From assembly GCA_013112715.1 (NCBI GenBank), contig JABFGB010000016.1, positions 1-64,000 of the forward strand: 64,000 nucleotides of DNA, given 5' to 3'. Made by a program: the position numbers and the translations under genes. The notes under the pieces are model-generated. The model did no database searches. It was not told the DNA's origin and saw only the letters and a program-made list of their open reading frames with translations. Positions 1-64,000 of the stretch are shown piece by piece (position 1 is the stretch's first letter; every line of letters begins with the position of its first letter). The stretch comes from Chloroflexota bacterium. GTDB lineage: Bacteria; Chloroflexota; Anaerolineae; Aggregatilineales; J027.

Positions 1-1
1 T

Positions 2-1312
2 ATGTGTGTTGACCCAACCGACGGGGCAGCGGTGTGGCTGCGATTGGACGGGGCCAGCGGGGGCGGCACTGTCACCAGCGTTAACCTTGCGATGCCCACT
101 ATTTTTTCGGTGTCTGGTGTTCCGATCACAACATCAGGTGTCATGTCGGTTACGTTAAATAGTCAGTCAGGCAATGTGGTTTTTGCTTCGCCATCTGGCG
201 GGGGCGCTGGCATTCCCGCATTTAGAGCACTGGTCGCGGCGGATATTCCGAATCTAGCCGCCAGTAAAATCACGAGTGGACAATTGGCCCTCGCACGCGG
301 GGGCACAAACGCTGACTTCAGTGCGACAGGCGGCACAAGCCAAGTCGTGATGCAAGAAAGCGCTGGGGCTGCTTTTACAGTACGGGCGCTGGCGGCGGCG
401 GATATTCCCAACCTTGCGGCATCCAAAATTACCAGCGGTCAACTCGCGCTGGCGCGGGGCGGGACAGGGGCAGATTTAAGCGCAACGGGTGGCAGTGGAT
501 ACGTTGTAAAGCAATCTAGTGCCGGGGCTGTATTTACTGTTGGTGCAATTACGAGTGCTGAAATTGCGACGGCACTCGCCCAACCGCCTACCATTGGCGG
601 CACTACACCAGCAACAGGTGCTTTTACCTTTCTTCAGGCGACCAACCGTCTCGTGGTCAATGGAACGGCAACGAGCGGCAATAATGCAGCCTCCATTACC
701 GCCGCCGTCACCAATATCACGGGGATTAACCTTTCGCCTGCCGTCACTACCAATGTAGACGCGGATTTGGTGGATATGCTCGGCTCAGTGACACCAACAG
801 CCAATCTCAATGGTGTCTATGGGGTGCGCTTCACCGCCACCATCGCAGGGTCAAGTAGTTACAACATCTTCTTTTTGGCCGGGATGTCAGGACAAGTGGG
901 ACTAGGTGCATCCTATGGTGGCACGATTACCTATGCCATTGCGGGGTATTTTGGGGATGTCGTCAAGCCCGGCACAGGCACGATTTCAAATCAAATCGGG
1001 GTTTATATTCCCGACCAGACCAAAGGCTCAAGCAAAGTCGGGTTACAAATTGACCAAACCACCGGAAACGCGATTTATTGCGGTGGTGCGGGGGCGGTGT
1101 ATTTTGCCGGAGCAGTGACGGCGAATAGCACCCTGAACGTAACAGGCAAGGTAAGCACGTCGGCTGATTTACAAATCGGCAGTGGTTACGGCTATTACAT
1201 AGGCGATTCCGCGACCAATGGCAGTTGGCGTTTTATCCCATCGGGCGCAAATTTAGTGATTCAAAAACGTGAAGCCGGGTCATGGGTTACAAAGGACACC
1301 ATTTTTGCATAA
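2..1312 (+). CDS. phage tail-fibre-like protein, probably 5'-truncated by the window
   Basis: This 436-residue reading frame opens at the window edge with no upstream stop, so the true N-terminus is probably outside. It is low-complexity and rich in Gly, Ala, Thr and Ser. Two near-identical tandem blocks of about 53 residues (roughly 75-127 and 128-180) carry ADIPNLAASKITSGQLALA and GGT-AD-SATGG, a pattern known from phage tail-fibre and collar proteins. The remaining part (about 190-436) looks beta-rich and could be a receptor-binding or trimerising region; that is inference. It is followed 11 nt later by the next late gene behind a good ribosome site. Role in host recognition is inferred from composition and position. 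Confidence 0.6.
   Translation: MCVDPTDGAAVWLRLDGASGGGTVTSVNLAMPTIFSVSGVPITTSGVMSVTLNSQSGNVVFASPSGGGAGIPAFRALVAADIPNLAASKITSGQLALARGGTNADFSATGGTSQVVMQESAGAAFTVRALAAADIPNLAASKITSGQLALARGGTGADLSATGGSGYVVKQSSAGAVFTVGAITSAEIATALAQPPTIGGTTPATGAFTFLQATNRLVVNGTATSGNNAASITAAVTNITGINLSPAVTTNVDADLVDMLGSVTPTANLNGVYGVRFTATIAGSSSYNIFFLAGMSGQVGLGASYGGTITYAIAGYFGDVVKPGTGTISNQIGVYIPDQTKGSSKVGLQIDQTTGNAIYCGGAGAVYFAGAVTANSTLNVTGKVSTSADLQIGSGYGYYIGDSATNGSWRFIPSGANLVIQKREAGSWVTKDTIFA
224..541 (+). repeat. two tandem 159-bp coding repeats in the tail-fibre gene
   Basis: Two consecutive units (224-382 and 383-541) encode about 53 residues each. They agree closely at protein level but differ at many third positions, so the protein sequence has been conserved while the DNA drifted. 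This indicates an old duplication and not an assembly artefact. Confidence 0.75.
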
Positions 1313-1323
1313 GGAGCTAAACA

Positions 1324-1608
1324 ATGGCACTCACACAAGGGCAACTGAAGTTCATCGTCACACTAGGCGAACTTTCTAAAGCGCTGTTGGAAATCTATCC
1401 CGACGGTGTGCTGACCAACGTGCAATGGAATGGCACGCCGAATTTTGATACCACGATTACCCAGCCCGACATTGACGCCGAGCCGCGATTGGCGGAAATC
1501 GGGTTGGAATATGTTGATATTCAGGAAATGGCCTATGTCGTGTCGAATATGCAAAACGAACTGGGTTCGCGTGTTCAGCACGCCGCCAAACTTAAGGAGC
1601 TGGCATGA
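1324..1608 (+). CDS. hypothetical late phage protein (94 aa)
   Basis: I do not recognise this gene. It begins behind AAGGAG spaced 7 nt from ATG and ends overlapping the next start (ATGA), so it is translationally coupled within the late operon. The protein is soluble and mildly acidic with no membrane segment; the centre reads like a short domain that refers to a target (PNFDTTITQPDIDAEPRLA). Position directly after the fibre gene suggests a fibre-assembly or small structural role, which is only inference. Confidence 0.6.
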   Translation: MALTQGQLKFIVTLGELSKALLEIYPDGVLTNVQWNGTPNFDTTITQPDIDAEPRLAEIGLEYVDIQEMAYVVSNMQNELGSRVQHAAKLKELA

Positions 1609-1898
1609 ACAAATCACTAGGTGAGATGAATGAACAAGAGGCCAATGCCCAGTTCGCACAGGATTACATGGCATTAATTCAGAAATACGAGGCGGCGGGT
1701 TTCCAGATACAGCATATCGCGCGGCTGCGGCGTTATGTGGTCATGCTGCTGCAAGACTTGGAAGTACCGCAAGAGCACCTCAACGCCGATGTGGTGTTTG
1801 CTGTCGTGAAGAATCCACTGCCTCCACCAGAGGCGCTAGTGCCGCCACTCGTCGCGGCAAATACAAATGGTCATCAAAAATTGGCTGAGGAGGCCTAA
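1605..1898 (+). CDS. hypothetical late phage protein (97 aa)
   Basis: Unrecognised. The ATG overlaps the previous stop (ATGA) and is preceded by AAGGAG. The first two thirds look helical and charged, the last third is rich in Pro, Ala and Val. No membrane segment or known motif is visible. The tight packing supports a real gene in the late operon. Confidence 0.6.
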   Translation: MNKSLGEMNEQEANAQFAQDYMALIQKYEAAGFQIQHIARLRRYVVMLLQDLEVPQEHLNADVVFAVVKNPLPPPEALVPPLVAANTNGHQKLAEEA

Positions 1899-1903
1899 AT
1901 CAC

Positions 1904-2413
1904 ATGCGTACTTTACATCTCGTTTTTCTATTCGTGTTGGCGCTGGTGTTGTTTGTGCCAGCGTTCCCGGTTCAAGCGGCAGACGGCACAGGTCAAGAAG
2001 TCGCCAGCGAGCTTTCGGGGTGGGTTGTGGCAGTTGGCTATGCTGCGCTCATCTTGTTGCTGTTGGCGGGGGTCACGGTCGGTTTGCTCTCACTTTCTGA
2101 GTTTCGCAGGTGGCTCAAACGCCGTCTCTTGAAACTCGATAGTACCCCGATTTGGAATACGATCGGTGGACGATTCATCAACGACAGCTTACGACAATTT
2201 CAACCGATGGTAGATGAACCCACCGACCCGCTCATCCAAAGGCTAGAAGCCACCAAATATTTACGCTGGCTGCATAAGAACCAAATCATCAAGGGCGAGG
2301 ATTTTAGCCGCATTTTGGGAGCGCTGGTCGCCGACGGGGTGAAACTGACCAACGGGGTGCCGGATGTCGAGTTCAACCTGCTGAATTATGACTCGACTCA
2401 AACGCAGGGTTGA
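1904..2413 (+). CDS. signal-peptide plus one-TM membrane protein, possibly holin- or spanin-like
   Basis: The 169-residue product starts with a clear signal peptide (residues 1-26, hydrophobic core, cleavage likely after VQA), has a second hydrophobic span at about 45-70 ending in a basic cluster (RRWLKRRL), then a soluble cytoplasmic-type tail of about 95 residues. AGGAGG lies 11 nt before the ATG. A phage membrane protein after the tail genes fits a lysis accessory or virion-membrane function, but no family is recognised, and the long soluble tail is unusual for a holin. Confidence 0.6.
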   Translation: MRTLHLVFLFVLALVLFVPAFPVQAADGTGQEVASELSGWVVAVGYAALILLLLAGVTVGLLSLSEFRRWLKRRLLKLDSTPIWNTIGGRFINDSLRQFQPMVDEPTDPLIQRLEATKYLRWLHKNQIIKGEDFSRILGALVADGVKLTNGVPDVEFNLLNYDSTQTQG

Positions 2414-2473
2414 CCCGATACCCATTCGGGACTTGCAGCAAGCATGGCTAACCAGCACAGGGAGGGTGGTGAC

Positions 2474-2842
2474 GTGCCCCACACCATTGACCACATCGAA
2501 CTACTCATCGTCACCAGCGACGGCAGGCGGCTGCGCTTTGTTGGCGCGGGTGAACTCGTTGAAGTGGACAACATTGAACCGCACCACACCCCCATGATGG
2601 TCAAGGCGTATATCGCGCCGATCATTGACCTCATGACTGGGGTAGAGGTGGCGCGGCTGCACTTGGGGGATACCGTGTCGGTCTATACCCATGTGCGCCG
2701 TCCGCACGCGGGTGCGCCCCACAAGATGATCGCCGCCGGAGAATGGAAGGGGTACTACATTCCCGAAAGCGCCATTGAACGGGTGTTGCCAGATACCAAG
2801 CCTACGCCGACTGAGGATGACTGGACGGAAGCGCCGGGATGA
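2474..2842 (+). CDS. hypothetical late phage protein (122 aa)
   Basis: Unrecognised soluble protein. An upstream in-frame ATG at 2444 has no ribosome site, while GTG at 2474 follows GGGAGG by 8 nt, so GTG is chosen. The protein looks beta-rich (LLIVTSDGRRLRFVGAGELV) with an acidic, Pro-rich tail. Its stop overlaps the following ATG (ATGA), which ties it to the membrane protein downstream. Confidence 0.5.
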   Translation: MPHTIDHIELLIVTSDGRRLRFVGAGELVEVDNIEPHHTPMMVKAYIAPIIDLMTGVEVARLHLGDTVSVYTHVRRPHAGAPHKMIAAGEWKGYYIPESAIERVLPDTKPTPTEDDWTEAPG

Positions 2843-3720
2843 CCCTCACGACGGCCCGCAACCAAGCTACTACCCGCGTTCAATTGTGGACAGGGGTTAA
2901 GTTTGGCTTGCTGCTCGTGGCATTAGCAGGTGTCCTATATATCCTCTCGGAAGCCTATCCGGTGGGGGTAGATTGGCAACTGACCTTTGGGCGCTTGTGG
3001 CATCACTGGGATAACCCCTACACCATACGCGGGTTATACAACCCCGGTTGGATCATGCTCTATCTGCCCCATTCGCTCCTACCCCTGCAATGGGGGAACG
3101 CTATCAACCTCTTACTCAACGTAAGTGTTCCCGGCGCGGTGATTTACAAATATTGGCACAAGGACGGCCCGCGTGTCGTGATTCCGCTGTGGGTCATGCT
3201 CTACACCTTCCCGCCTTTTTTAGACTTGGTGCGAACCAACAATATCGAGTGGGTGCCGCTGTTGGCCCTGCTCCTGCCTGATAGTTGGCTGATAGCGACG
3301 TTGGCAGTGAAACCGCAGAGTATCGGGGGCGCGGCACTGATTCGATGGAAAACGCGCGGGTTTGACTGGCGGTTGCTGCTACCCACCGTCTCATTATTTA
3401 TAGCATCTATTGTGCTGTGGGGGCTGTGGTTTACGCGGTTGGATTTTGCGGTGGCTGAGGGGGCATGGGCCGTCGCCAACTTCTCACCCTTTCCCTACTT
3501 TGTGCCGTTGGGGGTGTGGATGTTATGGAAAGCATGGCAGACGGACAATGAAGTCTTGGCAGGGACAGCCACGCCGCTGCTCGTGCCGTACTTTGCCGGG
3601 TACGGCATCTTCCCCGTGCTGGTGCTCATTGCCACGAAGTATAGGCGAGAGGCGTTTTATCTGTGGGTGGGGCTATGGCTGTACTTTGTCATCGAGGGCA
3701 AGCGGGCCGGGATGTTGTAA
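2839..3720 (+). CDS. polytopic membrane protein resembling GT87 / DUF2029 glycosyltransferases
   Basis: The 293-residue product has about eight predicted membrane spans. It contains features I associate with GT87/DUF2029 polyprenol-phosphate-sugar mannosyltransferases: an early loop with NPYTIRGLYNPGW, an aromatic-rich second loop and a membrane-proximal VKPQS motif near residue 159. It is shorter than typical members (about 350-450). It is the last gene of the prophage late operon, translationally coupled to the preceding gene. Phage genes in this position often alter the host envelope (serotype conversion, superinfection exclusion), which is the inferred role. It could also be a non-catalytic membrane protein. 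Confidence 0.5.
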   Translation: MTLTTARNQATTRVQLWTGVKFGLLLVALAGVLYILSEAYPVGVDWQLTFGRLWHHWDNPYTIRGLYNPGWIMLYLPHSLLPLQWGNAINLLLNVSVPGAVIYKYWHKDGPRVVIPLWVMLYTFPPFLDLVRTNNIEWVPLLALLLPDSWLIATLAVKPQSIGGAALIRWKTRGFDWRLLLPTVSLFIASIVLWGLWFTRLDFAVAEGAWAVANFSPFPYFVPLGVWMLWKAWQTDNEVLAGTATPLLVPYFAGYGIFPVLVLIATKYRREAFYLWVGLWLYFVIEGKRAGML

Positions 3721-3725
3721 ATAAA

Positions 3726-3754
3726 AAAGGTGTTGACGAAATATCAACACCTTT
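3726..3754. terminator. bidirectional terminator between convergent prophage operons
   Basis: A perfect 11-bp stem (3726-3736 with 3744-3754) around a 7-nt loop, with an A-run before and T-run after inside the stem, sits between the rightward late operon and the leftward early operon. Confidence 0.8.
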
Positions 3755-3778
3755 GAATGTCAATGTGGCTGACGGCGG

Positions 3779-4501
3779 CTATTCGGAATCAAAACCCAAC
3801 GCGGCGCGGAGTTTGTGGTAAACATCGGCTTCACCACCAAAAACAACGGGGGAATCAGCGCCTAATCGGTCAACGAAATTCATGGCATAGGTAGCCGCCT
3901 CGCGCAACTTATCACGTTCGGCAGTGACGGCAGCGAGTTGTTGTTTCAATTGATAATTCTCGGTTTCAAACTCACCACGTTCAATACGCAGTTGGTCATA
4001 ATCCTCAGCGTCGCCCATTTCGGCGTGCTCAATTTCGATTTCTTCCAGCGGATCGGGTGCGTCGTCGCCATGTTCGGCGCGGTAGGCTTTCAGGTCGCGT
4101 TCGGCTTCGATGGCATCCAAAGCAGCTTCATGCTCACGCTCTGCTTTGTCGGCGTCATATTCGGGCGGTTCAGGTTCGACGGGAATATATCCCTTACCTT
4201 GACAATGCAGGCATGAGGTTTTGGTCTTAGTCTCAAAATCATAGTCGTCAACGCCAGTCCCTTCACATTCAAGACACGACTGATACCCTAACGCCTCAAG
4301 GCCCGCTTCAGTGATTTGATAACTCATAGCAGGGTAATCCCCCTGTCCTGCGATTTTGAGCCAGCTAGACTTGCTATCAACAAACCCCTCTGAGGCCAAT
4401 TTGTTGAACCAGTCTTGGAACAACTCGGAAGTGGTCTGATGCCATTCGCGCCCATCGTTTTCTAAAAGATCAGATAGGGCCTTACGTAATTCACTGTTCA
4501 T
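3779..4501 (-). CDS. DnaJ-type zinc-cluster protein with winged-helix-like N-terminus and coiled coil
   Basis: Start chosen at the internal ATG at 4501, which has GAGGAG 8 nt upstream; the longer frame starting at 4534 lacks one. The 240-residue product has an N-terminal region of about 75 residues that reads like a winged helix (ends with ITEAGLEALGY). It is followed by two CxxCxGxG modules (CLECEGTG and CLHCQGKG, roughly residues 80-108), the zinc-binding repeat of DnaJ, then an acidic heptad-rich segment (about 125-205). No J domain is present. It is the last gene of the early operon. A nucleic-acid or protein-scaffold role is inferred. Confidence 0.55.
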   Translation of the reverse strand: MNSELRKALSDLLENDGREWHQTTSELFQDWFNKLASEGFVDSKSSWLKIAGQGDYPAMSYQITEAGLEALGYQSCLECEGTGVDDYDFETKTKTSCLHCQGKGYIPVEPEPPEYDADKAEREHEAALDAIEAERDLKAYRAEHGDDAPDPLEEIEIEHAEMGDAEDYDQLRIERGEFETENYQLKQQLAAVTAERDKLREAATYAMNFVDRLGADSPVVFGGEADVYHKLRAALGFDSE

Positions 4502-4547
4502 GATACTTTCTCCTCGCGTTGGTCGGATGCGCATCCCCCGGTAGATT

Positions 4548-4778
4548 TTAGCTAAGGTGTTCTGATTCGGTCAGGCTTTGCAAGTAGGCGATGCCCTTTG
4601 ATGTAATCCGATAGACCAACGCAATACCGCTGATTTCCTCGGTCAGATAGCCCCACTCTGCCAACCGCATGACATGGCGATTCGACAAGATGAGGTAGCG
4701 CAGGTCGCCCTTGAGTGCTTCACGTAGAAGGGACTCTTTGAGGTAGCCGAGCGGCTGACCTTGCTTGAGTGGTTTCAT
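4548..4778 (-). CDS. small early protein, winged-helix-like (76 aa)
   Basis: Start chosen at ATG 4778, behind a GAGGG-type site, and not at the longer upstream frame that would overlap the preceding gene heavily. The sequence (ILSNRHVMRLAEWGYLTEE, then YRITSKGIAYLQSL) reads like a winged helix ending with the wing and last helix often seen in small transcription regulators. No family name can be given. Confidence 0.5.
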   Translation of the reverse strand: MKPLKQGQPLGYLKESLLREALKGDLRYLILSNRHVMRLAEWGYLTEEISGIALVYRITSKGIAYLQSLTESEHLS

Positions 4779-4782
4779 CACC

Positions 4783-5058
4783 CTACCCTCGCGTTTCCGT
4801 TGCGTACTCGCGGCCCTTGTCAGTGATCTTGACGGCATAACGCACCGCCAGATCGGGAAACTCCGGGTGCTCCTCTAATGCCACCAGTTCGACGTAGCCG
4901 TCATGCTGAAGCTGAAAACTGAACACCATTTCGAGAGCCGTCTCCGGGGTGTACATGGCCTGCCCCTCTTCGGCAAGATCGGCGACCTTAAACAGCAAGT
5001 CACGGCGCATATCGTCGTAGAGCGCGAGAAGGGCTTGGAGTGCGTCGTAGTTAGACAT
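4783..5058 (-). CDS. hypothetical early phage protein (91 aa)
   Basis: Start chosen at ATG 5058 with AAGGGGAG upstream; it overlaps the end of the preceding gene by 8 nt. The C-terminal part ends YAVKITDKGREYATETRG, the same ITxxGxxY pattern seen at the C-termini of the two neighbouring genes downstream, so the three may share a winged-helix fold. Function unknown. Confidence 0.5.
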   Translation of the reverse strand: MSNYDALQALLALYDDMRRDLLFKVADLAEEGQAMYTPETALEMVFSFQLQHDGYVELVALEEHPEFPDLAVRYAVKITDKGREYATETRG

Positions 5059-5287
5059 GATGCTCCCCTTCTCCCTGAGTCCCACCCGTGAAATTAGCAC
5101 GGGCGTTCGTCGCTGGCAAGACTTCGGCGGCGGGGAAAAGGAAGCTGTAGGTATAGCCGTTGTCCCACGAGTCGGAAATGCAGGTGGCCTGCACTGACCA
5201 GCCGTGACCGGGGATAAACCGACTGGCCGTCACGCAGTAGGTGCGGCCCTCGAAAGTGAACGTGCGTCCAAGGGGGAAGGGGGTCAT
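5051..5287 (-). CDS. hypothetical early phage protein (78 aa)
   Basis: Unrecognised small protein, beta-rich, with a Cys-containing middle. It overlaps both neighbours by a few bases, as is usual for coupled phage early genes. A 66-aa frame on the same strand starting at 5294 is the less likely reading because it lacks the tight couplings. Confidence 0.5.
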   Translation of the reverse strand: MTPFPLGRTFTFEGRTYCVTASRFIPGHGWSVQATCISDSWDNGYTYSFLFPAAEVLPATNARANFTGGTQGEGEHHV

Positions 5288-5769
5288 GATTCATCTCCTA
5301 ACAGGTTCTCATCTTCCAGTCGTTGATGAATCGTGTCCGCTGCCCACTCCATACCGCGTGCGATATTCAGCGCCCGGTAGCGCAATTGAGCATCGCTAAT
5401 CTTGGATAACACCACCGCTGCCATGTCTTTAAATTCATCGCTGGCAGGGGTGTCCATGTAGAATAAAATCTTGTAGGCGGTTTCGAGGCTCACCGCGTCA
5501 GTGAGGTAGGATTTGCCGTCTGAGGATTCGAGTTTCAGTTGTATCATATTCTGTAACAACTGAGGGCGACGCTTGGCAAGGCGCTTCTTTTCACGATTCC
5601 ACTGCACACGCGCCGGGGTGTCGCCGTGACCAAACACGCCCATCAATCCCACACCTGAGATCATGTATTCGCCGTTCACCAGTACAGGCCGTAGGCGTTC
5701 ATCACGACTCAGGACTGCCATCAGGTCTAGGCCTATCCATCCCCGATAAGGCGCAAGTTTGTCGCTCAT
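5284..5769 (-). CDS. Bro-N-like / phage antirepressor-like protein (161 aa)
   Basis: Start chosen at ATG 5769, overlapping the preceding gene end by 4 nt. The middle (about residues 55-145) contains WNREKKRL, then SYLTDAVSLETAYKILFYMD and a helical stretch, which resembles the Bro-N domain of phage and viral antirepressors (a paired tryptophan/charged helix, a conserved beta hairpin, then helices). The match is by eye only. Such proteins bind DNA and often relieve repression during induction. Confidence 0.4.
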   Translation of the reverse strand: MSDKLAPYRGWIGLDLMAVLSRDERLRPVLVNGEYMISGVGLMGVFGHGDTPARVQWNREKKRLAKRRPQLLQNMIQLKLESSDGKSYLTDAVSLETAYKILFYMDTPASDEFKDMAAVVLSKISDAQLRYRALNIARGMEWAADTIHQRLEDENLLGDES

Positions 5770-6056
5770 AGCGCCTCCCCTAGCCATGCACTGATTTTAC
5801 GACTTAGCATGTAGCGACTGTCGGCACAATCCCACACCAGCGCCGCATCTGCCACCGCTACCGGGTCACTCGAAAGGACGGGCGCGTTGATGTCCAGAAT
5901 AAAGACATAGTATTGGTCGGGTTGGTCAGGCTTGCGGCGTTCAAATTGCACGACATAAAACGCGGTGTCATCCACCAGACTGACCAGCGGAAACCCGGCG
6001 TCGTAGGTCAAATCGCGGGGCAGGTCAAGCATGTGATGGGGGTCTTTTTTGAACAT
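5766..6056 (-). CDS. hypothetical early phage protein (96 aa)
   Basis: Unrecognised soluble protein with alternating hydrophobic strands (FYVVQFERR, YYVFILDI). AGGAGA lies about 9 nt before the ATG. It is the first gene after the terminator-like hairpin that follows recT and is coupled to the Bro-N-like gene. Confidence 0.55.
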   Translation of the reverse strand: MFKKDPHHMLDLPRDLTYDAGFPLVSLVDDTAFYVVQFERRKPDQPDQYYVFILDINAPVLSSDPVAVADAALVWDCADSRYMLSRKISAWLGEAL

Positions 6057-6091
6057 GGTATACTCTCCTAGCTAATCTGATAAAGGTTGGT

Positions 6092-6126
6092 AAATCCCCC
6101 GGTGCTTGCAGGCGGTTGGGGGATTT
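6092..6126 (-). terminator. hairpin after recT (partial terminator or processing site)
   Basis: A 9-bp stem (6092-6100 with 6118-6126) with a 17-nt loop lies between recT and the downstream early genes. On the minus strand the T-run is short, so termination is probably incomplete. Confidence 0.45.
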
Positions 6127-6138
6127 TTGATTTACGGG

Positions 6139-7128
6139 TTACAGACGACGGCTACCACTTGCGCCCAATTTCTTGGCGGTCAAAGTGGCAACAAGTTGAG
6201 TCAATTCGGCGAGATTCAAATCCTCTAGGGTCTTGGCTTGGGGATTGATGCCACGTATCATGCTGGCCTTTTTGACCTTCCAGCCGTCCGGGGTGAACAC
6301 GTCTTCGCCCAAAATAGCCACGTCCACACGGGCCTTTTCGAGGGCGTCAGGGTCAACGGTCTCTGGTTGCGGCGTTGGTTCAGTTATGGTCTCACCTTCG
6401 ACAGTTGGCATGTGGTCGTCACCGAATAAATCCGAGAGTTGGCTAGGGTCAACGTGTTCAGTAATCACCCCTTCCTCATGGGCAGCTTCAACAGGTTCGC
6501 CCGCTTCGAGTTGTCCGACAGCGACCACCGAAGCAGCCGCGCTCATGACGGTTTGGAAATACTGATGGTCTTCATCCAACACGGGCACGGACATGGGGAT
6601 AGCATGACGGACACCGTGCATGATGGCGACCTTTGCCAGCATGTGGCGGGGCTTGGTGTACCACAGGGAATTTTTGGTTTTCCATTCGGCGTCAGGGTCT
6701 TGTTTGGGTTGCCATTCGGACAGGAACGCCGTGAAGGTATAGGGACGACTACTATCCTTACGGTAGATCGTGGCGGTACACCATGCCTCGCCTGTTTTGA
6801 AGTCCGTGCCGTGCTGAACTTGGATGGATTCCAGTAGTCCAGTGTCTTGGGCATGGGCGACCACGCCGTCGCGGGTGATGTAGGGCGTGTAGGTGTCAGT
6901 CTTCTTTTTGTAGTCGTGGAATTTCAAAATGACCACATGACGGGAAAAGGGATTCAGGCGGTACATCTGACACCACATAAAGGCCATGTCTACCGCATCA
7001 TCCGGCACGCCTTTAAACAGGGCTTCACGAATCATGATCTTGGTTTGGTCATTCCACACCAGTTCGTTACTGGCGCGGGTTTCGACTGCTTGGGTGTCGG
7101 TGCTTGGAGTTAACTGCATAATTGCCAT
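6139..7128 (-). CDS. recT: RecT/Bet-family single-strand annealing recombinase
   Basis: The 329-residue product matches the RecT/Redbeta-type pattern: an N-terminal helical part with CQMYRLNPFSRHVVILKF (about residues 52-70), ITRDGVVAHAQ (about 84-94), and the signature WYTKPRHMLAKVAIMHGVRHA (about 155-175, split here by eye). Family members anneal complementary single strands in phage replication and recombination. The C-terminal 130 residues are acidic, then carry a short helical segment. A TGAGGA site precedes ATG 7128. No partner 5'-3' exonuclease or SSB is seen in the operon within this window. Confidence 0.85.
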   Translation of the reverse strand: MAIMQLTPSTDTQAVETRASNELVWNDQTKIMIREALFKGVPDDAVDMAFMWCQMYRLNPFSRHVVILKFHDYKKKTDTYTPYITRDGVVAHAQDTGLLESIQVQHGTDFKTGEAWCTATIYRKDSSRPYTFTAFLSEWQPKQDPDAEWKTKNSLWYTKPRHMLAKVAIMHGVRHAIPMSVPVLDEDHQYFQTVMSAAASVVAVGQLEAGEPVEAAHEEGVITEHVDPSQLSDLFGDDHMPTVEGETITEPTPQPETVDPDALEKARVDVAILGEDVFTPDGWKVKKASMIRGINPQAKTLEDLNLAELTQLVATLTAKKLGASGSRRL

Positions 7129-7164
7129 GATTTTGATTCCTCACATACTTGGATGGTCGAAAGG

Positions 7165-7186
7165 AAAAGCCCCACCGAAGCGGGGC
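7165..7186 (-). terminator. attenuator-like hairpin upstream of recT
   Basis: A GC-rich stem (GCCCC at 7169-7173 with GGGGC at 7182-7186) is followed on the minus strand by CTTTTCC. It lies between the first early gene and recT and could lower recT expression. Confidence 0.45.
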
Positions 7187-7196
7187 GGGTAGACGA

Positions 7197-7652
7197 TTAA
7201 CTAGCCTTCGCAAAACGGCCAGCGGAACGGGCGGGGTAAGCGCGGTCTTCGCGCTCACAGGCTTCGGCGGTGGCATCGGCCAGTTGATCCATCAGGCCAG
7301 TGAAGAGGGAGGCAAGGGCGGTTTCCTGCAAGCCGACCATTTGGCGGGTTTCGCTGCGGAGGTCGCTTTTGAACAGGCGTGTCCATGTGTCGCCGCGTTC
7401 GATCACGTAGGCGTAGGCTTCTTCGTAGAAGTCGCTGTACTTGACCTGCCACTCCTTATCCAGAATGAGCAGGCGGGCGGCTTCGATTTCGACTTCGCTG
7501 TGGCTGCTGCCGAGGACGTTCATCACGAAGCCGTAGGACTCGTTGCGCCATGCGAGGTATTGGTCATGCACGGCGTCTTCGCTGATGACTTCAAAGACGA
7601 TGGGGAGAATGGGGTCAGGCAGGGCGATGGTTTCATTACAGGGGTTAAACAT
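7197..7652 (-). CDS. hypothetical first gene of the prophage early operon (151 aa)
   Basis: ATG 7652 is chosen because AAGGAG lies 10 nt upstream; the longer frame would start inside the promoter-leader region. The protein is acidic and helical, with no recognised motif. The N-terminal part (ALPDPILPIVFEVISEDAV) and helical middle could be a small regulatory or anti-host protein; that is speculation. It is the promoter-proximal gene of the early operon and therefore likely the earliest expressed. Confidence 0.55.
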   Translation of the reverse strand: MFNPCNETIALPDPILPIVFEVISEDAVHDQYLAWRNESYGFVMNVLGSSHSEVEIEAARLLILDKEWQVKYSDFYEEAYAYVIERGDTWTRLFKSDLRSETRQMVGLQETALASLFTGLMDQLADATAEACEREDRAYPARSAGRFAKAS

Positions 7653-7700
7653 GATACAATGCTCCTTAGAGGCTTGTGCCTCAACTTGTTTGGCGAGTGG

Positions 7701-7730
7701 CCCCCGTCTGATTGACTGGTCTAGCGGGGG
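7701..7730 (-). promoter_or_regulatory. leader hairpin in the early-operon 5' UTR
   Basis: CCCCCG (7701-7706) pairs with CGGGGG (7725-7730). It lies between the predicted transcription start (about 7745) and the ribosome site of the first early gene, so it would cap the mRNA leader. Confidence 0.4.
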
Positions 7731-7751
7731 TTTATTCGTTGATATATAAAA

Positions 7752-7780
7752 ATTATAGAGCATAATAAGTTTTTAGTCAA
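7752..7780 (-). promoter_or_regulatory. near-consensus sigma-70 promoter of the early operon
   Basis: On the minus strand, TTGACT (7775-7780) and TATAAT (7752-7757) are separated by exactly 17 bp. It points into the operon that ends at 3779. Confidence 0.8.
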
Positions 7781-7825
7781 GGATTTCATGCCGTTTTCAG
7801 GCGATCCCCTCAAAATTAGGGGGCA

Positions 7826-7853
7826 ACAAAAAGTCGGGCTTTTTACCCGACTT
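7826..7853 (-). terminator. terminator after the prophage membrane-protein gene
   Basis: AAGTCGGG (7831-7838) pairs with CCCGACTT (7846-7853); on the minus strand the stem is followed by TTTTTGTTG. It ends the leftward transcript of the 7919-8482 gene just before the early promoter. Confidence 0.7.
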
Positions 7854-7918
7854 GGATATATACTTCATTTACCCCATAGAAGCGCCGCATTACCCCCACT
7901 TCTCCCCATGCGGCGTTT

Positions 7919-8482
7919 TTATTTTTTCATCGCCCGTAGCTTCGCCAGTACCTTTTGAGCGCGGGGGTCGTTGGTAGTTTCCAGTAGTGAGATCGCCATT
8001 TTGATATTGCCGTTCTTATAAACTCGTTGGGCTTCACTCAAGATTTGCTCTATGGTTGGCGGGGCAGGGGTTAGCGGCTGCGGATGACTGGTATAGAGTA
8101 TAGAAGGACGGCTTCTTTCTTGGACGGGCGGCGGGCGATTGGCTTGCCGGGTTGCCTCTAATAATTCTTGGTGCCGTCGTTCCTCAAGGTCATATTTCGC
8201 CTGCTTTTTATCTTTCTTATAACGATCAAGGCCCTTAACTCCCAGTATCAAGGTTAATAGACCGCATCCCCCTGTGGCAGCAAGATAATAGAGGGACTCC
8301 GTTACTTTTTTCTGCCATCGATCACTATACCAATCTTTAGTTTCTTCATCGTCATCTCTTAAAATAGATTCAATGGAATCGTCGCCCGCTGCTATCGCTT
8401 CTTTTCTGAGATCGTTATAAATCAAACCGAAGACTATAGTCAACAATAGAAAAACCATTGCGGCATCCAATTGGCGGTTCAT
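7919..8482 (-). CDS. prophage membrane protein with two TM segments and a helical tail
   Basis: The 187-residue product has hydrophobic spans at about 8-24 and 66-85, a charged coiled-coil-like segment (about 88-115), a Pro-rich linker and a C-terminal helical repeat (IEQILSEAQRVYKNGNIKMAISLLE) that looks like a single TPR-type hairpin. GAGG lies before ATG 8482. It diverges from the Cro/CI-like regulator at 8633, the usual place for lysogeny-expressed (moron or exclusion) genes. Function unknown. Confidence 0.6.
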   Translation of the reverse strand: MNRQLDAAMVFLLLTIVFGLIYNDLRKEAIAAGDDSIESILRDDDEETKDWYSDRWQKKVTESLYYLAATGGCGLLTLILGVKGLDRYKKDKKQAKYDLEERRHQELLEATRQANRPPPVQERSRPSILYTSHPQPLTPAPPTIEQILSEAQRVYKNGNIKMAISLLETTNDPRAQKVLAKLRAMKK

Positions 8483-8569
8483 AAGTATTATCCTCTTGCA
8501 AAGTAGACACTCTTAGCATATACCCTAGCGATTATTTTTGGCAAATTTTGGCCCGCGCAGGAAAACTTA

Positions 8570-8599
8570 TTGACAAGTATAAGCTATTTGCGCTAGACT
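8570..8599 (+). promoter_or_regulatory. promoter of the Cro/CI-like regulator
   Basis: TTGACA (8570-8575) and TAGACT (8594-8599) are separated by 18 bp, 34 nt before the ATG at 8633. Confidence 0.65.
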
Positions 8600-8632
8600 G
8601 TAGTTATTCACCTGAGAAGACTAGGAGTGGCA

Positions 8633-8899
8633 ATGATACTGAAGTCTCAGTTTAAGCAACTTCTCTTTGAAAAGAGCAAGAAAGAGAATCGCCGCATCAC
8701 CTATCGGGAAGTCGCAGAAGCCACTGGGTTGACCGAGGCCACAATTAACCACTGGGCCAACAGCAAGCAACTTAGCCAAGTGCGCGATATTGCTGTAATC
8801 CCACTGTGCGAATATTTCGGCTGTACAGTTGGCGACTTAATCGCTTTGGGGAGCGTTGAAGACCCCGAAAAGGAAACCCGCTCTGCCCACGCCGCATAG
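8633..8899 (+). CDS. Cro/CI (XRE)-type helix-turn-helix regulator (88 aa)
   Basis: Residues about 20-70 form an XRE-like HTH (ITYREVAEATGLTEATINHW, then RDIAVIPLCEYFGCTVGDLI). ATG 8633 is chosen because AGGAG (8623-8627) overlaps the alternative GTG at 8627. It has its own sigma-70 promoter and a terminator that overlaps its stop codon. Located at the element edge and divergent from a membrane-protein gene, it is a plausible lysogeny repressor, though it is very short for a CI-type protein and has no dimerisation domain. Confidence 0.75.
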   Translation: MILKSQFKQLLFEKSKKENRRITYREVAEATGLTEATINHWANSKQLSQVRDIAVIPLCEYFGCTVGDLIALGSVEDPEKETRSAHAA

Positions 8900-8919
8900 C
8901 AGCAGGCAAAGCGGGTTTT
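8874..8919 (+). terminator. terminator overlapping the 3' end of the HTH gene
   Basis: AAACCCGCT (from 8874) pairs with AGCGGGTTT ending near 8918, with an inner TGCC/GGCA pairing, followed by TTTT. The stop codon lies inside the loop. Confidence 0.7.
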
Positions 8920-9015
8920 ACATTGTCCAAAACTGTTCTTGATGTGTGGTCAATGAACAGTGAAGCACCTTAACAATTACATACCCAAAACTGCGTTCAG
9001 GATGGGAAAAAGAGG

Positions 9016-9089
<74 letters not shown>

Positions 9090-9354
9090 ATTATTTATTA
9101 CCTGATTAAATAGCATTTTATCATTGAGTCGTCCTGATAGCAAGAGATAACCCACCTTCAAAAAATGAGAATTTTGGTAAGACACCAACCCACCTACTGC
9201 TTCTAATGTAACATGGGTGGAGTTAAATGCTTTTAAAATATACAGCCCGAAAAACGGATAGACGCCCCACAATTACTCATTTAGAATAGAACATTATAGC
9301 TACCTTACCCATCCACCTATCATTGAACACCGTCACAACTGAAAGGCATTCAGC

Positions 9355-10278
9355 ATGAAGCAGTGGGCACAGTTTTGGGCTTTGGCATTGATTTGGGGAT
9401 CATCTTTCCTGCTTATCAAAGTTGCGGTTGATGAAGTCGGAGCATTTCCGTTGGTGTCGGTGCGCTTGGGGGTTGCCGCCATCATTTTTCTGGCCTATAT
9501 GATCGTAACCGGGCGCAAGTTTCCATCGGAACGGAAAGATCAGTTGGCCCTGCTGTTTGTCGGCATTTTTAACACCGCCGTCCCATTTTTTCTCATTTCA
9601 TGGGGTGAAACCGAAATTGACAGCGGCCTAGCAACGGTGCTCAATTCGACTGTGCCCCTCTCCACGTTGATTATTGCCCATTTTGCGCTTGCTGATGAAA
9701 AACTGAATCGCGCCAAAGTGATAGGATTGGTGGTGGGCTTTTTGGGCGTATTTGTGCTGGCCTCGCGCAGTATCGGGGAGAGCAGCGGGTCATTGTTGGG
9801 GCAAGGCGCGGTTTTGCTGGGTAGTGCTTCCTATGCCGTCGCTGTCAATGTCCTCCGTCTACGATTGCGCCATATGGATCAGTATACGGTGGCAGGATGG
9901 AGTGTAGTTATTGGTGCAGTGGCAATTATCGCGGCGACTCTACTCACCGTTCACCCCTTGCCGAATCCAGCCGAAATTGACGCGGTAGCGATTTTGGCAA
10001 TGCTGACCCTCGGTGTCGTGAATACCGTGCTGGCCTACTTCCTGTTCTATAAACTGATTAAAGAATGGGGCGTGCGTGCCTCGCTGGTGACCTATGCCAT
10101 GCCACCTATCGGGGTGACACTGGGCTTTTTGCTGCTGGATGAAAAGATTGATTGGCGCTTAATTGTCGGCGCAGCCTTGATTTTGTTTGGCATCGTGGTG
10201 GCAAAGACACAAAAACCGATGACGCTGTTGATTCCGGTGCGAACCCGTTTGGCAGGGTTATTGGGAGTTGGGCGTTAA
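9355..10278 (+). CDS. EamA / DMT-superfamily transporter
   Basis: The 307-residue protein has ten hydrophobic spans in two EamA repeats (about 3-138 and 150-292). The first starts WALALIWGSSFLLIKVAVDE and the second contains VLAYFLFYKLIKEWG, both typical of the drug/metabolite transporter superfamily. Substrate cannot be told from sequence. GAAAGG lies before the ATG. It is separated from the next gene by 68 nt and is probably transcribed alone or with the kinase downstream. Confidence 0.85.
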   Translation: MKQWAQFWALALIWGSSFLLIKVAVDEVGAFPLVSVRLGVAAIIFLAYMIVTGRKFPSERKDQLALLFVGIFNTAVPFFLISWGETEIDSGLATVLNSTVPLSTLIIAHFALADEKLNRAKVIGLVVGFLGVFVLASRSIGESSGSLLGQGAVLLGSASYAVAVNVLRLRLRHMDQYTVAGWSVVIGAVAIIAATLLTVHPLPNPAEIDAVAILAMLTLGVVNTVLAYFLFYKLIKEWGVRASLVTYAMPPIGVTLGFLLLDEKIDWRLIVGAALILFGIVVAKTQKPMTLLIPVRTRLAGLLGVGR

Positions 10279-10346
10279 TAGTGCGGAGAATTGTGTGAGA
10301 CGGTACAATCATTGCCCATAAATCTATTCATTCTAGGAAAAGTGTT

Positions 10347-11336
10347 ATGGGTTATATGATTGGGGTTGACGGCGGCGGTACAGGAACCGTCGGCGTCTTA
10401 ACCGAAGAAGATGGCACGATTATTCATTCTGTCACCGGGCCAGCCTCGAATTATCACGCCGTAGGCCGCGACAGTGCCCAAGCCGCCCTTCATCAAGTAG
10501 TCAAAGACCTGCTTCAAGGTGCGGGGAAATCCTTAAGTGACTGCAAAGTAGCGGTTTTTGGTATCGCCGGGTTGAACAACGCCGATGATACCGTAATGTA
10601 CCAAGAGATGATGCGGCCACTCGGTTTGGGTGGCGAGGTCATCATGGAAAACGACATTGTGATCGCATGGGCCGCCGCAACAGCCTGCCAGCCGGGGGCA
10701 GTGGTGATTGCCGGGACGGGGGCTTCCGCTTTTGGGGTAAATGCCAAAGGGGAGCGCCATAAAACACTCGGTTGGGATTATATTCTTGCCGATCAGGGCA
10801 GCGGTTATTCCATTGGCCTTGAAGGGTTAAAAGCCGCCATTAAGGTTTGGGACGGGCGCATTGAAAACTCACTCATTTTGCAGGCCATGCTAGACCACTA
10901 TCAATTGAAATCCGCTGAAGAAATGTTAGTCTTGGCCTATAGCCCCCAATTTGGTAAACCGGAAATCGCCAGTTTTGGGCGTGAGATTGCTGCTTGTGCT
11001 GATGCTGGTGACGAAGTGGCCCAAGCCATTTTGCGGCGGGCGGGCGAAGAATTGGCCCAATCGGTGGTCGCTGTCATCAAGCGGTTGGCGATGCAAAAAG
11101 AGGCGTTTGTCTGTGGCTTAGTCGGCGGTACATTTCGCGCCGGCCCGCATCTGCTGAATCCATTTACCAACGGTGTTCATGCGGTTGCCCCCAAAGCGAC
11201 CATCGAACCCGTCCGTTTCCCGCCCGTTGTGGGGGCAATTTTGATGGCCCATTATACACACGGTTCGCTGACCCCTACAGTATTGGAGGAACTTCAGCGA
11301 AACGATAACCAAATTGCCCGCTGGAAATCATCGTAG
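10347..11336 (+). CDS. N-acetylglucosamine kinase-like (BadF/BadG/BcrA/BcrD ATPase family)
   Basis: The 329-residue protein has the actin-fold phosphate-1 motif (IGVDGGGTGT, residues about 5-14), the connect/phosphate-2 region (VVIAGTGASAFGVN, about 115-128) and LADQGSGYSIG (about 143-153), as in eukaryotic-type GlcNAc kinases and their bacterial homologues. It would phosphorylate GlcNAc or a related amino sugar from cell-wall turnover. AGGAAA precedes the ATG. It is followed 9 nt later by a glycosyltransferase gene, so the two are likely co-transcribed. Confidence 0.8.
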   Translation: MGYMIGVDGGGTGTVGVLTEEDGTIIHSVTGPASNYHAVGRDSAQAALHQVVKDLLQGAGKSLSDCKVAVFGIAGLNNADDTVMYQEMMRPLGLGGEVIMENDIVIAWAAATACQPGAVVIAGTGASAFGVNAKGERHKTLGWDYILADQGSGYSIGLEGLKAAIKVWDGRIENSLILQAMLDHYQLKSAEEMLVLAYSPQFGKPEIASFGREIAACADAGDEVAQAILRRAGEELAQSVVAVIKRLAMQKEAFVCGLVGGTFRAGPHLLNPFTNGVHAVAPKATIEPVRFPPVVGAILMAHYTHGSLTPTVLEELQRNDNQIARWKSS

Positions 11337-11345
11337 AATCATCCC

Positions 11346-12464
11346 ATGCAAATTGGCATTCTCATCCCCGGCTTTTCGGCGGATGAAAGCGACTGGTGTA
11401 TTCCGGTCTATTTGAATCTGGTGCGCGAATTGGCCCGTCACCATCAGGTACGGGTCTTTCCCATCCGCTATCCCTATACCCAAGTCCCCTATACGGTCTA
11501 CAATGCCCTTGTGCTGCCGACTGGTGGTGGTTCTTATGCACGCGGCTTGGCCCGTTGGCGTGTATTGCGGCGCACGCTCTCTTTGATTGAAGCCCAACAT
11601 GCCCTGCGACCCTTTGATGTACTCCATGCGGTGTGGGCCGATGAAACAGGTGTGGTGGCGAATTGGGCCGGTGAAAAATTAGGCATCCCGACGGTGGTCA
11701 GCATCGCAGGGGGAGAATTGGTGGGTTTCCCCGATATTGATTATGGGCTACAAAATGGGCGAGTCACCCGCCGTTTGGTGGAACGGGCATTGATGGGTGC
11801 AACCCGCATTGTCGCCCCATGTGATTATTCGGTGTTGATGGCGCTAGATAAATTGCCACCCGAACGCGGTGAGGTATTGCGGAAAGTGCCGTTGGGAGTG
11901 GACGCAGATTTATTTAAACCACCTGCCCAAGAATTGGATTGGCGGCCCCGCGAATTTTTACATGTGGGTTCGCTTGTGCCGATCAAAGATCAAGTAACGC
12001 TGCTCCAACTCATTGCAAAATTACCCAATGCGACATTAGATGTTGTAGGCGACGGCCCATTGTATCCGCAATTAGAGGCCCTGACGCATGAACTCGGTAT
12101 TGCCGATCGGGTAGTGTTTCATGGCGCGGTATCGCATGAAACACTACCCGCTTACTATCAAGAGGCACGATTTTTGTTAATGACCTCTCGCCATGAAGCC
12201 TTTTGTATGGCAGCGCTTGAAGCATTGGCGTGTGGGGCAGGGGTGATTGGGACAGCCGTCGGGGTGCTGCCAGAAATCGGGATGACCGCACCAGTCGGGG
12301 ATGTGACGGCTTTGCAGGAAATCGTGATTGGGCGGACGCGCAAACATGCCCAATTGCAGCGGGCACGCTATCGTATGTTGGTCGAGACGACCTACACGGT
12401 TAAACATATGGCGGATGGCTTGTTAGAAGTCTATGAGGAGGCGTGTACCGATTTTGAAAAATGA
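11346..12464 (+). CDS. GT4-family glycosyltransferase
   Basis: The 372-residue protein has the two Rossmann-like halves of GT-B enzymes. The C-terminal half contains HVGSLVPIKDQVTLLQLIAK (about 200-219), then VVFHGAVSHETLPAYYQEA and the E-x7-E type motif HEAFCMAALEALACG (about 283-297), which binds the nucleotide sugar donor in GT4. It would act in the cytoplasm on a lipid, exopolysaccharide or small-molecule acceptor; which is unknown. No ribosome site is obvious; it probably relies on coupling to the kinase gene. Confidence 0.82.
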   Translation: MQIGILIPGFSADESDWCIPVYLNLVRELARHHQVRVFPIRYPYTQVPYTVYNALVLPTGGGSYARGLARWRVLRRTLSLIEAQHALRPFDVLHAVWADETGVVANWAGEKLGIPTVVSIAGGELVGFPDIDYGLQNGRVTRRLVERALMGATRIVAPCDYSVLMALDKLPPERGEVLRKVPLGVDADLFKPPAQELDWRPREFLHVGSLVPIKDQVTLLQLIAKLPNATLDVVGDGPLYPQLEALTHELGIADRVVFHGAVSHETLPAYYQEARFLLMTSRHEAFCMAALEALACGAGVIGTAVGVLPEIGMTAPVGDVTALQEIVIGRTRKHAQLQRARYRMLVETTYTVKHMADGLLEVYEEACTDFEK

Positions 12465-12484
12465 CCCACCTCCAATGAAAGCAC

Positions 12485-12714
12485 TTATTGAATCCAGCGG
12501 GCGACTTTTGAATCCGTCCCCAGTACCTCTGGCACTTCGACGATTTTGTCAATCACCGCGTCCATCGAAGCAATATCCTCGCCCTCTACAATAGCAATCG
12601 CATCGGCGTCCCAAAAACCGCATCGGCTTTGACCACCCGCGGAATTGTGCGAATGGCTTGTACAACTTTGCGGGGATGCCGTGTGGAAATGAAGATATAG
12701 GCCCAAACTTTCAT
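12485..12714 (-). pseudogene. Lrp/AsnC ligand-binding (RAM) domain protein, frameshifted
   Basis: Two overlapping minus-strand frames together spell one RAM-only protein of about 76 residues: MKVWAYIFISTRHPRKVVQ... continues to DAVFGT, then the other frame resumes with DAIAIVEGEDIASMDAVID. A strong AAGGAGG site precedes ATG 12714. One base appears to be missing near 12603-12609 (ACGCCGAT on the minus strand where ACG-CCN-GAT would restore frame). Stand-alone RAM proteins bind amino acids or other effectors and oligomerise. Either a real mutation or a read error in a non-homopolymer site is possible. Confidence 0.75.
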
Positions 12715-12795
12715 AACCCCCCTCCTTAGGCAGAAAATGAGTGAAAATAGAGGGGGTTTATTGTGGCACCGATGTTTTTGTAGTTGAAGGTACAT

Positions 12796-13473
12796 TTAGG
12801 CCGAATACAACTCCTGAAGGTAATTTTTGACCACCGATAAGCGATAATACCCATAATGGTCGCAGTCGGGCACGATGAATAATTTCCCCTGCGGCAAGGC
12901 GCGATAGAGTTCCATAAAATCCTCCACCGCCACCACTGGGTCACGATCCCCACCGATAAGATGCACGGGAAAATTGAGATGCTGAAAATCGGTCAGTTGA
13001 AACTCCCAGCCGACGGAACTACCTTTTTCGGGATCGAATACTGCTTTAACAATGCCAGTACGTTTTTCGGGTGGGCCTGCCAGAATCGCTATCTGCGCGG
13101 CAGTTGGGCGGCGATGATTGGCCCCAATCATGACCAGTGATTTAAAGCGTTCGGGGGCTTCGACGGCTAATCCCAACAGCACCGCCGCCCCCAAACTGTA
13201 GCCGATGGCATGAAATGACTCTAGCTTTAGAGCGTCTATAAATTTCCGTATATCGGCAATCAGACGGGGCATATGATAATCCCCCGCTGGGTTGGGCGTA
13301 TTGCCGTGTCCACGCTGATCAGGGGCAAGGATGCGATAACTGCCGTTTTTAGGAAATGTCCAACTCATGAGCTTGCCACGTGCAGTGGTAGCGTGTAGTG
13401 CCAATAGGGTTTCTGGCCCGCCGGGTTGTTCTTCGTAGTAGAGAGGCAAATCATCTAATTGGATGGTTGGCAT
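12796..13473 (-). CDS. alpha/beta hydrolase
   Basis: The 225-residue product (start at ATG 13473, giving MPTIQLDDLPLYYEE) has the oxyanion region LLALHATTARG, the GHG-containing PDQRGHGNT, the nucleophile elbow GYSLGA (Ser at about residue 99), the acid in GGDRDPVV and the base His in CDHYGYY. All three members of the triad are present. Substrate is unknown. It diverges from mutM over a short shared upstream region; the alternative start at 13515 would extend into it. Confidence 0.82.
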   Translation of the reverse strand: MPTIQLDDLPLYYEEQPGGPETLLALHATTARGKLMSWTFPKNGSYRILAPDQRGHGNTPNPAGDYHMPRLIADIRKFIDALKLESFHAIGYSLGAAVLLGLAVEAPERFKSLVMIGANHRRPTAAQIAILAGPPEKRTGIVKAVFDPEKGSSVGWEFQLTDFQHLNFPVHLIGGDRDPVVAVEDFMELYRALPQGKLFIVPDCDHYGYYRLSVVKNYLQELYSA

Positions 13474-13564
13474 AGGGTTTGATACTCTTGCTGAGTTGTT
13501 AAAAGGCCTGTACATTTATGTAAAATGTAGGCTAAATTCAGATACAATAAATCATAGTGGTCAA

Positions 13565-14383
13565 ATGCCAGAATTACCAGAAGTAGAAACTGTAGTACGG
13601 GGTGTCCGTCCAAATTTGGAAGGGCGCACCATCACCGATGTATGGCTAGATTGGCCGCGTGGTTTGGTCGGGCCGGCCCCAGAGGTCTTTGTTGAACGCC
13701 TCAAGGGTCAGCGCGTGCAGAGCATTGCCCGACGGGCCAAATATATCGTCATTCGGCTGGATGCAGATTATCTGTTGATCCACCTTAAGATGACAGGGCG
13801 CTTATATGTTGTGCCCGATGATTTTAAAGAGCACGCCGACCAGTGGGTCCATTTCAAATTTCAGTTAGACAATGCCCATCAACTCCGCTTCTCAGATTCG
13901 CGCAAATTTGGGCGGGTCTATCTAATTGAAAATGTAGAAGAGGTAACGGGGGCGCTTGGCCCAGAACCGTTATCGGATGAATTTACACTTGATATATTTA
14001 GGGCACGACTGTCCAAACGTAAGGGGACAATCAAACCCCTGTTGTTAAATCAGGCGTTTGTCGCCGGGGTGGGGAATATTTATGCCGATGAGTCACTCCA
14101 TATCGCCCATATTCTCCCCACACGTAAAGCCGAATCGTTGACCCCATCCGAAGTTGAGGCCCTTTGGCAGGCCATCCGTCAGGCACTGGCAAGAGGCCTT
14201 GAACGTGAAGGGGCGAGCGTCAACTGGTATCGTAAACCAGATGGTAGCAAAGGTAGCGCCCAAGAGAGTTTGTTTGTCTATGGGCAAACAGGTCAAGTGT
14301 GTAGAACCTGCCAACAGGCAGTAATTGAGAAAATCGTCGTAGGACAGCGTGGGACCCATTTTTGCCCCAACTGTCAGAAATAG
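13565..14383 (+). CDS. mutM: formamidopyrimidine-DNA glycosylase
   Basis: Start at ATG 13565 gives MPELPEVETVVRG, where the catalytic Pro2 and Glu3 must be N-terminal; the longer frame from 13463 is excluded. The 272-residue length fits Fpg. KFGRVYL (about 112-118), the H2TH part (PLLLNQAFVAGVGNIYADE, about 157-175) and the C-terminal zinc finger (CRTCQQ and CPNCQ, about 247-271) are all present. It excises oxidised purines such as 8-oxoguanine and FapyG and nicks the strand. Confidence 0.95.
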   Translation: MPELPEVETVVRGVRPNLEGRTITDVWLDWPRGLVGPAPEVFVERLKGQRVQSIARRAKYIVIRLDADYLLIHLKMTGRLYVVPDDFKEHADQWVHFKFQLDNAHQLRFSDSRKFGRVYLIENVEEVTGALGPEPLSDEFTLDIFRARLSKRKGTIKPLLLNQAFVAGVGNIYADESLHIAHILPTRKAESLTPSEVEALWQAIRQALARGLEREGASVNWYRKPDGSKGSAQESLFVYGQTGQVCRTCQQAVIEKIVVGQRGTHFCPNCQK

Positions 14384-14399
14384 GCGGCTTTGAAACAGT

Positions 14400-15512
14400 A
14401 TGCAAGGTGATTCTTCGTTCAATGATTTCTTAACTCAGGGGCCAATTATCAGGCTGGCAGTTACCACCTGCTTTTTTGGTCTGTTGTGGTTAAGTGCCGT
14501 ATTTCTGGTCAATCGGCGCAGTGCCGAACGCCGTCGCCGTAAGCGCGAGGGTCTGCCTCCACTGCCGAACGCATTTACTCAACTCACAAGTACACTTCGG
14601 CGGGTTAGTCAAAACTCAGCTATCCGGATGCAGCCTCAAACGGCTAATGCCTCGACAGGCTATGTTTCTAAAGTGCCGCTGCCCGACCTCAATATGTTGA
14701 CCAGCGACCTGCCCGAACCGGACTTTGATAATTTTGTGGCGATGGTAGATCAGATCCAACAAGCGCCACCTGCTGTCACACCCAAACCCACCAGTTCATT
14801 CGCTGCGTCGGATACTCACGAAGGTGAATTTGAGGAAATTAAGATGACCAATCAATCTTCTGGCAATGAATTCGTCGGCAATGACCCCCGTCGCAGCACC
14901 AGCACGATTTATATTGCTGGTAGTAACGAAATTCCAGCCGATGCAGTTGAGGTCATGCGGGTGTGGCGGGATGTCAGTGACGGCTCACTCATCATTCAAA
15001 TGAATGGCAAGGTTTTTCAAACAGTGGGTGAGATGCAGGATCGTGGTCTTGCCAAACGTTTTATCAGCCTTGTCCGTGATTTAGCCCAAATGGCGCGGGT
15101 TGGCGCTCAGGCTGTTGGGTTGCCAGTTCCCAATTTTGATTCATCGGCCTCGGTTGTTTCGGAACAGGGGGCATGGGCCGCACCCAAAACACCCATCAAT
15201 GTACCTGCATCTACTAGCCCGCGTACCGGCCAAGATTATTCCACTATGGAGCCGCCGTTAATCGTGACGGGTTTGGATCAAGCCCCACCTGCCAATAATA
15301 CGATTGCTGGACAAATTGAGGAACTGCTGCAATATCGTCTGATGCAAAATTCGATGTTCCAACACCGCAGCATTCACGTTCGCGCCAATCCTGATAACAC
15401 CATTCGGATTGAGGCCGACGGACGTACCTATCAACATGTGGATGAGGTGGTGGATGTGGATGTGCGCGAATTCATCCAGTCGGTAATTCGTGAATGGGAA
15501 GCCCGCCAGTAA
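14400..15512 (+). CDS. single-TM protein with two copies of a C-terminal module; family unknown
   Basis: The 370-residue protein has one TM span (about 18-37) followed by a basic stop-transfer cluster (RRSAERRRRKR), a Pro/Ser/Thr-rich linker to about 175, then two related modules at about 178-235 and 322-370. Each module reads as a short beta-DG-beta hairpin (DGSLIIQMNGKVFQTVGEM and DNTIRIEADGRTYQHVDEV) followed by an amphipathic helix ending in R or E. I do not recognise the family. It follows mutM by 16 nt and precedes secA, separated from it by a good terminator. Confidence 0.7.
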   Translation: MQGDSSFNDFLTQGPIIRLAVTTCFFGLLWLSAVFLVNRRSAERRRRKREGLPPLPNAFTQLTSTLRRVSQNSAIRMQPQTANASTGYVSKVPLPDLNMLTSDLPEPDFDNFVAMVDQIQQAPPAVTPKPTSSFAASDTHEGEFEEIKMTNQSSGNEFVGNDPRRSTSTIYIAGSNEIPADAVEVMRVWRDVSDGSLIIQMNGKVFQTVGEMQDRGLAKRFISLVRDLAQMARVGAQAVGLPVPNFDSSASVVSEQGAWAAPKTPINVPASTSPRTGQDYSTMEPPLIVTGLDQAPPANNTIAGQIEELLQYRLMQNSMFQHRSIHVRANPDNTIRIEADGRTYQHVDEVVDVDVREFIQSVIREWEARQ

Positions 15513-15543
15513 GCAGTTTTTGACAATCCCGATGCCCAAATAG

Positions 15544-15577
15544 CACCGCTCACCAAAATCGGCGGTGTTTTTATTTT
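15544..15577 (+). terminator. terminator downstream of mutM operon
   Basis: CACCGC (15544-15549) pairs with GCGGTG (15562-15567), followed by TTTTTATTTT. Confidence 0.8.
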
Positions 15578-15721
15578 CGTGGCTGGCTCGGAAATTTCTA
15601 ATACGATTCAAGTCTTATGGCTGGAAGGGCTATGTTATAATTTTTCGGTGCGCTTTTTGCCGAACATCGTTGTATTTATCAAGAGCGCCATTCCTTAAAA
15701 TATAGTGAGTGCGGGAATTCT

Positions 15722-18571
15722 ATGGTGAAGAAACTGATCAAATCAATCTTCGGGGATCCAAACGAAGGAAAACTGAAACGCTACCGCCAAAAAGTTGAAG
15801 AAATCAACGCACTGGAACCCCAGTTGCAGAAAGAATCTGACGAGCAGTTACGCCAACGATCACTCAAACTGCGCGAAAAACATCAAGCGGGCACACCATT
15901 AGATGACTTGCTGGTGGAGGCTTTTGCGTTGGTACGCGAAGCCAGCCGCCGTACCATTGGCCTGCGCCATTTTGATGTGCAGTTGATCGGGGGCATGGTG
16001 CTGCATGAAGGCAACATTGCGGAAATGCGCACGGGGGAAGGGAAAACACTGGTTGCCACCCTGCCGCTCTATCTTAATTCGCTGACTGGACGTGGCTCAC
16101 ATCTGGTTACGCCCAACGATTACCTCTCTAAAGTCGGTTTGCAACAAATGGGGCCGATTTATCATTTTCTCGGGGTTTCGGCGGGGGTGATTCAAAGTAG
16201 TGCCCAACAGCGGGGGTCGTTTCTCTATGACCCAGATTTTCATAGCAACGATGAACGCTATGAAAATTTGCGCCCCGTTACGCGCAAAGATGCCTATGCT
16301 GCCGACATTACCTATGGCACGAATAACGAATTTGGCTTCGACTATCTACGTGATAACATGGTGCGTGATCTGCGTGAAAAAGTGCAGCGCGGGCATTACT
16401 TTGGCATCGTGGACGAAGTAGACAATATTTTGATTGACGAAGCACGCACTCCTTTGATTATCTCCGGTACGGCCTCCGCCCCGTCCGACCTCTATCAGTT
16501 GTTCGCCAAAATTGTGAAACCCCTAAAACCTTCATCTGATGCCTCGGTGGAAAATGAAGAACCCGACGGCGATTACGTTTTAGATCAGCGTACCAAAGGC
16601 GTCTATTTGACCGAGCAGGGCGTTGAAAAAGTGGAGCGGGCTTTCAAAACATCGGGCCGGATGGTGGGAGATAATCTTTACAGTCCCGATAACGCCGATG
16701 TGATTCCTTATCTCGACAATGCCTTGCGTGCCAATGTTGCCTATGAAATTGACCGTGATTATATCGTGGATGAGAGCGGTCAAGTGGTCATCGTGGACGA
16801 GTTCACTGGACGTTTGATGCACGGACGGCGCTTCTCGGAAGGGCTGCATCAGGCGATTGAAGCGAAAGAAAACGTCGAAGTCCAACGTGAAAATGTTACC
16901 CTCGGCACAATTACCTTCCAAAACTATTTCCGTATGTACGAGAAGCTGGCGGGTATGACGGGTACGGCTATGACCTCACTGGCCGAATTTCGCCAGATTT
17001 ATAACTTGGATGTGGTCGCTATTCCGACGCACCGACCTGTTATCCGTAAGGATAACCAAGATGTGATTTATATGACTGAGGCCGCCAAATTTAATGCGGT
17101 GGTTGAGGATATTCGGGAGCGTCAACAGCAGGGTCAGCCTATTCTGGTGGGTACAGTAGCGATTGAAACCAGCGAACACCTCAGCAAATTGCTGAAAAAG
17201 GCGGGTATTGAACACACTGTCCTTAATGCCAAGCAGCACTTCCGAGAGGCCAATATCATTACCCAAGCAGGTCGCCCCGGTGCGGTCACGATTGCGACCA
17301 ATATGGCGGGGCGTGGGGTTGACATTTTGCTCGGCGGCAACCCAGAAGGGATGGCGCGGGCTGATTTGCAGAGTCAAGGGCTTGATCTGACGCAACTAGA
17401 GCCGGAGGCGTGGAGTGCCGCCCTCGAAAAAGCCAAACAACAAGCTGCCCGTGACCGCGAGGTCGTTTTGGAGGCCGGGGGATTGTACGTATTGGGTACA
17501 GAACGCCACGATGCACGTCGCATTGATAATCAGTTGCGTGGTCGTGGTGGTCGTCAGGGGGATCCCGGTGAAAGCTGTTTCTATCTCAGCCTAGAAGATA
17601 ACTTGATGAAACGTTTCGGAGCGGAACGGGTGCGCGGCTTTATGCAGTGGGCCGATATTCCCGAAGACCAACCGATCCAGCACAGTTGGATTAGTAAATC
17701 CATCGAACAGGCCCAAGAGCGTGTCGAAGCCTATTATTTCGATATTCGCAAGCGTGTTTTGGAATATGACGATGTGGTCAATAAGCAGCGTCAGGCCATG
17801 TATAAACAGCGTGACGAAATCTTGACCGCTGACCCGGCCACATTGCGCGAGAAAATTCACCAACTGGTCGCCACTGAAATTGGGGAGTTCTGCAAGACGT
17901 ATCTGGTGGGCGAACGCGATGAATGGGATTTGGATGAAGTCTATCGTCAAGCCCTAACCATTTACCCTGTCCCGCCAGAAATTACGCCCGAAGTCCTTGA
18001 GGCCCAGAACAGTGCCGAAGATATTGAAGTTTTACTCCTCAAAGGCGCACTGCAAGCCTATGACCGCAAAACGGAAGAATTAGGTGGGCCAGAAAATATG
18101 GCACAGGTGGAGCGTCAGGTCATTTTGCAGGCGATGGATTCGCTGTGGGTGCGTCACCTGACCGACCTTGATGTCCTACGCGAAGGCATTGGCCTGCAAG
18201 CAATTCGCCAGCGTGACCCATTGGTGGAATATAAGATTGAAGGTTTTCGTATGTGGCAAGACCTTCAAAACGAAATTCAATCCACGCTCGTTCGGAATAT
18301 TTTCCGCGTCGAGATGGCTCGTCGGCAAGAACAAAAGGTCTCGAATGTGCGTGAAGGCCAGCAAATGGTTGATCCATCCAGTGTCAGGACAAACGCGCCA
18401 ACCTCAGCCCCTGAACCCACTCGGGCTACCAACCGACCGGGCCGGAATGATCCCTGTTGGTGTGGGAGTGGCAAGAAATATAAGCACTGCCATTACGAAT
18501 CTGACCAGCAAGACCGCCAGCCTGTTGCGCGGACACAAACTAAATCAGCCCCGCCCAGCCGCCGACGTTAA
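15722..18571 (+). CDS. secA: protein translocase ATPase SecA
   Basis: The 949-residue product shows all SecA landmarks: MRTGEGKTLVATLPLY (Walker A, about 102-117), VDEVDNILIDEARTPL (DEAD-type Walker B, about 230-245), NMAGRGVDILLGG (motif in the second ATPase half, about 524-536), RIDNQLRGRGGRQGDPG (about 600-616), and a C-terminal SEC-C zinc knuckle (NDPCWCGSGKKYKHC, about 909-923). It drives preproteins through SecYEG. An imperfect TATAAT lies near 15635, but the -35 is weak. It is a stand-alone gene flanked by hairpins. Confidence 0.97.
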   Translation: MVKKLIKSIFGDPNEGKLKRYRQKVEEINALEPQLQKESDEQLRQRSLKLREKHQAGTPLDDLLVEAFALVREASRRTIGLRHFDVQLIGGMVLHEGNIAEMRTGEGKTLVATLPLYLNSLTGRGSHLVTPNDYLSKVGLQQMGPIYHFLGVSAGVIQSSAQQRGSFLYDPDFHSNDERYENLRPVTRKDAYAADITYGTNNEFGFDYLRDNMVRDLREKVQRGHYFGIVDEVDNILIDEARTPLIISGTASAPSDLYQLFAKIVKPLKPSSDASVENEEPDGDYVLDQRTKGVYLTEQGVEKVERAFKTSGRMVGDNLYSPDNADVIPYLDNALRANVAYEIDRDYIVDESGQVVIVDEFTGRLMHGRRFSEGLHQAIEAKENVEVQRENVTLGTITFQNYFRMYEKLAGMTGTAMTSLAEFRQIYNLDVVAIPTHRPVIRKDNQDVIYMTEAAKFNAVVEDIRERQQQGQPILVGTVAIETSEHLSKLLKKAGIEHTVLNAKQHFREANIITQAGRPGAVTIATNMAGRGVDILLGGNPEGMARADLQSQGLDLTQLEPEAWSAALEKAKQQAARDREVVLEAGGLYVLGTERHDARRIDNQLRGRGGRQGDPGESCFYLSLEDNLMKRFGAERVRGFMQWADIPEDQPIQHSWISKSIEQAQERVEAYYFDIRKRVLEYDDVVNKQRQAMYKQRDEILTADPATLREKIHQLVATEIGEFCKTYLVGERDEWDLDEVYRQALTIYPVPPEITPEVLEAQNSAEDIEVLLLKGALQAYDRKTEELGGPENMAQVERQVILQAMDSLWVRHLTDLDVLREGIGLQAIRQRDPLVEYKIEGFRMWQDLQNEIQSTLVRNIFRVEMARRQEQKVSNVREGQQMVDPSSVRTNAPTSAPEPTRATNRPGRNDPCWCGSGKKYKHCHYESDQQDRQPVARTQTKSAPPSRRR

Positions 18572-18589
18572 TCCATTCAATGTCATTGT

Positions 18590-18620
18590 TAGGGGAGGGT
18601 GAGATACTCGCCTTCCCCTA
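18590..18620 (+). terminator. strong stem-loop after secA
   Basis: A 14-bp stem with two wobble pairs (18590-18603 with 18607-18620) and a 3-nt loop. No T-run follows, so it may be a transcript-end stabiliser and not an intrinsic terminator. Confidence 0.55.
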
Positions 18621-18750
18621 GCTAAAACCCTCATCATATGGAAATGGTTGCATTTTTCAAACATCATAGGCGACCATCAAAAAGCCGCTATAATTGACTT
18701 AATCTAGGGTGTAATAGCAGGTTTAACGTGGAAACTAGGATTAGGTGGTG

Positions 18751-19128
18751 ATGGGGAGTAATCAAGAGGAACTGACGAGCCGCTTGATGGATGATATAGA
18801 CCCTGATTTATTGGAGTTTATCCAGTTACGGGTCAATACATTTATCAAATGGGATTTGGTGCAGTTTTTTCACCGTAATCCGCATACCACCGATTTGCCC
18901 AACCAAATCGCCCAATATATTGGACGAGACCCCCGTATTGTTGCGCCAGAACTCAAAGCACTAGCAGCATCCGGTGTATTACATGAAGAAGAACTTCAAG
19001 GGATGCGCATTTATACCCTCACTCCTGATGACGAGATGCGTCAACGCATTGCCCGGTTTGTAGAGGCTTGTGAGGATCGCCAATTTCGCCTCAAAGCCAT
19101 CTATCATGTCATTAAGGGGCTGCATTGA
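18751..19128 (+). CDS. winged-helix-type DNA-binding protein paired with a KaiC-like gene
   Basis: The 125-residue product (ATG 18751 with TAGGA 10 nt upstream; GTG codons at 18745 and 18748 are alternatives) has a helical core with a probable winged helix at about 28-90 (FFHRNPHTTDLPNQIAQYIG, then LKALAASGVLHEEELQGMRIYTL). It overlaps the start of the KaiC-like gene (TGATG), so they are translationally coupled. Likely a regulator that acts with the ATPase; DNA target unknown. Confidence 0.65.
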   Translation: MGSNQEELTSRLMDDIDPDLLEFIQLRVNTFIKWDLVQFFHRNPHTTDLPNQIAQYIGRDPRIVAPELKALAASGVLHEEELQGMRIYTLTPDDEMRQRIARFVEACEDRQFRLKAIYHVIKGLH

Positions 19129-19937
19129 TGACACCTAGTATCCCAAATTTGCCCCGATTGGCAACCGGTATCAGTGGTTTGGATGATATGCTGCAAGGCG
19201 GTTTTTTGCCCCGCACCGCCAATTTGATTGAAGGCGCTCCCGGTACAGGCAAAACCACGCTGGGGATGCAATTTATCCATCACGGCATTGCGGCGGATAA
19301 TGAAGCGGGGCTGATTTTGACCTTTGAGGAATTTCCTATCCATTATTATCGGGACGCACTGGGTTTTGGCTGGGATTTTCAACACTATGAAAAAGAAAAC
19401 CGCCTGCGGGTGGTCATGACTAGCCCCGAAGTCACCCTAAGCGATTTGCAGCGACTTGGTGGGATTTTGGAAGCACATGCCTCCCAAATTGGCGCACGCC
19501 GGGTTTTGATTGACAGTATCAGTCATTTTGAGCGTATCAGTAGTGATCCAGTGACGCTCCGCACGCTGGTTTATCAGTTTATCAATGTCCTCAAGCGTTT
19601 GGGCCTGACTGCTGTTCTGACCCGTGAAAATCCGGCCCTGTTGGGTGAGACGCCAGAGGATGAAGAAGACCTTGCTTTTATTGCCGACAGCTACATTATG
19701 CTGCGCTACGTGGAGATTGAAAGCGCCCTTGCCAAAGCCCTCTTGGTACTAAAGCAGCGCGGCAGCAATCATGCCCGTGACATTCGGCAGTATCAAATCG
19801 GGGCATCTGGCATTGTGGTGCAAGAGCCGTTTGAAGGGGCACAGGGCGTGATGAGCGGCAGTCCGGTGATGACCATGCGAGACGCTTTCCAAAAAGCATT
19901 TTTTGCATCCAAACATCGTCCGCCAGAAAAGTCATAG
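19128..19937 (+). CDS. single-domain KaiC / RAD55-type ATPase
   Basis: The 269-residue protein holds one RecA-fold KaiC domain: TGISGLDDMLQGGFLPRTAN (about 12-31) leads into Walker A GAPGTGKTTLG (about 35-45), a catalytic-Glu region LTFEEFP (about 65-71), Walker B RRVLIDSISHF (about 125-135), and the C-terminal ARDIRQYQIGASGIVV seen in KaiC-like proteins. It has only one of the two KaiC domains and no recognisable KaiA/KaiB nearby, so clock function is not implied. Stand-alone KaiC-like ATPases act in signalling with kinases. It is coupled to the winged-helix gene and lies upstream of a GAF kinase. Confidence 0.87.
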   Translation: MTPSIPNLPRLATGISGLDDMLQGGFLPRTANLIEGAPGTGKTTLGMQFIHHGIAADNEAGLILTFEEFPIHYYRDALGFGWDFQHYEKENRLRVVMTSPEVTLSDLQRLGGILEAHASQIGARRVLIDSISHFERISSDPVTLRTLVYQFINVLKRLGLTAVLTRENPALLGETPEDEEDLAFIADSYIMLRYVEIESALAKALLVLKQRGSNHARDIRQYQIGASGIVVQEPFEGAQGVMSGSPVMTMRDAFQKAFFASKHRPPEKS

Positions 19938-19944
19938 GTGACCC

Positions 19945-20238
19945 TTGAGCCTAAATTTAAACCAAATTCTTTTATTTATTGGGTGGTTTGCCGGAACGGG
20001 CCTGATTTATATATTGGCTCTGATTGCTCGATTTTATGAGATTAACTCGGGTGAAAAGACCTACTACCGCTTTTTTGCAGCACCTCCCATTGTATTTGGC
20101 GCGGCGACAGCGCGTTATTCAAGTTTGGATCAATGGGGTGGCGATTGGCTTGGGGATGTATTACTCTTTGCAGGGGGGGCGGTCTTATTAGGGTTGTGTT
20201 ATCATCTGTATCATCGTATGACCAGTGGACGACCCTAG
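19945..20238 (+). CDS. small membrane protein A of the KaiC cluster (97 aa)
   Basis: Starts at TTG 19945, seven bases after the KaiC stop, with no strong ribosome site; start uncertain. Two or three hydrophobic spans are visible (about 6-27, 45-58 and 69-88), the last ending in a basic tail that overlaps the next gene. Family unrecognised. Its position between the ATPase and a histidine kinase suggests a membrane anchor or sensor, which is inference. Confidence 0.5.
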   Translation: MSLNLNQILLFIGWFAGTGLIYILALIARFYEINSGEKTYYRFFAAPPIVFGAATARYSSLDQWGGDWLGDVLLFAGGAVLLGLCYHLYHRMTSGRP

Positions 20239-20242
20239 GCCT

Positions 20243-20581
20243 ATGAAAGTCCTCACACTTCTAAGTTCTCTTGCTCCTATTGCCATCACCATTATGCTGG
20301 TCATTTTTGCTGAGTTAAGCCGTCGGTTGGGGGCAGTTGTCAAAACGGCTCCGTTGTACCGATGGTTCTATGTCGCGGCGGTACTGACATTTTGTAGTTC
20401 GGTAGTGCGACTCCTCAGCATTGAGTTTTCACAGCGAGATTTTGAATATTCAACCGGGCAGGAAATTGCTGCCTATGCCTATGCGTTCCCGTTGATGATG
20501 GGATTACTGCTGGCTTTATGGGTTGCATGGCGCTATTGGGGGTGGTTGGTATATGCAGGTGATGGTGATTCCCCGGCATAG
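20243..20581 (+). CDS. small membrane protein B of the KaiC cluster (112 aa)
   Basis: ATG 20243 is chosen; the GTG at 20225 would overlap the preceding gene by 14 bases. The product has three hydrophobic spans (about 5-22, 39-58 and 83-103) and short loops. Family unrecognised. It sits 44 nt before the PAS-GAF histidine kinase and is likely in the same transcript. Confidence 0.5.
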   Translation: MKVLTLLSSLAPIAITIMLVIFAELSRRLGAVVKTAPLYRWFYVAAVLTFCSSVVRLLSIEFSQRDFEYSTGQEIAAYAYAFPLMMGLLLALWVAWRYWGWLVYAGDGDSPA

Positions 20582-20624
20582 GGCATCGTAAAAAATCGCT
20601 CGTAGAATTTAGGTCTTTCATGCT

Positions 20625-23219
20625 ATGACCGCTTCAAAATTTGTGTCGAATGGCGTCTATCCTACATCCACTGCCGTAGTACTTTTGGTGGATGTGAGCG
20701 GCATCATCCACTTTGCCACTGAAGATATAGATCAATTATTAGGTGTTTCGGGGGCGGAAGCCATCGGTAAATCCCTTTTTGATCTGATGCCGCCAGAAAA
20801 ACAAGCACCAAGTCACCACGAATGGTCAACGTTCGTTCAGCATGTTTTGGCTGAGGGACCTCATGCCCACAATTTTCAGACGATTTTAGTCGAAGGCGCT
20901 GGCAAACCTTTGTCGGTTCGTCTGAGGGTGACTCCCGTACCTAATCGAGATGAATTGTTGGTACAGATCGAAACTGAGACCAGCAATATTGAACGTGCCC
21001 AAACCCTTGCCTTGCAAAAAGTAATTTCGGCAATCACGACCCTCGATATTCGGGAAATACTAGACCTAATCTTGGATCAGGCAACTTATTTTATCCCATC
21101 TGACGGTGCAGTTATTGTGGTTGAGGTCAACGATGATTTGCATCTGGTCAGCGAACGGGGGTATTTCGAATGGAAGGATATTCACTCAACCTATCCCTCA
21201 GCGGAAATTATGCGGGCGGAGACCACCCGAATTTTGCGCGAAACTCGCCGCCCCTTGATTATTGATGATTGCCAAAACGACCCACGCTGGCAGGTGCTGG
21301 GGGCTGAACCCTCCATCGCAAGCTGGTTAGGTGTGCCGCTCGTCTTCCGGGATACCTTTTTGGGGATGCTGCATCTGTATTCATCAACAGCCCATTCATT
21401 TAGTCAGAACGATGCCAATCTCGCCATGAGTTTTGCCGAAGAAGCGGCGGTCGCCATTCACAACACGCGGCTGTATGAAGAAGCCCAAACCCGTGCCCAA
21501 ATGCTCGAAACCCTGAATGATTTAGGGGTTGCGGTGAGCCGTTTGGATTTGCACGGAGTCTTGGAAGTTGCCTATCAAAAACTGAGTCAGGTGATGGACA
21601 CCCGCAGTTTTTATATTGGTGTTTATAATCCGGAAACGCGCCAATTTTGGTTAACGCAGACGTATGATGATGGGCAGCGCATTGACGACCTTGTGACGCC
21701 GATTGAGGAAGAAACCGGGCTGGTGGGATGGGTGTTTCATAACCGCAAACCGTTGATTATTCATGACGACAATCAAGACCTCTATCCCATTCCACCGATT
21801 ACCTATGGGGGGGATACGCGCAGCCTCGTCATTCTCCCATTAATGGTACAGGATGAATTTGTTGGGGTGATCTCTGTACAGAGCTATATCCCGAATCGTT
21901 TTAATGAACAGGATATTGCGGTGCTGCAATCCGTCGCCAGCCCCTTAGCAATTGCGATACGGAATGCGCAACTGTATGAAAATGCCCAGCGTCGCCTAGC
22001 CGAAGTTTCGGCACTACATGAGTTGGCACGAACTGTCACCAGCACTAACAGCACCGAGTCCATTAGTCAAATGGTCGTCAACAGCCTTCATACGATTTTT
22101 CAATGTCAGGCAAGTGCGCTTTTGTTAGTTGAAGGTGATGAGGTGATTCTCAAGGCCTCGTCCGGTGTCGCGCCAGAATACATCCCCCTCGCCCGGTGGA
22201 AAATTGGTGAGGGGGTCGCTGGCAAAGTCGCCGCAACAGGCCAAACAATGTATATTCAAGATACCCAAGCAGTTCCCGATTTTATGTATTTGGAACCGAC
22301 TTTGCGGTCAATGTTGGCCGTGCCATTGAATTTCAATGATCAGGTGATCGGGGTGCTGTCCATTGATAGTGATACACCCCATGCCTTTACTGCCGACCAC
22401 GAGCGCGTCTTGAATATCGTAGCCGCACAGGTCGCCGCCGCGATTGAAAATGCCCGGCTTTTACACGAGACCCGCCAGCGAACGGTTGAATTAGAAGATG
22501 CTTATCGCCGATTGCAGTCGCTGAATGAATTTCGAGAAGAATTGGTACACAACATCAGCCACGATTTGCGGTCGCCGATGACGTTTGTCAAAGGCTATAT
22601 TGAACTTATGCGGGAACAAATGCTTGGCCCGCTGACCGAGGAACAGGTCAACGCGCTGGAAGTGATTGACCGAAAATCAGACGCGATGCTGCGGCTTATC
22701 AACGAAATTTTAAAGATGAAGGATATTCGCCCCGATACGCTCGAATTTGTCGAGGCCGATCTCGGTGACATTGTTCAGCAGCACATTGAGCAAGCGCGGA
22801 TGTCCTATGTCGACAGTGGCGTTATTTTTGAGCCTGCCCCTCGGCAAGGCCCTCTGATGGTGCGCGTTGATTTAGATAAAATGGATCGGGTATTGGAAAA
22901 TTTGGTTGCTAATGCGGTCAAGTTTTCTAAGGCGGGCGGACATGTACGCATCTATTGTGAGCCAAGCGAAGATCGTCGTCATGGACGGGTGATCGTGCAA
23001 GATGAAGGTATTGGAATTCCCAGTGATAAATTAAATTACGTGTTTAAGCGGTTTTTTCAGATAGATACTCCCGATGGTACATCTTTGGAAAGCGGTATCG
23101 GTATTGGCCTCTCCATTGTGAAGCAGATTGTAGAGGCGCATGATGGCAAAATCGAAGTAGAAAGCGAAGTAGGCAAGGGCAGCAAATTTTGGTTCACCTT
23201 GCCGCTTCGAGGAGGGTAA
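20625..23219 (+). CDS. PAS-GAF-GAF-GAF sensor histidine kinase
   Basis: The 864-residue cytoplasmic protein has an N-terminal PAS domain (about 15-110), three GAF domains (about 135-290, 295-455 and 460-625), each with a SWLGVPL- or LVILPL-type strand followed by GVL/GVI, a HisKA helix with NISHDLRSP (phospho-accepting His at about 645) and a HATPase_c domain whose N-box is [10 protein letters not shown] and whose G-box is [11 protein letters not shown]. No TM segment or receiver domain. It ends the KaiC cluster and probably feeds an unlinked response regulator. Confidence 0.9.
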
Positions 23220-23228
23220 ACGAGAGTA

Positions 23229-24302
23229 GTGGCGTTTGAAGTGACGGATGCCATTCAACGCGATTCCGACACATGGCGGGCACTCAAAGTGATGCCAAAA
23301 ATTGAACTCCACCGCCATTTGGAGGGGTCTATTCGCTTAGATACGTTGGTCGAGGTTGCCAAGCAATATGATATTCCGCTGCCCGCCTATGATGTGGAGG
23401 GATTGCAACCTTATGTCCAAGTGACTCGTGATGACCCGCCGACCCATCAACGATTTTTGAGTAAATTTAGCATCCTGCGCCAGTTTTTTGTGGCTGAGGA
23501 AGTGATTCGACGGGTGGCCTGTGAAGTCGTTGAGGACGCCGCCGCCGATAACGTCCGCTATATGGAACTGCGCTTCACCCCGTTTGCGCTGGCAAAATGT
23601 ATGGATTTCCCACTGGCCGATGTTATGACGTGGGTCAATGAAGCAGTGAGCGAAACTGCCAGCAAGTTCGGCATTCAGGTAGGTTTGATTGTCGCCATGA
23701 ACCGCCATGAAAGTGTTGCGATTGGCGAACAAATGATGCGCCTCGCTGTAGATTTCTTAGGGCGTGGCGTGACGGCAGTGGATTTGTGCGGCAACGAAGC
23801 GGGCCATCCTGCTGATCCCTTTACCTCCATTTTCCTAGAGGCTCACCAATCAGGCTTAGGGGTGACCATCCATGCGGGCGAATGGGCTGGCGCGGAAAAT
23901 GTGATTTATGCGATTGAGCAACTCCACACCCGCCGCATTGGACATGGGGTGCGGGCTATAGAGAATCCGGTTGCCTTACAATTGGCACAGGATTACGGCA
24001 TTTGTTTGGAAGTCTGCCCAACCTCGAATTTGCAGACGGGTGTAGCGGCCTCGGTTGCCCAACATCAGTTATTGAACCTACGTTCGTTGGGCCTCAATAT
24101 CACCCTCAACACCGATGATCCAACCGTAAACAACACAACACTGACTGATGAGTATGCGTTGGCTGTACAGGGGTTAGGCTTCCCCATCGAATATCTTCAG
24201 CAGTGTATTCTCAATGCGGTGCAAGGGGCATTTTTGTCACCCAATGAAAAAGCAGCCCTTGAAGCCGAATTCAGAACGGCATTTAATGGGCAGGTGTTAT
24301 AA
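23229..24302 (+). CDS. add: adenosine deaminase
   Basis: The 357-residue product has the zinc-binding HRHLEGS (about 25-31), HAGEWAG (about 215-221), GHGVRA (catalytic-loop His near 238) and NTDDP (about 294-298), the set that defines adenosine and adenine deaminases. It converts adenosine to inosine. GTG 23229 is used with GGAGGG about 12 nt upstream. It follows the kinase gene by 9 nt. Adenine deaminases share these motifs; the choice of adenosine is by overall appearance. Confidence 0.85.
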   Translation: MAFEVTDAIQRDSDTWRALKVMPKIELHRHLEGSIRLDTLVEVAKQYDIPLPAYDVEGLQPYVQVTRDDPPTHQRFLSKFSILRQFFVAEEVIRRVACEVVEDAAADNVRYMELRFTPFALAKCMDFPLADVMTWVNEAVSETASKFGIQVGLIVAMNRHESVAIGEQMMRLAVDFLGRGVTAVDLCGNEAGHPADPFTSIFLEAHQSGLGVTIHAGEWAGAENVIYAIEQLHTRRIGHGVRAIENPVALQLAQDYGICLEVCPTSNLQTGVAASVAQHQLLNLRSLGLNITLNTDDPTVNNTTLTDEYALAVQGLGFPIEYLQQCILNAVQGAFLSPNEKAALEAEFRTAFNGQVL

Positions 24303-24348
24303 TCCCTACAATCAATGAATCATTCAAAATTCCCCGCAAGGACTGTGC

Positions 24349-25227
24349 ATGTTCAAATTAGATCATGATGCTTTTACCGTCCATGTCTTCAGCGACGGCG
24401 AAGTGAAGGTGGATTGTGGCGGCCCTTTTGGGCTTGTGCCGCGTGTGTTGTGGAGTCGCTATCAGCCCCCCGATGCCAACCACATGCTGCCGATGTGCCT
24501 CAATAATCTGTTGATTCAGGCACATGGCAAAAATATCTTGGTAGATGTGGGGCTAGGCAGCAAATTAACTCCTAAAATGGTAGCCCAATGGCAATTGACA
24601 CATCCCAACGGTACATTAATTGAAGGGCTGGCGCGAGTAGGCCTAAAACCCGAAGACATTGACTTGGTGATTAACACCCATCTTCATGCCGACCACGCAG
24701 CGGGGAACACGATTTTGGGCGATGGTGGTCAAATCTTGCCTACTTTCCCAAATGCCGAGCATGTCGTCCAACGCCGAGAATATGAAGATGCGATGCGTCC
24801 CAATGAACGCACTGCCGCCACCTATATCGCCGCGAATTTTGAACCGCTGTTTCAAAATGGGCAGATGCGACTTTTGGAAGAGGATACTGAAATTTTGCCG
24901 GGGATTTGGGGTGTGGTGACACCCGGCCACACCCCCGGTCATATGAGTGTGGTGATTGACAGCGGTGGCGATCATTTATTGTTTGCCTGCGACCTTGCCA
25001 CCTATGCCGTTCACTTTGAAAAATTGGGATGGATGACCGCCTATGATGTCGAGCCGTTAGTGACGCTGGAGACCAAACGTAAATGGCAGCAGTGGGCATG
25101 GGAAACCAACGGGATTATAATTTTTCCGCATGATGTCACCCTGATGGCGGCCCGCCTCAGTCAAGACGAGGCCGGAAAACCCAAACTCATTCCATTGACT
25201 GAAGCCGAGGGCGCTTGCTATTCTTGA
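24349..25227 (+). CDS. metallo-beta-lactamase-fold hydrolase
   Basis: The 292-residue product contains the HxHxDH motif as NTHLHADHAAGN (about 107-118), a later metal His in PGHTPGHMSVVI (about 193-203), and FACDL with the bridging Asp. It resembles the MBL-fold lactonase / quorum-quenching and hydroxyacylglutathione hydrolase group, but the substrate cannot be assigned. AAGGA lies before the ATG. Confidence 0.85.
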   Translation: MFKLDHDAFTVHVFSDGEVKVDCGGPFGLVPRVLWSRYQPPDANHMLPMCLNNLLIQAHGKNILVDVGLGSKLTPKMVAQWQLTHPNGTLIEGLARVGLKPEDIDLVINTHLHADHAAGNTILGDGGQILPTFPNAEHVVQRREYEDAMRPNERTAATYIAANFEPLFQNGQMRLLEEDTEILPGIWGVVTPGHTPGHMSVVIDSGGDHLLFACDLATYAVHFEKLGWMTAYDVEPLVTLETKRKWQQWAWETNGIIIFPHDVTLMAARLSQDEAGKPKLIPLTEAEGACYS

Positions 25228-25274
25228 AGCATTGCATCGAACATTTAGCCTAGTCTAAAGAAAGTCAGCCATCC

Positions 25275-26066
25275 ATGCAGTCAAACGGTTTTTATGTTCC
25301 AAAACGTGTTATGGTCATTATGGCCCACCCCGATGATATTGAGTTCTCCTGTGCCGGAACAATCGCCCGTTGGGTCAAAGGCGGGGCGAAAGTTTGTTAT
25401 GTCTTGGTCACGAGTGGGGATGTTGGGATTGCCGATTTAACCCTGACCCGTGAGCAGGCTCGTGATATTCGAGAAGTGGAGCAAAGGACTGCCGCCGCCA
25501 AAGTGGGAGTCGAAGAAGTGGTCTTTTTGCGCGAACCTGATGGCATGTTGGTGAACACGCTCGACCTTCGCAAGCGCTTGGTGCGTGAAATTCGCCGCTA
25601 CAAACCGGATGTGGTGGTTTGCCAAGACCCTACGGCCTTTTTTGTCTCCAACACCTATATCAATCACCCCGATCATCGTGCGGCGGCAGCGGCGGCAGTA
25701 GATGCAGTTTTTCCGGCAGCGGGTCAACCCCATATTTTTCAGGAATTAGAGGCCGAGGGCTTGTCGGCACATAAGGTCAAAAAAGTGTATGTTTCGACAT
25801 GGCGTGAAGCCGATACGTATGTCAACATCAGCGACACGATAGATTTAAAAATAGAAGCCCTATTTGCTCATAAGAGCCAGATGGATGAGATGATCCGTCA
25901 GGGTCGTGGTAAATTGGAAGATATTGGCAAATGGGTGCGGGAGTGGTCATCCGAGCGCGGGCAAGGCAAAGAGATGGCCTATGCCGAATCGTTTAAAGTG
26001 GTGACGCTAGAAGAAGACACGCCAGAGCAGGTGACTGAGGGCGCAATTGTTGAAACCAATAGTTAG
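25275..26066 (+). CDS. PIG-L / LmbE-type zinc deacetylase
   Basis: The 263-residue protein has [13 protein letters not shown] (zinc ligands His and Asp, about 17-29) and the second zinc region [12 protein letters not shown] (about 132-143). The family removes acetyl groups from N-acetylglucosamine conjugates such as those in mycothiol, bacillithiol, teicoplanin-like or GPI-type pathways. Acceptor unknown. It sits between an MBL hydrolase and a cell-wall amidase. Confidence 0.87.
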
Positions 26067-26123
26067 CCAAATGGGGCGGTAGCCATGCCGCCTATTTATT
26101 TTTTATATTGGGACGACTGATTC

Positions 26124-27254
26124 ATGACTGATACCCCATCATCCCCACTCCCGCCGAGCCATGACCCTGATGGGATTGATTGGTTGAATCAGTCCACTCC
26201 ACTGAATCGGCCTTTAAATCCGTCTGGTGCGCGTCCCACATCCACTCCACCACCTACTGAAGAACCCGAATTGGTAATGGAGGATGATCTGCCCCGCCCG
26301 CGCCGCCGTGTGCCGATGGGTGCGCCCGATGTGAAAGTGCCTCCTTCTGCTGAGGAAATTCGCCGTGCCCGTCGCGCTCAACGCGAAGCCCAAAAAAGGT
26401 ATCAAAAAGAACACGAACCACGTGAAAGCATGACGCGGGTACTCTGGCAGACCACCCGGATTTTTGCGATGACTTCCGTTGCGGCCCTCTTGATGGCGAC
26501 GATTTTTTCTTATTGGACACCGGATGATTTCCTATCCCCTGAATTTCGTGAGAAGATGCGGGTCGTCAATACGACACAGCAGGCGGGTTCACCGTTGACA
26601 CTGGCAACCCCATTGCCGACCCAAGAAACGGTCATACGGGTTGGGATTATTGCGGGTCATAGTGGGCCACCCCAAGACCCCAGTTTTACGGAAGACCCCG
26701 GTGCGGTGTGTGATGAAAATAACGATGGGGTAGCCGAACTGCGTGAATTGGACATCAATACAGAAGTTGCCCGCTTGGTGGTCAATAAATTATTGGCGCG
26801 GGGCTATGAAGTGGATTTAATGGAAGAATTTGATCCCCGCCTGCATGACTATCGGGCAGCCGCACTGCTTTCAATTCACACCAATGACTGCCGCAATTAT
26901 GGGTTGGAAGCGTCGGGTTACAACGCGGTGGGGCCAGCCGAGCGTGTGCTGCGCGGCATTGATGAGGCCTTTGTCAATTGTGTGATAGACGAATATGGGC
27001 GTGTAACCGGATTACCTCGCCACACAGGGGTAACAGTTGACATGACTTCTTATCATAATTTCAATGAAGTCTCGATAGACACTCCGGCGGTGATTATTGA
27101 GCTTGGTTTTATGTATATGGATCGCCAGATCGTCACCAATCAGCGCGACCTGCTGGCGGAGGGTGTATTTCAAGGGTTGATGTGTTTCCTAGAACCAGAA
27201 AATCGAGCGGGTTCCGTTCCTTCTACGCCGCCACCCGCCACCGTAATTCCCTAA
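26124..27254 (+). CDS. membrane-anchored N-acetylmuramoyl-L-alanine amidase (Amidase_3)
   Basis: The 376-residue protein has a long Pro-rich, basic cytoplasmic N-terminus (1-110), one TM span (about 113-133) and an extracellular Amidase_3 domain (about 170-360). The expected ligands are visible: GHSG (His near 178), RELDINTEVA (Glu near 208), SIHTND (His near 251) and the catalytic Glu in IIELGFM (near 326). It cleaves the bond between MurNAc and L-Ala in peptidoglycan. The large intracellular N-terminus is unusual and may bind a partner. Confidence 0.85.
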   Translation: MTDTPSSPLPPSHDPDGIDWLNQSTPLNRPLNPSGARPTSTPPPTEEPELVMEDDLPRPRRRVPMGAPDVKVPPSAEEIRRARRAQREAQKRYQKEHEPRESMTRVLWQTTRIFAMTSVAALLMATIFSYWTPDDFLSPEFREKMRVVNTTQQAGSPLTLATPLPTQETVIRVGIIAGHSGPPQDPSFTEDPGAVCDENNDGVAELRELDINTEVARLVVNKLLARGYEVDLMEEFDPRLHDYRAAALLSIHTNDCRNYGLEASGYNAVGPAERVLRGIDEAFVNCVIDEYGRVTGLPRHTGVTVDMTSYHNFNEVSIDTPAVIIELGFMYMDRQIVTNQRDLLAEGVFQGLMCFLEPENRAGSVPSTPPPATVIP

Positions 27255-27269
27255 AAAATCGAGGTGGGT

Positions 27270-27641
27270 ATGCGACAATTGGTTATGTATGTGCGGCGTA
27301 ATTTTTGTCCCTATGTTGGGATAGCACGGCATGTTTTAGACGAACTTGGCGTGCCCTATCGTGAAATTGATATGGACATTGACCCGGCTGCGCGGGAACG
27401 GGTGGTTGAATGGACGGGTTATTTATCTGTGCCGACATTGGTGCTGGCGGAAGTGGGGGAGGTTGTTCCCTATGAACCCCCGACCCACTTACCACGCGGC
27501 CACAGTCCACGCGGAATTGATCGGGGTTCGATGATTACCGAGGCCACTGATTCTGAACTGACCCGCTGGTTAAATAAGCACGGCCTGATTCCGCATGATG
27601 CCGCCGAAATGAAAGATGCCCTTGACCGGGGGGCGGATTAG
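27270..27641 (+). CDS. glutaredoxin-like protein (monothiol)
   Basis: ATG 27270 with GAGGTG upstream is chosen over GTG 27264. The 123-residue product opens with a glutaredoxin core (MYVRRNFCPYVGIARHVLDE), where the usual CPYC is CPYV, so only one Cys remains. GYLSVPTLVLAE carries the cis-Pro. The C-terminal 45 residues extend beyond the fold. Role in thiol redox control is inferred. Confidence 0.8.
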   Translation: MRQLVMYVRRNFCPYVGIARHVLDELGVPYREIDMDIDPAARERVVEWTGYLSVPTLVLAEVGEVVPYEPPTHLPRGHSPRGIDRGSMITEATDSELTRWLNKHGLIPHDAAEMKDALDRGAD

Positions 27642-27666
27642 GTGATAAGATTCATTTAATTCGATA

Positions 27667-27750
27667 GCCGAAATGGCGGAATTGGCAGACGCGCTACGTT
27701 CAGGGCGTAGTTCCTTTACAGGAGTCTGGGTTCGACTCCCAGTTTCGGCA
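27667..27750 (+). tRNA. tRNA-Leu (anticodon CAG)
   Basis: Cloverleaf with acceptor GCCGAAA and TTTCGGC, anticodon arm CTACG-TTCAGGG-CGTAG with anticodon CAG, long variable arm (CCTTTACAGG), T loop TTCGACT and discriminator A. No CCA encoded. Confidence 0.95.
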
Positions 27751-27762
27751 CTGAAATAAATC

Positions 27763-27788
27763 AATCCGGTTTTTAGCCGGATTTTTTT
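27763..27788 (+). terminator. terminator of tRNA-Leu
   Basis: AATCCGG (27763-27769) pairs with CCGGATT (27777-27783), followed by seven Ts. It overlaps the 3' end of the convergent gene at 27773. Confidence 0.85.
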
Positions 27789-28441
27789 GTTTTTCTAGCC
27801 TTTTCAATCTCTCGAATACAGCTTTTTGCCTCTTCTCCAATTGTTGGGTCAGAAACTTGTCCTTTAATCACATCCAATATAGCCATGTCATTTGACCACA
27901 AAAAATAACGCTTCAGGGCGTGCAGAGCATACATGCGAATAGCTTCGGTTTTCGATTGATTTTGGATGTACTCGATAAGTGCCCGCAAAGTTTTTTCGCT
28001 TGGCTTGTGTTTGTAATGGTTGATTCCAAAATCTATAGCTGATATAAAAATCATTTTTGCATCCCAGTCTTGGGAATTCTCTAGGCCAATCATCAGCATA
28101 TCAATTGAAAATTCATTTTGTGTAACCTTAGTGAACTCAATATCCCAATCCACATCACTCCAATCAGGGTAAATCTCCACTGCCTTGATAATTTCTTGGA
28201 CGGAGCGTGGAGTACGGATATCAATAAGTGCATAGGCAGCACATTCCCGCCTTGTCCAATCAATGGATGTAAATTCTTCCATTGGTTTTTCCACAGTAAG
28301 CAAAATAGCGGTTAGGGTATCAACTGCCGCGTCGCCCATTTCGGCGATCTGATGCACAAGTTTCCATATCTCTTCTAGGCTTTCATTATTTTCTACGGCA
28401 TGACAATAATCCGCTACAAGCCTTTGCATTGTTTCATTCAT
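27773..28441 (-). CDS. HEAT-repeat-like helical protein (222 aa)
   Basis: The protein is wholly helical and acidic. Repeating blocks of about 35-40 residues such as TRRECAAYALIDIRTPRSVQ, DWDAKMIFISAIDFG and TEAIRMYALHALKRYF fit HEAT-like hairpins. No catalytic motif. The gene is AT-richer than the flanks and diverges from 28514. It may be a scaffold or immunity-type protein; the family is not recognised with confidence. Confidence 0.6.
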   Translation of the reverse strand: MNETMQRLVADYCHAVENNESLEEIWKLVHQIAEMGDAAVDTLTAILLTVEKPMEEFTSIDWTRRECAAYALIDIRTPRSVQEIIKAVEIYPDWSDVDWDIEFTKVTQNEFSIDMLMIGLENSQDWDAKMIFISAIDFGINHYKHKPSEKTLRALIEYIQNQSKTEAIRMYALHALKRYFLWSNDMAILDVIKGQVSDPTIGEEAKSCIREIEKARKTKKSG

Positions 28442-28513
28442 TGGAAATCTACTTTCTCATCTATACTTAGATATTATAATAACCTGAATGGTGGAAAACG
28501 GGTGGGTGAGAAA

Positions 28514-29236
28514 ATGCTTATCATTGGAAACTTTGACTATCGGTATCCGGGTATAAAAACTGCTGAAGATGTTGAAAAACTTGGACAGCGAAATTTGGTT
28601 GCCCATGTATTTAACTATCCCTCATCAGTCGAGCAGTGGTTTCCCTATCCGGCTGTTGAGCGAAGGAGTTTGTTAGATTTATGGTACAAGGAAAAATTTG
28701 AGCAAATTCAGGCAGAGGTGGCGCTTAGAAATATCAAATTATCTAAACGAGGAAAGTACAATTCATTTGATTGTGAATTGGATGCTAATGAATTACCAAA
28801 ACTACTTGCCATAGATGGCATTACTATGGTCACTATAAGTAAAATTGAGGGTCTCAAACCCATCAAACAAAGGGAACGTAAACGCCTCGAATGGTATATT
28901 GTGCAAGCGCGTTTTATCTGGGAAGTGGAAGGCCAAACTCAAGGGATGCAGATGGTTGAAGATCAGATGCTGTTGGTAAGGGCTTATGATTTTGATGATG
29001 CCGAACAACGCCTTCAGCAAAAATTCACTGAATACGGCGAACCTTATCTCAACACAGATGGTGAGATGGTTCGTATACGTTTGGATTGCATCCTAGAAGT
29101 TTTCCGAACCAACATCATGGATAAGGTTGATCCGAAAGGCGAAGAAATTTTCTATACCATAAAACACAGGCGGATGCGACCCGAATATGAGTGGCATCCG
29201 TTGCGAGATCAAAAACCAAAGGAAAAAGCAGAATAG
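28514..29236 (+). CDS. unknown protein with possible C-terminal DUF4288-like domain
   Basis: ATG 28514 is chosen (frame open from 28400). The 240-residue product is AT-rich. The C-terminal half (about 130-225) carries WYIVQARFIWEVEG, then VEDQMLLVRAYDFDDAEQRL, and LDCILEVFRTN, a pattern I associate with DUF4288-type domains often seen near polymorphic-toxin immunity genes. The N-terminal half (about 1-125) is not recognised. Convergent to the ABC permease operon. Confidence 0.45.
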   Translation: MLIIGNFDYRYPGIKTAEDVEKLGQRNLVAHVFNYPSSVEQWFPYPAVERRSLLDLWYKEKFEQIQAEVALRNIKLSKRGKYNSFDCELDANELPKLLAIDGITMVTISKIEGLKPIKQRERKRLEWYIVQARFIWEVEGQTQGMQMVEDQMLLVRAYDFDDAEQRLQQKFTEYGEPYLNTDGEMVRIRLDCILEVFRTNIMDKVDPKGEEIFYTIKHRRMRPEYEWHPLRDQKPKEKAE

Positions 29237-29238
29237 TT

Positions 29239-30210
29239 TTATTCCACCTCGTAAGCCTGACCGACGTGGGCTGGGGGCCGCGCCCGACCCACAAAACCCG
29301 CCAGCACGATCACCGTGACGGCATAGGGAATCAAGGCCACCAATTGATGTGGCACAACGATTCCGAAAAATTGCAGTTGGCTTTGCAGGGCCGTCAAGAA
29401 GCCGAACAACAACGCACCCATCAATGCCCCAATCGGATGCCATTTGCCAAAAATCATCACCGCCAGCGCGATAAAACCCTTACCTGCTGTCATGCCGCGT
29501 TCAAAAACGCCAACATCCGCCAGTGTCAGGTAGGCTCCGGCCAAACCAGCCAATGCCCCGCTAAAAAACAGATTGGTGTATTGCAGGCGATAGACATTGA
29601 TACCGAGGGTATCGGCGGCGCGAGGATTTTCGCCAATCGAGCGAGTGCGTAATCCCCAAACGGTACGGAAGAGGGCAAACGCGATAAAGCCGACAATCAC
29701 AAAGGTCAAATAGGTGATGATGTCTTTGTCAAACAGCACCGCACCGACATTGTAGAGAAAATCGCCTTTTTCCCATGGATTGGAGATGAGCGGGGGAATT
29801 TTGCCTTTAGTTTCGGTCTGGGCATTATAAAAATAGCCTGTCACGCCCGCTGCCAGAATATTGACTACTGTTCCACTGATGATGTGGTCAACCTTGTAAC
29901 GGATACATAGCAGGGCATGAAACAACCCCATCAAGCCGCCTGTTAAAACACCCACCAAAACACAAACCCCCAGTCGCATGTTGTCATCGGCAAAGGTCGA
30001 AATATCCGACCCGCTGAGATAGGAATTCATCATGTAGCCCGAAAAGGCCGCCATCAACATCATGCCTTCGATGCCAATGTTGACGATACTGGAGCGTTCA
30101 CTGAGGAGGCCGCTTTGTGAGCCGAGCGTAATTGGGATGGCTTGTCGAATCGTCGCGTTTAAGGTGGCGATCACTGCCCCCGTCGTGATGGTTAAACCCA
30201 AAATATCCAT
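29239..30210 (-). CDS. nucleoside-type ABC transporter permease (second permease)
   Basis: The 323-residue polytopic protein matches the branched-chain-amino-acid/ribose permease superfamily (BPD_transp_2), with the signature LLSERSSIVNIGIEGMMLMA (about 34-53) and a late AGLAGAYLTLADVGVF-type loop. It most resembles the nucleoside uptake permease NupQ/YufQ. It follows the larger permease by 25 nt. The usual ATP-binding and BMP lipoprotein genes are not adjacent. Confidence 0.8.
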   Translation of the reverse strand: MDILGLTITTGAVIATLNATIRQAIPITLGSQSGLLSERSSIVNIGIEGMMLMAAFSGYMMNSYLSGSDISTFADDNMRLGVCVLVGVLTGGLMGLFHALLCIRYKVDHIISGTVVNILAAGVTGYFYNAQTETKGKIPPLISNPWEKGDFLYNVGAVLFDKDIITYLTFVIVGFIAFALFRTVWGLRTRSIGENPRAADTLGINVYRLQYTNLFFSGALAGLAGAYLTLADVGVFERGMTAGKGFIALAVMIFGKWHPIGALMGALLFGFLTALQSQLQFFGIVVPHQLVALIPYAVTVIVLAGFVGRARPPAHVGQAYEVE

Positions 30211-30235
30211 AATTATTTCCTTGAATAAGTGCCTT

Positions 30236-31426
30236 TTATCGCTGACCCCAACCGGTACTCAATTTTTGTCCGCCTTTACCACTGACCCGTACCCGATACA
30301 ACCAGCGGATAATCTGTGGCGCGGCAATAAACATCAAAATGAGGGCTTGGATCACCAGAATCAGTTCCGGGGCGACACCACTACGCTGCATACGAGTCGT
30401 ACCCTGATCCATCGAGCCGAACATAAAAGCTGAGAACATAATCCCAAGCGGGTTATTGGACGCTAGCAGCGATACAGTGATGCTGTCGAATCCCAGACCG
30501 AGACTTTGATTGGCTTCGTAATACCCGTTGATGCCCAACGTCTGGACAGCACCTGCCAGTCCTGCCAGACCGCCTGCAATCGCCATTGTTGAAATGGTCA
30601 GCCGTTTGACATTCACCCCGGCGTATTGGGCTGCCGAGGGATTTAGCCCAACCATGCGGAGTTCAAAGCCAAAGGTGGTACGGTTGACCAGCAGCATAAT
30701 TAAAATAGCGGCGGCTACAGCGATAAAAAGGCCGATATTTAAATTGGGTACGGATGGCGGTGGGACTTCAAACACTACTGGGAGCCGGGCCGATTCCAAT
30801 ACAGGCCGCGTGCGCGAAATTGCACCGCTGTTGGGGTCAGCCAATGGGCCGGGAGGGATTTTGCCATCGGCACTGCCCAGTGAGATCATCCATTCAGCGA
30901 TACGGCTGGCGATAAAATTAAACATGATGGTCGTGATGACTTCGTGAGCGCCAGAATAGGCTTTTAGAGCGCCCGGTATCGCCCCCCACAGCGCCCCAGC
31001 GAGAGCGGCTGCGCCCATTGCCAAAATGATATGTAACCAGCTTGGCAATCCACTAAAGGCATAACCTGCCCATGCCGCTGCAACGGAGCCGACAATTAGC
31101 TGGCCCTGTGCGCCGATGTTAAACAGCCCACCTTTGAACGCGAAGCCGACAGCGAGACCAGAGAGAATGAGCGGCGACGTTTTAAGCAGGCTTTGGACTA
31201 GGCCGCGTGGTTCTAACCATGCCCCTTCAACCAAGCCTGTATAGGCAGCAATAGGATCACGGCCTGCCAGCAAGATCATCACTGAACCAACCAAGATGGC
31301 GGTCAAGATTGCCAGCGCCGGAATTAGGAGAGTATTAGACAAATCGCGGAGACTGTTGACTATTTTGGTGACTATTGAGGGGACTAGTGGCCCCTTGACA
31401 GTACCGGATTTGGCGATAGTTGCCAT
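30236..31426 (-). CDS. nucleoside-type ABC transporter permease (first permease)
   Basis: The 396-residue protein has an N-terminal extension to about residue 55 and then the permease core: FKGGLFNIGAQGQLIVGSVA (about 102-121, EAA-type region), AYSGAHEVITTIMFNFIASR and MVGLNPSAAQYAGVNVKR. This resembles NupP/YufP, which pairs with NupQ. It opens the two-permease pair and follows pncC by 67 nt. Likely imports purine nucleosides, which adenosine deaminase at 23229 could use; substrate is inferred. Confidence 0.8.
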   Translation of the reverse strand: MATIAKSGTVKGPLVPSIVTKIVNSLRDLSNTLLIPALAILTAILVGSVMILLAGRDPIAAYTGLVEGAWLEPRGLVQSLLKTSPLILSGLAVGFAFKGGLFNIGAQGQLIVGSVAAAWAGYAFSGLPSWLHIILAMGAAALAGALWGAIPGALKAYSGAHEVITTIMFNFIASRIAEWMISLGSADGKIPPGPLADPNSGAISRTRPVLESARLPVVFEVPPPSVPNLNIGLFIAVAAAILIMLLVNRTTFGFELRMVGLNPSAAQYAGVNVKRLTISTMAIAGGLAGLAGAVQTLGINGYYEANQSLGLGFDSITVSLLASNNPLGIMFSAFMFGSMDQGTTRMQRSGVAPELILVIQALILMFIAAPQIIRWLYRVRVSGKGGQKLSTGWGQR

Positions 31427-31493
31427 TACAATGAATCCTCTTAAAAGTAATTTTGTGATTAAAGCGCGTTCCGATTATAGCGTCTTTTTGCCC

Positions 31494-31982
31494 TTATTTC
31501 CCCGACATCAAATATTCCAACAGCATCTGTAGGGCAGCGGCGGTGCTTGCCTCTTTATTGGCGACTCGATCTCCCTCCCATACAAACCGCCGCACAAGGC
31601 TGAAATCAGGGGTGCTGAGTCCAATATAGGTTAGGCCCACGGGTTTTTCCGCTGTTCCCCCATCTGGCCCAGCGATGCCCGTAATTCCAATACCGATTTG
31701 CGAACCAAGCGCCGCCCGAACCCCGCGTGCCATCGCCGCCGCAACCTGCTCACTGACCGCCCCAAAAACATTTAGGGTATGTTCTTGTACGCCGAGTAGC
31801 GAATGTTTGGCGGCATTGGAATAGGCCACGATACCACCTGCAACATAGGCTGAACTGCCCGGCACATTGGTAAGACGGTGCAGCAGTAATCCGCCTGTAC
31901 AGGATTCGGCGGCTGCAAACATCAATTTTTGTTCCCGCAGACGCTGTCCCACTTCAAATTCCAAAGGTTGATCGGAAGACAC
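31494..31982 (-). CDS. pncC: nicotinamide-nucleotide amidase (CinA C-terminal domain)
   Basis: The 162-residue stand-alone CinA-C domain contains AAESCTGGLLLHRLTNVPGSS and GGIVAYSNAAKHSLLGV, then GITGIAGPDGGTAEKPVG. These are the active-site loop and nucleophilic Ser region of NMN deamidase. It converts NMN to NaMN in NAD recycling. It lies 4 nt after the FHA gene. Confidence 0.9.
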   Translation of the reverse strand: MSSDQPLEFEVGQRLREQKLMFAAAESCTGGLLLHRLTNVPGSSAYVAGGIVAYSNAAKHSLLGVQEHTLNVFGAVSEQVAAAMARGVRAALGSQIGIGITGIAGPDGGTAEKPVGLTYIGLSTPDFSLVRRFVWEGDRVANKEASTAAALQMLLEYLMSGK

Positions 31983-31986
31983 GCAC

Positions 31987-32679
31987 TTATTCCTTGTCTA
32001 TAAGGCGAAACAGCATGGTGGTTTCTCCCATCACAATGACCGAGCCGTCCTGCAAAATCTTGGGGTCTTGAATGGGGCTGCCGTTCACCAGTGTACCGTT
32101 GGCGCTGTTTAAGTCGGTCAAATACCAAGTGTTGTCGGTTAGGTGCAGACGTGCATGGGGGCGTGAGACGGCCTGATCTTGCAAGATAATGTCCCAATTG
32201 GCGCTACTCGTCGCTCGTCCAAAGGTCATTTCTTCTTTCATTACTGGGATTTCAAGACCCTCTTGCGCCCCGGATGTAATTTGAATGATGGGGCGTCCGC
32301 CACCCAAACGGGGCCGAATGAGCGTACCCGTCTTGATAGCAAACTCTTCTTCCTCAGCGGTTACTACTGCGGAGTAACGCAGTGTCGGCACAAACAACCG
32401 AATTACATCGCCGTGTGCCAGCGGAAAAGGGTCAGTGATTTTCTGGTCATTTACAAACACGCCATTGGCACTGCCCAAATCTGATATGAGAAACAGGCCA
32501 TGCCGATAACTAATCACCGCATGGTGACGCGAGACATGACGTTCTGGGATGCTGATATCGTTATCGGGATTTCGTCCAATTTGTACTGTTGCTCCTTCAG
32601 TGAGGACGAAATCACGCAACTGTCCTGTAACGGGATCATCCCATGAGATTTTAGCAATGCCTTCCGATGCTTCAGCCAT
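31987..32679 (-). CDS. protein with two FHA domains
   Basis: The 230-residue cytoplasmic protein has two forkhead-associated domains, about 30-100 (IGRNPDNDISIPERHVSRHH, DLGSANGVFVND) and about 148-215 (FGRATSSANWD, VSRPHARLHLTDNTWYLTDL, SANGTLVNG). Each keeps the GR, SRxHA and NG residues that bind phosphothreonine. It probably senses Ser/Thr kinase signalling. First gene of the FHA-pncC-permease operon, behind a moderate promoter at 32731-32759. Confidence 0.9.
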   Translation of the reverse strand: MAEASEGIAKISWDDPVTGQLRDFVLTEGATVQIGRNPDNDISIPERHVSRHHAVISYRHGLFLISDLGSANGVFVNDQKITDPFPLAHGDVIRLFVPTLRYSAVVTAEEEEFAIKTGTLIRPRLGGGRPIIQITSGAQEGLEIPVMKEEMTFGRATSSANWDIILQDQAVSRPHARLHLTDNTWYLTDLNSANGTLVNGSPIQDPKILQDGSVIVMGETTMLFRLIDKE

Positions 32680-32730
32680 AATGATTTATCAGATCTTTTT
32701 TGGGGATTGAATCGCTTATCTATCTTGACA

Positions 32731-32759
32731 AGTATACAACCCACGTCCTTTCCAAACAA
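32731..32759 (-). promoter_or_regulatory. candidate promoter of the FHA-pncC-permease operon
   Basis: Minus-strand TTGTTT (32754-32759) and TATACT (32731-32736), spacer 17 bp, about 50 nt upstream of the ATG. Confidence 0.5.
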
Positions 32760-32843
32760 ACCTTTGCGTTATTTTAAGTAGGGTTTTCTATTCAAACAAT
32801 ATTTGACTCTTGTTAAGGGTTCGTTTCAATCTGTAGGGTTAAA

Positions 32844-32872
32844 TTGCGCTTCGTTTCCTAGAAATGTAAAAT
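32844..32872 (+). promoter_or_regulatory. candidate promoter of the DnaB-C-like gene
   Basis: TTGCGC (32844-32849) and TAAAAT (32867-32872) with a 17-bp spacer, about 50 nt before the ATG. Confidence 0.5.
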
Positions 32873-32924
32873 CGAGGACAATATCGTGATTGTTATTTGA
32901 TGAGATACAAAGGCGTGCCATTTT

Positions 32925-34181
32925 ATGGAAACCAGACGTTTTGATGACGAGCCGCCGCGCAATGACCATAGCACTCAACCGCTATTTGAGCAGGATGATC
33001 CGCTAACGCCGTCCGTCCCTCAGAGAATCGCTGTTCCTCCTGCCGAGCCACGCACGCCTACCAGTGTGGAATCTTCGCCGCGCTCCACACGCAGCCGTAC
33101 CAATGCGCCTTCTGCTGGCAATGCCTCCGCTCCCAGCCGTAACACGGCTCATATGCCTCGCACATTGGCACAGGTGCTCAATGAAGCCAATGATATGGTG
33201 GTGCGTGGGGATTTGTCAGAATTTATGCCACTGCCAACAGGCTTTGATCCATTGGATGGCATGATTGGTGGCGGCCTGCGCAAAACGGAATTGATACTGC
33301 TGGGTGGGGCACAGGGGATTGGTAAGACGATTTGTGCGCTGCAAATGGCCCGCAATATTGCGATGCGATCTGACCAATATGCGTTTTATCTGTCCTATGA
33401 ACATACCGAAACCCATTTGATGAATCGGTTGATGTGCCTCGAAAGCATCAACCCCCCCGAAGTAGATTTAAATAATGGGGTACGCCTCAAAGATTTGCAT
33501 GACGTGATTATTGCCGAAAAAGCCAAATCTACGCTGCGTGGACGCGGTGAGGCAATGTCGCTGCAAACCATCTTGCGTGAAAATCCCAAGACTTCCATGC
33601 CATTGGCCCGGATGAACCGTTATGCGGATCGCCTGATTTTGGTGAAGGCCAGTCCTGTCGTCACCACCCTGCGGGCTATTCGGGAAATGACCCAGCGGCT
33701 TGTTCAAGCGACAGGTGGCAACGTAACGGTGTTTATTGACTATTTACAAAAAATCGCCATTCATCCCGAACGGGCTTCAGATGAAGGTGAAAAAGTCACT
33801 ATTATTGTCGAGGGTTTGAAAGATATGGCACTGGCTTTGGGTGTGCCCGTGATGGCAATCGTGGCGGCAGATCGGGAAGGGCTAAAATCCAACCGATTGC
33901 ACCTCTACCATCTGCGCGGAAGTTCGGCGCTAGATTATGAATGCGACATCGCCATCATCATGAATAACAAATATCATGTGCTGTCCAAAGATGAGGTGTC
34001 GTTTAACCCCTATCAAGCCCGTCAATTCCGCGAGTGGGTGGTCTTTACAATTGAAAAAAACCGGGCCGGACGCGCCATGCAAGATATGGAATTTCATCTG
34101 CACGCGCCTTATTTTGCCTTTGACCCACGTGGTGAACGTGTCCGCCAGCAGTTGATTGACGATAAGTTGGTGATGGACTAG
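32925..34181 (+). CDS. DnaB-C / RadA-type RecA-fold ATPase lacking the DnaB N-terminal domain
   Basis: The 418-residue protein has a disordered Pro/Ser/Arg-rich N-terminus (1-80) and a RecA-fold core: TGFDPLDGMIGGGLRKTELI (about 105-124), Walker A GGAQGIGKT (about 127-135), Walker B VFIDYLQKI (about 269-277), and LRGSSALDYECDIAI (about 328-342) like the DnaB arginine-finger region. It has no DnaB N-terminal (primase-interacting) domain. It might be a recombination or signalling ATPase and not the replicative helicase. Stand-alone gene with its own terminator. Confidence 0.75.
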   Translation: METRRFDDEPPRNDHSTQPLFEQDDPLTPSVPQRIAVPPAEPRTPTSVESSPRSTRSRTNAPSAGNASAPSRNTAHMPRTLAQVLNEANDMVVRGDLSEFMPLPTGFDPLDGMIGGGLRKTELILLGGAQGIGKTICALQMARNIAMRSDQYAFYLSYEHTETHLMNRLMCLESINPPEVDLNNGVRLKDLHDVIIAEKAKSTLRGRGEAMSLQTILRENPKTSMPLARMNRYADRLILVKASPVVTTLRAIREMTQRLVQATGGNVTVFIDYLQKIAIHPERASDEGEKVTIIVEGLKDMALALGVPVMAIVAADREGLKSNRLHLYHLRGSSALDYECDIAIIMNNKYHVLSKDEVSFNPYQARQFREWVVFTIEKNRAGRAMQDMEFHLHAPYFAFDPRGERVRQQLIDDKLVMD

Positions 34182-34208
34182 GAGTAAGTAGACGGTGATT
34201 TTTGGAAG

Positions 34209-34236
34209 GGGCGGGGAACAAAAACCCGCCCTTTTT
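34209..34236 (+). terminator. terminator after the DnaB-C-like gene
   Basis: GGGCGGG (34209-34215) pairs with CCCGCCC (34225-34231), followed by TTTTT. Confidence 0.85.
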
Positions 34237-34247
34237 GGTTGGCTAGG

Positions 34248-35060
34248 TTAGATGTTGTAGTGTTCAGGTCGGCGATTTTCGAGTACAGGAATTTGCTGGC
34301 GAATGGCATCTACCTTGTTTAGATCAAGGTCAACACTGACAATGGCTTCCCCTTCGCCGACTTCGACGACGGTTTCACCCCACGGGTCAACAATCATGGA
34401 ATGTCCACAGAAATGAGCACCATATTTGCCGGATACCTCGTCATAATCGTCTACCCCAATACGATTGACCGCCACAACGTACATTTGATTTTCAATAGCA
34501 CGGGCGCGAACGAGGGTGCGGAAATGTTCAAGACGTGGATGCGGCCATTCACAGGGCACAAAAACAACCTTTGCCCCTTCAACGGCATAGCGTCGGAACA
34601 ATTCGGGGAAACGCAGGTCGAAACAAATAGCAAAGGCGCTCTTCCCCCACGGCAAATCGAGCGTTAGGGTCGCCTCACCGGGGGTCAGCCATTTATCTTC
34701 ATCCATGAGTGGGAATAAGTGGAGTTTGCGATAGGCCCCCATAATCCCCCCAACCGGGGAAACAACAGCAGTGGTATTGGAGACGCCCAAGCCGCGTTTT
34801 TCCAACATAGAGCCTAAGATAAAAATCCCATGTTGTTTGGCGAGGGCCACGACCTGTGCAAAAAGGCCGCCGCTCAGTGAACTGGCAAATGTTTTGGCCT
34901 GATCCAGCGCGTAGCCGCTGTCCCATAACTCAGGCAGTACCACCACTTGCCCGCCTTGACGTTTGGCCTCTGCCGTAATTTCTTGTACGCTGGTCCAATT
35001 TACGCGCGGATTCCCTTTGCGTACATCAAATTGCCCGATACTGACTCTTAGTACAGTCAT
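34248..35060 (-). CDS. carbon-nitrogen hydrolase (nitrilase superfamily)
   Basis: The 270-residue product has the catalytic triad: Glu in VVLPELWDSGYAL (about 44), Lys in AYRKLHLFP (about 113), Cys in AICFDLRFPELFR (about 148). These resemble omega-amidase / deaminated-glutathione amidase enzymes, which hydrolyse small amides. Substrate not determined. It follows the shikimate-kinase-like gene by 71 nt on the same strand. Confidence 0.88.
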   Translation of the reverse strand: MTVLRVSIGQFDVRKGNPRVNWTSVQEITAEAKRQGGQVVVLPELWDSGYALDQAKTFASSLSGGLFAQVVALAKQHGIFILGSMLEKRGLGVSNTTAVVSPVGGIMGAYRKLHLFPLMDEDKWLTPGEATLTLDLPWGKSAFAICFDLRFPELFRRYAVEGAKVVFVPCEWPHPRLEHFRTLVRARAIENQMYVVAVNRIGVDDYDEVSGKYGAHFCGHSMIVDPWGETVVEVGEGEAIVSVDLDLNKVDAIRQQIPVLENRRPEHYNI

Positions 35061-35131
35061 GCGTCAATTTCTCCGAAAATCGTATGAGTTTCTGGAAGTA
35101 GGTAAAACCTTGCTTCATTGTACCCGATTTG

Positions 35132-35668
35132 CTAAAGGTCGGCTTGCTCCATCCAAAATTGAATGGCCCGCTCAGAGACAGTTTCAACTGATAATCCGGT
35201 CGTATCCAAATGGGGCAGGGGAAGTTCCAATACACCCCGTTCGCGTTTCAGCCGACTGATGGCAATCGAGCGCGTTTCAGGATTATGAAACCGTGCCCCT
35301 TGTACCACATGCAGTCGCCGCAAGATTTCATTGAGTGCCGCCGTTAAACACAACACTGGGCCTGTTGAGCGCAGTTTTTCCAAATTAGCAGGTTGAAGCA
35401 GCGTTGGGCCATTCACACAGATCACTGAACTGCGAATGACCACCAGTTCACTCACAATATCGGCCTCAAGGGTACGCAACCGCGATTCGCCAAACAGTGC
35501 CCGGATATTTTCGGCAGACTGGCCTTCGCGCAGTTCAATCTCGTTTTCCAGATCATACAAGGGGATATTCAGTTGATTAGCAATGAGACGCCCGACTGCC
35601 GTTTTGCCTACCCCCATATGCCCGGTCAGGACGAGATTGCGATAGGGAACACGATTGATGACAGGCAT
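35132..35668 (-). CDS. shikimate-kinase-like protein with altered substrate-site motifs
   Basis: The 178-residue protein starts with P-loop LTGHMGVGKTAVGRLIA (about 13-29) and has YDLENEIELREGQSAENI (about 38-55), FGESRLRTLEADIV, and a C-terminal RLKRERG and substrate region, all aligned with AroK. The normal shikimate-binding D-x-D is D-x-E and the GGG loop reads VNGP, so catalysis on shikimate is doubtful. It lies 6 nt after the HAD gene. Another small-molecule kinase is possible. Confidence 0.7.
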   Translation of the reverse strand: MPVINRVPYRNLVLTGHMGVGKTAVGRLIANQLNIPLYDLENEIELREGQSAENIRALFGESRLRTLEADIVSELVVIRSSVICVNGPTLLQPANLEKLRSTGPVLCLTAALNEILRRLHVVQGARFHNPETRSIAISRLKRERGVLELPLPHLDTTGLSVETVSERAIQFWMEQADL

Positions 35669-35674
35669 GGGCTG

Positions 35675-36439
35675 TTAATCCTCGCGCCAGCCGGGAAACC
35701 AATTGTCCAAGATAGGAAACAAGTCATGCAGGGTGGAAATCTCCGCATCCGGCACTATTGTTCCATTCATCTGACCCGGCACATGATGACGTGGGGTGCG
35801 CCAAACGCCTTTCATTCCAGCTTGCTGTGCCCCCACAATATCGGCCTCAGTCGAATCCCCCACAAAAACGGCTTCTTCGGGGGTAGCCCCTACTTGGCGC
35901 AGGGCTTCTTCAAAAATAGCTGGGTGAGGTTTCAGATAACCAATATCAGCGGCGGAGATGCGACATTCAATTAGATAATCCATTAGGCCAAAGGCCACCA
36001 ATTCACGTTCACGCAGCCGAATCGGCTGATACGCATTGGTAACTAATCCTAATCGCAGGCCTTTTTGACGTAGATAGGGTAGCACTTCAAGGGCATCGGG
36101 GAAGACCTCGACACCGGGGAATGGTTCCCAGTCATAGGCATCTAAGAGGTGATCGGCCTTGAGATTGTCATTTGGTACGCCGAGGGTGACACAGGCCTGC
36201 ACCAATACGTCACCCAAATGGGGCGCTCGGAAGGTGTTTTTGGCATCATTCCACTCCCGCATGGTTAACAACCAAACGGTATCGAAGAACTTTTCGGCAC
36301 TTTCGATGGGGTGAATTTGATTCGTGACGTAATCGTAGACTTGGCGGAGGTGATAGCGGTCAAAATCTACCCACTCTTGGCTGCGACCACTCCAGTCAAT
36401 TAGGGTATCATCCAGATCAAATAAAATCGCTTTTAGCAT
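35675..36439 (-). CDS. HAD-superfamily hydrolase
   Basis: The 254-residue protein has motif I LFDLDDTLIDWS (nucleophile Asp at about 8), motif II LVTNAY (about 132-137), a Lys in YLKPHPAIFEEAL (about 169) and motif IV VFVGDSTEADIVGAQ (about 190-204). A helical cap fills residues 16-85. It resembles phosphoglycolate-phosphatase-like and nucleotidase-like HADs. First gene of the HAD - shikimate-kinase-like pair. Confidence 0.88.
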   Translation of the reverse strand: MLKAILFDLDDTLIDWSGRSQEWVDFDRYHLRQVYDYVTNQIHPIESAEKFFDTVWLLTMREWNDAKNTFRAPHLGDVLVQACVTLGVPNDNLKADHLLDAYDWEPFPGVEVFPDALEVLPYLRQKGLRLGLVTNAYQPIRLRERELVAFGLMDYLIECRISAADIGYLKPHPAIFEEALRQVGATPEEAVFVGDSTEADIVGAQQAGMKGVWRTPRHHVPGQMNGTIVPDAEISTLHDLFPILDNWFPGWRED

Positions 36440-36480
36440 AGGCTTGGGGTGGGGTTCATTCCTTACAACTTGGGCGATAA

Positions 36481-36521
36481 AGAAAATTGCCTAGCCGAAG
36501 GACGCATCCCCCACTAGGCAA
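36481..36521 (-). terminator. terminator of the HU gene
   Basis: An 8-bp stem (36487-36494 with 36514-36521) followed on the minus strand by TTTTCTTT. Confidence 0.75.
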
Positions 36522-36546
36522 CTCCGTAATCTCCACGATGGGTAGA

Positions 36547-36828
36547 TTACTTCTTGGGTGCAACTGCTTTCTTCAGTTCAGCGCCAGCAGAGAACGCGGG
36601 ACGCTTGGTGGCAGGAATTTGCACCTTTTCCTTGGTACGTGGGTTAACACCCGTGCGTGCCTTGGCTTGACGCACTTCGAACGAGCCAAAACCCGTAAGA
36701 ACGACCTTGTCACCCTTCTTGAGTGCTTCGGTAACTACGTCCAGCACGGCCTTGACGACCTTCTGAGCCTCACTTTTCGGGATGCCTGCCTCTTGGGCTA
36801 CAGCAGCGATAAACTCAGTTTTGTTCAT
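36547..36828 (-). CDS. hup: nucleoid-associated protein HU
   Basis: The 93-residue basic protein begins MNKTEFIAAVAQEAG and contains LTGFGSFEVRQAKARTGVNP, NPRTKEKVQIPA and KKPAF-like (KRPAFSAG), the HU body plus the beta-arm that inserts into the DNA minor groove. Usual HU length is about 90-95. It has its own promoter (36884-36911), AAGGAG before the ATG, and a terminator, as expected for an abundant protein. Confidence 0.95.
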   Translation of the reverse strand: MNKTEFIAAVAQEAGIPKSEAQKVVKAVLDVVTEALKKGDKVVLTGFGSFEVRQAKARTGVNPRTKEKVQIPATKRPAFSAGAELKKAVAPKK

Positions 36829-36883
36829 CGAAATCTACTCCTTAGATTGAGATGTTTGGTCGATTTGTGCGCCAGATAGTTGC

Positions 36884-36911
36884 ATTTTACGCATCTGTGG
36901 GGTTTTTGCAA
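36884..36911 (-). promoter_or_regulatory. promoter of the HU gene
   Basis: Minus-strand TTGCAA (36906-36911) and TAAAAT (36884-36889), 16-bp spacer. Confidence 0.6.
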
Positions 36912-36968
36912 GTGCAAATTCACTTAAAACCCCCTATTTTGCGGGTTTTTCCAAAAATCAGCCAAAAA

Positions 36969-37340
36969 CTAATCACTTTCTAACGCCGTTTTAATCGCAT
37001 TGATGATTTCGATGGGGCGTACTGGCTTGGTCAAAAATAGGTCAACGTTATATTTCAACGCGGCCTCTCGGAAATTGGGATACGCCGTAATCACTACCAA
37101 CGGAGTTTTCTCCATTGCAGGGTTCTGGCGAAGCAGTTGTAACAGGGTTGGGCCACCCATGTGTGGCATCATCATATCTAAAATGATGACATCGGGGACA
37201 AAATCGGCTGTTTTTTGAATTGCATCTGCGCCATCCATGGCTTCTACTACCTGATAATTTTCCCGCTCGAGCGTCTGACGATAGATCATCCGCAGTTCAG
37301 CATCATCTTCCACAATAAGGATCGTGGGTTGGTCTGCCAT
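36969..37340 (-). CDS. stand-alone CheY-like response regulator
   Basis: The 123-residue protein is a bare receiver domain: ILIVEDDAEL (acidic pair near 11-12), phospho-Asp in VIILDMMMPHMGG (about 54), Thr-equivalent in VVITAYP and Lys in FLTKPVRP (about 105). It has no output domain. A kinase partner could be any of the hybrid or orphan kinases in this window. Confidence 0.93.
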   Translation of the reverse strand: MADQPTILIVEDDAELRMIYRQTLERENYQVVEAMDGADAIQKTADFVPDVIILDMMMPHMGGPTLLQLLRQNPAMEKTPLVVITAYPNFREAALKYNVDLFLTKPVRPIEIINAIKTALESD

Positions 37341-37448
37341 CGCATTCTTGCCTCATCCCTAAACCAATACTACTTAACATCATACTTACTCTAAATCGTG
37401 TAAGCAAGTCTACTAAAAAACATATCGGTTGGGTTGGAATTTCGTTGC

Positions 37449-38384
37449 CTACAAAATCCGCTGCCCAAATAGACTGGCAGCAAGCTCTACCGCGATTTTG
37501 GCTGTGCGGTTGCGGTCATCCAATATGGGGTTGATCTCAACAATATCCATTGTGCGGACTTTGCCTGAATCCGCCAAAATCTCCATCAACAAATGCGCCT
37601 CCCGATAACTTAACCCGCCCGGTACAGGCGTCCCCACCCCCGGCGCGATTTCCGGGTCGAGACCGTCCAAGTCGAGGCTGACATGCAAATATTTAAATTG
37701 TTGCAACCGTTGAAGCGCCTGATAAATTACCGATGCGATACCGAGTTCATCAATTTGGCGCATGGTAAACACCCCAACACCACCTTTGCGCAGTCGGCTT
37801 TGTTCTTTGGGATCAAGATCACGCAGACCAATCATCACCACCTGTTCTGGCTGTAGTTTGGGACCGGGTTTGCCGATGTCGGTCAATTCGGATGGGCCAT
37901 CTCCCAAAAGGGTAGCGACACTCATGCCGTGAATATTGCCAGATGGAGAAGAATGGGGGGTGTTGATGTCGCCGTGCGCATCAATCCACAACACCCCGGC
38001 AGGTTCATGATGCACCACCCCCGACACCGTACCAATGCTGATGCTGTGGTCGCCGCCGAGAAAAATGACCCGTTCATGAGCGTCCACACAGGCGGTAGTG
38101 CGGTTATAGACCATGCTGCATACATGGGCGACTTCGGGTAGAAAATAGGCTCGCTCGTCCGCTTTGAGGCTGGTTTCGACGGGCAATATATCATGCATCT
38201 GCTCGGCTTGGGCCACTTCAATATTGCCACCGTCATGGACTTCATATCCAAGTTGTTCCAAGCGGGGCTGCAATCCGGCGTAGCGTACCGCGCTCGGCCC
38301 CATATCTACCCCACGCCGATTCTGACCCAAATCCATTGGCACGCCAAAAATGCGAATCGTATTATTCAGTTTTCCATTGTTCAT
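37449..38384 (-). CDS. arginase
   Basis: The 311-residue product has GGDHSISIG (about 110-118), WIDAHGDIN (about 134-142), SGNIHGMSVA (about 147-156), and SLDLDGLDP (about 220-228), the Mn2+-binding and substrate motifs of ureohydrolases. The GVPMDLGQNRRGVDMGPSAVR start and overall length fit arginase (arginine to ornithine and urea) better than agmatinase. It lies 6 nt after the DUF1028 gene. Confidence 0.9.
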   Translation of the reverse strand: MNNGKLNNTIRIFGVPMDLGQNRRGVDMGPSAVRYAGLQPRLEQLGYEVHDGGNIEVAQAEQMHDILPVETSLKADERAYFLPEVAHVCSMVYNRTTACVDAHERVIFLGGDHSISIGTVSGVVHHEPAGVLWIDAHGDINTPHSSPSGNIHGMSVATLLGDGPSELTDIGKPGPKLQPEQVVMIGLRDLDPKEQSRLRKGGVGVFTMRQIDELGIASVIYQALQRLQQFKYLHVSLDLDGLDPEIAPGVGTPVPGGLSYREAHLLMEILADSGKVRTMDIVEINPILDDRNRTAKIAVELAASLFGQRIL

Positions 38385-38390
38385 GATGTT

Positions 38391-39281
38391 TTACTGCTGC
38401 GCGAAACGTTCACGGATAAATTCCAAGACGACTCGATCTAACAATTCGGGATGTTTATCCAACGACCAGCGTTCTTCCAGATTTTCGACGCCGCAAAATG
38501 CCCAAAAAGCAGCACGAGTGGTTTCATTCCACTGCCCATCAATATTGCCCTTAAAATAGCCTAGCCGCTTGAGCACGGTTTGAATTTCGGTGGCGATTTT
38601 TGAGTCTATGGGAAGTAAATCCTCGGCTTTGGGGGTGCCGAAAAAGAAGTGATGCAGCTTGACCAACTTTACTAAACGGTTGACTGGATCAGGATCATCA
38701 TCCACTCGCAAATCGAGATAATACTCGTTATTGCCACCATAGCCGCCGTTGGGTTTGACGACATACACCGCTGCCGCCTGTTTGCCACGACTATCCCCGC
38801 CTACCGTATCGCCTGCCAAGAGTGCCGCGACCAACCGGTCACCCAGTTCGCCTTTGGTCGTTTCAAACGCCTCCGCCATTGCGTCGAGGGTATTACCCCC
38901 TGTCAAAATATTACCCTGACAGGTATAACCTTGGCCGATTTTGTGTCCAGCCCACCCATTACATTCCCCACCGGTGTGAGCCGCAGCCCCGCCATTCTTA
39001 TCCACCAATCCAATTTGCCGATGGGCATGATTGGGATCACCTGCCAGCAATTTTTCGAGCGTCTGTTCTGCGCTTAGTCCATTTGCCATCATCGCCAAGC
39101 CTTCCGGCCCATAGGTGACATTGGCGAGTGCTTGGGTAGCGACAGCGCCCGCATTGGCTTGTGCCCACGCAACAACTGCTCCTGCCGCCAAAAATTTGCT
39201 TGCCACCGCTACCCCCCATGCGTGTTCCGTCGGGTCAAAAGCGGCAATACTATAGGTACTCACATATATCCGACGCATCAT
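38391..39281 (-). CDS. DUF1028-family protein with C-terminal peptidoglycan-binding-like segment
   Basis: The 296-residue protein has the DUF1028 (Ntn-hydrolase-like) core about 9-210: YSIAAFDPTEHAWGVAVASKF, GAVATQALAN, GPEGLAMMANG and YTCQGNILTGG. The C-terminal 80 residues (about 215-296) carry EIQTVLKRLGYFKGNIDGQW, a putative peptidoglycan-binding-like repeat. AAGGAG precedes ATG 39281. Co-transcribed with arginase. The biological substrate of the family is unknown. Confidence 0.82.
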   Translation of the reverse strand: MMRRIYVSTYSIAAFDPTEHAWGVAVASKFLAAGAVVAWAQANAGAVATQALANVTYGPEGLAMMANGLSAEQTLEKLLAGDPNHAHRQIGLVDKNGGAAAHTGGECNGWAGHKIGQGYTCQGNILTGGNTLDAMAEAFETTKGELGDRLVAALLAGDTVGGDSRGKQAAAVYVVKPNGGYGGNNEYYLDLRVDDDPDPVNRLVKLVKLHHFFFGTPKAEDLLPIDSKIATEIQTVLKRLGYFKGNIDGQWNETTRAAFWAFCGVENLEERWSLDKHPELLDRVVLEFIRERFAQQ

Positions 39282-39347
39282 GGGTGATCTCCTTTTGTAA
39301 CCACTACTTTCGATAAATGCCTATAGTTTTATGAATGCAGACCCGCT

Positions 39348-39353
39348 ATTATA
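39348..39353 (-). promoter_or_regulatory. -10 element upstream of DUF1028 gene
   Basis: Minus-strand TATAAT about 67 nt upstream of the DUF1028 ATG. No good -35 is seen, so the assignment is weak. Confidence 0.35.
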
Positions 39354-39396
39354 CCGCGTTTAGGTTTTCGAGAACTTTTACCCGACGAGGGGCTGA

Positions 39397-40101
39397 ATGG
39401 ACGATAAAAAACCGCAAGATTACAAAGTCAGCGTGATTATTCCCTGTTATAACGAAGTCAAGACGATTCAGGATGTGCTGCATCGAGTGATGGCCGTTGA
39501 AGAAGCCGACGAGATTATTATTGTGGATGATGGCTCGACGGATGGCACTCGTGATTTATTGCCTTCCCTTGAAAATGAATTAGTACGAATTGTGCTGCAT
39601 CCTCACAACATGGGCAAGGGCGCGGCGGTCCGCACAGGGTTTAAAGAGGCGACAGGCGATATTATCCTGATTCAGGACGCCGACCAAGAATACGACCCGC
39701 GTGAATATGCCACCCTACTCAAACCTATTCGTGAAGGCATTGCAACGGTGGTTTATGGGTCGCGGTTTTTGGGCGGCCCGCGCAAAGCCATGTTTTTCTG
39801 GAATATGGTTGCCAATCGCACCTTAACTTTAGTCACGAATATACTCTACAATTCCATCATCAGTGACATGGAAACGTGCTATAAGGTGTTCCGGGCTGAT
39901 GTGATTAAGAATATTGAGCTGCACTCTAATCGGTTTGAAATCGAGCCGGAAGTGACCGCCAAAGTCTTGAAACGCAAAATCCGCATCTATGAAGTGCCAA
40001 TTTCCTATAATGGGCGCGAATGGAACGAAGGCAAGAAAATCAAATGGTATGATTTTTTCATCGCCCTATGGACATTATTCCGGTATCGCTTTACAAATTA
40101 A
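39397..40101 (+). CDS. GT2 family glycosyltransferase (DPM1-like)
   Basis: The 234-residue protein has [19 protein letters not shown] (about 11-29), the DxD-type [13 protein letters not shown] (about 46-58) and [12 protein letters not shown] (about 88-99), as in dolichyl/polyprenyl-phosphate mannose synthases, but without TM anchors. It would make a polyprenyl-phosphate sugar donor. It precedes a GT39 membrane transferase by 20 nt, the usual donor-and-user pairing. Confidence 0.88.
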
Positions 40102-40121
40102 CCACGCATTGAGACCATAAG

Positions 40122-41564
40122 ATGAAGCGCCGTCAAGCAGCCTTCTGGTTAAATGTGCTGCTGTTGTGGGTTGGAGCAGGGCTACGCTTTCATTATCTGG
40201 CAGATGCCGAACCGCTACATCCCGATGAAGCCCTGTTTGCAACCTTGGGGCGGCGCATGGTACAGCAGCAAGATTGGCTGTTAAACGGTGCTACCACCGA
40301 CAAACCCCCTTTAAGCTATCTCTTGGTGGGGACGAGTCTTGCTGGAGTGGGGCAGAACGAATTTGCGGCCCGTCTGCCCTCGGTGTTTGCCAGTCTCATG
40401 GGGGCGGTGGCGTTTTTTGCCCTGATCCGCCGATTATCCAAGCGTACACCTACTGCCCATCTCGGCTTACTGATCTACCTCCTATCCCCACTTGAAATCG
40501 CGTTTGCCCCAACCATTTTCCAAGATACCTTAATGCTCCCCTGCGTGCTTCTAGCGGCGGCGTGGGCCACCCGTCAAAAATGGGCTTGGACGGGAGCGCT
40601 GTTGGGTTTGGCGTGGGTCATGAAACCAACGGCGTTGTGGGTGCTGCCATTAGTTATCGGCATCGGTATTTTTGCCTCACCTGTTTGGTCATCGGAAAAT
40701 GCCGCTCCCATTCCGCTGAGTCGCATTTTCAATCATGCCAAACATTTCATTATCGGCACATTACTGACCCTTGTGCCTGTTCTGGCGTGGGATATAGCCC
40801 GCCCGCAGCAAAGTTTCGTGACACTCGGCAGCTATAACAACAATCCGGGGCGCTTGGCACGGGCTGATGAAATCGGGTCACGCGCCGAGGCATGGTTGCA
40901 CTTATTGGCGGATACGTTCGGCGGGCCAATTATCGGGATGATGGTTTTCGTTATCGTGGTGGGTTGGTTGATTTTCACTGCCCAAAAACGCCATCCCGCC
41001 CGTTGGATAAGCTGGGTTATCGCGTTATTTCTGGTATGGTATCTGGGTCTCTATTGGCTTGTGGCGTTTAGCGTAAGAATCCGCTATCTGCTGCCGATTA
41101 TGCCCTTTATTTTGCTCCTGATGGCACTGGCGATTGGGGAATGGGCCTCACGCGGGCGATGGAGAGTGCGGTTCAGTGCCATTGGGATTATGTTGGTAAT
41201 GACCTACCCCGCTTTAACGGCGCGACCCCTCAGCCGCGAAACCCAAGATTTTGAGTTGCAGGGGATTGATGAACTTGCCGACACACTAAATCAGGATTTT
41301 GCAGATCGGATTATCTACGATTATTGGCTAGGTTGGGAATTGGGCTGGTATTTGGGGGAAGATACCGATGTGTGGCTGGTTTATTTTTCTACCCCTGAGG
41401 AACTGGCCGCACATCTACAAACTGAAACCGGAGCACGGTACCTAATCGCCCCGAATGAAGAATTGGCACAGATGTGGGTTTGGATAATGGAGTTAAAAGG
41501 TATTTGGGTCTTTATTGATAGACAGATTGGAGGTTTTATTATCTATACTGTTATCCCTAAATAA
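40122..41564 (+). CDS. GT39-like (ArnT/PMT-type) membrane glycosyltransferase
   Basis: The 480-residue protein has about ten TM spans. The first loop holds LHPDEALFATLGRRMVQQ (Asp-Glu pair near 33-34) and TDKPPLSYLLVG (about 60-71), the donor-binding signatures of GT39/GT83 enzymes such as ArnT. It uses a polyprenyl-phosphate sugar and modifies lipids or proteins on the outer face. The preceding GT2 gene supplies the likely donor. Confidence 0.85.
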   Translation: MKRRQAAFWLNVLLLWVGAGLRFHYLADAEPLHPDEALFATLGRRMVQQQDWLLNGATTDKPPLSYLLVGTSLAGVGQNEFAARLPSVFASLMGAVAFFALIRRLSKRTPTAHLGLLIYLLSPLEIAFAPTIFQDTLMLPCVLLAAAWATRQKWAWTGALLGLAWVMKPTALWVLPLVIGIGIFASPVWSSENAAPIPLSRIFNHAKHFIIGTLLTLVPVLAWDIARPQQSFVTLGSYNNNPGRLARADEIGSRAEAWLHLLADTFGGPIIGMMVFVIVVGWLIFTAQKRHPARWISWVIALFLVWYLGLYWLVAFSVRIRYLLPIMPFILLLMALAIGEWASRGRWRVRFSAIGIMLVMTYPALTARPLSRETQDFELQGIDELADTLNQDFADRIIYDYWLGWELGWYLGEDTDVWLVYFSTPEELAAHLQTETGARYLIAPNEELAQMWVWIMELKGIWVFIDRQIGGFIIYTVIPK

Positions 41565-41688
41565 AATCAATCGATTCAATTGGGAGCGTGTACAAAATGC
41601 GGTACAGCGATCTCAGAAATCTTTCAAACCTATCGAAGACGCTGGTTGGCATACTTTTAGGTGAGATTCAGTCCGACCTCACCGATGG

Positions 41689-41719
41689 GGTCGGGGGTTC
41701 GAGTTTCTTGGCACCCACA
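41689..41719 (+). other. tRNA-Val-3'-half-like sequence (relic or tRNA mimic)
   Basis: Read by eye, 25 of 31 bases match the variable-arm-to-3'-end part of the tRNA-Val at 9016-9089, including an intact T loop TTCGAGT. Acceptor-stem partner and anticodon arm are absent, so it is not a tRNA. Confidence 0.5.
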
Positions 41720-41722
41720 TTA

Positions 41723-41757
41723 AGTCAACTTCCATTGGTTGGCTCTTTTTATTTTTT
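41723..41757 (+). terminator. intrinsic terminator just upstream of the OCD-family gene
   Basis: A 7-bp stem with one G-T pair (41723-41729 with 41738-41744), 8-nt loop, then CTTTTTATTTTTT. It lies 32 nt before the ATG, so it ends the GT2-GT39 transcript or acts in a leader of the next gene. Confidence 0.75.
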
Positions 41758-41788
41758 CAAAGATACCTTTTCGAAGGAATAAAAATCT

Positions 41789-42781
41789 ATGGAACTATTG
41801 ATTCTCAATGCGGCACAAGTACGTCAGCTTTTGCCAATGGCCGCCTGTATGGATGTGATGGCAGAAGCATTGCAAGCGTTAGGACGTGGGGAGATGCAAA
41901 ATCCACTGCGAACGTTTACATGGCTGCCCGATAAACATGGCCTGTTAGCAGCAATGCCCGCCATTGCCCCGCAGGTAATGGGCATCAAGGTCATCAGTGT
42001 AATGCCGGGGAACATGGACACCGAATATGAATCCCACATGGGCGCGGTAATGATTTTCGACACAACTTACGGACGCCCCCTCGCCTTGATGGATGCCAGT
42101 GAAATCACCACCATTCGTACCGCCGCCGTCAGTGGAGTCGCCACACGTCTTTTGGCCCGTGAAGATGCCAGCGATTTAGCCATTTTGGGAACAGGCATAC
42201 AGGCCATCAGTCATCTGGAAGCGATGTTGGTGGCTCGCCCAATTAAACGAGTGCGGGCATGGAGTCGGCATCAGGAAAATCGAGAGAAATTCGCGGCACA
42301 GGCTCAAACACGCTTTGGCATCTCTGTTGAATTGACCGAAACAGCCCAAGATGCGGTACTTGGTGCGGACATCATTTGTACCACAACCTCATCAAATCAA
42401 CCTGTTCTACAAGGCGAATGGCTGTTGGATGGCGTACATTTGAATGTAGTCGGGGCTTCCACGCGCCAAGCCCGCGAAGTGGATACCGCCGCGATGGTCA
42501 AATCGAGTCTATTTGCAGATCGGCGTGAATCGGTGTTGAATGAGGCAGGCGATTTCTTGATTCCCAAACAAGAGGGTGTGATTGATGATAACCATATTCG
42601 GGGGGAACTTGGTGAAATTTTGTTAGGGCAAATTCCGGGTCGGCAGAGTCGCACCGAAATCACCCTATTTAAATCGCTGGGGTTAGCTGTCGAAGACCTT
42701 GCCTCCGCCCACTACATCTATCGTCAAGCGGTACAGGAGGGGATTGGTACAGCCGTTGAGTTTGGCTCAACACGACACTAA
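41789..42781 (+). CDS. ornithine cyclodeaminase / mu-crystallin family protein
   Basis: The 330-residue protein has the N-terminal LLPMAACMDVMAEALQALGRGE and LAAMPAIAP..GIKVIS region with the substrate Lys, a Rossmann motif LAILGTGIQAISHLEAML (about 131-148) and AVSGVATRLLAREDA (about 112-126). Family members include ornithine cyclodeaminase, alanine dehydrogenase, lysine cyclodeaminase and ketimine reductases, and the exact activity cannot be read from the sequence. Arginase 4 kb upstream makes ornithine a plausible substrate. The leader region 41565-41788 has structured elements. Confidence 0.83.
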   Translation: MELLILNAAQVRQLLPMAACMDVMAEALQALGRGEMQNPLRTFTWLPDKHGLLAAMPAIAPQVMGIKVISVMPGNMDTEYESHMGAVMIFDTTYGRPLALMDASEITTIRTAAVSGVATRLLAREDASDLAILGTGIQAISHLEAMLVARPIKRVRAWSRHQENREKFAAQAQTRFGISVELTETAQDAVLGADIICTTTSSNQPVLQGEWLLDGVHLNVVGASTRQAREVDTAAMVKSSLFADRRESVLNEAGDFLIPKQEGVIDDNHIRGELGEILLGQIPGRQSRTEITLFKSLGLAVEDLASAHYIYRQAVQEGIGTAVEFGSTRH

Positions 42782-42898
42782 AAATTTGTGAAATTTAGCA
42801 CTGGGACTATAGCGGCACTTGTGGTCTGCCACGGTATCGGGTTATGCTTAGTAGGGTGATCGCGTGGAGTCTATAAAGGCCAAAAGCACCTTAAGAGC

Positions 42899-44491
42899 AT
42901 GACAGAAAAAAACACCCCCCCGTCTCGTTTGGCTTCACTTGCCAAAAATGACCCCAACCGCCCCTTGTGGATGATAGCCGCTGTTGGTTTTGGCGTGTTA
43001 TTGATACTTGGGAGTGGTTGGGCTGTTATGGTTGCGCTGATTGGCCTAATCCTCAGCATCGGGGGAGTGGTTTGGGGTGCTACGCGATCAAAACTATCAG
43101 CACAGGCTGCCCAGCAGATGGAAGTTGAAACGCAGCGGCTCCGCAACGCCCAACAAAGGGCCAAAGCGATTTATGAACTTTCCTCAACCCTCAGTTCTAC
43201 GCTTGATTACCACCGGGTCTTAGAAGCATCCCTTGAAATTGGCGCACTTGGACTGCGCGAACTCGGCGCTTCCGAAACAGCCCGCCTAATTAGCGCCATT
43301 CTACTGTTTCGCAAAGATGACAATATGATGCACGTCGCAGCAGCGCGACGATTGACTCGTGTGGACGAAAAAGTGCGGTTGCAAGGACGGGATGGCATTT
43401 TGGGAGAGGCCCTCAAAAAAGCCGAACCTGTCATGGGCAAAAACGCGACCCAAGACCCCGAACTGCGCTTTTTTGTCGCCTTTCAAGGAACAAATTCGGT
43501 CATGGCAGTGCCACTCCGGGCCGGATTTGAAAATTTTGGTGTAATGGTTTTTGGCAGCGAACAAGCCAACGCTTTCTCGCCCGGTTCAATTGCCTTACTA
43601 ACCGCTATCGCCACCCAAGCCACCATCGCTCTTCAAAATGCGGTGCTGTATCAAAACTTGCTAGATGAAAAAGAGCGCATCGTCTCGATTGAGGAAGATG
43701 CCCGCAAAAAATTGGCCCGCGATTTACATGACGGCCCGACCCAAACCGTCGCTATGATTGCTACCCGCGTTGACCTCATCCAGAAAATGCTCAAAAACAA
43801 GCAGTTCCCGGCAGTATTTGAAGAATTGCAAAAAGTTGGTGAGATGGCGACCAAGACTACCAAAGAAATCCGCCATATGCTCTTTACCCTGCGCCCATTG
43901 GTGCTAGAAACACAGGGACTGGTGGCGGCCCTCAAAGAACTGGCGAAAAAGTTGGAGGATCAGCATCCCACCCAATTTACCGTCGAAGCCGACGAACAGT
44001 TGGAAGTCTGGTTGGAAACCAATGTGCAGGGGGTGCTGTTTTACGTAGTCGAAGAAGCGGCCAATAATGCCCTAAAACATGCAAAGGCTAGAAATATTTG
44101 GATTCGCCTCTTTCAGCAAAGCAATGACTATATCATCGCTGAAATTGAGGACGACGGGGCGGGGTTTGATGTCGAAGCAGTCGTCAACGCCAATTATTAT
44201 CAGCGCGGCAGCCTCGGCATGGTTAATATGCGCGAACGGGCCGAACTGATTGATGCTGCCCTTCACATCGAAAGTACGAAGGGCAAGGGTACTAAAATTA
44301 GTGTCCTCATTCCGGTGGATGAAGAGACCCGTCCCATGTCCGCCCAGCAGCAGGATACCGCCCGCGCTACCATTCGCCGCCTTGCCCCATTGCCCAGTGA
44401 AACACGTTTTGCCGCACGCTTAGGTGTGCAACAAGAAGAAGCCCAACAACCCAAAAAATCGGCTTCGACATGGAGTGATTTGATGGAGTAG
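42899..44491 (+). CDS. NarL/DegS-type sensor histidine kinase with GAF domain
   Basis: The 530-residue protein has two close TM spans (about 20-60), a short helical linker, a GAF domain (about 95-250) and a HisKA_3 region with KKLARDLHDGPTQTVAMIAT (phospho-His near 280). HATPase_c follows with VVEEAANNALKHAKA (N-box) and GSLGMVNMRERAELI. The C-terminal tail after about 480 is linker-like. No LuxR-type partner gene is adjacent, so it is an orphan kinase. Confidence 0.9.
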   Translation: MTEKNTPPSRLASLAKNDPNRPLWMIAAVGFGVLLILGSGWAVMVALIGLILSIGGVVWGATRSKLSAQAAQQMEVETQRLRNAQQRAKAIYELSSTLSSTLDYHRVLEASLEIGALGLRELGASETARLISAILLFRKDDNMMHVAAARRLTRVDEKVRLQGRDGILGEALKKAEPVMGKNATQDPELRFFVAFQGTNSVMAVPLRAGFENFGVMVFGSEQANAFSPGSIALLTAIATQATIALQNAVLYQNLLDEKERIVSIEEDARKKLARDLHDGPTQTVAMIATRVDLIQKMLKNKQFPAVFEELQKVGEMATKTTKEIRHMLFTLRPLVLETQGLVAALKELAKKLEDQHPTQFTVEADEQLEVWLETNVQGVLFYVVEEAANNALKHAKARNIWIRLFQQSNDYIIAEIEDDGAGFDVEAVVNANYYQRGSLGMVNMRERAELIDAALHIESTKGKGTKISVLIPVDEETRPMSAQQQDTARATIRRLAPLPSETRFAARLGVQQEEAQQPKKSASTWSDLME

Positions 44492-44613
44492 TAGGTTAAA
44501 AAATATTTCACCTTGCCGTAACTCACATTTTTCCCCTGTGTTTTTACTCAATTGGGATATATAAATAGTCCGTTCCTATGTAAGAAATTGTCCGTAAGGA
44601 GATTTAGTTAACT

Positions 44614-45837
44614 ATGCGCGTATTGATTCTTGGCGGTGACGGCTATCTCGGCTGGCCTACCGCAATGTATTTTTCGAATAGAGGCCACGAGGTCGCGGTT
44701 GTAGATAACTTCCTGCGTCGCAAGATGCACATGGAACGCGGCACCGATAGTTTGACGCCCATCGCTTCGCTGCATCAACGTATTCAGGCGTGGAAAGAAG
44801 TCACTGGCAAGACGATTACTTCCTATATTGGTGATCTGAGCCAATGGGAATTTACCAATCAGGTGTTTGCCGAATTCCGCCCCGATGCCATTGTCCACTA
44901 TGGCGAAATCCCCAGCGCCCCCTATTCAATGATTAGCGTGCAACATGCCGTACAAACCCATCAAAACAATGTGATTGGCACGCTGCACGTTTTGTTTGCC
45001 ATGCGTGACCATGTACCGAATGCCCACCTAATTAAACTCGGTACGATGGGTGAATATGGCACTCCCAATATTGATATTGAAGAGGGCTGGATTGAGATTG
45101 AACACAACGGGCGTAAAGATTTGCTGCCCTTCCCCAAGCAACCGGGGTCGTTTTATCATCTAACCAAAGTTCATGACAGCCATAACATCATGTTTGCCTG
45201 CCGGGTCTGGGGTCTCAAAGCGACTGACCTCAATCAAGGCGTGGTCTATGGCATCGAAACCGATGAAGTCAACATGGATGACCGCCTGCTGACCCGTTTC
45301 GATTATGATGAGTCGTTTGGCACGGCCCTGAATCGTTTTTGTGTGCAGGCCGTCGCTGGTATCCCGTTGACCCTTTTTGGCAAGGGCGATCAAACACGTG
45401 GTTATCTCAACATCCGCGACACCATCCAATGTGTCGAGTTAGCGATGTTGAACCCACCCAAAGACAATCGGATGCGCGTGTTTAACCAATTCACGGAATC
45501 CTTCTCAGTGCGCGATTTGGCTTATATCGTGCGCGACGCGGCGGCCAAAATCGGCATTGAGGTCGAGATTGCCCACTATGAGAATCCGCGTGTCGAGATG
45601 GAAGAGCATTATTACAACCCCACCCATACCAATCTGCTCGATCTCGGCCTGAAACCGCGTTATCTGCAAGAATCGCTGGTGGAAAGTGTGATTCAGCGCG
45701 TGGTACAGTTCAAAGATCGCATCATCCCCGACGCGATTGTGCCCCGTATCCGCTGGAAGGGTGGCGAACAACCCAACAAGGTCGGCATCATCGAAATGGA
45801 GCCGCCTGCCTCCGAACCTGCCCCCGCTGGCGACTAA
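44614..45837 (+). CDS. sqdB: UDP-sulfoquinovose synthase
   Basis: The 407-residue protein is an extended-SDR enzyme whose sequence closely follows plant SQD1: LGGDGYLGWPTAMYFSNRGH (about 5-24, NAD binding), SLTPIASLHQRIQAWK, KLGTMGEYGTPNIDIEEGW (about 142-160, Thr-Met-Glu site), SFYHLTKVHDSHNI (YxxxK at about 174-178), DLNQGVVYG and RFCVQAVAGIPLTLFGKGDQ. It adds sulfite to UDP-glucose to make UDP-sulfoquinovose, the head-group donor for the sulfolipid SQDG. The glycosyltransferase partner (SqdX) is not adjacent. AAGGAG lies 12 nt before the ATG. Confidence 0.93.
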   Translation: MRVLILGGDGYLGWPTAMYFSNRGHEVAVVDNFLRRKMHMERGTDSLTPIASLHQRIQAWKEVTGKTITSYIGDLSQWEFTNQVFAEFRPDAIVHYGEIPSAPYSMISVQHAVQTHQNNVIGTLHVLFAMRDHVPNAHLIKLGTMGEYGTPNIDIEEGWIEIEHNGRKDLLPFPKQPGSFYHLTKVHDSHNIMFACRVWGLKATDLNQGVVYGIETDEVNMDDRLLTRFDYDESFGTALNRFCVQAVAGIPLTLFGKGDQTRGYLNIRDTIQCVELAMLNPPKDNRMRVFNQFTESFSVRDLAYIVRDAAAKIGIEVEIAHYENPRVEMEEHYYNPTHTNLLDLGLKPRYLQESLVESVIQRVVQFKDRIIPDAIVPRIRWKGGEQPNKVGIIEMEPPASEPAPAGD

Positions 45838-45850
45838 TTCAACAAACAAC

Positions 45851-45881
45851 AAAGCCCTTCTCAACCACGAGAGGGGCTTTT
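45851..45881. terminator. bidirectional terminator after sqdB
   Basis: A 12-bp stem with one G-T pair (45851-45862 with 45869-45880), 6-nt loop, then T. Convergent genes end on both sides. Confidence 0.8.
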
Positions 45882-45903
45882 GATTCCGGAAGGTTGCTAA
45901 AAT

Positions 45904-47046
45904 TCAAGGGGTCGGCGTCGGCGTCATCTCAATCGATGGTTCATCTTCTTGAATTGGATTGTATTGGACCGACCCGGCAATCTGCAAAATGGTTTCCTCA
46001 AATGCCGCAAATCCATCTTCGCTGCTCCGTGCTGCCAATATCGCATACTGCCCTTCACCAAAATCGTAGAGCAGAATAAACCCGCCTCTGAAATCCGCCC
46101 GCAGCACGTTATGTTCGCCAACAGTAAACGGAATCGGTGTTTCTACCGATAACCGCTCGGCCTCCGCATACGCCATTAAAATATCGTCAGGTTTTGCGTC
46201 AGTCGCATCAAAGCCAATGTCCTCAAAAAACTCAGGCAGGTCTTGCGGCTGGATGATTTCGATCTCCAATTGGTCATCCTTATAGTCCCGGCGGCGACGG
46301 CGGGTATCTTGGGCAGCTTGCGAATTGAAAAAGATGAGTTGATTCGAATAGGCTTCACTCACAATCCAATCAGCAGGGTAAGCCAAATGAAAGGTGCATT
46401 TTGGTTCAAAATAAACATCCCAGTCTACGACAGATAGGCCTACTTTGAGAGCGTAATAGGAAAGACTCGAAATTAGGAGGTCTACATTTGCATCTAGTTC
46501 TAGGAAAAGACTCGAATAGGTTTCAGCTATAATTGTGAGGTTGTAATCATCTGGGAGTAAAATTTCTATCCAGATTCCTGATATTTCAAGTCCTTCAAAA
46601 AGTGTAACATAGTCTCGTCTAGCGGCAGGCCAATCATTAACTTCAATTCTACGAACTGGGCCAAACTCCCTCTCATAAGGGCCAAAGTAAGTTGCGTTTG
46701 CGAGTTTATCAAATGGGTCAACTTTTATTTCGATAGGCGAAGGAATTGGTGGAGTAATATTTATACTAATGGTTTGTGCATTCTCGGCGAGTGTATCAAC
46801 TTCTAAACCTTCCAAAGCCTTTGTTCCATTTGCCAACAAGATTTTAGTAGCATATTCTGAAATTCCACCTGTCATATAATTATAACGACTTTCCTCCACA
46901 ACCCAATTTTCGGGATAGTCGAAACTTAATTTGCCGCTGCAAGATGTAAAACTATTAATTGAAATATCTTGAGCGCCTGCTACAACAGGCAATATTTGCA
47001 TGATAGCAAAAAAACATAAAATTATAGTCAGAAAAGGTTTTAGCAT
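45904..47046 (-). CDS. secreted protein with two repeated domains (380 aa), family unknown
   Basis: A signal peptide (1-25) is followed by two similar halves: about 30-195 (FTSCSGKLSFDYPENWVVEE) and about 205-365 (PKCTFHLAYPADWIVSEAYS), each starting with a Cys and a xYPxxW motif and then a beta-rich body. This resembles PsbP / DUF1795-like folds, though no firm family can be given. The first half is AT-rich and the second half has the genome's normal base composition. A Pro/Thr tail ends it. It lies upstream of a Cys-rich peptide and a DsbA-like protein. Confidence 0.6.
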   Translation of the reverse strand: MLKPFLTIILCFFAIMQILPVVAGAQDISINSFTSCSGKLSFDYPENWVVEESRYNYMTGGISEYATKILLANGTKALEGLEVDTLAENAQTISINITPPIPSPIEIKVDPFDKLANATYFGPYEREFGPVRRIEVNDWPAARRDYVTLFEGLEISGIWIEILLPDDYNLTIIAETYSSLFLELDANVDLLISSLSYYALKVGLSVVDWDVYFEPKCTFHLAYPADWIVSEAYSNQLIFFNSQAAQDTRRRRRDYKDDQLEIEIIQPQDLPEFFEDIGFDATDAKPDDILMAYAEAERLSVETPIPFTVGEHNVLRADFRGGFILLYDFGEGQYAILAARSSEDGFAAFEETILQIAGSVQYNPIQEDEPSIEMTPTPTP

Positions 47047-47247
47047 CTTATATCTCCTGTTTTTGCACTAATGTAAGCAATTCCCCAAACTAATCATATG
47101 TGAATAGATTGGGGAAAAGCAAAGAAATGTTTTCTTAAAGCATCAAAGACAGATGGCGCAAGATTACCAAGCACTAGGCGACTTAGACCCGTTATTCGCT
47201 AAGCCTTGTTTAGGGGGTTAATATCGTCTTAATCTTAAAATGCCATC

Positions 47248-47529
47248 CTAACAAGCGTTATCATATGCACAGTATGTAGTTTGCCACGTTGAGCAATCAG
47301 CGCGTGTCTCGATTAAATGTATTTGCCTATAATGTAATGGGCACACACCTTGACAAGAGCCTATCCAAAGCGATGTACCGGGTACACATCCCGGATCAGG
47401 TGGAGGTGCATTTTGAATTTGTCCGTCCCCCCCGCCTGCCTGAACCGAAGGTTGCATCGCAAAAAATAGCGTTCCCATCGAAATGACCAGCGACAAAAGC
47501 ATCATTCCTGCATAGAATTTACTTGGCAT
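47248..47529 (-). CDS. small secreted Cys-rich protein (93 aa)
   Basis: Signal peptide or anchor at 1-30 (cleavage likely after VQA), then a 60-residue mature part with six cysteines (GCVP, SCQGVCP, DCST, YCAYDNAC) spaced for disulfides. Start at ATG 47529 with AGGAG upstream. It is unrecognised; the cysteine pattern suggests a small folded extracytoplasmic domain that needs disulfide formation, which the DsbA-like gene next to it could provide. Confidence 0.65.
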   Translation of the reverse strand: MPSKFYAGMMLLSLVISMGTLFFAMQPSVQAGGGDGQIQNAPPPDPGCVPGTSLWIGSCQGVCPLHYRQIHLIETRADCSTWQTTYCAYDNAC

Positions 47530-47588
47530 CGTTTTTCTCCTAAATGTCTCTCAAAAATAGACGAAAGTTTGAAGCGAGAACTCTTATT

Positions 47589-48308
47589 TCATCCAGACTC
47601 CTTTCCAAGTGCAACTTCAATGGCCTGCCGCAACAACTCAGGCGATGCCCCTACGACTCGATTGCCATTCACAAAAAATGTGGGAGTGGAATTGACTTGA
47701 TAAGCTAGCGCATCCGAAGCATCATGACTGATTTCATCAGCATACTTGCCATTATCAAGGCAGGTATTGAATTGCTCTGGGTCTAGCTCCAATTCGACTG
47801 CATGGGCTTTCAGATTTTCGACACTCAAGGCCGCTTGGTTGGCAAATAGGAGTGTGTGCATCTCCCAATACTTACCCTGTTCACCAGCACAATTGGCGGC
47901 CTCCGCTGCTTTGAAGGCATAAGGATGAATATTCTCCAGTGGGAGATCACGATAGACAAACAAGATTTGACCCTCATATTCAGTCAAAATGTCATCAATA
48001 GTGGGTGCTATTTCAGCACAAAACGGACACTGATAATCGGAAAATTCGACTATCGTAATGGGTGCGCCGGTTGTGCCCAAATATGGGTCATCATCAATTG
48101 AGACATTTTCGACGTATACAGGGGGTTCGGGTTGATTTGCTTGAACATTCACCTTATTGCTAAGTTGCAAATCAGCAATGGATTGATCTAAATCATTGAG
48201 GCGTTTAATGACCAGTGCGGAGAGAATGACCTGAATAAATAATAAAACCAGCATCCAAACTGAAATTGTATTTTGACCAATTGACGCAAAACGCGCTTTT
48301 GGTTCCAT
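47589..48308 (-). CDS. membrane-anchored DsbA-family thiol oxidoreductase
   Basis: The 239-residue product has an N-terminal TM anchor (about 17-36), a short coiled linker and a DSBA-like thioredoxin domain (about 70-235) with active-site SDYQCPFCAEIAP (CPFC at about 93-96) and cis-Pro in NSTPTFFVNGN. It faces outside and could form or isomerise disulfides. It is on the same strand, upstream of the Cys-rich secreted protein. Confidence 0.87.
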   Translation of the reverse strand: MEPKARFASIGQNTISVWMLVLLFIQVILSALVIKRLNDLDQSIADLQLSNKVNVQANQPEPPVYVENVSIDDDPYLGTTGAPITIVEFSDYQCPFCAEIAPTIDDILTEYEGQILFVYRDLPLENIHPYAFKAAEAANCAGEQGKYWEMHTLLFANQAALSVENLKAHAVELELDPEQFNTCLDNGKYADEISHDASDALAYQVNSTPTFFVNGNRVVGASPELLRQAIEVALGKESG

Positions 48309-48450
48309 CTAATTTATTCCCTCAATTTTACTTGTGACTCCTTTCACAAATATACCAAACTTATTAGCAGTAAGTCAATAAAAACATTTTCAATAAATGG
48401 GGGGGGCGCTAAATCATTAATTTCTGACTTACACCTCCACCCAAACCAAT

Positions 48451-50136
48451 TTACCACCCACTCGCCGCGAAAATGGTATTCAGAAATTCGATGCGTTCAT
48501 CGGCGGACATGGGACGGGCGCAGCAATAATCTTCCAGCAGGCCCGTAAATAATTCCACACTAATCACCCGTCCATCATAGACAATCACCTTGTCCATAAA
48601 CATCTGGCGCGTGCCGATGGCCTGCATCTGGTCAAAAAACAGATTGCCCAAGCCGTGATGCAAAAAGGAGGGCTGTTGACCAGCACGCGGCACAAAGGTA
48701 AAGCCCTGTGGTTGATGGGCCTGCGAGCCAATCACAACATCCGCGCCCATTTCAGCATATGTAGTGAATTGCCCGATTTGCTCCAAACCCGCCTGATAGC
48801 GATAAAATTCCCACTGCTGAACGGTCATAATCACCACGTCATTTTCAGCCGCTAATCTCGGCAGTTCTTCAGCGAGATAGGCTTCATCACATTGGGCCGC
48901 CCCGGGGTCTTCAGTGGTCGCCCATGCCTTAAACGGCCCCGGCACGTTGCAGCCAATAAACGCAACCGTGTTGCCATTGTTTTCGGTTGTCCATGCTTTG
49001 CGGGCATCATCAAAATTGCGCCCCCCGCCAAAATGGGCAATCCCGGCGGCATCATACAAATCGAGGCTGTGGCGCAGCGCCCCGACGCCATAATCATTGA
49101 CATGGTTGCCTGTTAATTCAACCACGTCCAAGCCGATATACGTCAGCAGTTCCATATATTTATCGGCGGAGCAAAAAACGGTGCTGTCAATAAAGGGGTC
49201 GGGGGTCGGGCAGTTTTCGGAGAAGGCCACTTCGTTGCTGGTATGCAAAACATGAGCATCCTGCACGAATGGCAAAATCAATTCGCCCGGTTTGGTGATA
49301 CCGAGTGTCTCCATTTTATAGGCTGTAGCGCGTGACATCGCTGTAACCCCGGTCAAGACGATGCGAGTCATCTTGGTGGCATCGCGGTTGGTCGGTTGCC
49401 ATGTTTGCGCAGCCATGAGGTCATCAATCGCCTGCCCTACCGCCGCCTCATGTCCGGTCAGTCCCACCATGACCTTGAGAGGATAGTTCGCCATCTGGAA
49501 GTCATCGGCAAAAATGTTGACCCCATCCAGTTTCAGTACCTTCAAATCGGGGGAAAGCAAATGAAAAGGAACGAGTGACCACACATTAGGCCGCTGCTCC
49601 CATAATTTGGTCGAAATTTCAGGGGTATCACCTACCACCAGTTCAATAGTGGCCGCCGGATTGGGTTCACCCCATGCGATGCGCAAGGCATCATACACCG
49701 CCCCGGTCAACACCAAATGGGGAGCAGTCACGTGGTCAGGCGAAAGATGGGCCAATGGTGCAGCATCCCCCGTCGCCCAAAAATGTTCAATATCGGCAAA
49801 GGCAATCGTTTCGGCAATGCTGGCAAACGATACCACCGGAACATACATCCAATCGCTGGAAATTGCGCCACTTTCGACATTGATCGCTACTTCCAACCGA
49901 GCATTGTCAGGGTTATTTGCCCACAAATATTTGCCAGAGCTAAACAGCGGGGACAGCATAATGGGAAATTCGATAGGGACAGCCGGGTCAATCCAGATTT
50001 CAATCGGGCCGCTCGTCGGATCAGATTGCGCCTTTGTTTTGGGCGATGGATTAACATTCCAAAGTGCTGCTGCCATGATCCCAATAAACCCTATCACCAT
50101 CGCAATTTTTGGTATCCGTTTCATTATCTTTCCCAC
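48451..50136 (-). CDS. secreted CapA-family (PgsA-like) metallophosphoesterase-fold protein
   Basis: The 561-residue product has a signal peptide (about 1-30 in the longer form) and, after a domain of about 200 residues, the CapA-type core with VVELTGNHVNDYGVGALRH (about 340-358), HFGGGRNFDDARKAW, FIGCNVPG and VIGSQAHQPQGFTFV. Start is uncertain: GTG 50136 overlaps the preceding stop (TAGTG), while ATG 50124 is an alternative. CapA/PgsA homologues act in poly-gamma-glutamate handling; the role here is inferred. Confidence 0.8.
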   Translation of the reverse strand: MGKIMKRIPKIAMVIGFIGIMAAALWNVNPSPKTKAQSDPTSGPIEIWIDPAVPIEFPIMLSPLFSSGKYLWANNPDNARLEVAINVESGAISSDWMYVPVVSFASIAETIAFADIEHFWATGDAAPLAHLSPDHVTAPHLVLTGAVYDALRIAWGEPNPAATIELVVGDTPEISTKLWEQRPNVWSLVPFHLLSPDLKVLKLDGVNIFADDFQMANYPLKVMVGLTGHEAAVGQAIDDLMAAQTWQPTNRDATKMTRIVLTGVTAMSRATAYKMETLGITKPGELILPFVQDAHVLHTSNEVAFSENCPTPDPFIDSTVFCSADKYMELLTYIGLDVVELTGNHVNDYGVGALRHSLDLYDAAGIAHFGGGRNFDDARKAWTTENNGNTVAFIGCNVPGPFKAWATTEDPGAAQCDEAYLAEELPRLAAENDVVIMTVQQWEFYRYQAGLEQIGQFTTYAEMGADVVIGSQAHQPQGFTFVPRAGQQPSFLHHGLGNLFFDQMQAIGTRQMFMDKVIVYDGRVISVELFTGLLEDYCCARPMSADERIEFLNTIFAASGW

Positions 50137-50999
50137 TATTCCTCTACCAGTTGCATATCATAGGCAAACGACACCGGGCCAAGTTCAGGCTGCTCGGCGG
50201 CTAATTTTTGGCTAAGGCGCACATAATCGTCATAATCAAAATCAAAGGGTTCTTCAATGTGCGACAAAATACTGCGTTTCGGCTTCAACTGCCGGATAAA
50301 TTCCAATGTATCTTCAAAGGTGGATTCGACCTCCAACACCGGATGAATTTGAGGAATGATGCGTTCGCCAGTGAGCGGGTTAAATTCAAACAGACTGACA
50401 GGCAGAATCAGCACATCAATCGGGGGTAAATGGGGCGGGGGTGTCCAACCAAACAACTCATCGGCAATCAGCAGGACATTCGTCATACCTTCCGTCAGCA
50501 AAAACGCATAGACATAACCCACCGCCATTTTAATGGGTGTCACGCTGAGGCTATTGACCGTGAATTTTTCGCCCTCGGCCAATTTAATTTGCCGAATAAC
50601 CTGCAATTGGTGTTCCAAATAATCGGCGCGACCTTTAAGAGCATGCCACTGCTCAAAATCTTGGGCCACCTGCGCGGGTAGATAGATATCGGTGATGGAA
50701 TTTTGGCGCGGCCAGTCCCATAACACCTGCTGGGCCTCAAAAACCCGCAACCCGGATGTGTGGTCAGGATGCCAATGGCTATAGGTGGCGGCTTCGACCC
50801 GCATAATGTTGGAGCGATTCAGCAGTACCCCAATTTCTTCCGGGGTATCAATCAGCAAGTTTGGCCCATGAATAAAATAAGATGGCCCGGAGCGGCTGTA
50901 CGGCAGACCTCGCGTTCGAGCTTTCTGGCAGACCCTACACCCACAAAAAGGGCGCGGTGTGGTGGTCGCGCCGCCAGAGCCTAAAATTTCAATCTTCAT
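50136..50999 (-). CDS. MBL-fold metallohydrolase (PhnP/RNase Z-like)
   Basis: The 287-residue product has a Cys-rich N-terminus (RPFCGCRVCQKARTRG, about 16-31), as in PhnP, and the metal motif SHWHPDHTSGL (HxHxDH, about 75-85). Later LIADELFGW and SHIEEPFD supply the acidic and His ligands. It is translationally coupled to the CapA gene (stop and start overlap), so the two may act together at the cell surface and cytoplasm. Confidence 0.82.
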   Translation of the reverse strand: MKIEILGSGGATTTPRPFCGCRVCQKARTRGLPYSRSGPSYFIHGPNLLIDTPEEIGVLLNRSNIMRVEAATYSHWHPDHTSGLRVFEAQQVLWDWPRQNSITDIYLPAQVAQDFEQWHALKGRADYLEHQLQVIRQIKLAEGEKFTVNSLSVTPIKMAVGYVYAFLLTEGMTNVLLIADELFGWTPPPHLPPIDVLILPVSLFEFNPLTGERIIPQIHPVLEVESTFEDTLEFIRQLKPKRSILSHIEEPFDFDYDDYVRLSQKLAAEQPELGPVSFAYDMQLVEE

Positions 51000-51132
51000 T
51001 GTTCACTATCCGTGTTGTGCAAAATTGGGGCAATTATAACCTGTTGAAGGCAGATGGGCAGGGGCGCGATGCACGAAAGCCATGTTATAATGCTGAAATC
51101 ACCGGATAAATAGTTTATTGGTATCATTTCTT

Positions 51133-53262
51133 ATGGAAAATCTTAGCACTATTGAAGTTCAGCCCGACTTCAATCATCCTTCTTTATACATCAATCGGGA
51201 ACTAAGCTGGCTCGAATTTAACCGCCGTGTGTTGGAAGAAGCCATGGATCCAACCCTGCCACTCTTGGAGCGAGTCAAGTTTCTAGCCATCTTTTCCAAT
51301 AACCTCGATGAATTCTACATGATTCGCGTGGCCGGACTGCGCCAACAAGTTTTGGCAGGCATCAGTGAGACCCCCGCTGACGGTATGACCCCATTAGAGC
51401 AGATGCTCGCTATCCGCAATATCGTGGTCGAGACCCAAGCCATAGAGCGTCAATGCTGGAAAAATGAGATTATGCCTGCATTGGCCCAATATAATATACA
51501 GATTATCACCCCGGATGAGCTTACCCGCGACCAACGCGCTGCGGTGCGCGACTATTTCCGCCAAGAGATTTTTCCGGTGTTAACCCCCCTAGCGGTTGAC
51601 CCCGGTCGGCCTTTCCCACATATTTCCAATCTCAGTCTGAACTTAGCAGTCGTCTTGCGGGATGACCAAGGTAATTCGCGCTTTGCCCGCCTCAAAATTC
51701 CCATCAGCAGCAATCTCCGGCGCTTTATTTCCGTTGCCGAAGTCATGACCCACTACGATGACCAGCCTTATCCAAATCAATACACCTATCTATTTTTAGA
51801 TGATATTGTCCAAGCTAATCTCGATTTGCTCTTCCCCGGTATGACCATTGAGCAGGTGCATCCGTTCCGTGTCATCCGGGATGCCGATTTGGAAATCGCT
51901 GAAGACGAAGCCCCGGACTTGCTGGAAACCATTGAGCGCGGCATTCGGCAGCGGCGTTTTGGTGAGGTGATTTTGCTGATGGTTACCCCTACCATGCCCC
52001 AAAGTATGCGGCGGGTATTGATGGAGCATTTGGATTTAGGGCCAGCCGACGTATATGAGGTTGAAGGGCCATTGGGCATGGCGGATTTTTTCCAACTGAC
52101 CGATATTGACCTACCCGACCTTAAATATCCCAATTTTGTGCCCGCCTATCACCCAGCCTTCGAAAGCGAATTGGGCGTTTTTGAGGAAATCCGCCGCAGA
52201 GATATTTTGCTGCATCACCCCTATGATTCTTTTACACCCTTTGTGGATTTAATTAAACAGGCGGCCCACGATCCCGATGTGATGGCAATCAAGATTACCC
52301 TCTATCGCGTCGGCAGCAACTCCCCGATTGTACAAGCGCTCTTAGAGGCACGCGAGGCAGGTAAACAAGTGGCCGTCCTAGTCGAGCTTAAAGCCCGCTT
52401 TGACGAAGAAAACAATATCGTCTGGGCCAGACGACTGGAAGCGGAGGGTGTGCATGTAGTCTATGGCCTGGTTGGATTGAAAACCCATGCCAAAGTCGCT
52501 CTCATTATCCGCCGTGAACAAAACCGCCTGCGCCGTTATGTGCATATGAGCACGGGCAACTATAATGCCAGCACCGCCCGGATTTACACCGATTTGGGCT
52601 GGCTGACGAGCCGCGAAGATATTGCCGACGACGTAACCGAGTTATTTAATCGTTTAACCGGATATGCCCCCAAAGCGACCTATCACAAGTTGTTGGTTGC
52701 ACCTGAATATCTGCGTCCGCGTATGATCGCCATGATTGAGCGGGAAATCGCTCATGCCGGAGCCGGACGGCCTGCCCATATCGTTTTTAAGGTCAACAGC
52801 CTGACTGATCCCAGTATCATTCGTAAGTTGTACGAAGCCTCCTTTGCCGGGGTAAAAATTGACATTATCGCACGCGGCATCTGTTGTCTGCGTCCAAATC
52901 TGCCACAGGTCAGTGAAAACATTCATGTACGCAGTATTGTGGGGCGTTTTTTGGAACACAGCCGCATTTACTGGTTTACTAATGGCGGCCAAACCGAAGT
53001 TTATGTTGGCAGCGCAGATATGATGAACCGCAACCTTAGCCGCCGGGTTGAGACCGTATTCCCAGTGGAAGACAAAGAACTAAAAGGCGTGATTTGGGAT
53101 GAAATTTTGCAGATACAGTTAGCCGACAATATGCGGGCACGGGTGCTGCAAGCTGATGGCACATGGGTACGCCTGCATCCCGCAGAAGGTGAGTCAGCAC
53201 TCGATAGCCAACAGTGGGCAATGGAACGCAGCCGTCTACGTGCCGCGTGGGGCGAGGATTAA
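51133..53262 (+). CDS. ppk: polyphosphate kinase
   Basis: The 709-residue product (ATG 51133; TTG 51118 is an alternative) starts YINRELSWLEFNRRVLEEA and has the PPK1 landmarks ILLHHPYDSFTPFVDL, VELKARFDEENNIVWARRLE, GLKTHAKVALI (phospho-accepting His at about 451), HMSTGNYNAST and VRSIVGRFLEHSRIYWF (second His). It polymerises ATP gamma-phosphate into polyphosphate. It is a single gene with a hairpin after it. Confidence 0.97.
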   Translation: MENLSTIEVQPDFNHPSLYINRELSWLEFNRRVLEEAMDPTLPLLERVKFLAIFSNNLDEFYMIRVAGLRQQVLAGISETPADGMTPLEQMLAIRNIVVETQAIERQCWKNEIMPALAQYNIQIITPDELTRDQRAAVRDYFRQEIFPVLTPLAVDPGRPFPHISNLSLNLAVVLRDDQGNSRFARLKIPISSNLRRFISVAEVMTHYDDQPYPNQYTYLFLDDIVQANLDLLFPGMTIEQVHPFRVIRDADLEIAEDEAPDLLETIERGIRQRRFGEVILLMVTPTMPQSMRRVLMEHLDLGPADVYEVEGPLGMADFFQLTDIDLPDLKYPNFVPAYHPAFESELGVFEEIRRRDILLHHPYDSFTPFVDLIKQAAHDPDVMAIKITLYRVGSNSPIVQALLEAREAGKQVAVLVELKARFDEENNIVWARRLEAEGVHVVYGLVGLKTHAKVALIIRREQNRLRRYVHMSTGNYNASTARIYTDLGWLTSREDIADDVTELFNRLTGYAPKATYHKLLVAPEYLRPRMIAMIEREIAHAGAGRPAHIVFKVNSLTDPSIIRKLYEASFAGVKIDIIARGICCLRPNLPQVSENIHVRSIVGRFLEHSRIYWFTNGGQTEVYVGSADMMNRNLSRRVETVFPVEDKELKGVIWDEILQIQLADNMRARVLQADGTWVRLHPAEGESALDSQQWAMERSRLRAAWGED

Positions 53263-53265
53263 TCC

Positions 53266-53288
53266 AAAAGGGCGGTTCAGCGCCGCCC
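53266..53288. terminator. hairpin between ppk and the decarboxylase operon
   Basis: GGGCGG (53270-53275) pairs with CCGCCC (53283-53288); on the minus strand it is followed by TTTTGG, on the plus strand by a short T-run, so it may serve both convergent units. Confidence 0.6.
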
Positions 53289-53293
53289 CGTTT

Positions 53294-54421
53294 CTACAAA
53301 ACACCTGTGACCAGTGCTAACAAGATACCACCAGCCATCACACTGCCCAATTGACCAGCCGTGTTTGCGCCCATCGCGTGCATGAGGATGAAGTTTTCGT
53401 AATCTTCTTCCTGTGCAATCTGAGCCGCCAGCCGTCCCGCCATCGGGAAAGCACTAATCCCCGCCGCGCCGATGATGGGGTTAATCTTACCCCCCGTCAC
53501 CCGCGAAAGGGCTTTACCAAACAGCAGCCCGGCCACTGTATCCAGCACAAAGGCTAGTAGACCCAGCACCAAAATCAGCAGGGTGTCCACTTCAAGGAAT
53601 TTGGAGGCCACCATTGTCGAACCAATCGTGATCCCCAGAAACAGCGTGGCAATGTTAATCAATTCGTTTTGGGCGGCCTTGTTAAGCCGATCCACCACAT
53701 GGCTTTCGCGCAGCAGATTGCCCAGCATCAACATGCTAATCAAGGGTGTGGCATCCGGCACCAGCAGACCGACGACTACCGTTACGCACACCGGGAACAG
53801 CACCAATGCACGTGGCGAAACCGGGCGCGGTGTATATGTCATACGAATCCGACGCTCTTCAGAAGTGGTCAGTAAACGAATCAGCGGCGGTTGGATGATT
53901 GGGATCAGGCTCATATACGAATAGGCGGCGACCGCAATCGGGGCCAGTAAATTCGGCGCAAGTTTGGTTGCTACAAAAATCGAGGTCGGGCCATCAATCG
54001 CGCCAATAACGCCAATCGAAGCCGCTTCGTTAATCGAAAAACCCAAAAGCGTTGCCAGAATGAGCGTGCCAAAAATCCCAAACTGACCCGCCGCCCCCAA
54101 TAAGACCATGCGCGGCATTGCTAGGAGTGGACTGAAATCAATCATCGCCCCCACGCCGATAAAAATCAGCAGGGGAAACAACTCGGTTTTGATACCCGCG
54201 TCGTATAACACGCCGAACAATCCATCGGCCTCATTCATGCCAGTCAGGGGCATATTTGCCAAGACACAACCAAAGCCAATCGGCAGCAGCAGCACGGGTT
54301 CATATTCTTTGAGGACGGCCAGCGCAATCAAAATGCCTCCAACCGCCATCATCACGACATTGCCCGCCGTGAAATGGGTAATCCCTTTGCTTAGTTCGTC
54401 CCATAACTCGGCATAATTCAC
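53294..54421 (-). CDS. Na+-translocating decarboxylase beta subunit (OadB/MmdB-like)
   Basis: The 375-residue polytopic protein has LIFIGVGAMIDFSPLLAMPR (about 91-110) and GVIGAIDGPTSIFVATKLAP (about 138-157), which carries the conserved Asp of the carboxybiotin/Na+ site. Family proteins couple decarboxylation of carboxybiotin to Na+ export. It overlaps the biotin-carrier gene by 4 nt. Confidence 0.92.
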   Translation of the reverse strand: MNYAELWDELSKGITHFTAGNVVMMAVGGILIALAVLKEYEPVLLLPIGFGCVLANMPLTGMNEADGLFGVLYDAGIKTELFPLLIFIGVGAMIDFSPLLAMPRMVLLGAAGQFGIFGTLILATLLGFSINEAASIGVIGAIDGPTSIFVATKLAPNLLAPIAVAAYSYMSLIPIIQPPLIRLLTTSEERRIRMTYTPRPVSPRALVLFPVCVTVVVGLLVPDATPLISMLMLGNLLRESHVVDRLNKAAQNELINIATLFLGITIGSTMVASKFLEVDTLLILVLGLLAFVLDTVAGLLFGKALSRVTGGKINPIIGAAGISAFPMAGRLAAQIAQEEDYENFILMHAMGANTAGQLGSVMAGGILLALVTGVL

Positions 54422-54855
54422 AGAGCCACCTCCGTCCCAACCGTCATCAAGACATCGCTGTGTTTGATCTGTTGGCCGACACTCACTTTGATGTCCTCAA
54501 TGCGTCCGGCGCGGCTAGCCCGAATGACATTTTTCATCTTCATGGCTTCCAAGATACACACCTCTTGGCCCACGCTGATAACCTCACCCACCTTCACCGC
54601 AATCGAGACAATGACACCGGGAATCGGCGCAACAATCGCATTGGGATTACGTAGGGTTGAACTACTGCCATTAGAGGGAGTGGCATGCGGTTGAGGATTA
54701 ACGGGTTTAGGGGCAGGTCGGGCAATTTCCAACTCGACCATTTCCGGCAGTACCTCAAAACGCTCCCCATCTACCGTAACCAATACAGGTGAGGCGTGTA
54801 AATCTATAATTTCAACTTCATAGGTTTGGTCATTGACCGTCATTAGATACTTCAT
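54418..54855 (-). CDS. biotin carrier subunit of the decarboxylase
   Basis: The 145-residue product (ATG 54855 with GAGGGA upstream) has an N-terminal domain (1-55), a Pro/Ser-rich linker and a C-terminal biotinyl domain with the EAMKMKN motif (biotinylated Lys near 111). It shuttles CO2 from the carboxytransferase to the membrane beta subunit. It overlaps both neighbours by 4 nt. Confidence 0.93.
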   Translation of the reverse strand: MKYLMTVNDQTYEVEIIDLHASPVLVTVDGERFEVLPEMVELEIARPAPKPVNPQPHATPSNGSSSTLRNPNAIVAPIPGVIVSIAVKVGEVISVGQEVCILEAMKMKNVIRASRAGRIEDIKVSVGQQIKHSDVLMTVGTEVAL

Positions 54856-55187
54856 CGCGTCCCTCGGCGTCTTAATTGATTGGTGCGCATGACCGCCTGC
54901 CATGCGCTTACAATTGCAGTTGGCGGCATTGGGAATGGTTGAGGCTTTTGCTGATCGCGCTCATGGGCCAACGCGATGGCAACCGCCAGCGCAGCCACCC
55001 GGCGTTTTTGTGCATAGGCCTCGTCGGTTGCAGCATCACCCGTAGAGGGAACTTCGGTTATCTCATCTTTAGGCGTAGTTAGTCTGAGCAATAAGGACAT
55101 CAGTCCCCACAGAATCAGAATTCCCCCGAAGACTAGTCCCATACCAATCACAGTGATTTGCAGGGCCGTCGAAAGATTTTCAGCCAT
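54852..55187 (-). CDS. OadG-type small membrane subunit
   Basis: The 111-residue protein has one TM span (about 9-34, ITVIGMGLVFGGILILWGLM) and a soluble tail. The position, topology and length match the gamma/delta subunit of Na+-translocating decarboxylases, which assembles the complex. Confidence 0.8.
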   Translation of the reverse strand: MAENLSTALQITVIGMGLVFGGILILWGLMSLLLRLTTPKDEITEVPSTGDAATDEAYAQKRRVAALAVAIALAHERDQQKPQPFPMPPTAIVSAWQAVMRTNQLRRRGTR

Positions 55188-55205
55188 TGTGTAATTTCCC
55201 CTTTT

Positions 55206-56759
55206 CTAAACAGGCATATTGCCATGTTTGCGGGGCGGATTAGGAGCATATTTATCACGCAGAGCGGCGAGGGCGGCAATGATCTTGGGGCGCGTTTCGG
55301 ACGGTTCGATGACATCATCCACATAACCGGCCCCGGCTGCTTGATACGGGTTATTCCATTTGCGGCGATACTCATCCAAAAGGCGCTGACGTTCGGCGGC
55401 AGGGTCGGCAGCTTTTTCGATCTGGCCTTTATAAATAATCCCAACCGCCCCTTCTGGCCCCATCACTGCAACTTCGGCACTCGGCCACGCATAGGTGATG
55501 TCAGTGCCCAAATATTTGCTACTCATCACCACATAGGCCCCACCATAGGCTTTGCGGGTAATCACACAAATCTTGGGGACAGTCGCCTCGGAATAACCAT
55601 AGAGTAGTTTTGCGCCATGCCGGATAATGCCGCGATGCTCTTGATCCACCCCCGGCAAAAATCCGGGTGAATCCACAAAAGTCACAATTGGTACATTGAA
55701 ACAGTCACACATGCGTACAAAGCGGGTCATTTTGTCGGAGGCATCAATATCAATCACCCCAGCCATGCTGGTTGGTTCTTGCGCCACAATCCCAACGCTG
55801 TGTCCACCAATTCGGGCAAATCCGGTAATGGCATTTTGTCCCCAATGCGGTTGCAATTCGAGGAATGACCGTTCGTCCACAATCAGGTCAATAACCTCGT
55901 GCATGTGATAGGGGGTAGTAGAATCGAGCGGGACTATTTCATTTAAGCGGGGTTCCATCCGCAGTGGGTCATCTTGTGGTGGGAAATAGGGCGGATTTTC
56001 GACATTGTTGGAAGGCAGATAGCTCAAGACCCGGCGGCACATGGCGAGCGCTTCATTTTCAGATGGGGTTGCCAGATGCGCCACCCCGCTCACCGCCGTA
56101 TGGGTATAGGCACCACCCAACTGCTCTGCATCAATCACCTCGCCTGTGACCGTTTTGATGACTTCCGGTCCGGTCAGGAACATGAATGAGGTATTTTCGA
56201 CCATAATCAGAATATCAGTCAGTGCCGGGGAATAGGCTGCCCCACCCGCGCACGGCCCAAGCATCAAGCTAATTTGGGGAATGACACCTGAATATTGGGC
56301 ATTGCGACGAAAAATTTCGGCATATCCAGCAAGGCTACTGACCCCATCTTGGATGCGAGCGCCACCGGAATCAATCAGTCCGATGATAGGTACCCCGTTG
56401 CGTAGGGCCAAATCCATCACACGACAGATTTTATGGCTCTGCATTTCGCTGAGTGTGCCACCAAAAATCGTAAAATCTTGGGCATACACGTACACCGTGC
56501 GCCCCTCAATTTGACCGTAACCCGTGACCACACCCTCGCCCAGATATTTTTCTTCCTGTGATTGCGCTGGTTGGCCCTGATGGGTAATGAAAGGTTCAAG
56601 TTCATTAAATGTGCCCGGATCAAGCAGCAGGCTCAACCGTTCGCGGGCGGTCATTTTGCCTTTTTGATGCTGCTTCTCAATTCGCTGGACACCGCCACCT
56701 TGTCTAGATTTTTCGCGTAATGCACGAAGTTCAAGAATACGCGGATCATTCCGAGGCAT
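55206..56759 (-). CDS. acyl-CoA decarboxylase carboxyltransferase (alpha) subunit
   Basis: The 517-residue product (ATG 56759 with AAAGGA upstream) is an acyl-CoA carboxyltransferase of the PccB/MmdA type: GKMTARERLSLLLDPGTF (about 33-50), IGLIDSGGARIQDGVSSLAG (oxyanion region, about 117-136), GPCAGGAAYSPALTD, VDSPGFLPGVDQEHRGII (second oxyanion), and MGPEGAVGIIY. The CoA-type alpha subunit makes this methylmalonyl-CoA or glutaconyl-CoA decarboxylase and not oxaloacetate decarboxylase. First gene of the four-gene operon. Confidence 0.92.
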   Translation of the reverse strand: MPRNDPRILELRALREKSRQGGGVQRIEKQHQKGKMTARERLSLLLDPGTFNELEPFITHQGQPAQSQEEKYLGEGVVTGYGQIEGRTVYVYAQDFTIFGGTLSEMQSHKICRVMDLALRNGVPIIGLIDSGGARIQDGVSSLAGYAEIFRRNAQYSGVIPQISLMLGPCAGGAAYSPALTDILIMVENTSFMFLTGPEVIKTVTGEVIDAEQLGGAYTHTAVSGVAHLATPSENEALAMCRRVLSYLPSNNVENPPYFPPQDDPLRMEPRLNEIVPLDSTTPYHMHEVIDLIVDERSFLELQPHWGQNAITGFARIGGHSVGIVAQEPTSMAGVIDIDASDKMTRFVRMCDCFNVPIVTFVDSPGFLPGVDQEHRGIIRHGAKLLYGYSEATVPKICVITRKAYGGAYVVMSSKYLGTDITYAWPSAEVAVMGPEGAVGIIYKGQIEKAADPAAERQRLLDEYRRKWNNPYQAAGAGYVDDVIEPSETRPKIIAALAALRDKYAPNPPRKHGNMPV

Positions 56760-56872
56760 TAGAATTCCTTTGAGTGCTGATCTACAATTGTTTTCTATCC
56801 CCCATCTAATGTTTACCCAAGCTGGATTTCGCCTAACAGTACAAAAAGTCACTATCCCGCTAATCAAGTGGA

Positions 56873-57991
56873 CTATGATGCGAGGAGGGGTAGGTCAATG
56901 ATGACTTGTGTCCCTTTACCAAGCACGGATTTGATGTCGAGGTTGCCGCCATGTGCTTCAATAATGTTGATTGCCAATGGCAGGCCCAAACCGACTCCCT
57001 GTTGTTCTTGGGATTCGCGGTTGATTTGTTGGAATTTCTGCATGGCTTGACTGACTTGCTCAGGGGTCATGCCGCTACCCCGATCTGTGATACTAATCCA
57101 CCCACGTCCATTAGCCTTCCACTGGCTCACTTCGACAGTCCCATCCGGTGGCGAAAATATCATGGCGTTAGAAATCACTTCGGCCAGTGCATGTTCTAGG
57201 GCACGCTTATCACACATCACCCTAATCTGGTGGTCACGCTCGTCAAGGGCTACCGAAATATTGGGTTGGCGATAGGCAAATAGCCGCGCGCGATTGATCG
57301 CTAGGGTCATAATGTCGCTAATATGAATCGGAAAGCCGGATTCCAGAATATCCTGTTTGTTTAAGGCTCCCGCTTCGAGTTGGGTGAGGAAAACCATCTG
57401 ATCAGTTAGGCGATTCAGGCGGTTACTGCCTGCACTCATCGTATCCAATAACTCTTGAAGTTGGGACTCCGAAAGCTGGCCCATTTGCCGTGAGATGATT
57501 TGCAGCACCAAATTGATAGAAACCAGCGGCGTGCGGAGTTCGTGTGCAACCATTTGGGTGAGTTCTTTCTTCACCCGTTCAAGAGCGGTGCGCTGTTCAT
57601 CTAATGAGGCTTGCAACATCTGGCGGCGCCTAAGTTTCCCCGTAATTACCCGCAGCAAATGGTCGGTCTGGAACGGCTTGACAATATAATCATCCGCCCC
57701 CAAACCATACCCCATATCTTTATCGGCATCGCTGTCACGTGCCGTCAAAAAGATAAAGGGAATATCTACCCATGCTGAGTTACTACGTACCGCCGCATAA
57801 AACTCAAAACCATCCATATTCGGCATACTGACATCACTGATAATAAGGTCAGGCAAAGATTCGTTTCTCAGCCTATCCAATGCCTCCACCCCGTCAAACG
57901 CACAACTGACTTCATAGCCTTGCATAGTGAGTTCAATTTGAAGCTGATAAACCAAGTTCTGGTTATCTTCGGCGATGAGGATGCGTGCCAT
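56873..57991 (-). CDS. receiver-first hybrid histidine kinase
   Basis: The 372-residue protein has a receiver domain at the N-terminus (1-120: ILIAEDNQNL, phospho-Asp in LIISDVSMPNMDG at about 54, Lys in DYIVKPFQT), a coiled linker, HisKA with MVAHELRTPLVSINLVL (His about 152) and HATPase_c (ISNAMIFSPP; GVGLGLPLAINII). It has no sensor domain or TM. It resembles the next upstream gene closely, so the two arose by duplication. Confidence 0.9.
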   Translation of the reverse strand: MARILIAEDNQNLVYQLQIELTMQGYEVSCAFDGVEALDRLRNESLPDLIISDVSMPNMDGFEFYAAVRSNSAWVDIPFIFLTARDSDADKDMGYGLGADDYIVKPFQTDHLLRVITGKLRRRQMLQASLDEQRTALERVKKELTQMVAHELRTPLVSINLVLQIISRQMGQLSESQLQELLDTMSAGSNRLNRLTDQMVFLTQLEAGALNKQDILESGFPIHISDIMTLAINRARLFAYRQPNISVALDERDHQIRVMCDKRALEHALAEVISNAMIFSPPDGTVEVSQWKANGRGWISITDRGSGMTPEQVSQAMQKFQQINRESQEQQGVGLGLPLAINIIEAHGGNLDIKSVLGKGTQVIIDLPLLAS

Positions 57992-58015
57992 AAAATTTGT
58001 CGTGTGCCTTATCTG

Positions 58016-59125
58016 CTATTTAGCGAGCGGGAGTTGGACGACCAGCATCGTCCCTTTATTGAGTTCACTGTATAACTTGCAATCACCACCATGCAGTCGG
58101 ACACCTTCACGGATGAGGGTTAATCCTAAGCCCATGCCTTGCTGCTCATGGGTGCGGCGATCCGATTGTACAAAGGGTTCCCAGACCTTTTCAATATCAT
58201 GAGCAGCAATCCCACTACCATAATCGGCCAGTTCAATCGTCACCTGATTTCCCTCAACCTGAAGGGTAAGGTCAACAGGTGAATTGTCTTGAGAAAAACG
58301 CAACGCATTGTGGAAGGCTTCCATAAAAACCATCACCAACACATCACGTAGGCCATTCACCCATAACGCCGTATCATCTTGATTTTGATACAACACAACC
58401 CGGTCGGTTAGCATATCAAAATTTAGAACCTCACGCGCCGTCTGCAAAATCTCCCGCAGGTCGTGAGGCCGTGCCATAGTATCAAAGGTCTGCTGAAGAT
58501 GCCCGCTGTTAAATTGAACTAGCCATAACACCTCATTGACCAAACGGTTTAAGCGCCGTGCCCCCGACTGAATGAGTTCAAGGGCCTGTTTGGAAATATT
58601 ACCTTCATCCAGCGCAAAATCATCTGCCAAAAGTTCGGCCCCACCATAAATCGCGGTGAGCGGCGTCCGCAGTTCGTGCGAAATCATTGCCATTAACTGC
58701 TGCCGCACAACGTCCAATTTGCGTTCGCTGCTTGCCTTTAGCTGCTCAAAACGACGCTTCTTATTTTCAATCGCAATCACCAATTCTTCCGGCTTAAATG
58801 GTTTAATTAAATAATCATCTGCCCCTAGGCGCTTGCCATATAGAACATCTTTTTCGGAGGCCAGCGCCGTCAAAAAAATGAACGGGATCGCCTGCCAGTC
58901 CTCATTGGCTTGGACCCGCTCGAATAACTGATAGCCGTCCAAATTAGGCATCGCAATATCACTGACAATCACATCCGGCAGTCCGTTATTCTTTAAATCA
59001 TCCAACACCTTGAGAGCGGCCAGTCCATCGGGAGCGGTCAACACTTCATAGCCCCGCATTTCGAGTTCAAACGCGATACCCTCCAACAAGGGCCGGGTAT
59101 CTTCAACTATCATCACTTTGGTCAT
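58016..59125 (-). CDS. receiver-first hybrid histidine kinase (paralogue)
   Basis: The 369-residue product (ATG 59125 with GGAGGAG upstream) has the same layout: receiver (VMIVEDTRPL; VIVSDIAMPNLDG; DYLIKPFKPE), linker, HisKA (MISHELRTPLTAIYGGAELL, His about 158) and HATPase_c (GMGLGLTLIREGV). It starts 5 nt after the stop of the PAS-GAF-PAS kinase and precedes its paralogue by 24 nt, so all three are likely one operon. Confidence 0.9.
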   Translation of the reverse strand: MTKVMIVEDTRPLLEGIAFELEMRGYEVLTAPDGLAALKVLDDLKNNGLPDVIVSDIAMPNLDGYQLFERVQANEDWQAIPFIFLTALASEKDVLYGKRLGADDYLIKPFKPEELVIAIENKKRRFEQLKASSERKLDVVRQQLMAMISHELRTPLTAIYGGAELLADDFALDEGNISKQALELIQSGARRLNRLVNEVLWLVQFNSGHLQQTFDTMARPHDLREILQTAREVLNFDMLTDRVVLYQNQDDTALWVNGLRDVLVMVFMEAFHNALRFSQDNSPVDLTLQVEGNQVTIELADYGSGIAAHDIEKVWEPFVQSDRRTHEQQGMGLGLTLIREGVRLHGGDCKLYSELNKGTMLVVQLPLAK

Positions 59126-59130
59126 ACTGG

Positions 59131-61275
59131 TTACTCCTCCATGTCCGTAATATCCGCTGTGTCCGCAGGTAGCCAAAACGTAAAGGTGGTTCCAATGCCC
59201 GCTTCGCTTCTTACGGTGATTGATCCTTTGTAAAACGTCACGATTTCTTTAACTAATGAGAGTCCCAGCCCGCTGCCGGGAATATTGCTTTGCGAGGCAT
59301 TACCCCGATAAAACCGTGTGAACAAATGCGTCATATCATTTGCCGGAATACCCCGTCCACTATCGGATACTTGCCCCACAATATAATGTCCGGCAGGCAG
59401 ATCATGTGGTCTAAGATCATCCGATACCGGCTCGGATAGCGTGTCAATTGTATTCAACACCACTAAAATTTTGCCTTCAGGGGTGTATTTAATGGCGTTG
59501 TCTATTAGGTTACGCCATATCCGCGAAAAATCGAGCCGTGACCCGCGCACAAAGGCGGGCTTGGTCGGCTTGGTGAACTCGAGGGTCAGTCGCTTGTTTT
59601 GGATGGTAAGACGAAATTCCTCTACAATAGACACAAGGGATTCCACCATATCTACCCGAACGGCTTCGGTGCGATGTTTCTGCAAATCAAACCGCGACAA
59701 CGAAAGAATCCCCTCAATCAGTTCGGCCAATGAAGCTGACTGATCGAGAATGCGGCGGATAATTTCGAGGCGTTGCGTATCACTTAAACGAGGATAATGT
59801 TGATGTAGGCTGTTAGCCCCTAACAAAATACCTGTGATGGGCGTGCGTAATTCATGGCTGACCGTCGAAACAAAACGATCCTTGAGGCGCTCCACCTCTT
59901 TCAATTGGGTAATATCACGCAGGCTGCACACTGTACCCCCAGCCACTTGATGAGTTTCTGGCACAGAGGAAAGCGCAACGTCAGCATCAAAGGTAGTGTT
60001 ATCACGACGGCGAGCCATGATGGTGAGGCGCTGTGGTTCACCCGTCTGAACCGCCGCCCTAAGCGCCTCGATCAGTGCTTGGTCAAACGGAGGCTCGGCC
60101 AAAATTTCAATGGGAGAACTAAAGGCTTCGTCTGCTGCATAACCGAACAATCGGTCAAAAGCCTCATTGGTATTTCGAATCGTGCCATCATTATGGGTAA
60201 AGACTATCGCGTCACTACTGCCATTCAAAATAGCAGTCATGCGTTCATTGACCCGCTGCAATTCGGCAGTGCGCTTTTCGACCAACTGGGCCAAACGCTC
60301 ACTGTGCGATTCCAACTGCTGATGCAGCATTCCATTGTCCAAAGCCTGCGACACAGCTAAAGCAACAGCGGCAGCCAGTTCAATTTCATCTTGGGTAAAT
60401 TCGCGTGCGACAGGTGAATCAATCCCAATGGACCCGATCACCTCTCCCCTTACGGTTAAAGGTACAATCAGTATCGAGGCCGTTTTCCGCTCCTGCATGA
60501 TGGTTCGGACTTGCACGGTTAACGGATTGGTCATGACATCCGTAATCGCAATCGGGTTCTTGAATTGGATCAGGTCTTCATTCAGCGGATTGCCCCGTAA
60601 TGAAAATGTCATCCCCATTGCCGAGATACAACCGGGGGCGAGATATTCCGCGACAATACGGCCCTCGATTTGGTTCTCATCAAAAAGGGCAGCCGCAACT
60701 TGGGGTACACCAAATGTTTGGGCCAATTCCTGACACACCACTTCCAACACCTTATTGACATTAAGGGTCGAGCCTGCCAGCGAAATCACCCGATTAAGCA
60801 AAATCATGCGGTCAGAAATATAGGCCAGCGCCCGTTCGGCCTCTTTTTGATTGGTAATATCAACGGCCAATGCCACACAGCCGATGGTTTGCCCTTGTTC
60901 ATCTAACAAGGATTGCACTGTCACTTCAAGTTGACGCTGATCTACAGCAATTTCGTAATGCCCCACTTTGCCTGTCAGCGCTTTTTGGTGTTCCGAGACT
61001 GCGATTGACGAAAGGCGCTGGGAGTCAACGATTTCAGCCAAATTGCGCCCAATATATTCTTGAGGGGTACGATTCAGTAGATTTAGGCCCGCCCCGCTCA
61101 TACGGGTGATGACCAAATCTTTATCGGTTGTCCACATAATCCCCGGCAAACGAGACATAATCTGGGATAACTGCGTGGTGGCAATATCGAATGGATTTCC
61201 TGATGAAGAGGAGTCAGAAATTGTGTTGGGGTTTGAGAGTTCCAAGCCAGAAAATGTTGTCATGTGCTTAACCAA
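59131..61275 (-). CDS. PAS-GAF-PAS sensor histidine kinase
   Basis: The 714-residue product has a PAS domain (about 35-150), GAF (about 165-320), a coiled segment, a second PAS (about 335-455), HisKA with FVSTVSHELRTPITGILLGA (His about 479) and HATPase_c (GSGLGLSLVKEIV). No TM or receiver. Start is uncertain: TTG 61275 has AGGAG 4 nt upstream, while ATG 61263 lacks a good site. It heads an operon with two receiver-first kinases that could take its phosphoryl group. Confidence 0.9.
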   Translation of the reverse strand: MVKHMTTFSGLELSNPNTISDSSSSGNPFDIATTQLSQIMSRLPGIMWTTDKDLVITRMSGAGLNLLNRTPQEYIGRNLAEIVDSQRLSSIAVSEHQKALTGKVGHYEIAVDQRQLEVTVQSLLDEQGQTIGCVALAVDITNQKEAERALAYISDRMILLNRVISLAGSTLNVNKVLEVVCQELAQTFGVPQVAAALFDENQIEGRIVAEYLAPGCISAMGMTFSLRGNPLNEDLIQFKNPIAITDVMTNPLTVQVRTIMQERKTASILIVPLTVRGEVIGSIGIDSPVAREFTQDEIELAAAVALAVSQALDNGMLHQQLESHSERLAQLVEKRTAELQRVNERMTAILNGSSDAIVFTHNDGTIRNTNEAFDRLFGYAADEAFSSPIEILAEPPFDQALIEALRAAVQTGEPQRLTIMARRRDNTTFDADVALSSVPETHQVAGGTVCSLRDITQLKEVERLKDRFVSTVSHELRTPITGILLGANSLHQHYPRLSDTQRLEIIRRILDQSASLAELIEGILSLSRFDLQKHRTEAVRVDMVESLVSIVEEFRLTIQNKRLTLEFTKPTKPAFVRGSRLDFSRIWRNLIDNAIKYTPEGKILVVLNTIDTLSEPVSDDLRPHDLPAGHYIVGQVSDSGRGIPANDMTHLFTRFYRGNASQSNIPGSGLGLSLVKEIVTFYKGSITVRSEAGIGTTFTFWLPADTADITDMEE

Positions 61276-61446
61276 TGGACTCCTAGATTCTCAAGTGATC
61301 AGTCCTTCAAATGTATTTGCTAAATTTTGAATCCAGAGGCTAAGGCAATTTACATAATTAAGTTTAAATCAAGATGCGTGCCAAAATCAATCACTAAATT
61401 TGTGTTATATTTATCAAATTCACGTTGTCTAAATTTTGACTCCCAA

Positions 61447-61475
61447 TTGTTTTTATACCCTTACAACGTTAAAAT
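61447..61475 (+). promoter_or_regulatory. promoter of rpe
   Basis: TTGTTT (61447-61452) and TAAAAT (61470-61475), spacer 17 bp, 33 nt before the GTG start. Confidence 0.6.
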
Positions 61476-61508
61476 TCTGCGATTAACGGCAGAAAGGACT
61501 CTGATTTC

Positions 61509-62180
61509 GTGGCCCAACCCATCAAAATTGCCCCTTCGGTGCTTTCGGCAGACTTCACCCGGCTGGGTGAACAAATTCAAGTCGCCGCTGAACATGGTGC
61601 ATCTCAAATCCACATTGACGTCATGGATGGCGTATTTGTCCCCAATATCACGATGGGGCCGTTGATTGTCAAGGCCATTCGCCAAGTCACCAACCTCCCA
61701 TTAGATGTGCATTTGATGATTATTGAACCAGACCGCCATCTTAAGGCATTTGTGGACGCTGGTGCCTCGGCACTAACGGTTCACCTTGAGGTCTGTCCAC
61801 ATTTACACCGCACGCTGCAAAACATCAAGTCGTTAAGGGTACTGGCGGGGGTCGCCATTAATCCCCATACCCCGGCTGTTTTGTTAAGTGAGATTATACA
61901 TCTTGTGGATATTGTTTTGATAATGACGGTCAATCCCGGCTTTGGTGGGCAGACGTTTTTAGCGGAGACACTGCCTAAAATTCGGCAAATTCAGCAGATG
62001 GTTGGGAAACGGTCAGTGGATATTGGAGTAGATGGCGGGATTGATGCCCATACAACACCACAAGTGCTAGAGGCTGGTGCGAATGTGTTGATTGCGGGCA
62101 ACAGCATTTTTGCCGCTAATGGAGGCATTGCCAGCGGCATTAAAGCAATTCAACAGGCCATCACAAAAGATCAAGCATGA
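61509..62180 (+). CDS. rpe: ribulose-phosphate 3-epimerase
   Basis: The 223-residue TIM-barrel protein has KIAPSVLSADFTRLGEQI (about 6-23), HIDVMDGVFVPNITMGP (about 37-53, metal His/Asp), LDVHLMIIEPD and VNPGFGGQTF (about 141-150), IGVDGGIDAHT (about 175-185). It interconverts ribulose- and xylulose-5-phosphate in the pentose phosphate pathway. GTG 61509 is the only suitable start (AAAGGA upstream). Confidence 0.95.
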   Translation: MAQPIKIAPSVLSADFTRLGEQIQVAAEHGASQIHIDVMDGVFVPNITMGPLIVKAIRQVTNLPLDVHLMIIEPDRHLKAFVDAGASALTVHLEVCPHLHRTLQNIKSLRVLAGVAINPHTPAVLLSEIIHLVDIVLIMTVNPGFGGQTFLAETLPKIRQIQQMVGKRSVDIGVDGGIDAHTTPQVLEAGANVLIAGNSIFAANGGIASGIKAIQQAITKDQA

Positions 62181-62188
62181 CGGCAACC

Positions 62189-62209
62189 AAAAAGCCAGCA
62201 CAAGCTGGC
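62189..62209 (-). terminator. terminator of rpmB
   Basis: GCCAGC (62194-62199) pairs with GCTGGC (62204-62209); on the minus strand it is followed by TTTTT. Confidence 0.8.
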
Positions 62210-62240
62210 CTTCCGGAGTATCAAGGGTGAATAACCTGTG

Positions 62241-62453
62241 TTAGGCAGTTGCCTTTTTCGCCACAGGCCGATTACGGTGTTTACCGATGTTTTTGACGCA
62301 TTTGGTGCAGAGTACGCGCGAGACGATACGACCTTCTTCCGATACCTGAACTTTTTGTAGGTTGGGTTTAAAGGTGCGCTTTGTTTTCTTTTGCGAAAAA
62401 GGATTATTCTGACCAAACTGCGTATGTTTTCCGCAGTATTCACATTTCGCCAT
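62241..62453 (-). CDS. rpmB: 50S ribosomal protein L28
   Basis: The 70-residue basic protein starts MAKCEYCGKHTQFGQN and ends CTKCVKNIGKHRNRPVAKK. The CxxC pairs (CEYC and CTKC) indicate the zinc-binding (C+) form of L28. It sits on the strand opposite to rpe and asp23, the same arrangement as in Bacillus subtilis. Confidence 0.95.
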   Translation of the reverse strand: MAKCEYCGKHTQFGQNNPFSQKKTKRTFKPNLQKVQVSEEGRIVSRVLCTKCVKNIGKHRNRPVAKKATA

Positions 62454-62559
62454 GAGAGTATCCCGTCTGCTAAACTGATTGATCTATCGCCGGAAATCGG
62501 GGCAATACCATACCACAATGCCCGCCTAACTGCAAGGGTAGCCCAAGAAAGAAAACTGC

Positions 62560-62934
62560 ATGACGACAAAAGAGAACGTTCATGGAATAATTGAAATTTC
62601 GCCAACCGCGATTGCCAGTTTGGTCAGCCATACCGTGACCCAGACATATGGGGTTGTCAGCATGGCAACCGCCAACCGAACGTCGGGTGTTGCTGCTACG
62701 TTGACCCGTGATCCGCACCGAGGGGTGGCAATCCAAATCGAGGATAACGAGATCGCTATTGATATTTACGTGATCTTGGAACATGGCATTCGCATTGCCA
62801 GCGTTTCATCCAGCATCATCAACAGTGTGCGTTATGTCATTGAACAAAATACCGCCATGCCTGTAAAAAGTGTCAATGTCCATGTACAGGGCCTTCGCAT
62901 TAGCCAACAACCAAAGGCCAGTAAATCATCGTAG
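62560..62934 (+). CDS. Asp23/Gls24 family protein
   Basis: The 124-residue product contains GIIEISPTAIASLVSHTVTQTYGVVSMA (split in reading as GIIEISPTAIASLVSH) and IAIDIYVILEHGIRIASVSS, the Asp23 core. Family proteins relate to envelope stress or alkaline shock in Firmicutes. The gene lies between rpmB and the YloV/FakA-like gene, in B. subtilis the yloU position. Confidence 0.9.
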   Translation: MTTKENVHGIIEISPTAIASLVSHTVTQTYGVVSMATANRTSGVAATLTRDPHRGVAIQIEDNEIAIDIYVILEHGIRIASVSSSIINSVRYVIEQNTAMPVKSVNVHVQGLRISQQPKASKSS

Positions 62935-62951
62935 GATTTATCGGAAGTGTT

Positions 62952-64000
62952 ATGACTGAACAAACAGAGCAATTTAATCTGACGTGTGATGGGCATCAGC
63001 TTAAGTCTTTGGCAAATGCTGGCCTCCATTGGTTAGAAAGCCATTACCGCCAAGTCAATGAACTCAATGTATTCCCAGTTCCAGATGGGGATACGGGAAC
63101 GAATATGCTGTTGACCATGCGGAATGCCTGTAATGAAGTCACCCATGAAAATTCCACCCATGTAGGCAAAGTTGCCCAGAAAATCGCCTATGGAGCGATG
63201 ATGGGATCACGCGGTAATTCTGGAACCATCATGTCACAGTTATGGAAAGGGTTTGCCCAGTCGCTCGCTGATGCCGAAACTTTTGATGCGCCTCAAATGG
63301 TGGCAGCTCTACGAATGGCTACCGATATGGCCTATCGTGGCGTCCAACGTCCCGTAGAAGGCACGATTTTGACCGTCGCCAGAGAGATGACCGAAGAAGC
63401 CGAGGCGCAGGTTGCCACGACACCCAATTTACAGGAACTGCTTGAAAAAATGGTGGCTCGCGGGTGGGCATCAGTCGAGAATACGCCCAATCTTCTACCC
63501 CGGTTGAAAGAGGCTGGCGTCGTAGATTCAGGGGGGGTGGGGTTGGTCTATATTCTTGAAGGGATGCTGCGTCACTTAGGTGGTCAGAGCGTTCAGATTG
63601 AAGGCCAAGCCATCCCCACCGACGCTGAATTAGATCACGAAGAACATAATTTGGCCGAAGTCCTTGACCCCGGTGAATTGGGCTATGGCTATGATGTGCA
63701 GTTTGTCATCAAAGGCGAGGGTCTAAATCCTGATGTGATCAAAGCCGCGATGGAGAGCATGGGGGATTCGGTGGTCGTCGTGGGCAATGATACCGCCGTC
63801 AAAGTTCATGTGCATGTCCATAACCCCGGTCATCCCCTCCACTACGGCGCGAATCTCGGTGTGCTGCTCGATGTTGTGGTCGAAAATATGCAGGTGCAGT
63901 ATGAGGAATATCTCAAAAAGCGCACCGAGCAAGAAAAATCCTTTAGTGTAGATGATCTGGAACTGACCGCCGTCGAACCCGGCCAAATTGGGGTGGTAGC
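62952..64000 (+). CDS. YloV/FakA-like DAK2-domain kinase, truncated at the window end
   Basis: ATG 62952 lies 17 nt after the Asp23 stop; the frame runs open to the window edge (349 codons plus two bases). The start reads LANAGLHWLESHYRQVNELN and then NVFPVPDGDTGTNMLLTM, the DhaL-like (DAK2) nucleotide-binding motif, followed by GARG-like SRGNSGTIMSQL. A second part contains YGYDVQFVIKGEG and AVKVHVHVHNPGHPL, as in FakA. It likely phosphorylates fatty acids bound to FakB proteins; 3' end not seen. Confidence 0.87.
   Translation, partial: MTEQTEQFNLTCDGHQLKSLANAGLHWLESHYRQVNELNVFPVPDGDTGTNMLLTMRNACNEVTHENSTHVGKVAQKIAYGAMMGSRGNSGTIMSQLWKGFAQSLADAETFDAPQMVAALRMATDMAYRGVQRPVEGTILTVAREMTEEAEAQVATTPNLQELLEKMVARGWASVENTPNLLPRLKEAGVVDSGGVGLVYILEGMLRHLGGQSVQIEGQAIPTDAELDHEEHNLAEVLDPGELGYGYDVQFVIKGEGLNPDVIKAAMESMGDSVVVVGNDTAVKVHVHVHNPGHPLHYGANLGVLLDVVVENMQVQYEEYLKKRTEQEKSFSVDDLELTAVEPGQIGVV

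Follow-up and report, generated by a model that had tools for sequence, protein, structure and literature searches.

A 64,000-nucleotide stretch of DNA from a Chloroflexota bacterium, referred to here as the window, contains a conserved gene set that has apparently not been described before. It encodes a wHTH protein, a single-domain KaiC-family ATPase and two small membrane proteins termed TM1 and TM2. The strict core of this module consists of these four genes, because only 45 of the 75 KaiC loci whose downstream sequence could be read have the histidine kinase that is encoded directly after them here. A literature search, with the KaiC-hub paper of Makarova 2017 outside its scope, returned no account of such a module.

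All five genes are located on the plus strand between positions 18751 and 23219, tightly spaced as proposed by an earlier reading of the sequence alone (the sequence-only reading). The wHTH protein gene (18751–19128) encodes 125 residues when started from the ATG at 18751, and its reading frame opens with a GTG at 18745. Its stop codon overlaps the ATG of the KaiC gene (TGATG), which covers positions 19128–19937 and codes for 269 residues. TM1 (19945–20238, 97 residues, three predicted helices) uses a TTG start and follows after 7 nucleotides. TM2 (20243–20581) has 112 residues from the ATG at 20243 and lies 4 nucleotides further on, but the two genes overlap if it starts at the GTG at 20225, where its frame opens. 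A gap of 43 nucleotides precedes the kinase gene (20625–23219), which encodes a soluble protein of 864 residues. Pfam identifies one KaiC domain (PF06745, 1.8e-49) in the ATPase, and PAS, three GAF, HisKA and HATPase domains in the kinase, in agreement with the single-domain ATPase and multi-GAF kinase described before. The combination of HisKA and HATPase_c identifies the latter as a two-component histidine kinase, and no response regulator adjoins it, the flanking genes being TM2 and a gene of the adenosine deaminase family (ADA). For the wHTH protein, TM1 and TM2, no match above the Pfam or NCBIfam family cut-offs was obtained. Compared with a relative whose wHTH protein is 91% identical, wHTH, KaiC, TM1 and TM2 show dN/dS values of 0.04–0.06 (0.05 for wHTH). 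These values, and the homologues that recur in matching order in dozens of genera, indicate that the four are real genes under purifying selection. As for the context, secA (15722–18571, plus strand) is the usual upstream neighbour and is not claimed as a member. The ADA gene (23229–24302, plus strand; TIGR01430, 1.6e-88) is a frequent downstream neighbour, and a further conserved downstream gene at 24349–25227 was provisionally labelled MBL.

The distribution of the module was determined in the Anaerolineae, a class whose members live in soil, sediment and hot springs. KaiC of the module type (class A) occurs in 37 of 199 Anaerolineae genomes, as well as in G090, where the contig ends inside KaiC. 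Both TM1 and TM2 are present in all 38. The TM1 and TM2 profiles match the same 43 genomes, a count that leaves out a few matches at E values of about 0.001–0.008, and the two genes are side by side in each of them. Only five genomes contain TM1 and TM2 without class A KaiC, and the co-occurrence gives a Fisher p value of about 1e-35 when relatedness is ignored. A scan with a wHTH profile, using one genome per species, yielded 108 loci, of which 80 were kept; all are titled Chloroflexota, and most belong to the Anaerolineae. TM1 and TM2 are each found in 78 of these loci, KaiC in 66 and ADA in 51. Together with the 38 genomes above, these counts bear out the co-conservation of wHTH and the membrane proteins with the ATPase, which the sequence-only reading had set as a test. 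The commonest order is secA-wHTH-KaiC-TM1-TM2, followed by the kinase and/or ADA. The five-gene order expected from the window is thus conserved in its four-gene part, wHTH-KaiC-TM1-TM2, in most of the 80 loci. In a phylum-wide draw of 301 genomes, for which the share outside the class is not stated, the TM2 profile matched three, all of them Anaerolineae. As far as seen, the module is specific to this class, and its inheritance is mainly vertical.

Vertical inheritance is also what would be expected from gene-order inertia, in which unrelated genes remain together since secA regions rearrange slowly, and the persistence of the ADA and MBL neighbours agrees with this as well. However, the genes upstream of secA, which serve as a control, are not conserved: in 37 of 57 cases the gene has no relative among the loci, and the commonest family was seen four times. 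Moreover, the block relocates as a unit, TM1 and TM2 are never apart and are fused once, and KaiC co-occurs with them almost perfectly. Inertia is therefore a poorly supported and very improbable explanation. A mobile or viral origin was rejected, with no wHTH relative among viral contigs and with plasmids carrying only distant KaiC proteins (<60% identity; 30–34% among the matches listed).

The region between secA and the module contains several conserved elements. Just 3' of secA there is a GC-rich hairpin (18590–18620, plus strand) with 14-nucleotide arms that are 86% complementary; it has no T run and is retained in relatives. Because this hairpin follows secA, the sequence suggests that secA may be transcribed separately from the module in this genome. 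Further downstream, a conserved block, TGGAAATGGTTGCATTTTTCA (18639–18659, plus strand), contains an AAATG-N4-CATTT dyad, and together with a TATAAT box (18689–18694, plus strand) it forms a candidate promoter/operator upstream of the wHTH gene. Both the block and the box are conserved in the window and in loci L089–L092.

One reading of this neighbourhood is that the module monitors export, reporting on the condition of the Sec machinery or the membrane and adjusting the expression of secA or export-related genes, which would explain its place beside secA. As scored, secA is immediately upstream in 61 of the 80 loci, and where the upstream sequence can be read it is there in most cases. Genomes without KaiC, TM1 and TM2 still have secA-wHTH(-ADA), and in 6 of 13 loci the second KaiC paralogue has a PrsA/SurA-type foldase gene close by. 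In contrast, the module is intact away from secA in L080, L127 and L158, as is wHTH-TM1-TM2 in L130, and in the window the hairpin and the module's own TATAAT box part it from secA. We regard a role as export monitor as rather unlikely.

A search of the PDB reveals that the closest relatives of the module KaiC are the KaiC clock proteins, with the CII domain first (1.3e-101), and its scores against clock KaiC models are far below cut-off. In an active-site census of 67 sequences, the Walker A lysine, the Walker B aspartate, the first catalytic glutamate and the equivalents of Lys-457 and Arg-459 are invariant. In the KaiC of the window, the Walker A lysine is Lys-42. The equivalent of Ser-431 is mostly alanine, and that of Thr-432 is phenylalanine or tyrosine in all 67. 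There is a conserved CII-like C-terminal tail, F-E-G-x-x-G-I-x-S-G-S-P, of the FEG-x-x-G-x-x-SGS type, which is not special to the module because class B KaiCs have similar tails. The absence of KaiA and KaiB noted earlier is correct for the locus, and KaiB (PF07689) was not found in a search of the whole genome (G000) either; among 29 module genomes, six have a KaiB match above cut-off. Like the wHTH protein, the ATPase is acidic.

KaiC is missing from one clade, comprising 16 rows of the SecA tree, that is sister to KaiC-bearing relatives, which corresponds to one change on the tree. Five KaiC-less genomes were examined. Three do not contain any KaiC-family protein at 1e-5, and two contain only two-domain KaiCs encoded elsewhere. 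TM1 and TM2 are kept in all five, in G146 as a fusion in a single reading frame, and wHTH is kept in all except G055. TM1-TM2, and usually wHTH, have thus outlasted KaiC, so the remaining genes can be retained without it. Because TM1-TM2 persists where both KaiC and the kinase have been lost, it is this pair, not KaiC, that is the most durable part of the module. The sequence-only reading had placed the ATPase as the link of a signalling system. Its co-conservation with its partners agrees with a conserved system, but the clade that lost KaiC and the kinase shows that it is not an indispensable hub.

None of the 17 readable KaiC-less loci contains the kinase. This is consistent with a kinase whose action depends on KaiC, but KaiC was lost only once, so the link rests on one clade. 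The KaiC-linked substitutions, at Thr-46 of wHTH and at Arg-41 and Pro-84 of TM2, rest on one clade as well. The kinase of the window has its best match in a module-locus kinase in 10 of 13 genomes, well above other kinases, which identifies it as an ancestral member. It is also labile and often lost, with 13 changes of state on the SecA tree, and its relatives are multi-GAF kinases with 2–8 GAF domains. Its inclusion in the system thus stands as far as ancestry is concerned but not as a constant feature of KaiC loci.

With no Pfam match, TM1 and TM2 define, at the level of sequence, two new families of predicted membrane proteins. Monomer models of the two have pLDDT values of 82 and 79, both with a pTM of 0.63, and each consists of three long helices, consistent with the membrane proteins called from the sequence. 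When the two profiles are compared, hhalign gives a probability of 86 (E = 5e-6) and the three-helix layouts match, which is suggestive of a diverged tandem pair with common descent. Structural searches against the PDB gave no significant relatives for TM1 and TM2 with Foldseek (best E values of 2.0 and 0.6), and for TM2 the top Z score in VIA-align was 9.5, within the usual range for helical bundles. TM2 contains the motifs LS-RLGAVTKM-PYYR and RYWGWL, and TM1 has a basic cytosolic loop. With the topology assigned by the positive-inside rule, the cytosolic loops of TM1 and TM2 are basic (net charge +2.2 and +3.6) and the most conserved (mean conservation 0.63 and 0.69), whereas the outer loops are acidic and variable (0.43 and 0.31). 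The cytosolic parts include residues 28–43 of TM1, residues 25–42 of TM2 and the C-terminal tails. This pattern of charge and conservation favours a putative docking face in the cytosol rather than a sensor for an external ligand.

The wHTH protein belongs to a conserved family (A1), whose members show weak, sub-threshold matches to the HVO_A0114, DUF7342 and MarR_2 wHTH models. Its signature, F-K-W-D-L, G-R and A-C-x-D-R-x-F-R-V-K, is found without change in those members of the named set that lack KaiC. In family f35, where KaiC, TM1 and TM2 are not present at the locus and secA-wHTH(-ADA) is retained, the wHTH protein is 28–34% identical while SecA is 50–55% identical. Cassette-bearing loci at similar SecA identity have wHTH proteins of about 48–55% identity. 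Since the signature is kept without KaiC and decays without TM1-TM2, the constraint on wHTH follows TM1-TM2 more than KaiC. Exceptions are L071, L073 and L081, in which wHTH is diverged despite the presence of TM1-TM2, and G055, which has TM1-TM2 without wHTH.

With a median pI of 5.45 the putative wHTH protein is acidic, and the helix expected to recognise DNA is one of its less conserved parts, which makes DNA binding uncertain. For the same two reasons, the gene control assigned to it by the sequence-only reading is uncertain too. Both features also weigh on a transcription-centred explanation, in which wHTH would act as ordinary repressors do, by binding DNA, with TM1-TM2 and KaiC as anti-factors or as cargo under its control and a regulon as the main output. 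The weak matches to MarR, TrmB and archaeal wHTH-like models are in line with such a repressor, as is the conserved dyad upstream of the wHTH gene, in which one matched change is observed in L092. However, a search of the genome did not turn up the dyad at another promoter. The exact copy occurs only at the module's own promoter, and the two other, weaker matches are in or at predicted genes, so a dyad regulon was rejected. On balance, a transcription-centred module is unlikely.

Several known systems resemble parts of the module. In cyanobacteria, KaiC is paired with the histidine kinases SasA and CikA, and the module likewise combines a KaiC-family ATPase with a histidine kinase. Its ATPase is closest to CII in the PDB and retains the Walker A and B, catalytic glutamate and Lys/Arg finger positions. 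Unlike the two-domain cyanobacterial KaiC, it has one domain, with the phosphosites replaced by Ala and Phe/Tyr, and in place of the KaiA and KaiB partners there are membrane proteins. BlaR1-BlaI is a pair of a membrane protein and a wHTH repressor, and here too a wHTH protein is encoded beside membrane proteins. In contrast to BlaR1, TM1 and TM2 do not contain a recognised sensor or protease domain, and the match of wHTH to the BlaI-type model is marginal. ArlH of the archaellum motor is a single-domain KaiC-type protein with membrane and cytosolic partners (PMC8978795), an arrangement similar to that of the module ATPase and its membrane partners. Membership of the archaellum family was rejected, as the module KaiC scores 34.7 bits on the ArlH equivalog model against a cut-off of 215 and no arl genes were recognised at the locus. 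In archaea, a central role as signalling hubs has been suggested for KaiC-like ATPases (Makarova, Galperin and Koonin 2017, cited in PMC5847659), and the module KaiC is also in a conserved gene order with a wHTH protein and a kinase. Going by the description in the citing paper, the module differs in that it is bacterial, restricted to a class and fixed in order, and in its two new membrane families. We rate it as belonging among the KaiC-based signalling modules, with the two membrane families as the new part.

The co-conservation, gene order, active-site conservation, patterns of charge and conservation, tie of the constraint on wHTH to TM1-TM2, and joint absence of KaiC and the kinase from one clade described above are observed; from them we infer physical docking, ring formation, a switch and an output. 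TM1 and TM2 would form a small heteromeric platform in the membrane, and its conserved, positively charged cytosolic face would be the docking site for wHTH, which is acidic, and in the majority of lineages for the KaiC-type ATPase too. The CII-like KaiC, which has catalytic residues but no clock phosphosites, may be an ATP-dependent switch, probably a ring. This switch would determine whether wHTH stays bound to the platform or is released to act. The soluble multi-GAF kinase would be an optional cytosolic input that needs KaiC, and the output may lie in how the module or neighbouring genes are transcribed. This TM1-TM2 platform with docked wHTH, a KaiC switch and optional kinase input is our best explanation, although we hold it tentatively and a little short of even confidence. 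A broader proposal is that, throughout the Anaerolineae, the module would be a KaiC switch of a new, membrane-anchored class, in which the TM1-TM2 platform recruits a KaiC ring and a wHTH adaptor and links the Sec export region to cellular energy or to input from the kinase. This proposal seems doubtful to us at present.

KaiC-type ATPases have been suggested to be general signalling hubs, but beyond cyanobacteria and the archaellum few of their partners are known; here, a fixed gene order identifies partner genes in dozens of genera. The KaiC-less lineage is a natural knock-out, and the partners of a non-clock KaiC become directly testable.

A second KaiC paralogue, of about 39-48% identity, is present in the window's own genome (G000:C2:218044-218772; L083:8003-8776) and at further loci (L183-L194), with a conserved neighbourhood of its own. 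Of 13 loci, 7 encode a MinD/Get3/ParA-like ATPase immediately 5' of the paralogue, and 6 have a gene for a PrsA/SurA-type foldase close to it.

In G146, a genome from the KaiC-less clade, TM1 and TM2 are fused into a single ORF of 206 aa (L073:7636-8256). At some loci the kinase is followed by a phosphate acetyl/butyryl-transferase-family gene (L133:14637-15536; L165:7462-8370), whose assignment to PF01515 was tested on the L133 copy. The SecA ORF of L133 comprises 2208 aa, and those of L132, L101, and L104 are likewise unusually long, possibly reflecting insertions, fusions, or frame artefacts.

The secA-wHTH pair is retained in Anaerolineae without KaiC, TM1, and TM2 at the locus (L201, L202, L204, and L206 of family f35, and L207). 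An adenosine-deaminase-family gene adjoins the pair in most of these loci, and their wHTH is strongly diverged. The retention of the pair suggests that the secA-wHTH link predates the cassette or outlasted its loss.

Follow-up and report, generated by a model that had tools for sequence, protein, structure and literature searches.

In T-box leaders and riboswitch attenuators, an amino-acid-related gene is preceded by hairpins and a terminator. The same order of hairpins and terminator, ahead of an amino-acid-related gene of the OCD/mu-crystallin family (hereafter OCD), occurs at 41565-41788 of the window, as we call the whole stretch of 64,000 nt analysed here, and the initial annotation of this DNA proposed an RNA attenuator responding to ornithine, another ligand or a tRNA. 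Unlike that class of leaders, the region has no match in Rfam, its pairing is not conserved and its tRNA-like part is a fragment of a genuine tRNA gene. A different comparison is with the phage tyrosine integrases that target tRNA genes (PF00589, phrog_1), where a tRNA 3′ part directly behind the integrase gene forms the core of the attachment site (att); the window shares this layout, although it keeps only the last codons of the integrase.

The closest precedent that we found is archaeal: in Thermococcus, a prophage lies in an Arg-TCT tRNA gene, and a subsequent inversion left partial and full copies of the tRNA on opposite strands (PMC9897764). In both cases there is an integrated element, the tRNA occurs as a full and a 3′-partial copy, and an inversion at a later stage has separated these copies and turned them onto opposite strands. 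Unlike in the Thermococcus account, the host here is bacterial, with relatives in the Chloroflexi, and the target is tRNA-Val(CAC); the copies are ca. 32 kb apart versus ca. 179 kb, and the partial copy has decayed below detection by ARAGORN. The window locus is a new instance of this known kind.

We consider, with a probability of about 95%, that the region is the decayed right attachment junction (attR) of a tyrosine-integrase element, of prophage type, in the 3′ part of tRNA-Val(CAC), and that a later rearrangement put the genes GT2 and GT39 ahead of it. A tyrosine-integrase element would have entered the tRNA-Val(CAC) gene ahead of OCD, within its 3′ part, giving a full tRNA copy at the far end of the element and leaving the host's own 3′ part, with the tRNA terminator, beside OCD; the integrase gene of the element has its 3′ end in the DNA just before this host part. 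Later, a rearrangement, in its simplest form an inversion between the point where GT39 borders its next gene and the integrase end, would have carried the intact tRNA and ca. 32 kb along in reverse and brought GT2-GT39 in front of the scar. The parts of the scar and its neighbours, with the basis of each assignment, are as follows.

1-9013: prophage end abutting the 3′ end of tRNA-Val (Pfam and PHROGs).
6139-7128, minus strand: gene for a RecT-family annealing protein, in the prophage end (Pfam/PHROGs).
8627-8899: gene for a Cro/C1-type regulator, in the prophage end (Pfam/PHROGs).
9014-9089, minus strand: intact tRNA-Val(CAC), on the attL side of the prophage (ARAGORN); the sole full-length match in the window genome.
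39397-40101, plus strand: GT2 glycosyltransferase gene (PF00535), moved here by the rearrangement, in inverted order with respect to genome G001.
40122-41564, plus strand: GT39-like gene (PF13231), with last codons unlike those in G001.
41578-41646, plus strand: remnant of a tyrosine-integrase gene, its last codons (tblastn with residues 286-317 of the G003 integrase, E=1.8e-4; DNA alignment to G003; reading frames).
41660-41694, plus strand: two mutually exclusive hairpins, situated between integrase end and tRNA part and found in the window copy alone.
41683-41719, plus strand: decayed 3′ part of tRNA-Val(CAC), the host-side half of the attachment site, attR (alignment with the intact tRNA-Val that G004 and G001 have at this site, and with the 3′ parts left in G003 and G002).
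41723-41758, plus strand: intrinsic terminator of the former tRNA-Val gene, today between GT39 and OCD (pattern scan).
41789-42781, plus strand: OCD/mu-crystallin family gene, 330 aa (PF02423, E=6.4e-81).

Of 41 genomes, 14 have matches to the OCD protein, counting the genome of the window itself, and all four other genomes of the same genus (G001 to G004) carry a copy with 85–94% identity. In G001 and G004 the site is empty: a complete tRNA-Val(CAC) stands directly upstream of OCD, with the same terminator between the two and the same downstream flank. G002 and G003 have no complete tRNA upstream of OCD and show the 3′ part of tRNA-Val alone; compared with the intact tRNA of the window, this part has no difference over 39 nt in G003 and 98% identity over 45 nt in G002. 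Directly before this part ends a complete tyrosine-integrase gene (317 aa) in G003, and a shortened one with an internal stop codon in G002, which makes this the attR junction of an element that entered the tRNA. The region 41578-41758 of the window aligns with these filled sites, and the integrase stop codon, TAG in G003, reads TGG at 41647-41649. As expected of an attachment site, the tRNA part at 41683-41719 duplicates the intact copy of the same genome at 9014-9089, and an integrase lies beside it, complete in G003, broken in G002 and as a remnant in the window. Each of the five genomes has exactly one full-length tRNA-Val(CAC), and partial 3′ copies occur in G002, in G003 and on a second contig of the window genome, C28. 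The intact tRNA is found at the other end of the element in G002, where an insert of ca. 11.6 kb separates it from the 3′ part on one contig; in the window genome, after the rearrangement, the ends lie on contigs C16, that of the window, and C28. The G002 insert at tRNA-Val, on contig C53, contains an open frame of 2674 aa (22741-30765), whose translation reads as many PAS-like repeats with a histidine-kinase-like end.

The relic tRNA was compared with those of the relatives, along with the spacer that separates it from the ATG. Against each of G004, G001 and G003, 8 of 37 positions of the tRNA part are changed, not counting three gap columns; in the spacer the changes number 15, 14 and 13 of 70, respectively (two gap columns). 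Against G002, the figures are 7/37 for the tRNA part (11 gap columns) and 27/70 for the spacer (13 gap columns). Because these rates are similar, while the window's intact tRNA-Val shows 99% identity to the copies of its relatives, the former tRNA drifts like the spacer. Formal pairing persists at 5/5 positions of its T arm, four of them G-U. A functional tRNA at 41683-41719 was considered and discarded, since ARAGORN finds none there and the 5′ half is missing. As a separate observation on the tRNAs of these genomes, the tRNA-Leu(CAG) of G004 (L017:1043-1128; orthologue at 27667-27751 of the window) has an extra T in its anticodon loop, of 8 nt compared to 7 in the window, G001 and G002, which points either to a frameshift-suppressor-like tRNA or to an error of sequencing, the T run being short.

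The attachment sites were compared in an alignment of five att copies, namely the window relic, G003, G002, the copy on C28 and that of locus L039, leaving out the two genomes with an empty site, which have no att flank, and a distant viral copy (L043). In all five, a few tens of nt separate the end of the integrase from the tRNA 3′ part downstream, and by eye a tRNA-like 3′ part also stands behind the integrase of L043, a viral relative with 31% identity; the order of integrase and then tRNA 3′ part is general for this integrase. The L039 copy (5925-6025; JACRBG010000055.1) belongs to a second element of the JACRBG genome. Its integrase is related, at 67% identity, and behind it comes a 3′ part from a different tRNA, which may be another valine isoacceptor.

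The window genome also holds an intact integrase at C28:21858-22805 (PF00589, 2e-23), and a 49-nt tRNA-Val 3′ part follows it at C28:22830-22878. The element integrase matches both Pfam PF00589 and PHROGs phrog_1, and upstream of the C28 gene are genes for terminase, portal, head maturation protease and major head protein; the C28 element is therefore, from these PHROGs matches, of prophage type. The flank of the window's intact tRNA and the C28 att copy share 73.6% identity over 208 bp, att included. The portion of C28 with terminase, portal, capsid and integrase is probably the other part of the prophage whose end occupies 1-9013 of the window, and the mid-contig position of the att copy on C28 suggests an earlier tandem of two elements at the tRNA. 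Near this att copy, a cargo block (L038:3868-7810) encodes, as read from the translations, an MFS transporter, a methyltransferase, a protein with a metallo-beta-lactamase fold and an ArsR-type regulator with a rhodanese domain; two more copies of it, with 90% and 85% identity, occur in G003 on contigs C31 and C199.

Comparison of gene order with G001 indicates that 9015-41477 of the window is inverted, the DNA match to G001 ending at 41477, and that GT2-GT39 therefore now stand ahead of the scar. The same inversion is seen against G004 and G002, within reach of their contigs; the G003 contig ends inside the element and is uninformative on this point. The breakpoint lies at ca. 41556, near the 3′ end of GT39. 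In G001, GT39 is followed by an MgtE-like gene (from its translation), whose counterpart in the window genome is at C28:28816; ca. 20 nt of the old GT39 end stay at that flank, and the window GT39 ends in other codons. The C16 and C28 junctions look like the two sides of what would be one rearrangement, most simply an inversion. We infer the linkage of C16 and C28, because they are separate contigs in a draft assembly of 76. For this same reason the rearrangement might be an assembly artefact, with a real scar and GT2-GT39 elsewhere in the cell; we regard this as improbable, given that the flanks on C16 and C28 are reciprocal, that GT39 is broken close to its end and divided over the two contigs, and that by eye no repeat is common to both junctions. 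The 5′ part of the relic integrase was not found in C28:22881-28830 (no match with E below 0.3), and a one-step inversion therefore needs an extra deletion at the C28 breakpoint; the stretch of C28 between att copy and breakpoint holds cargo, part of which also occurs twice in G003, and this too speaks against a clean single step.

The structural features that had suggested a leader are all present in the sequence: two mutually exclusive hairpins, a tRNA-like T arm and a terminator ahead of the ATG. The first hairpin pairs GGTGAG with CTCACC (41660-41665 and 41678-41683) and the second CCGACC with GGTCGG (41673-41678 and 41689-41694), the latter extendable to 9 nt with 89% complementarity (41673-41681 and 41686-41694). 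They exclude each other through 41678-41681, an overlap narrower than the 41670-41683 first reported. Downstream, a T arm with the 3′ strand of the acceptor (41683-41719) precedes a terminator stem at 41723-41744 with a T-rich tail, which in a pattern scan ends ca. 30 nt from the OCD ATG at 41789. The fold of 41565-41830 is better than those of 200/200 shuffles (z -3.37). Among 2000 dinucleotide shuffles of the 224 nt, 318 had at least two perfect hairpins of at least 6 bp of any composition, 73 had a mutually exclusive pair of such hairpins, and in 2 both stems of such a pair contained four or more G-C pairs, a threshold fixed once the data were known. By these counts the hairpin pair is mildly unusual locally. 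On a fixed grid over C16, one of 574 pieces of 224 nt contained a GC-rich exclusive pair (at least four G-C pairs per stem); this single match is elsewhere, 41565-41788 itself straddling a grid border.

An RNA attenuator, either a riboswitch or a tRNA-sensing leader, that switches these hairpins upstream of the terminator to control OCD would be consistent with the exclusive GC-rich hairpins and terminator in series ahead of the ATG, and with the strength of the fold. Comparison with relatives speaks against it. All six pairs of each hairpin form in the window, but two to four of six for the first and three to four of six for the second form in the four other att copies, none of which keeps either hairpin. 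Covariation among relatives, proposed as a check in the initial annotation, did not exceed that of shuffled partners, and neither did pairing: 305 of 500 shuffles for hairpin 1 and 500 of 500 for hairpin 2 equalled or surpassed the number of paired cells. The six matches retrieved from Rfam up to E=5 all fell below the gathering score and were to snoRNA, scaRNA, CRISPR-repeat or lncRNA models, with no riboswitch, T-box or other plausible family. At ten more distant OCD loci no tRNA was found, and the 260 nt ahead of these genes contain neither a T loop nor a terminator. The place of the supposed leader is taken in relatives by an att junction or, in two of them, by a plain tRNA gene, and although a terminator does stand between leader and gene, in the relatives it follows the tRNA gene. 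It had also been proposed that relatives keeping the gene without the pairings or the terminator would speak against a regulatory leader; the pairings are indeed lost, and the terminator is kept within the genus. We thus reject an attenuator or riboswitch on comparative grounds and consider it very unlikely.

The terminator is found at the matching place in all five same-genus copies, with a shorter stem in the window, and by origin belongs to the tRNA-Val gene and not to a GT2-GT39 operon. The other reading offered initially, an operon terminator next to a relic, comes close to this. The relic exists, being composed of an integrase 3′ end and a 3′ part of tRNA-Val, and the terminator is real as well, but it is that of tRNA-Val itself and lies behind GT39 only as a result of the rearrangement. 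The terminator would now also end GT2-GT39 transcripts. The scar could even have been co-opted, the old terminator ending these transcripts while a constant readthrough, with no sensing, sets the level of OCD. The window keeps the terminator with its T-rich tail, GT2, GT39 and OCD are co-directional, and the promoter region of the tRNA in relatives no longer adjoins OCD. However, the terminator pre-existed for the tRNA and its presence therefore requires no new function, and a promoter scan of 41300-41900 gave two candidates against 1.1 expected, not above shuffles; we regard co-option as possible but rather unlikely. Far more speculative is a fuller scenario, in which a prophage-associated inversion would have exchanged the tRNA-Val promoter upstream of OCD for GT2-GT39, the decayed att/tRNA remnant and terminator exerting a partial-readthrough control and the integrase perhaps driving the rearrangement. 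Rearrangement driven by an integrase has been reported for a Thermococcus integrase (PMC5495485).

Returning to the decayed attR, the empty and filled sites, the att copies, the integrase remnant, the conserved terminator and the inverted order are visible in the sequences themselves. So are the use of tRNA-Val(CAC) as an integration site upstream of OCD and its decayed right junction in the window. The prophage type of the original insertion, an inversion in a single step and the order of events would follow as the likely history. Ligand or tRNA sensing is unnecessary for explaining the locus, which is an ordinary but well-documented genome scar. In all, our results remove a false riboswitch lead and illustrate how half a tRNA gene with its terminator can look like an attenuator. 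They also reveal tRNA-Val(CAC) to be an integration site, with a filled or scarred copy in three of the five genomes examined in this genus, and give a clean series of empty, filled and decayed site, with a later inversion.
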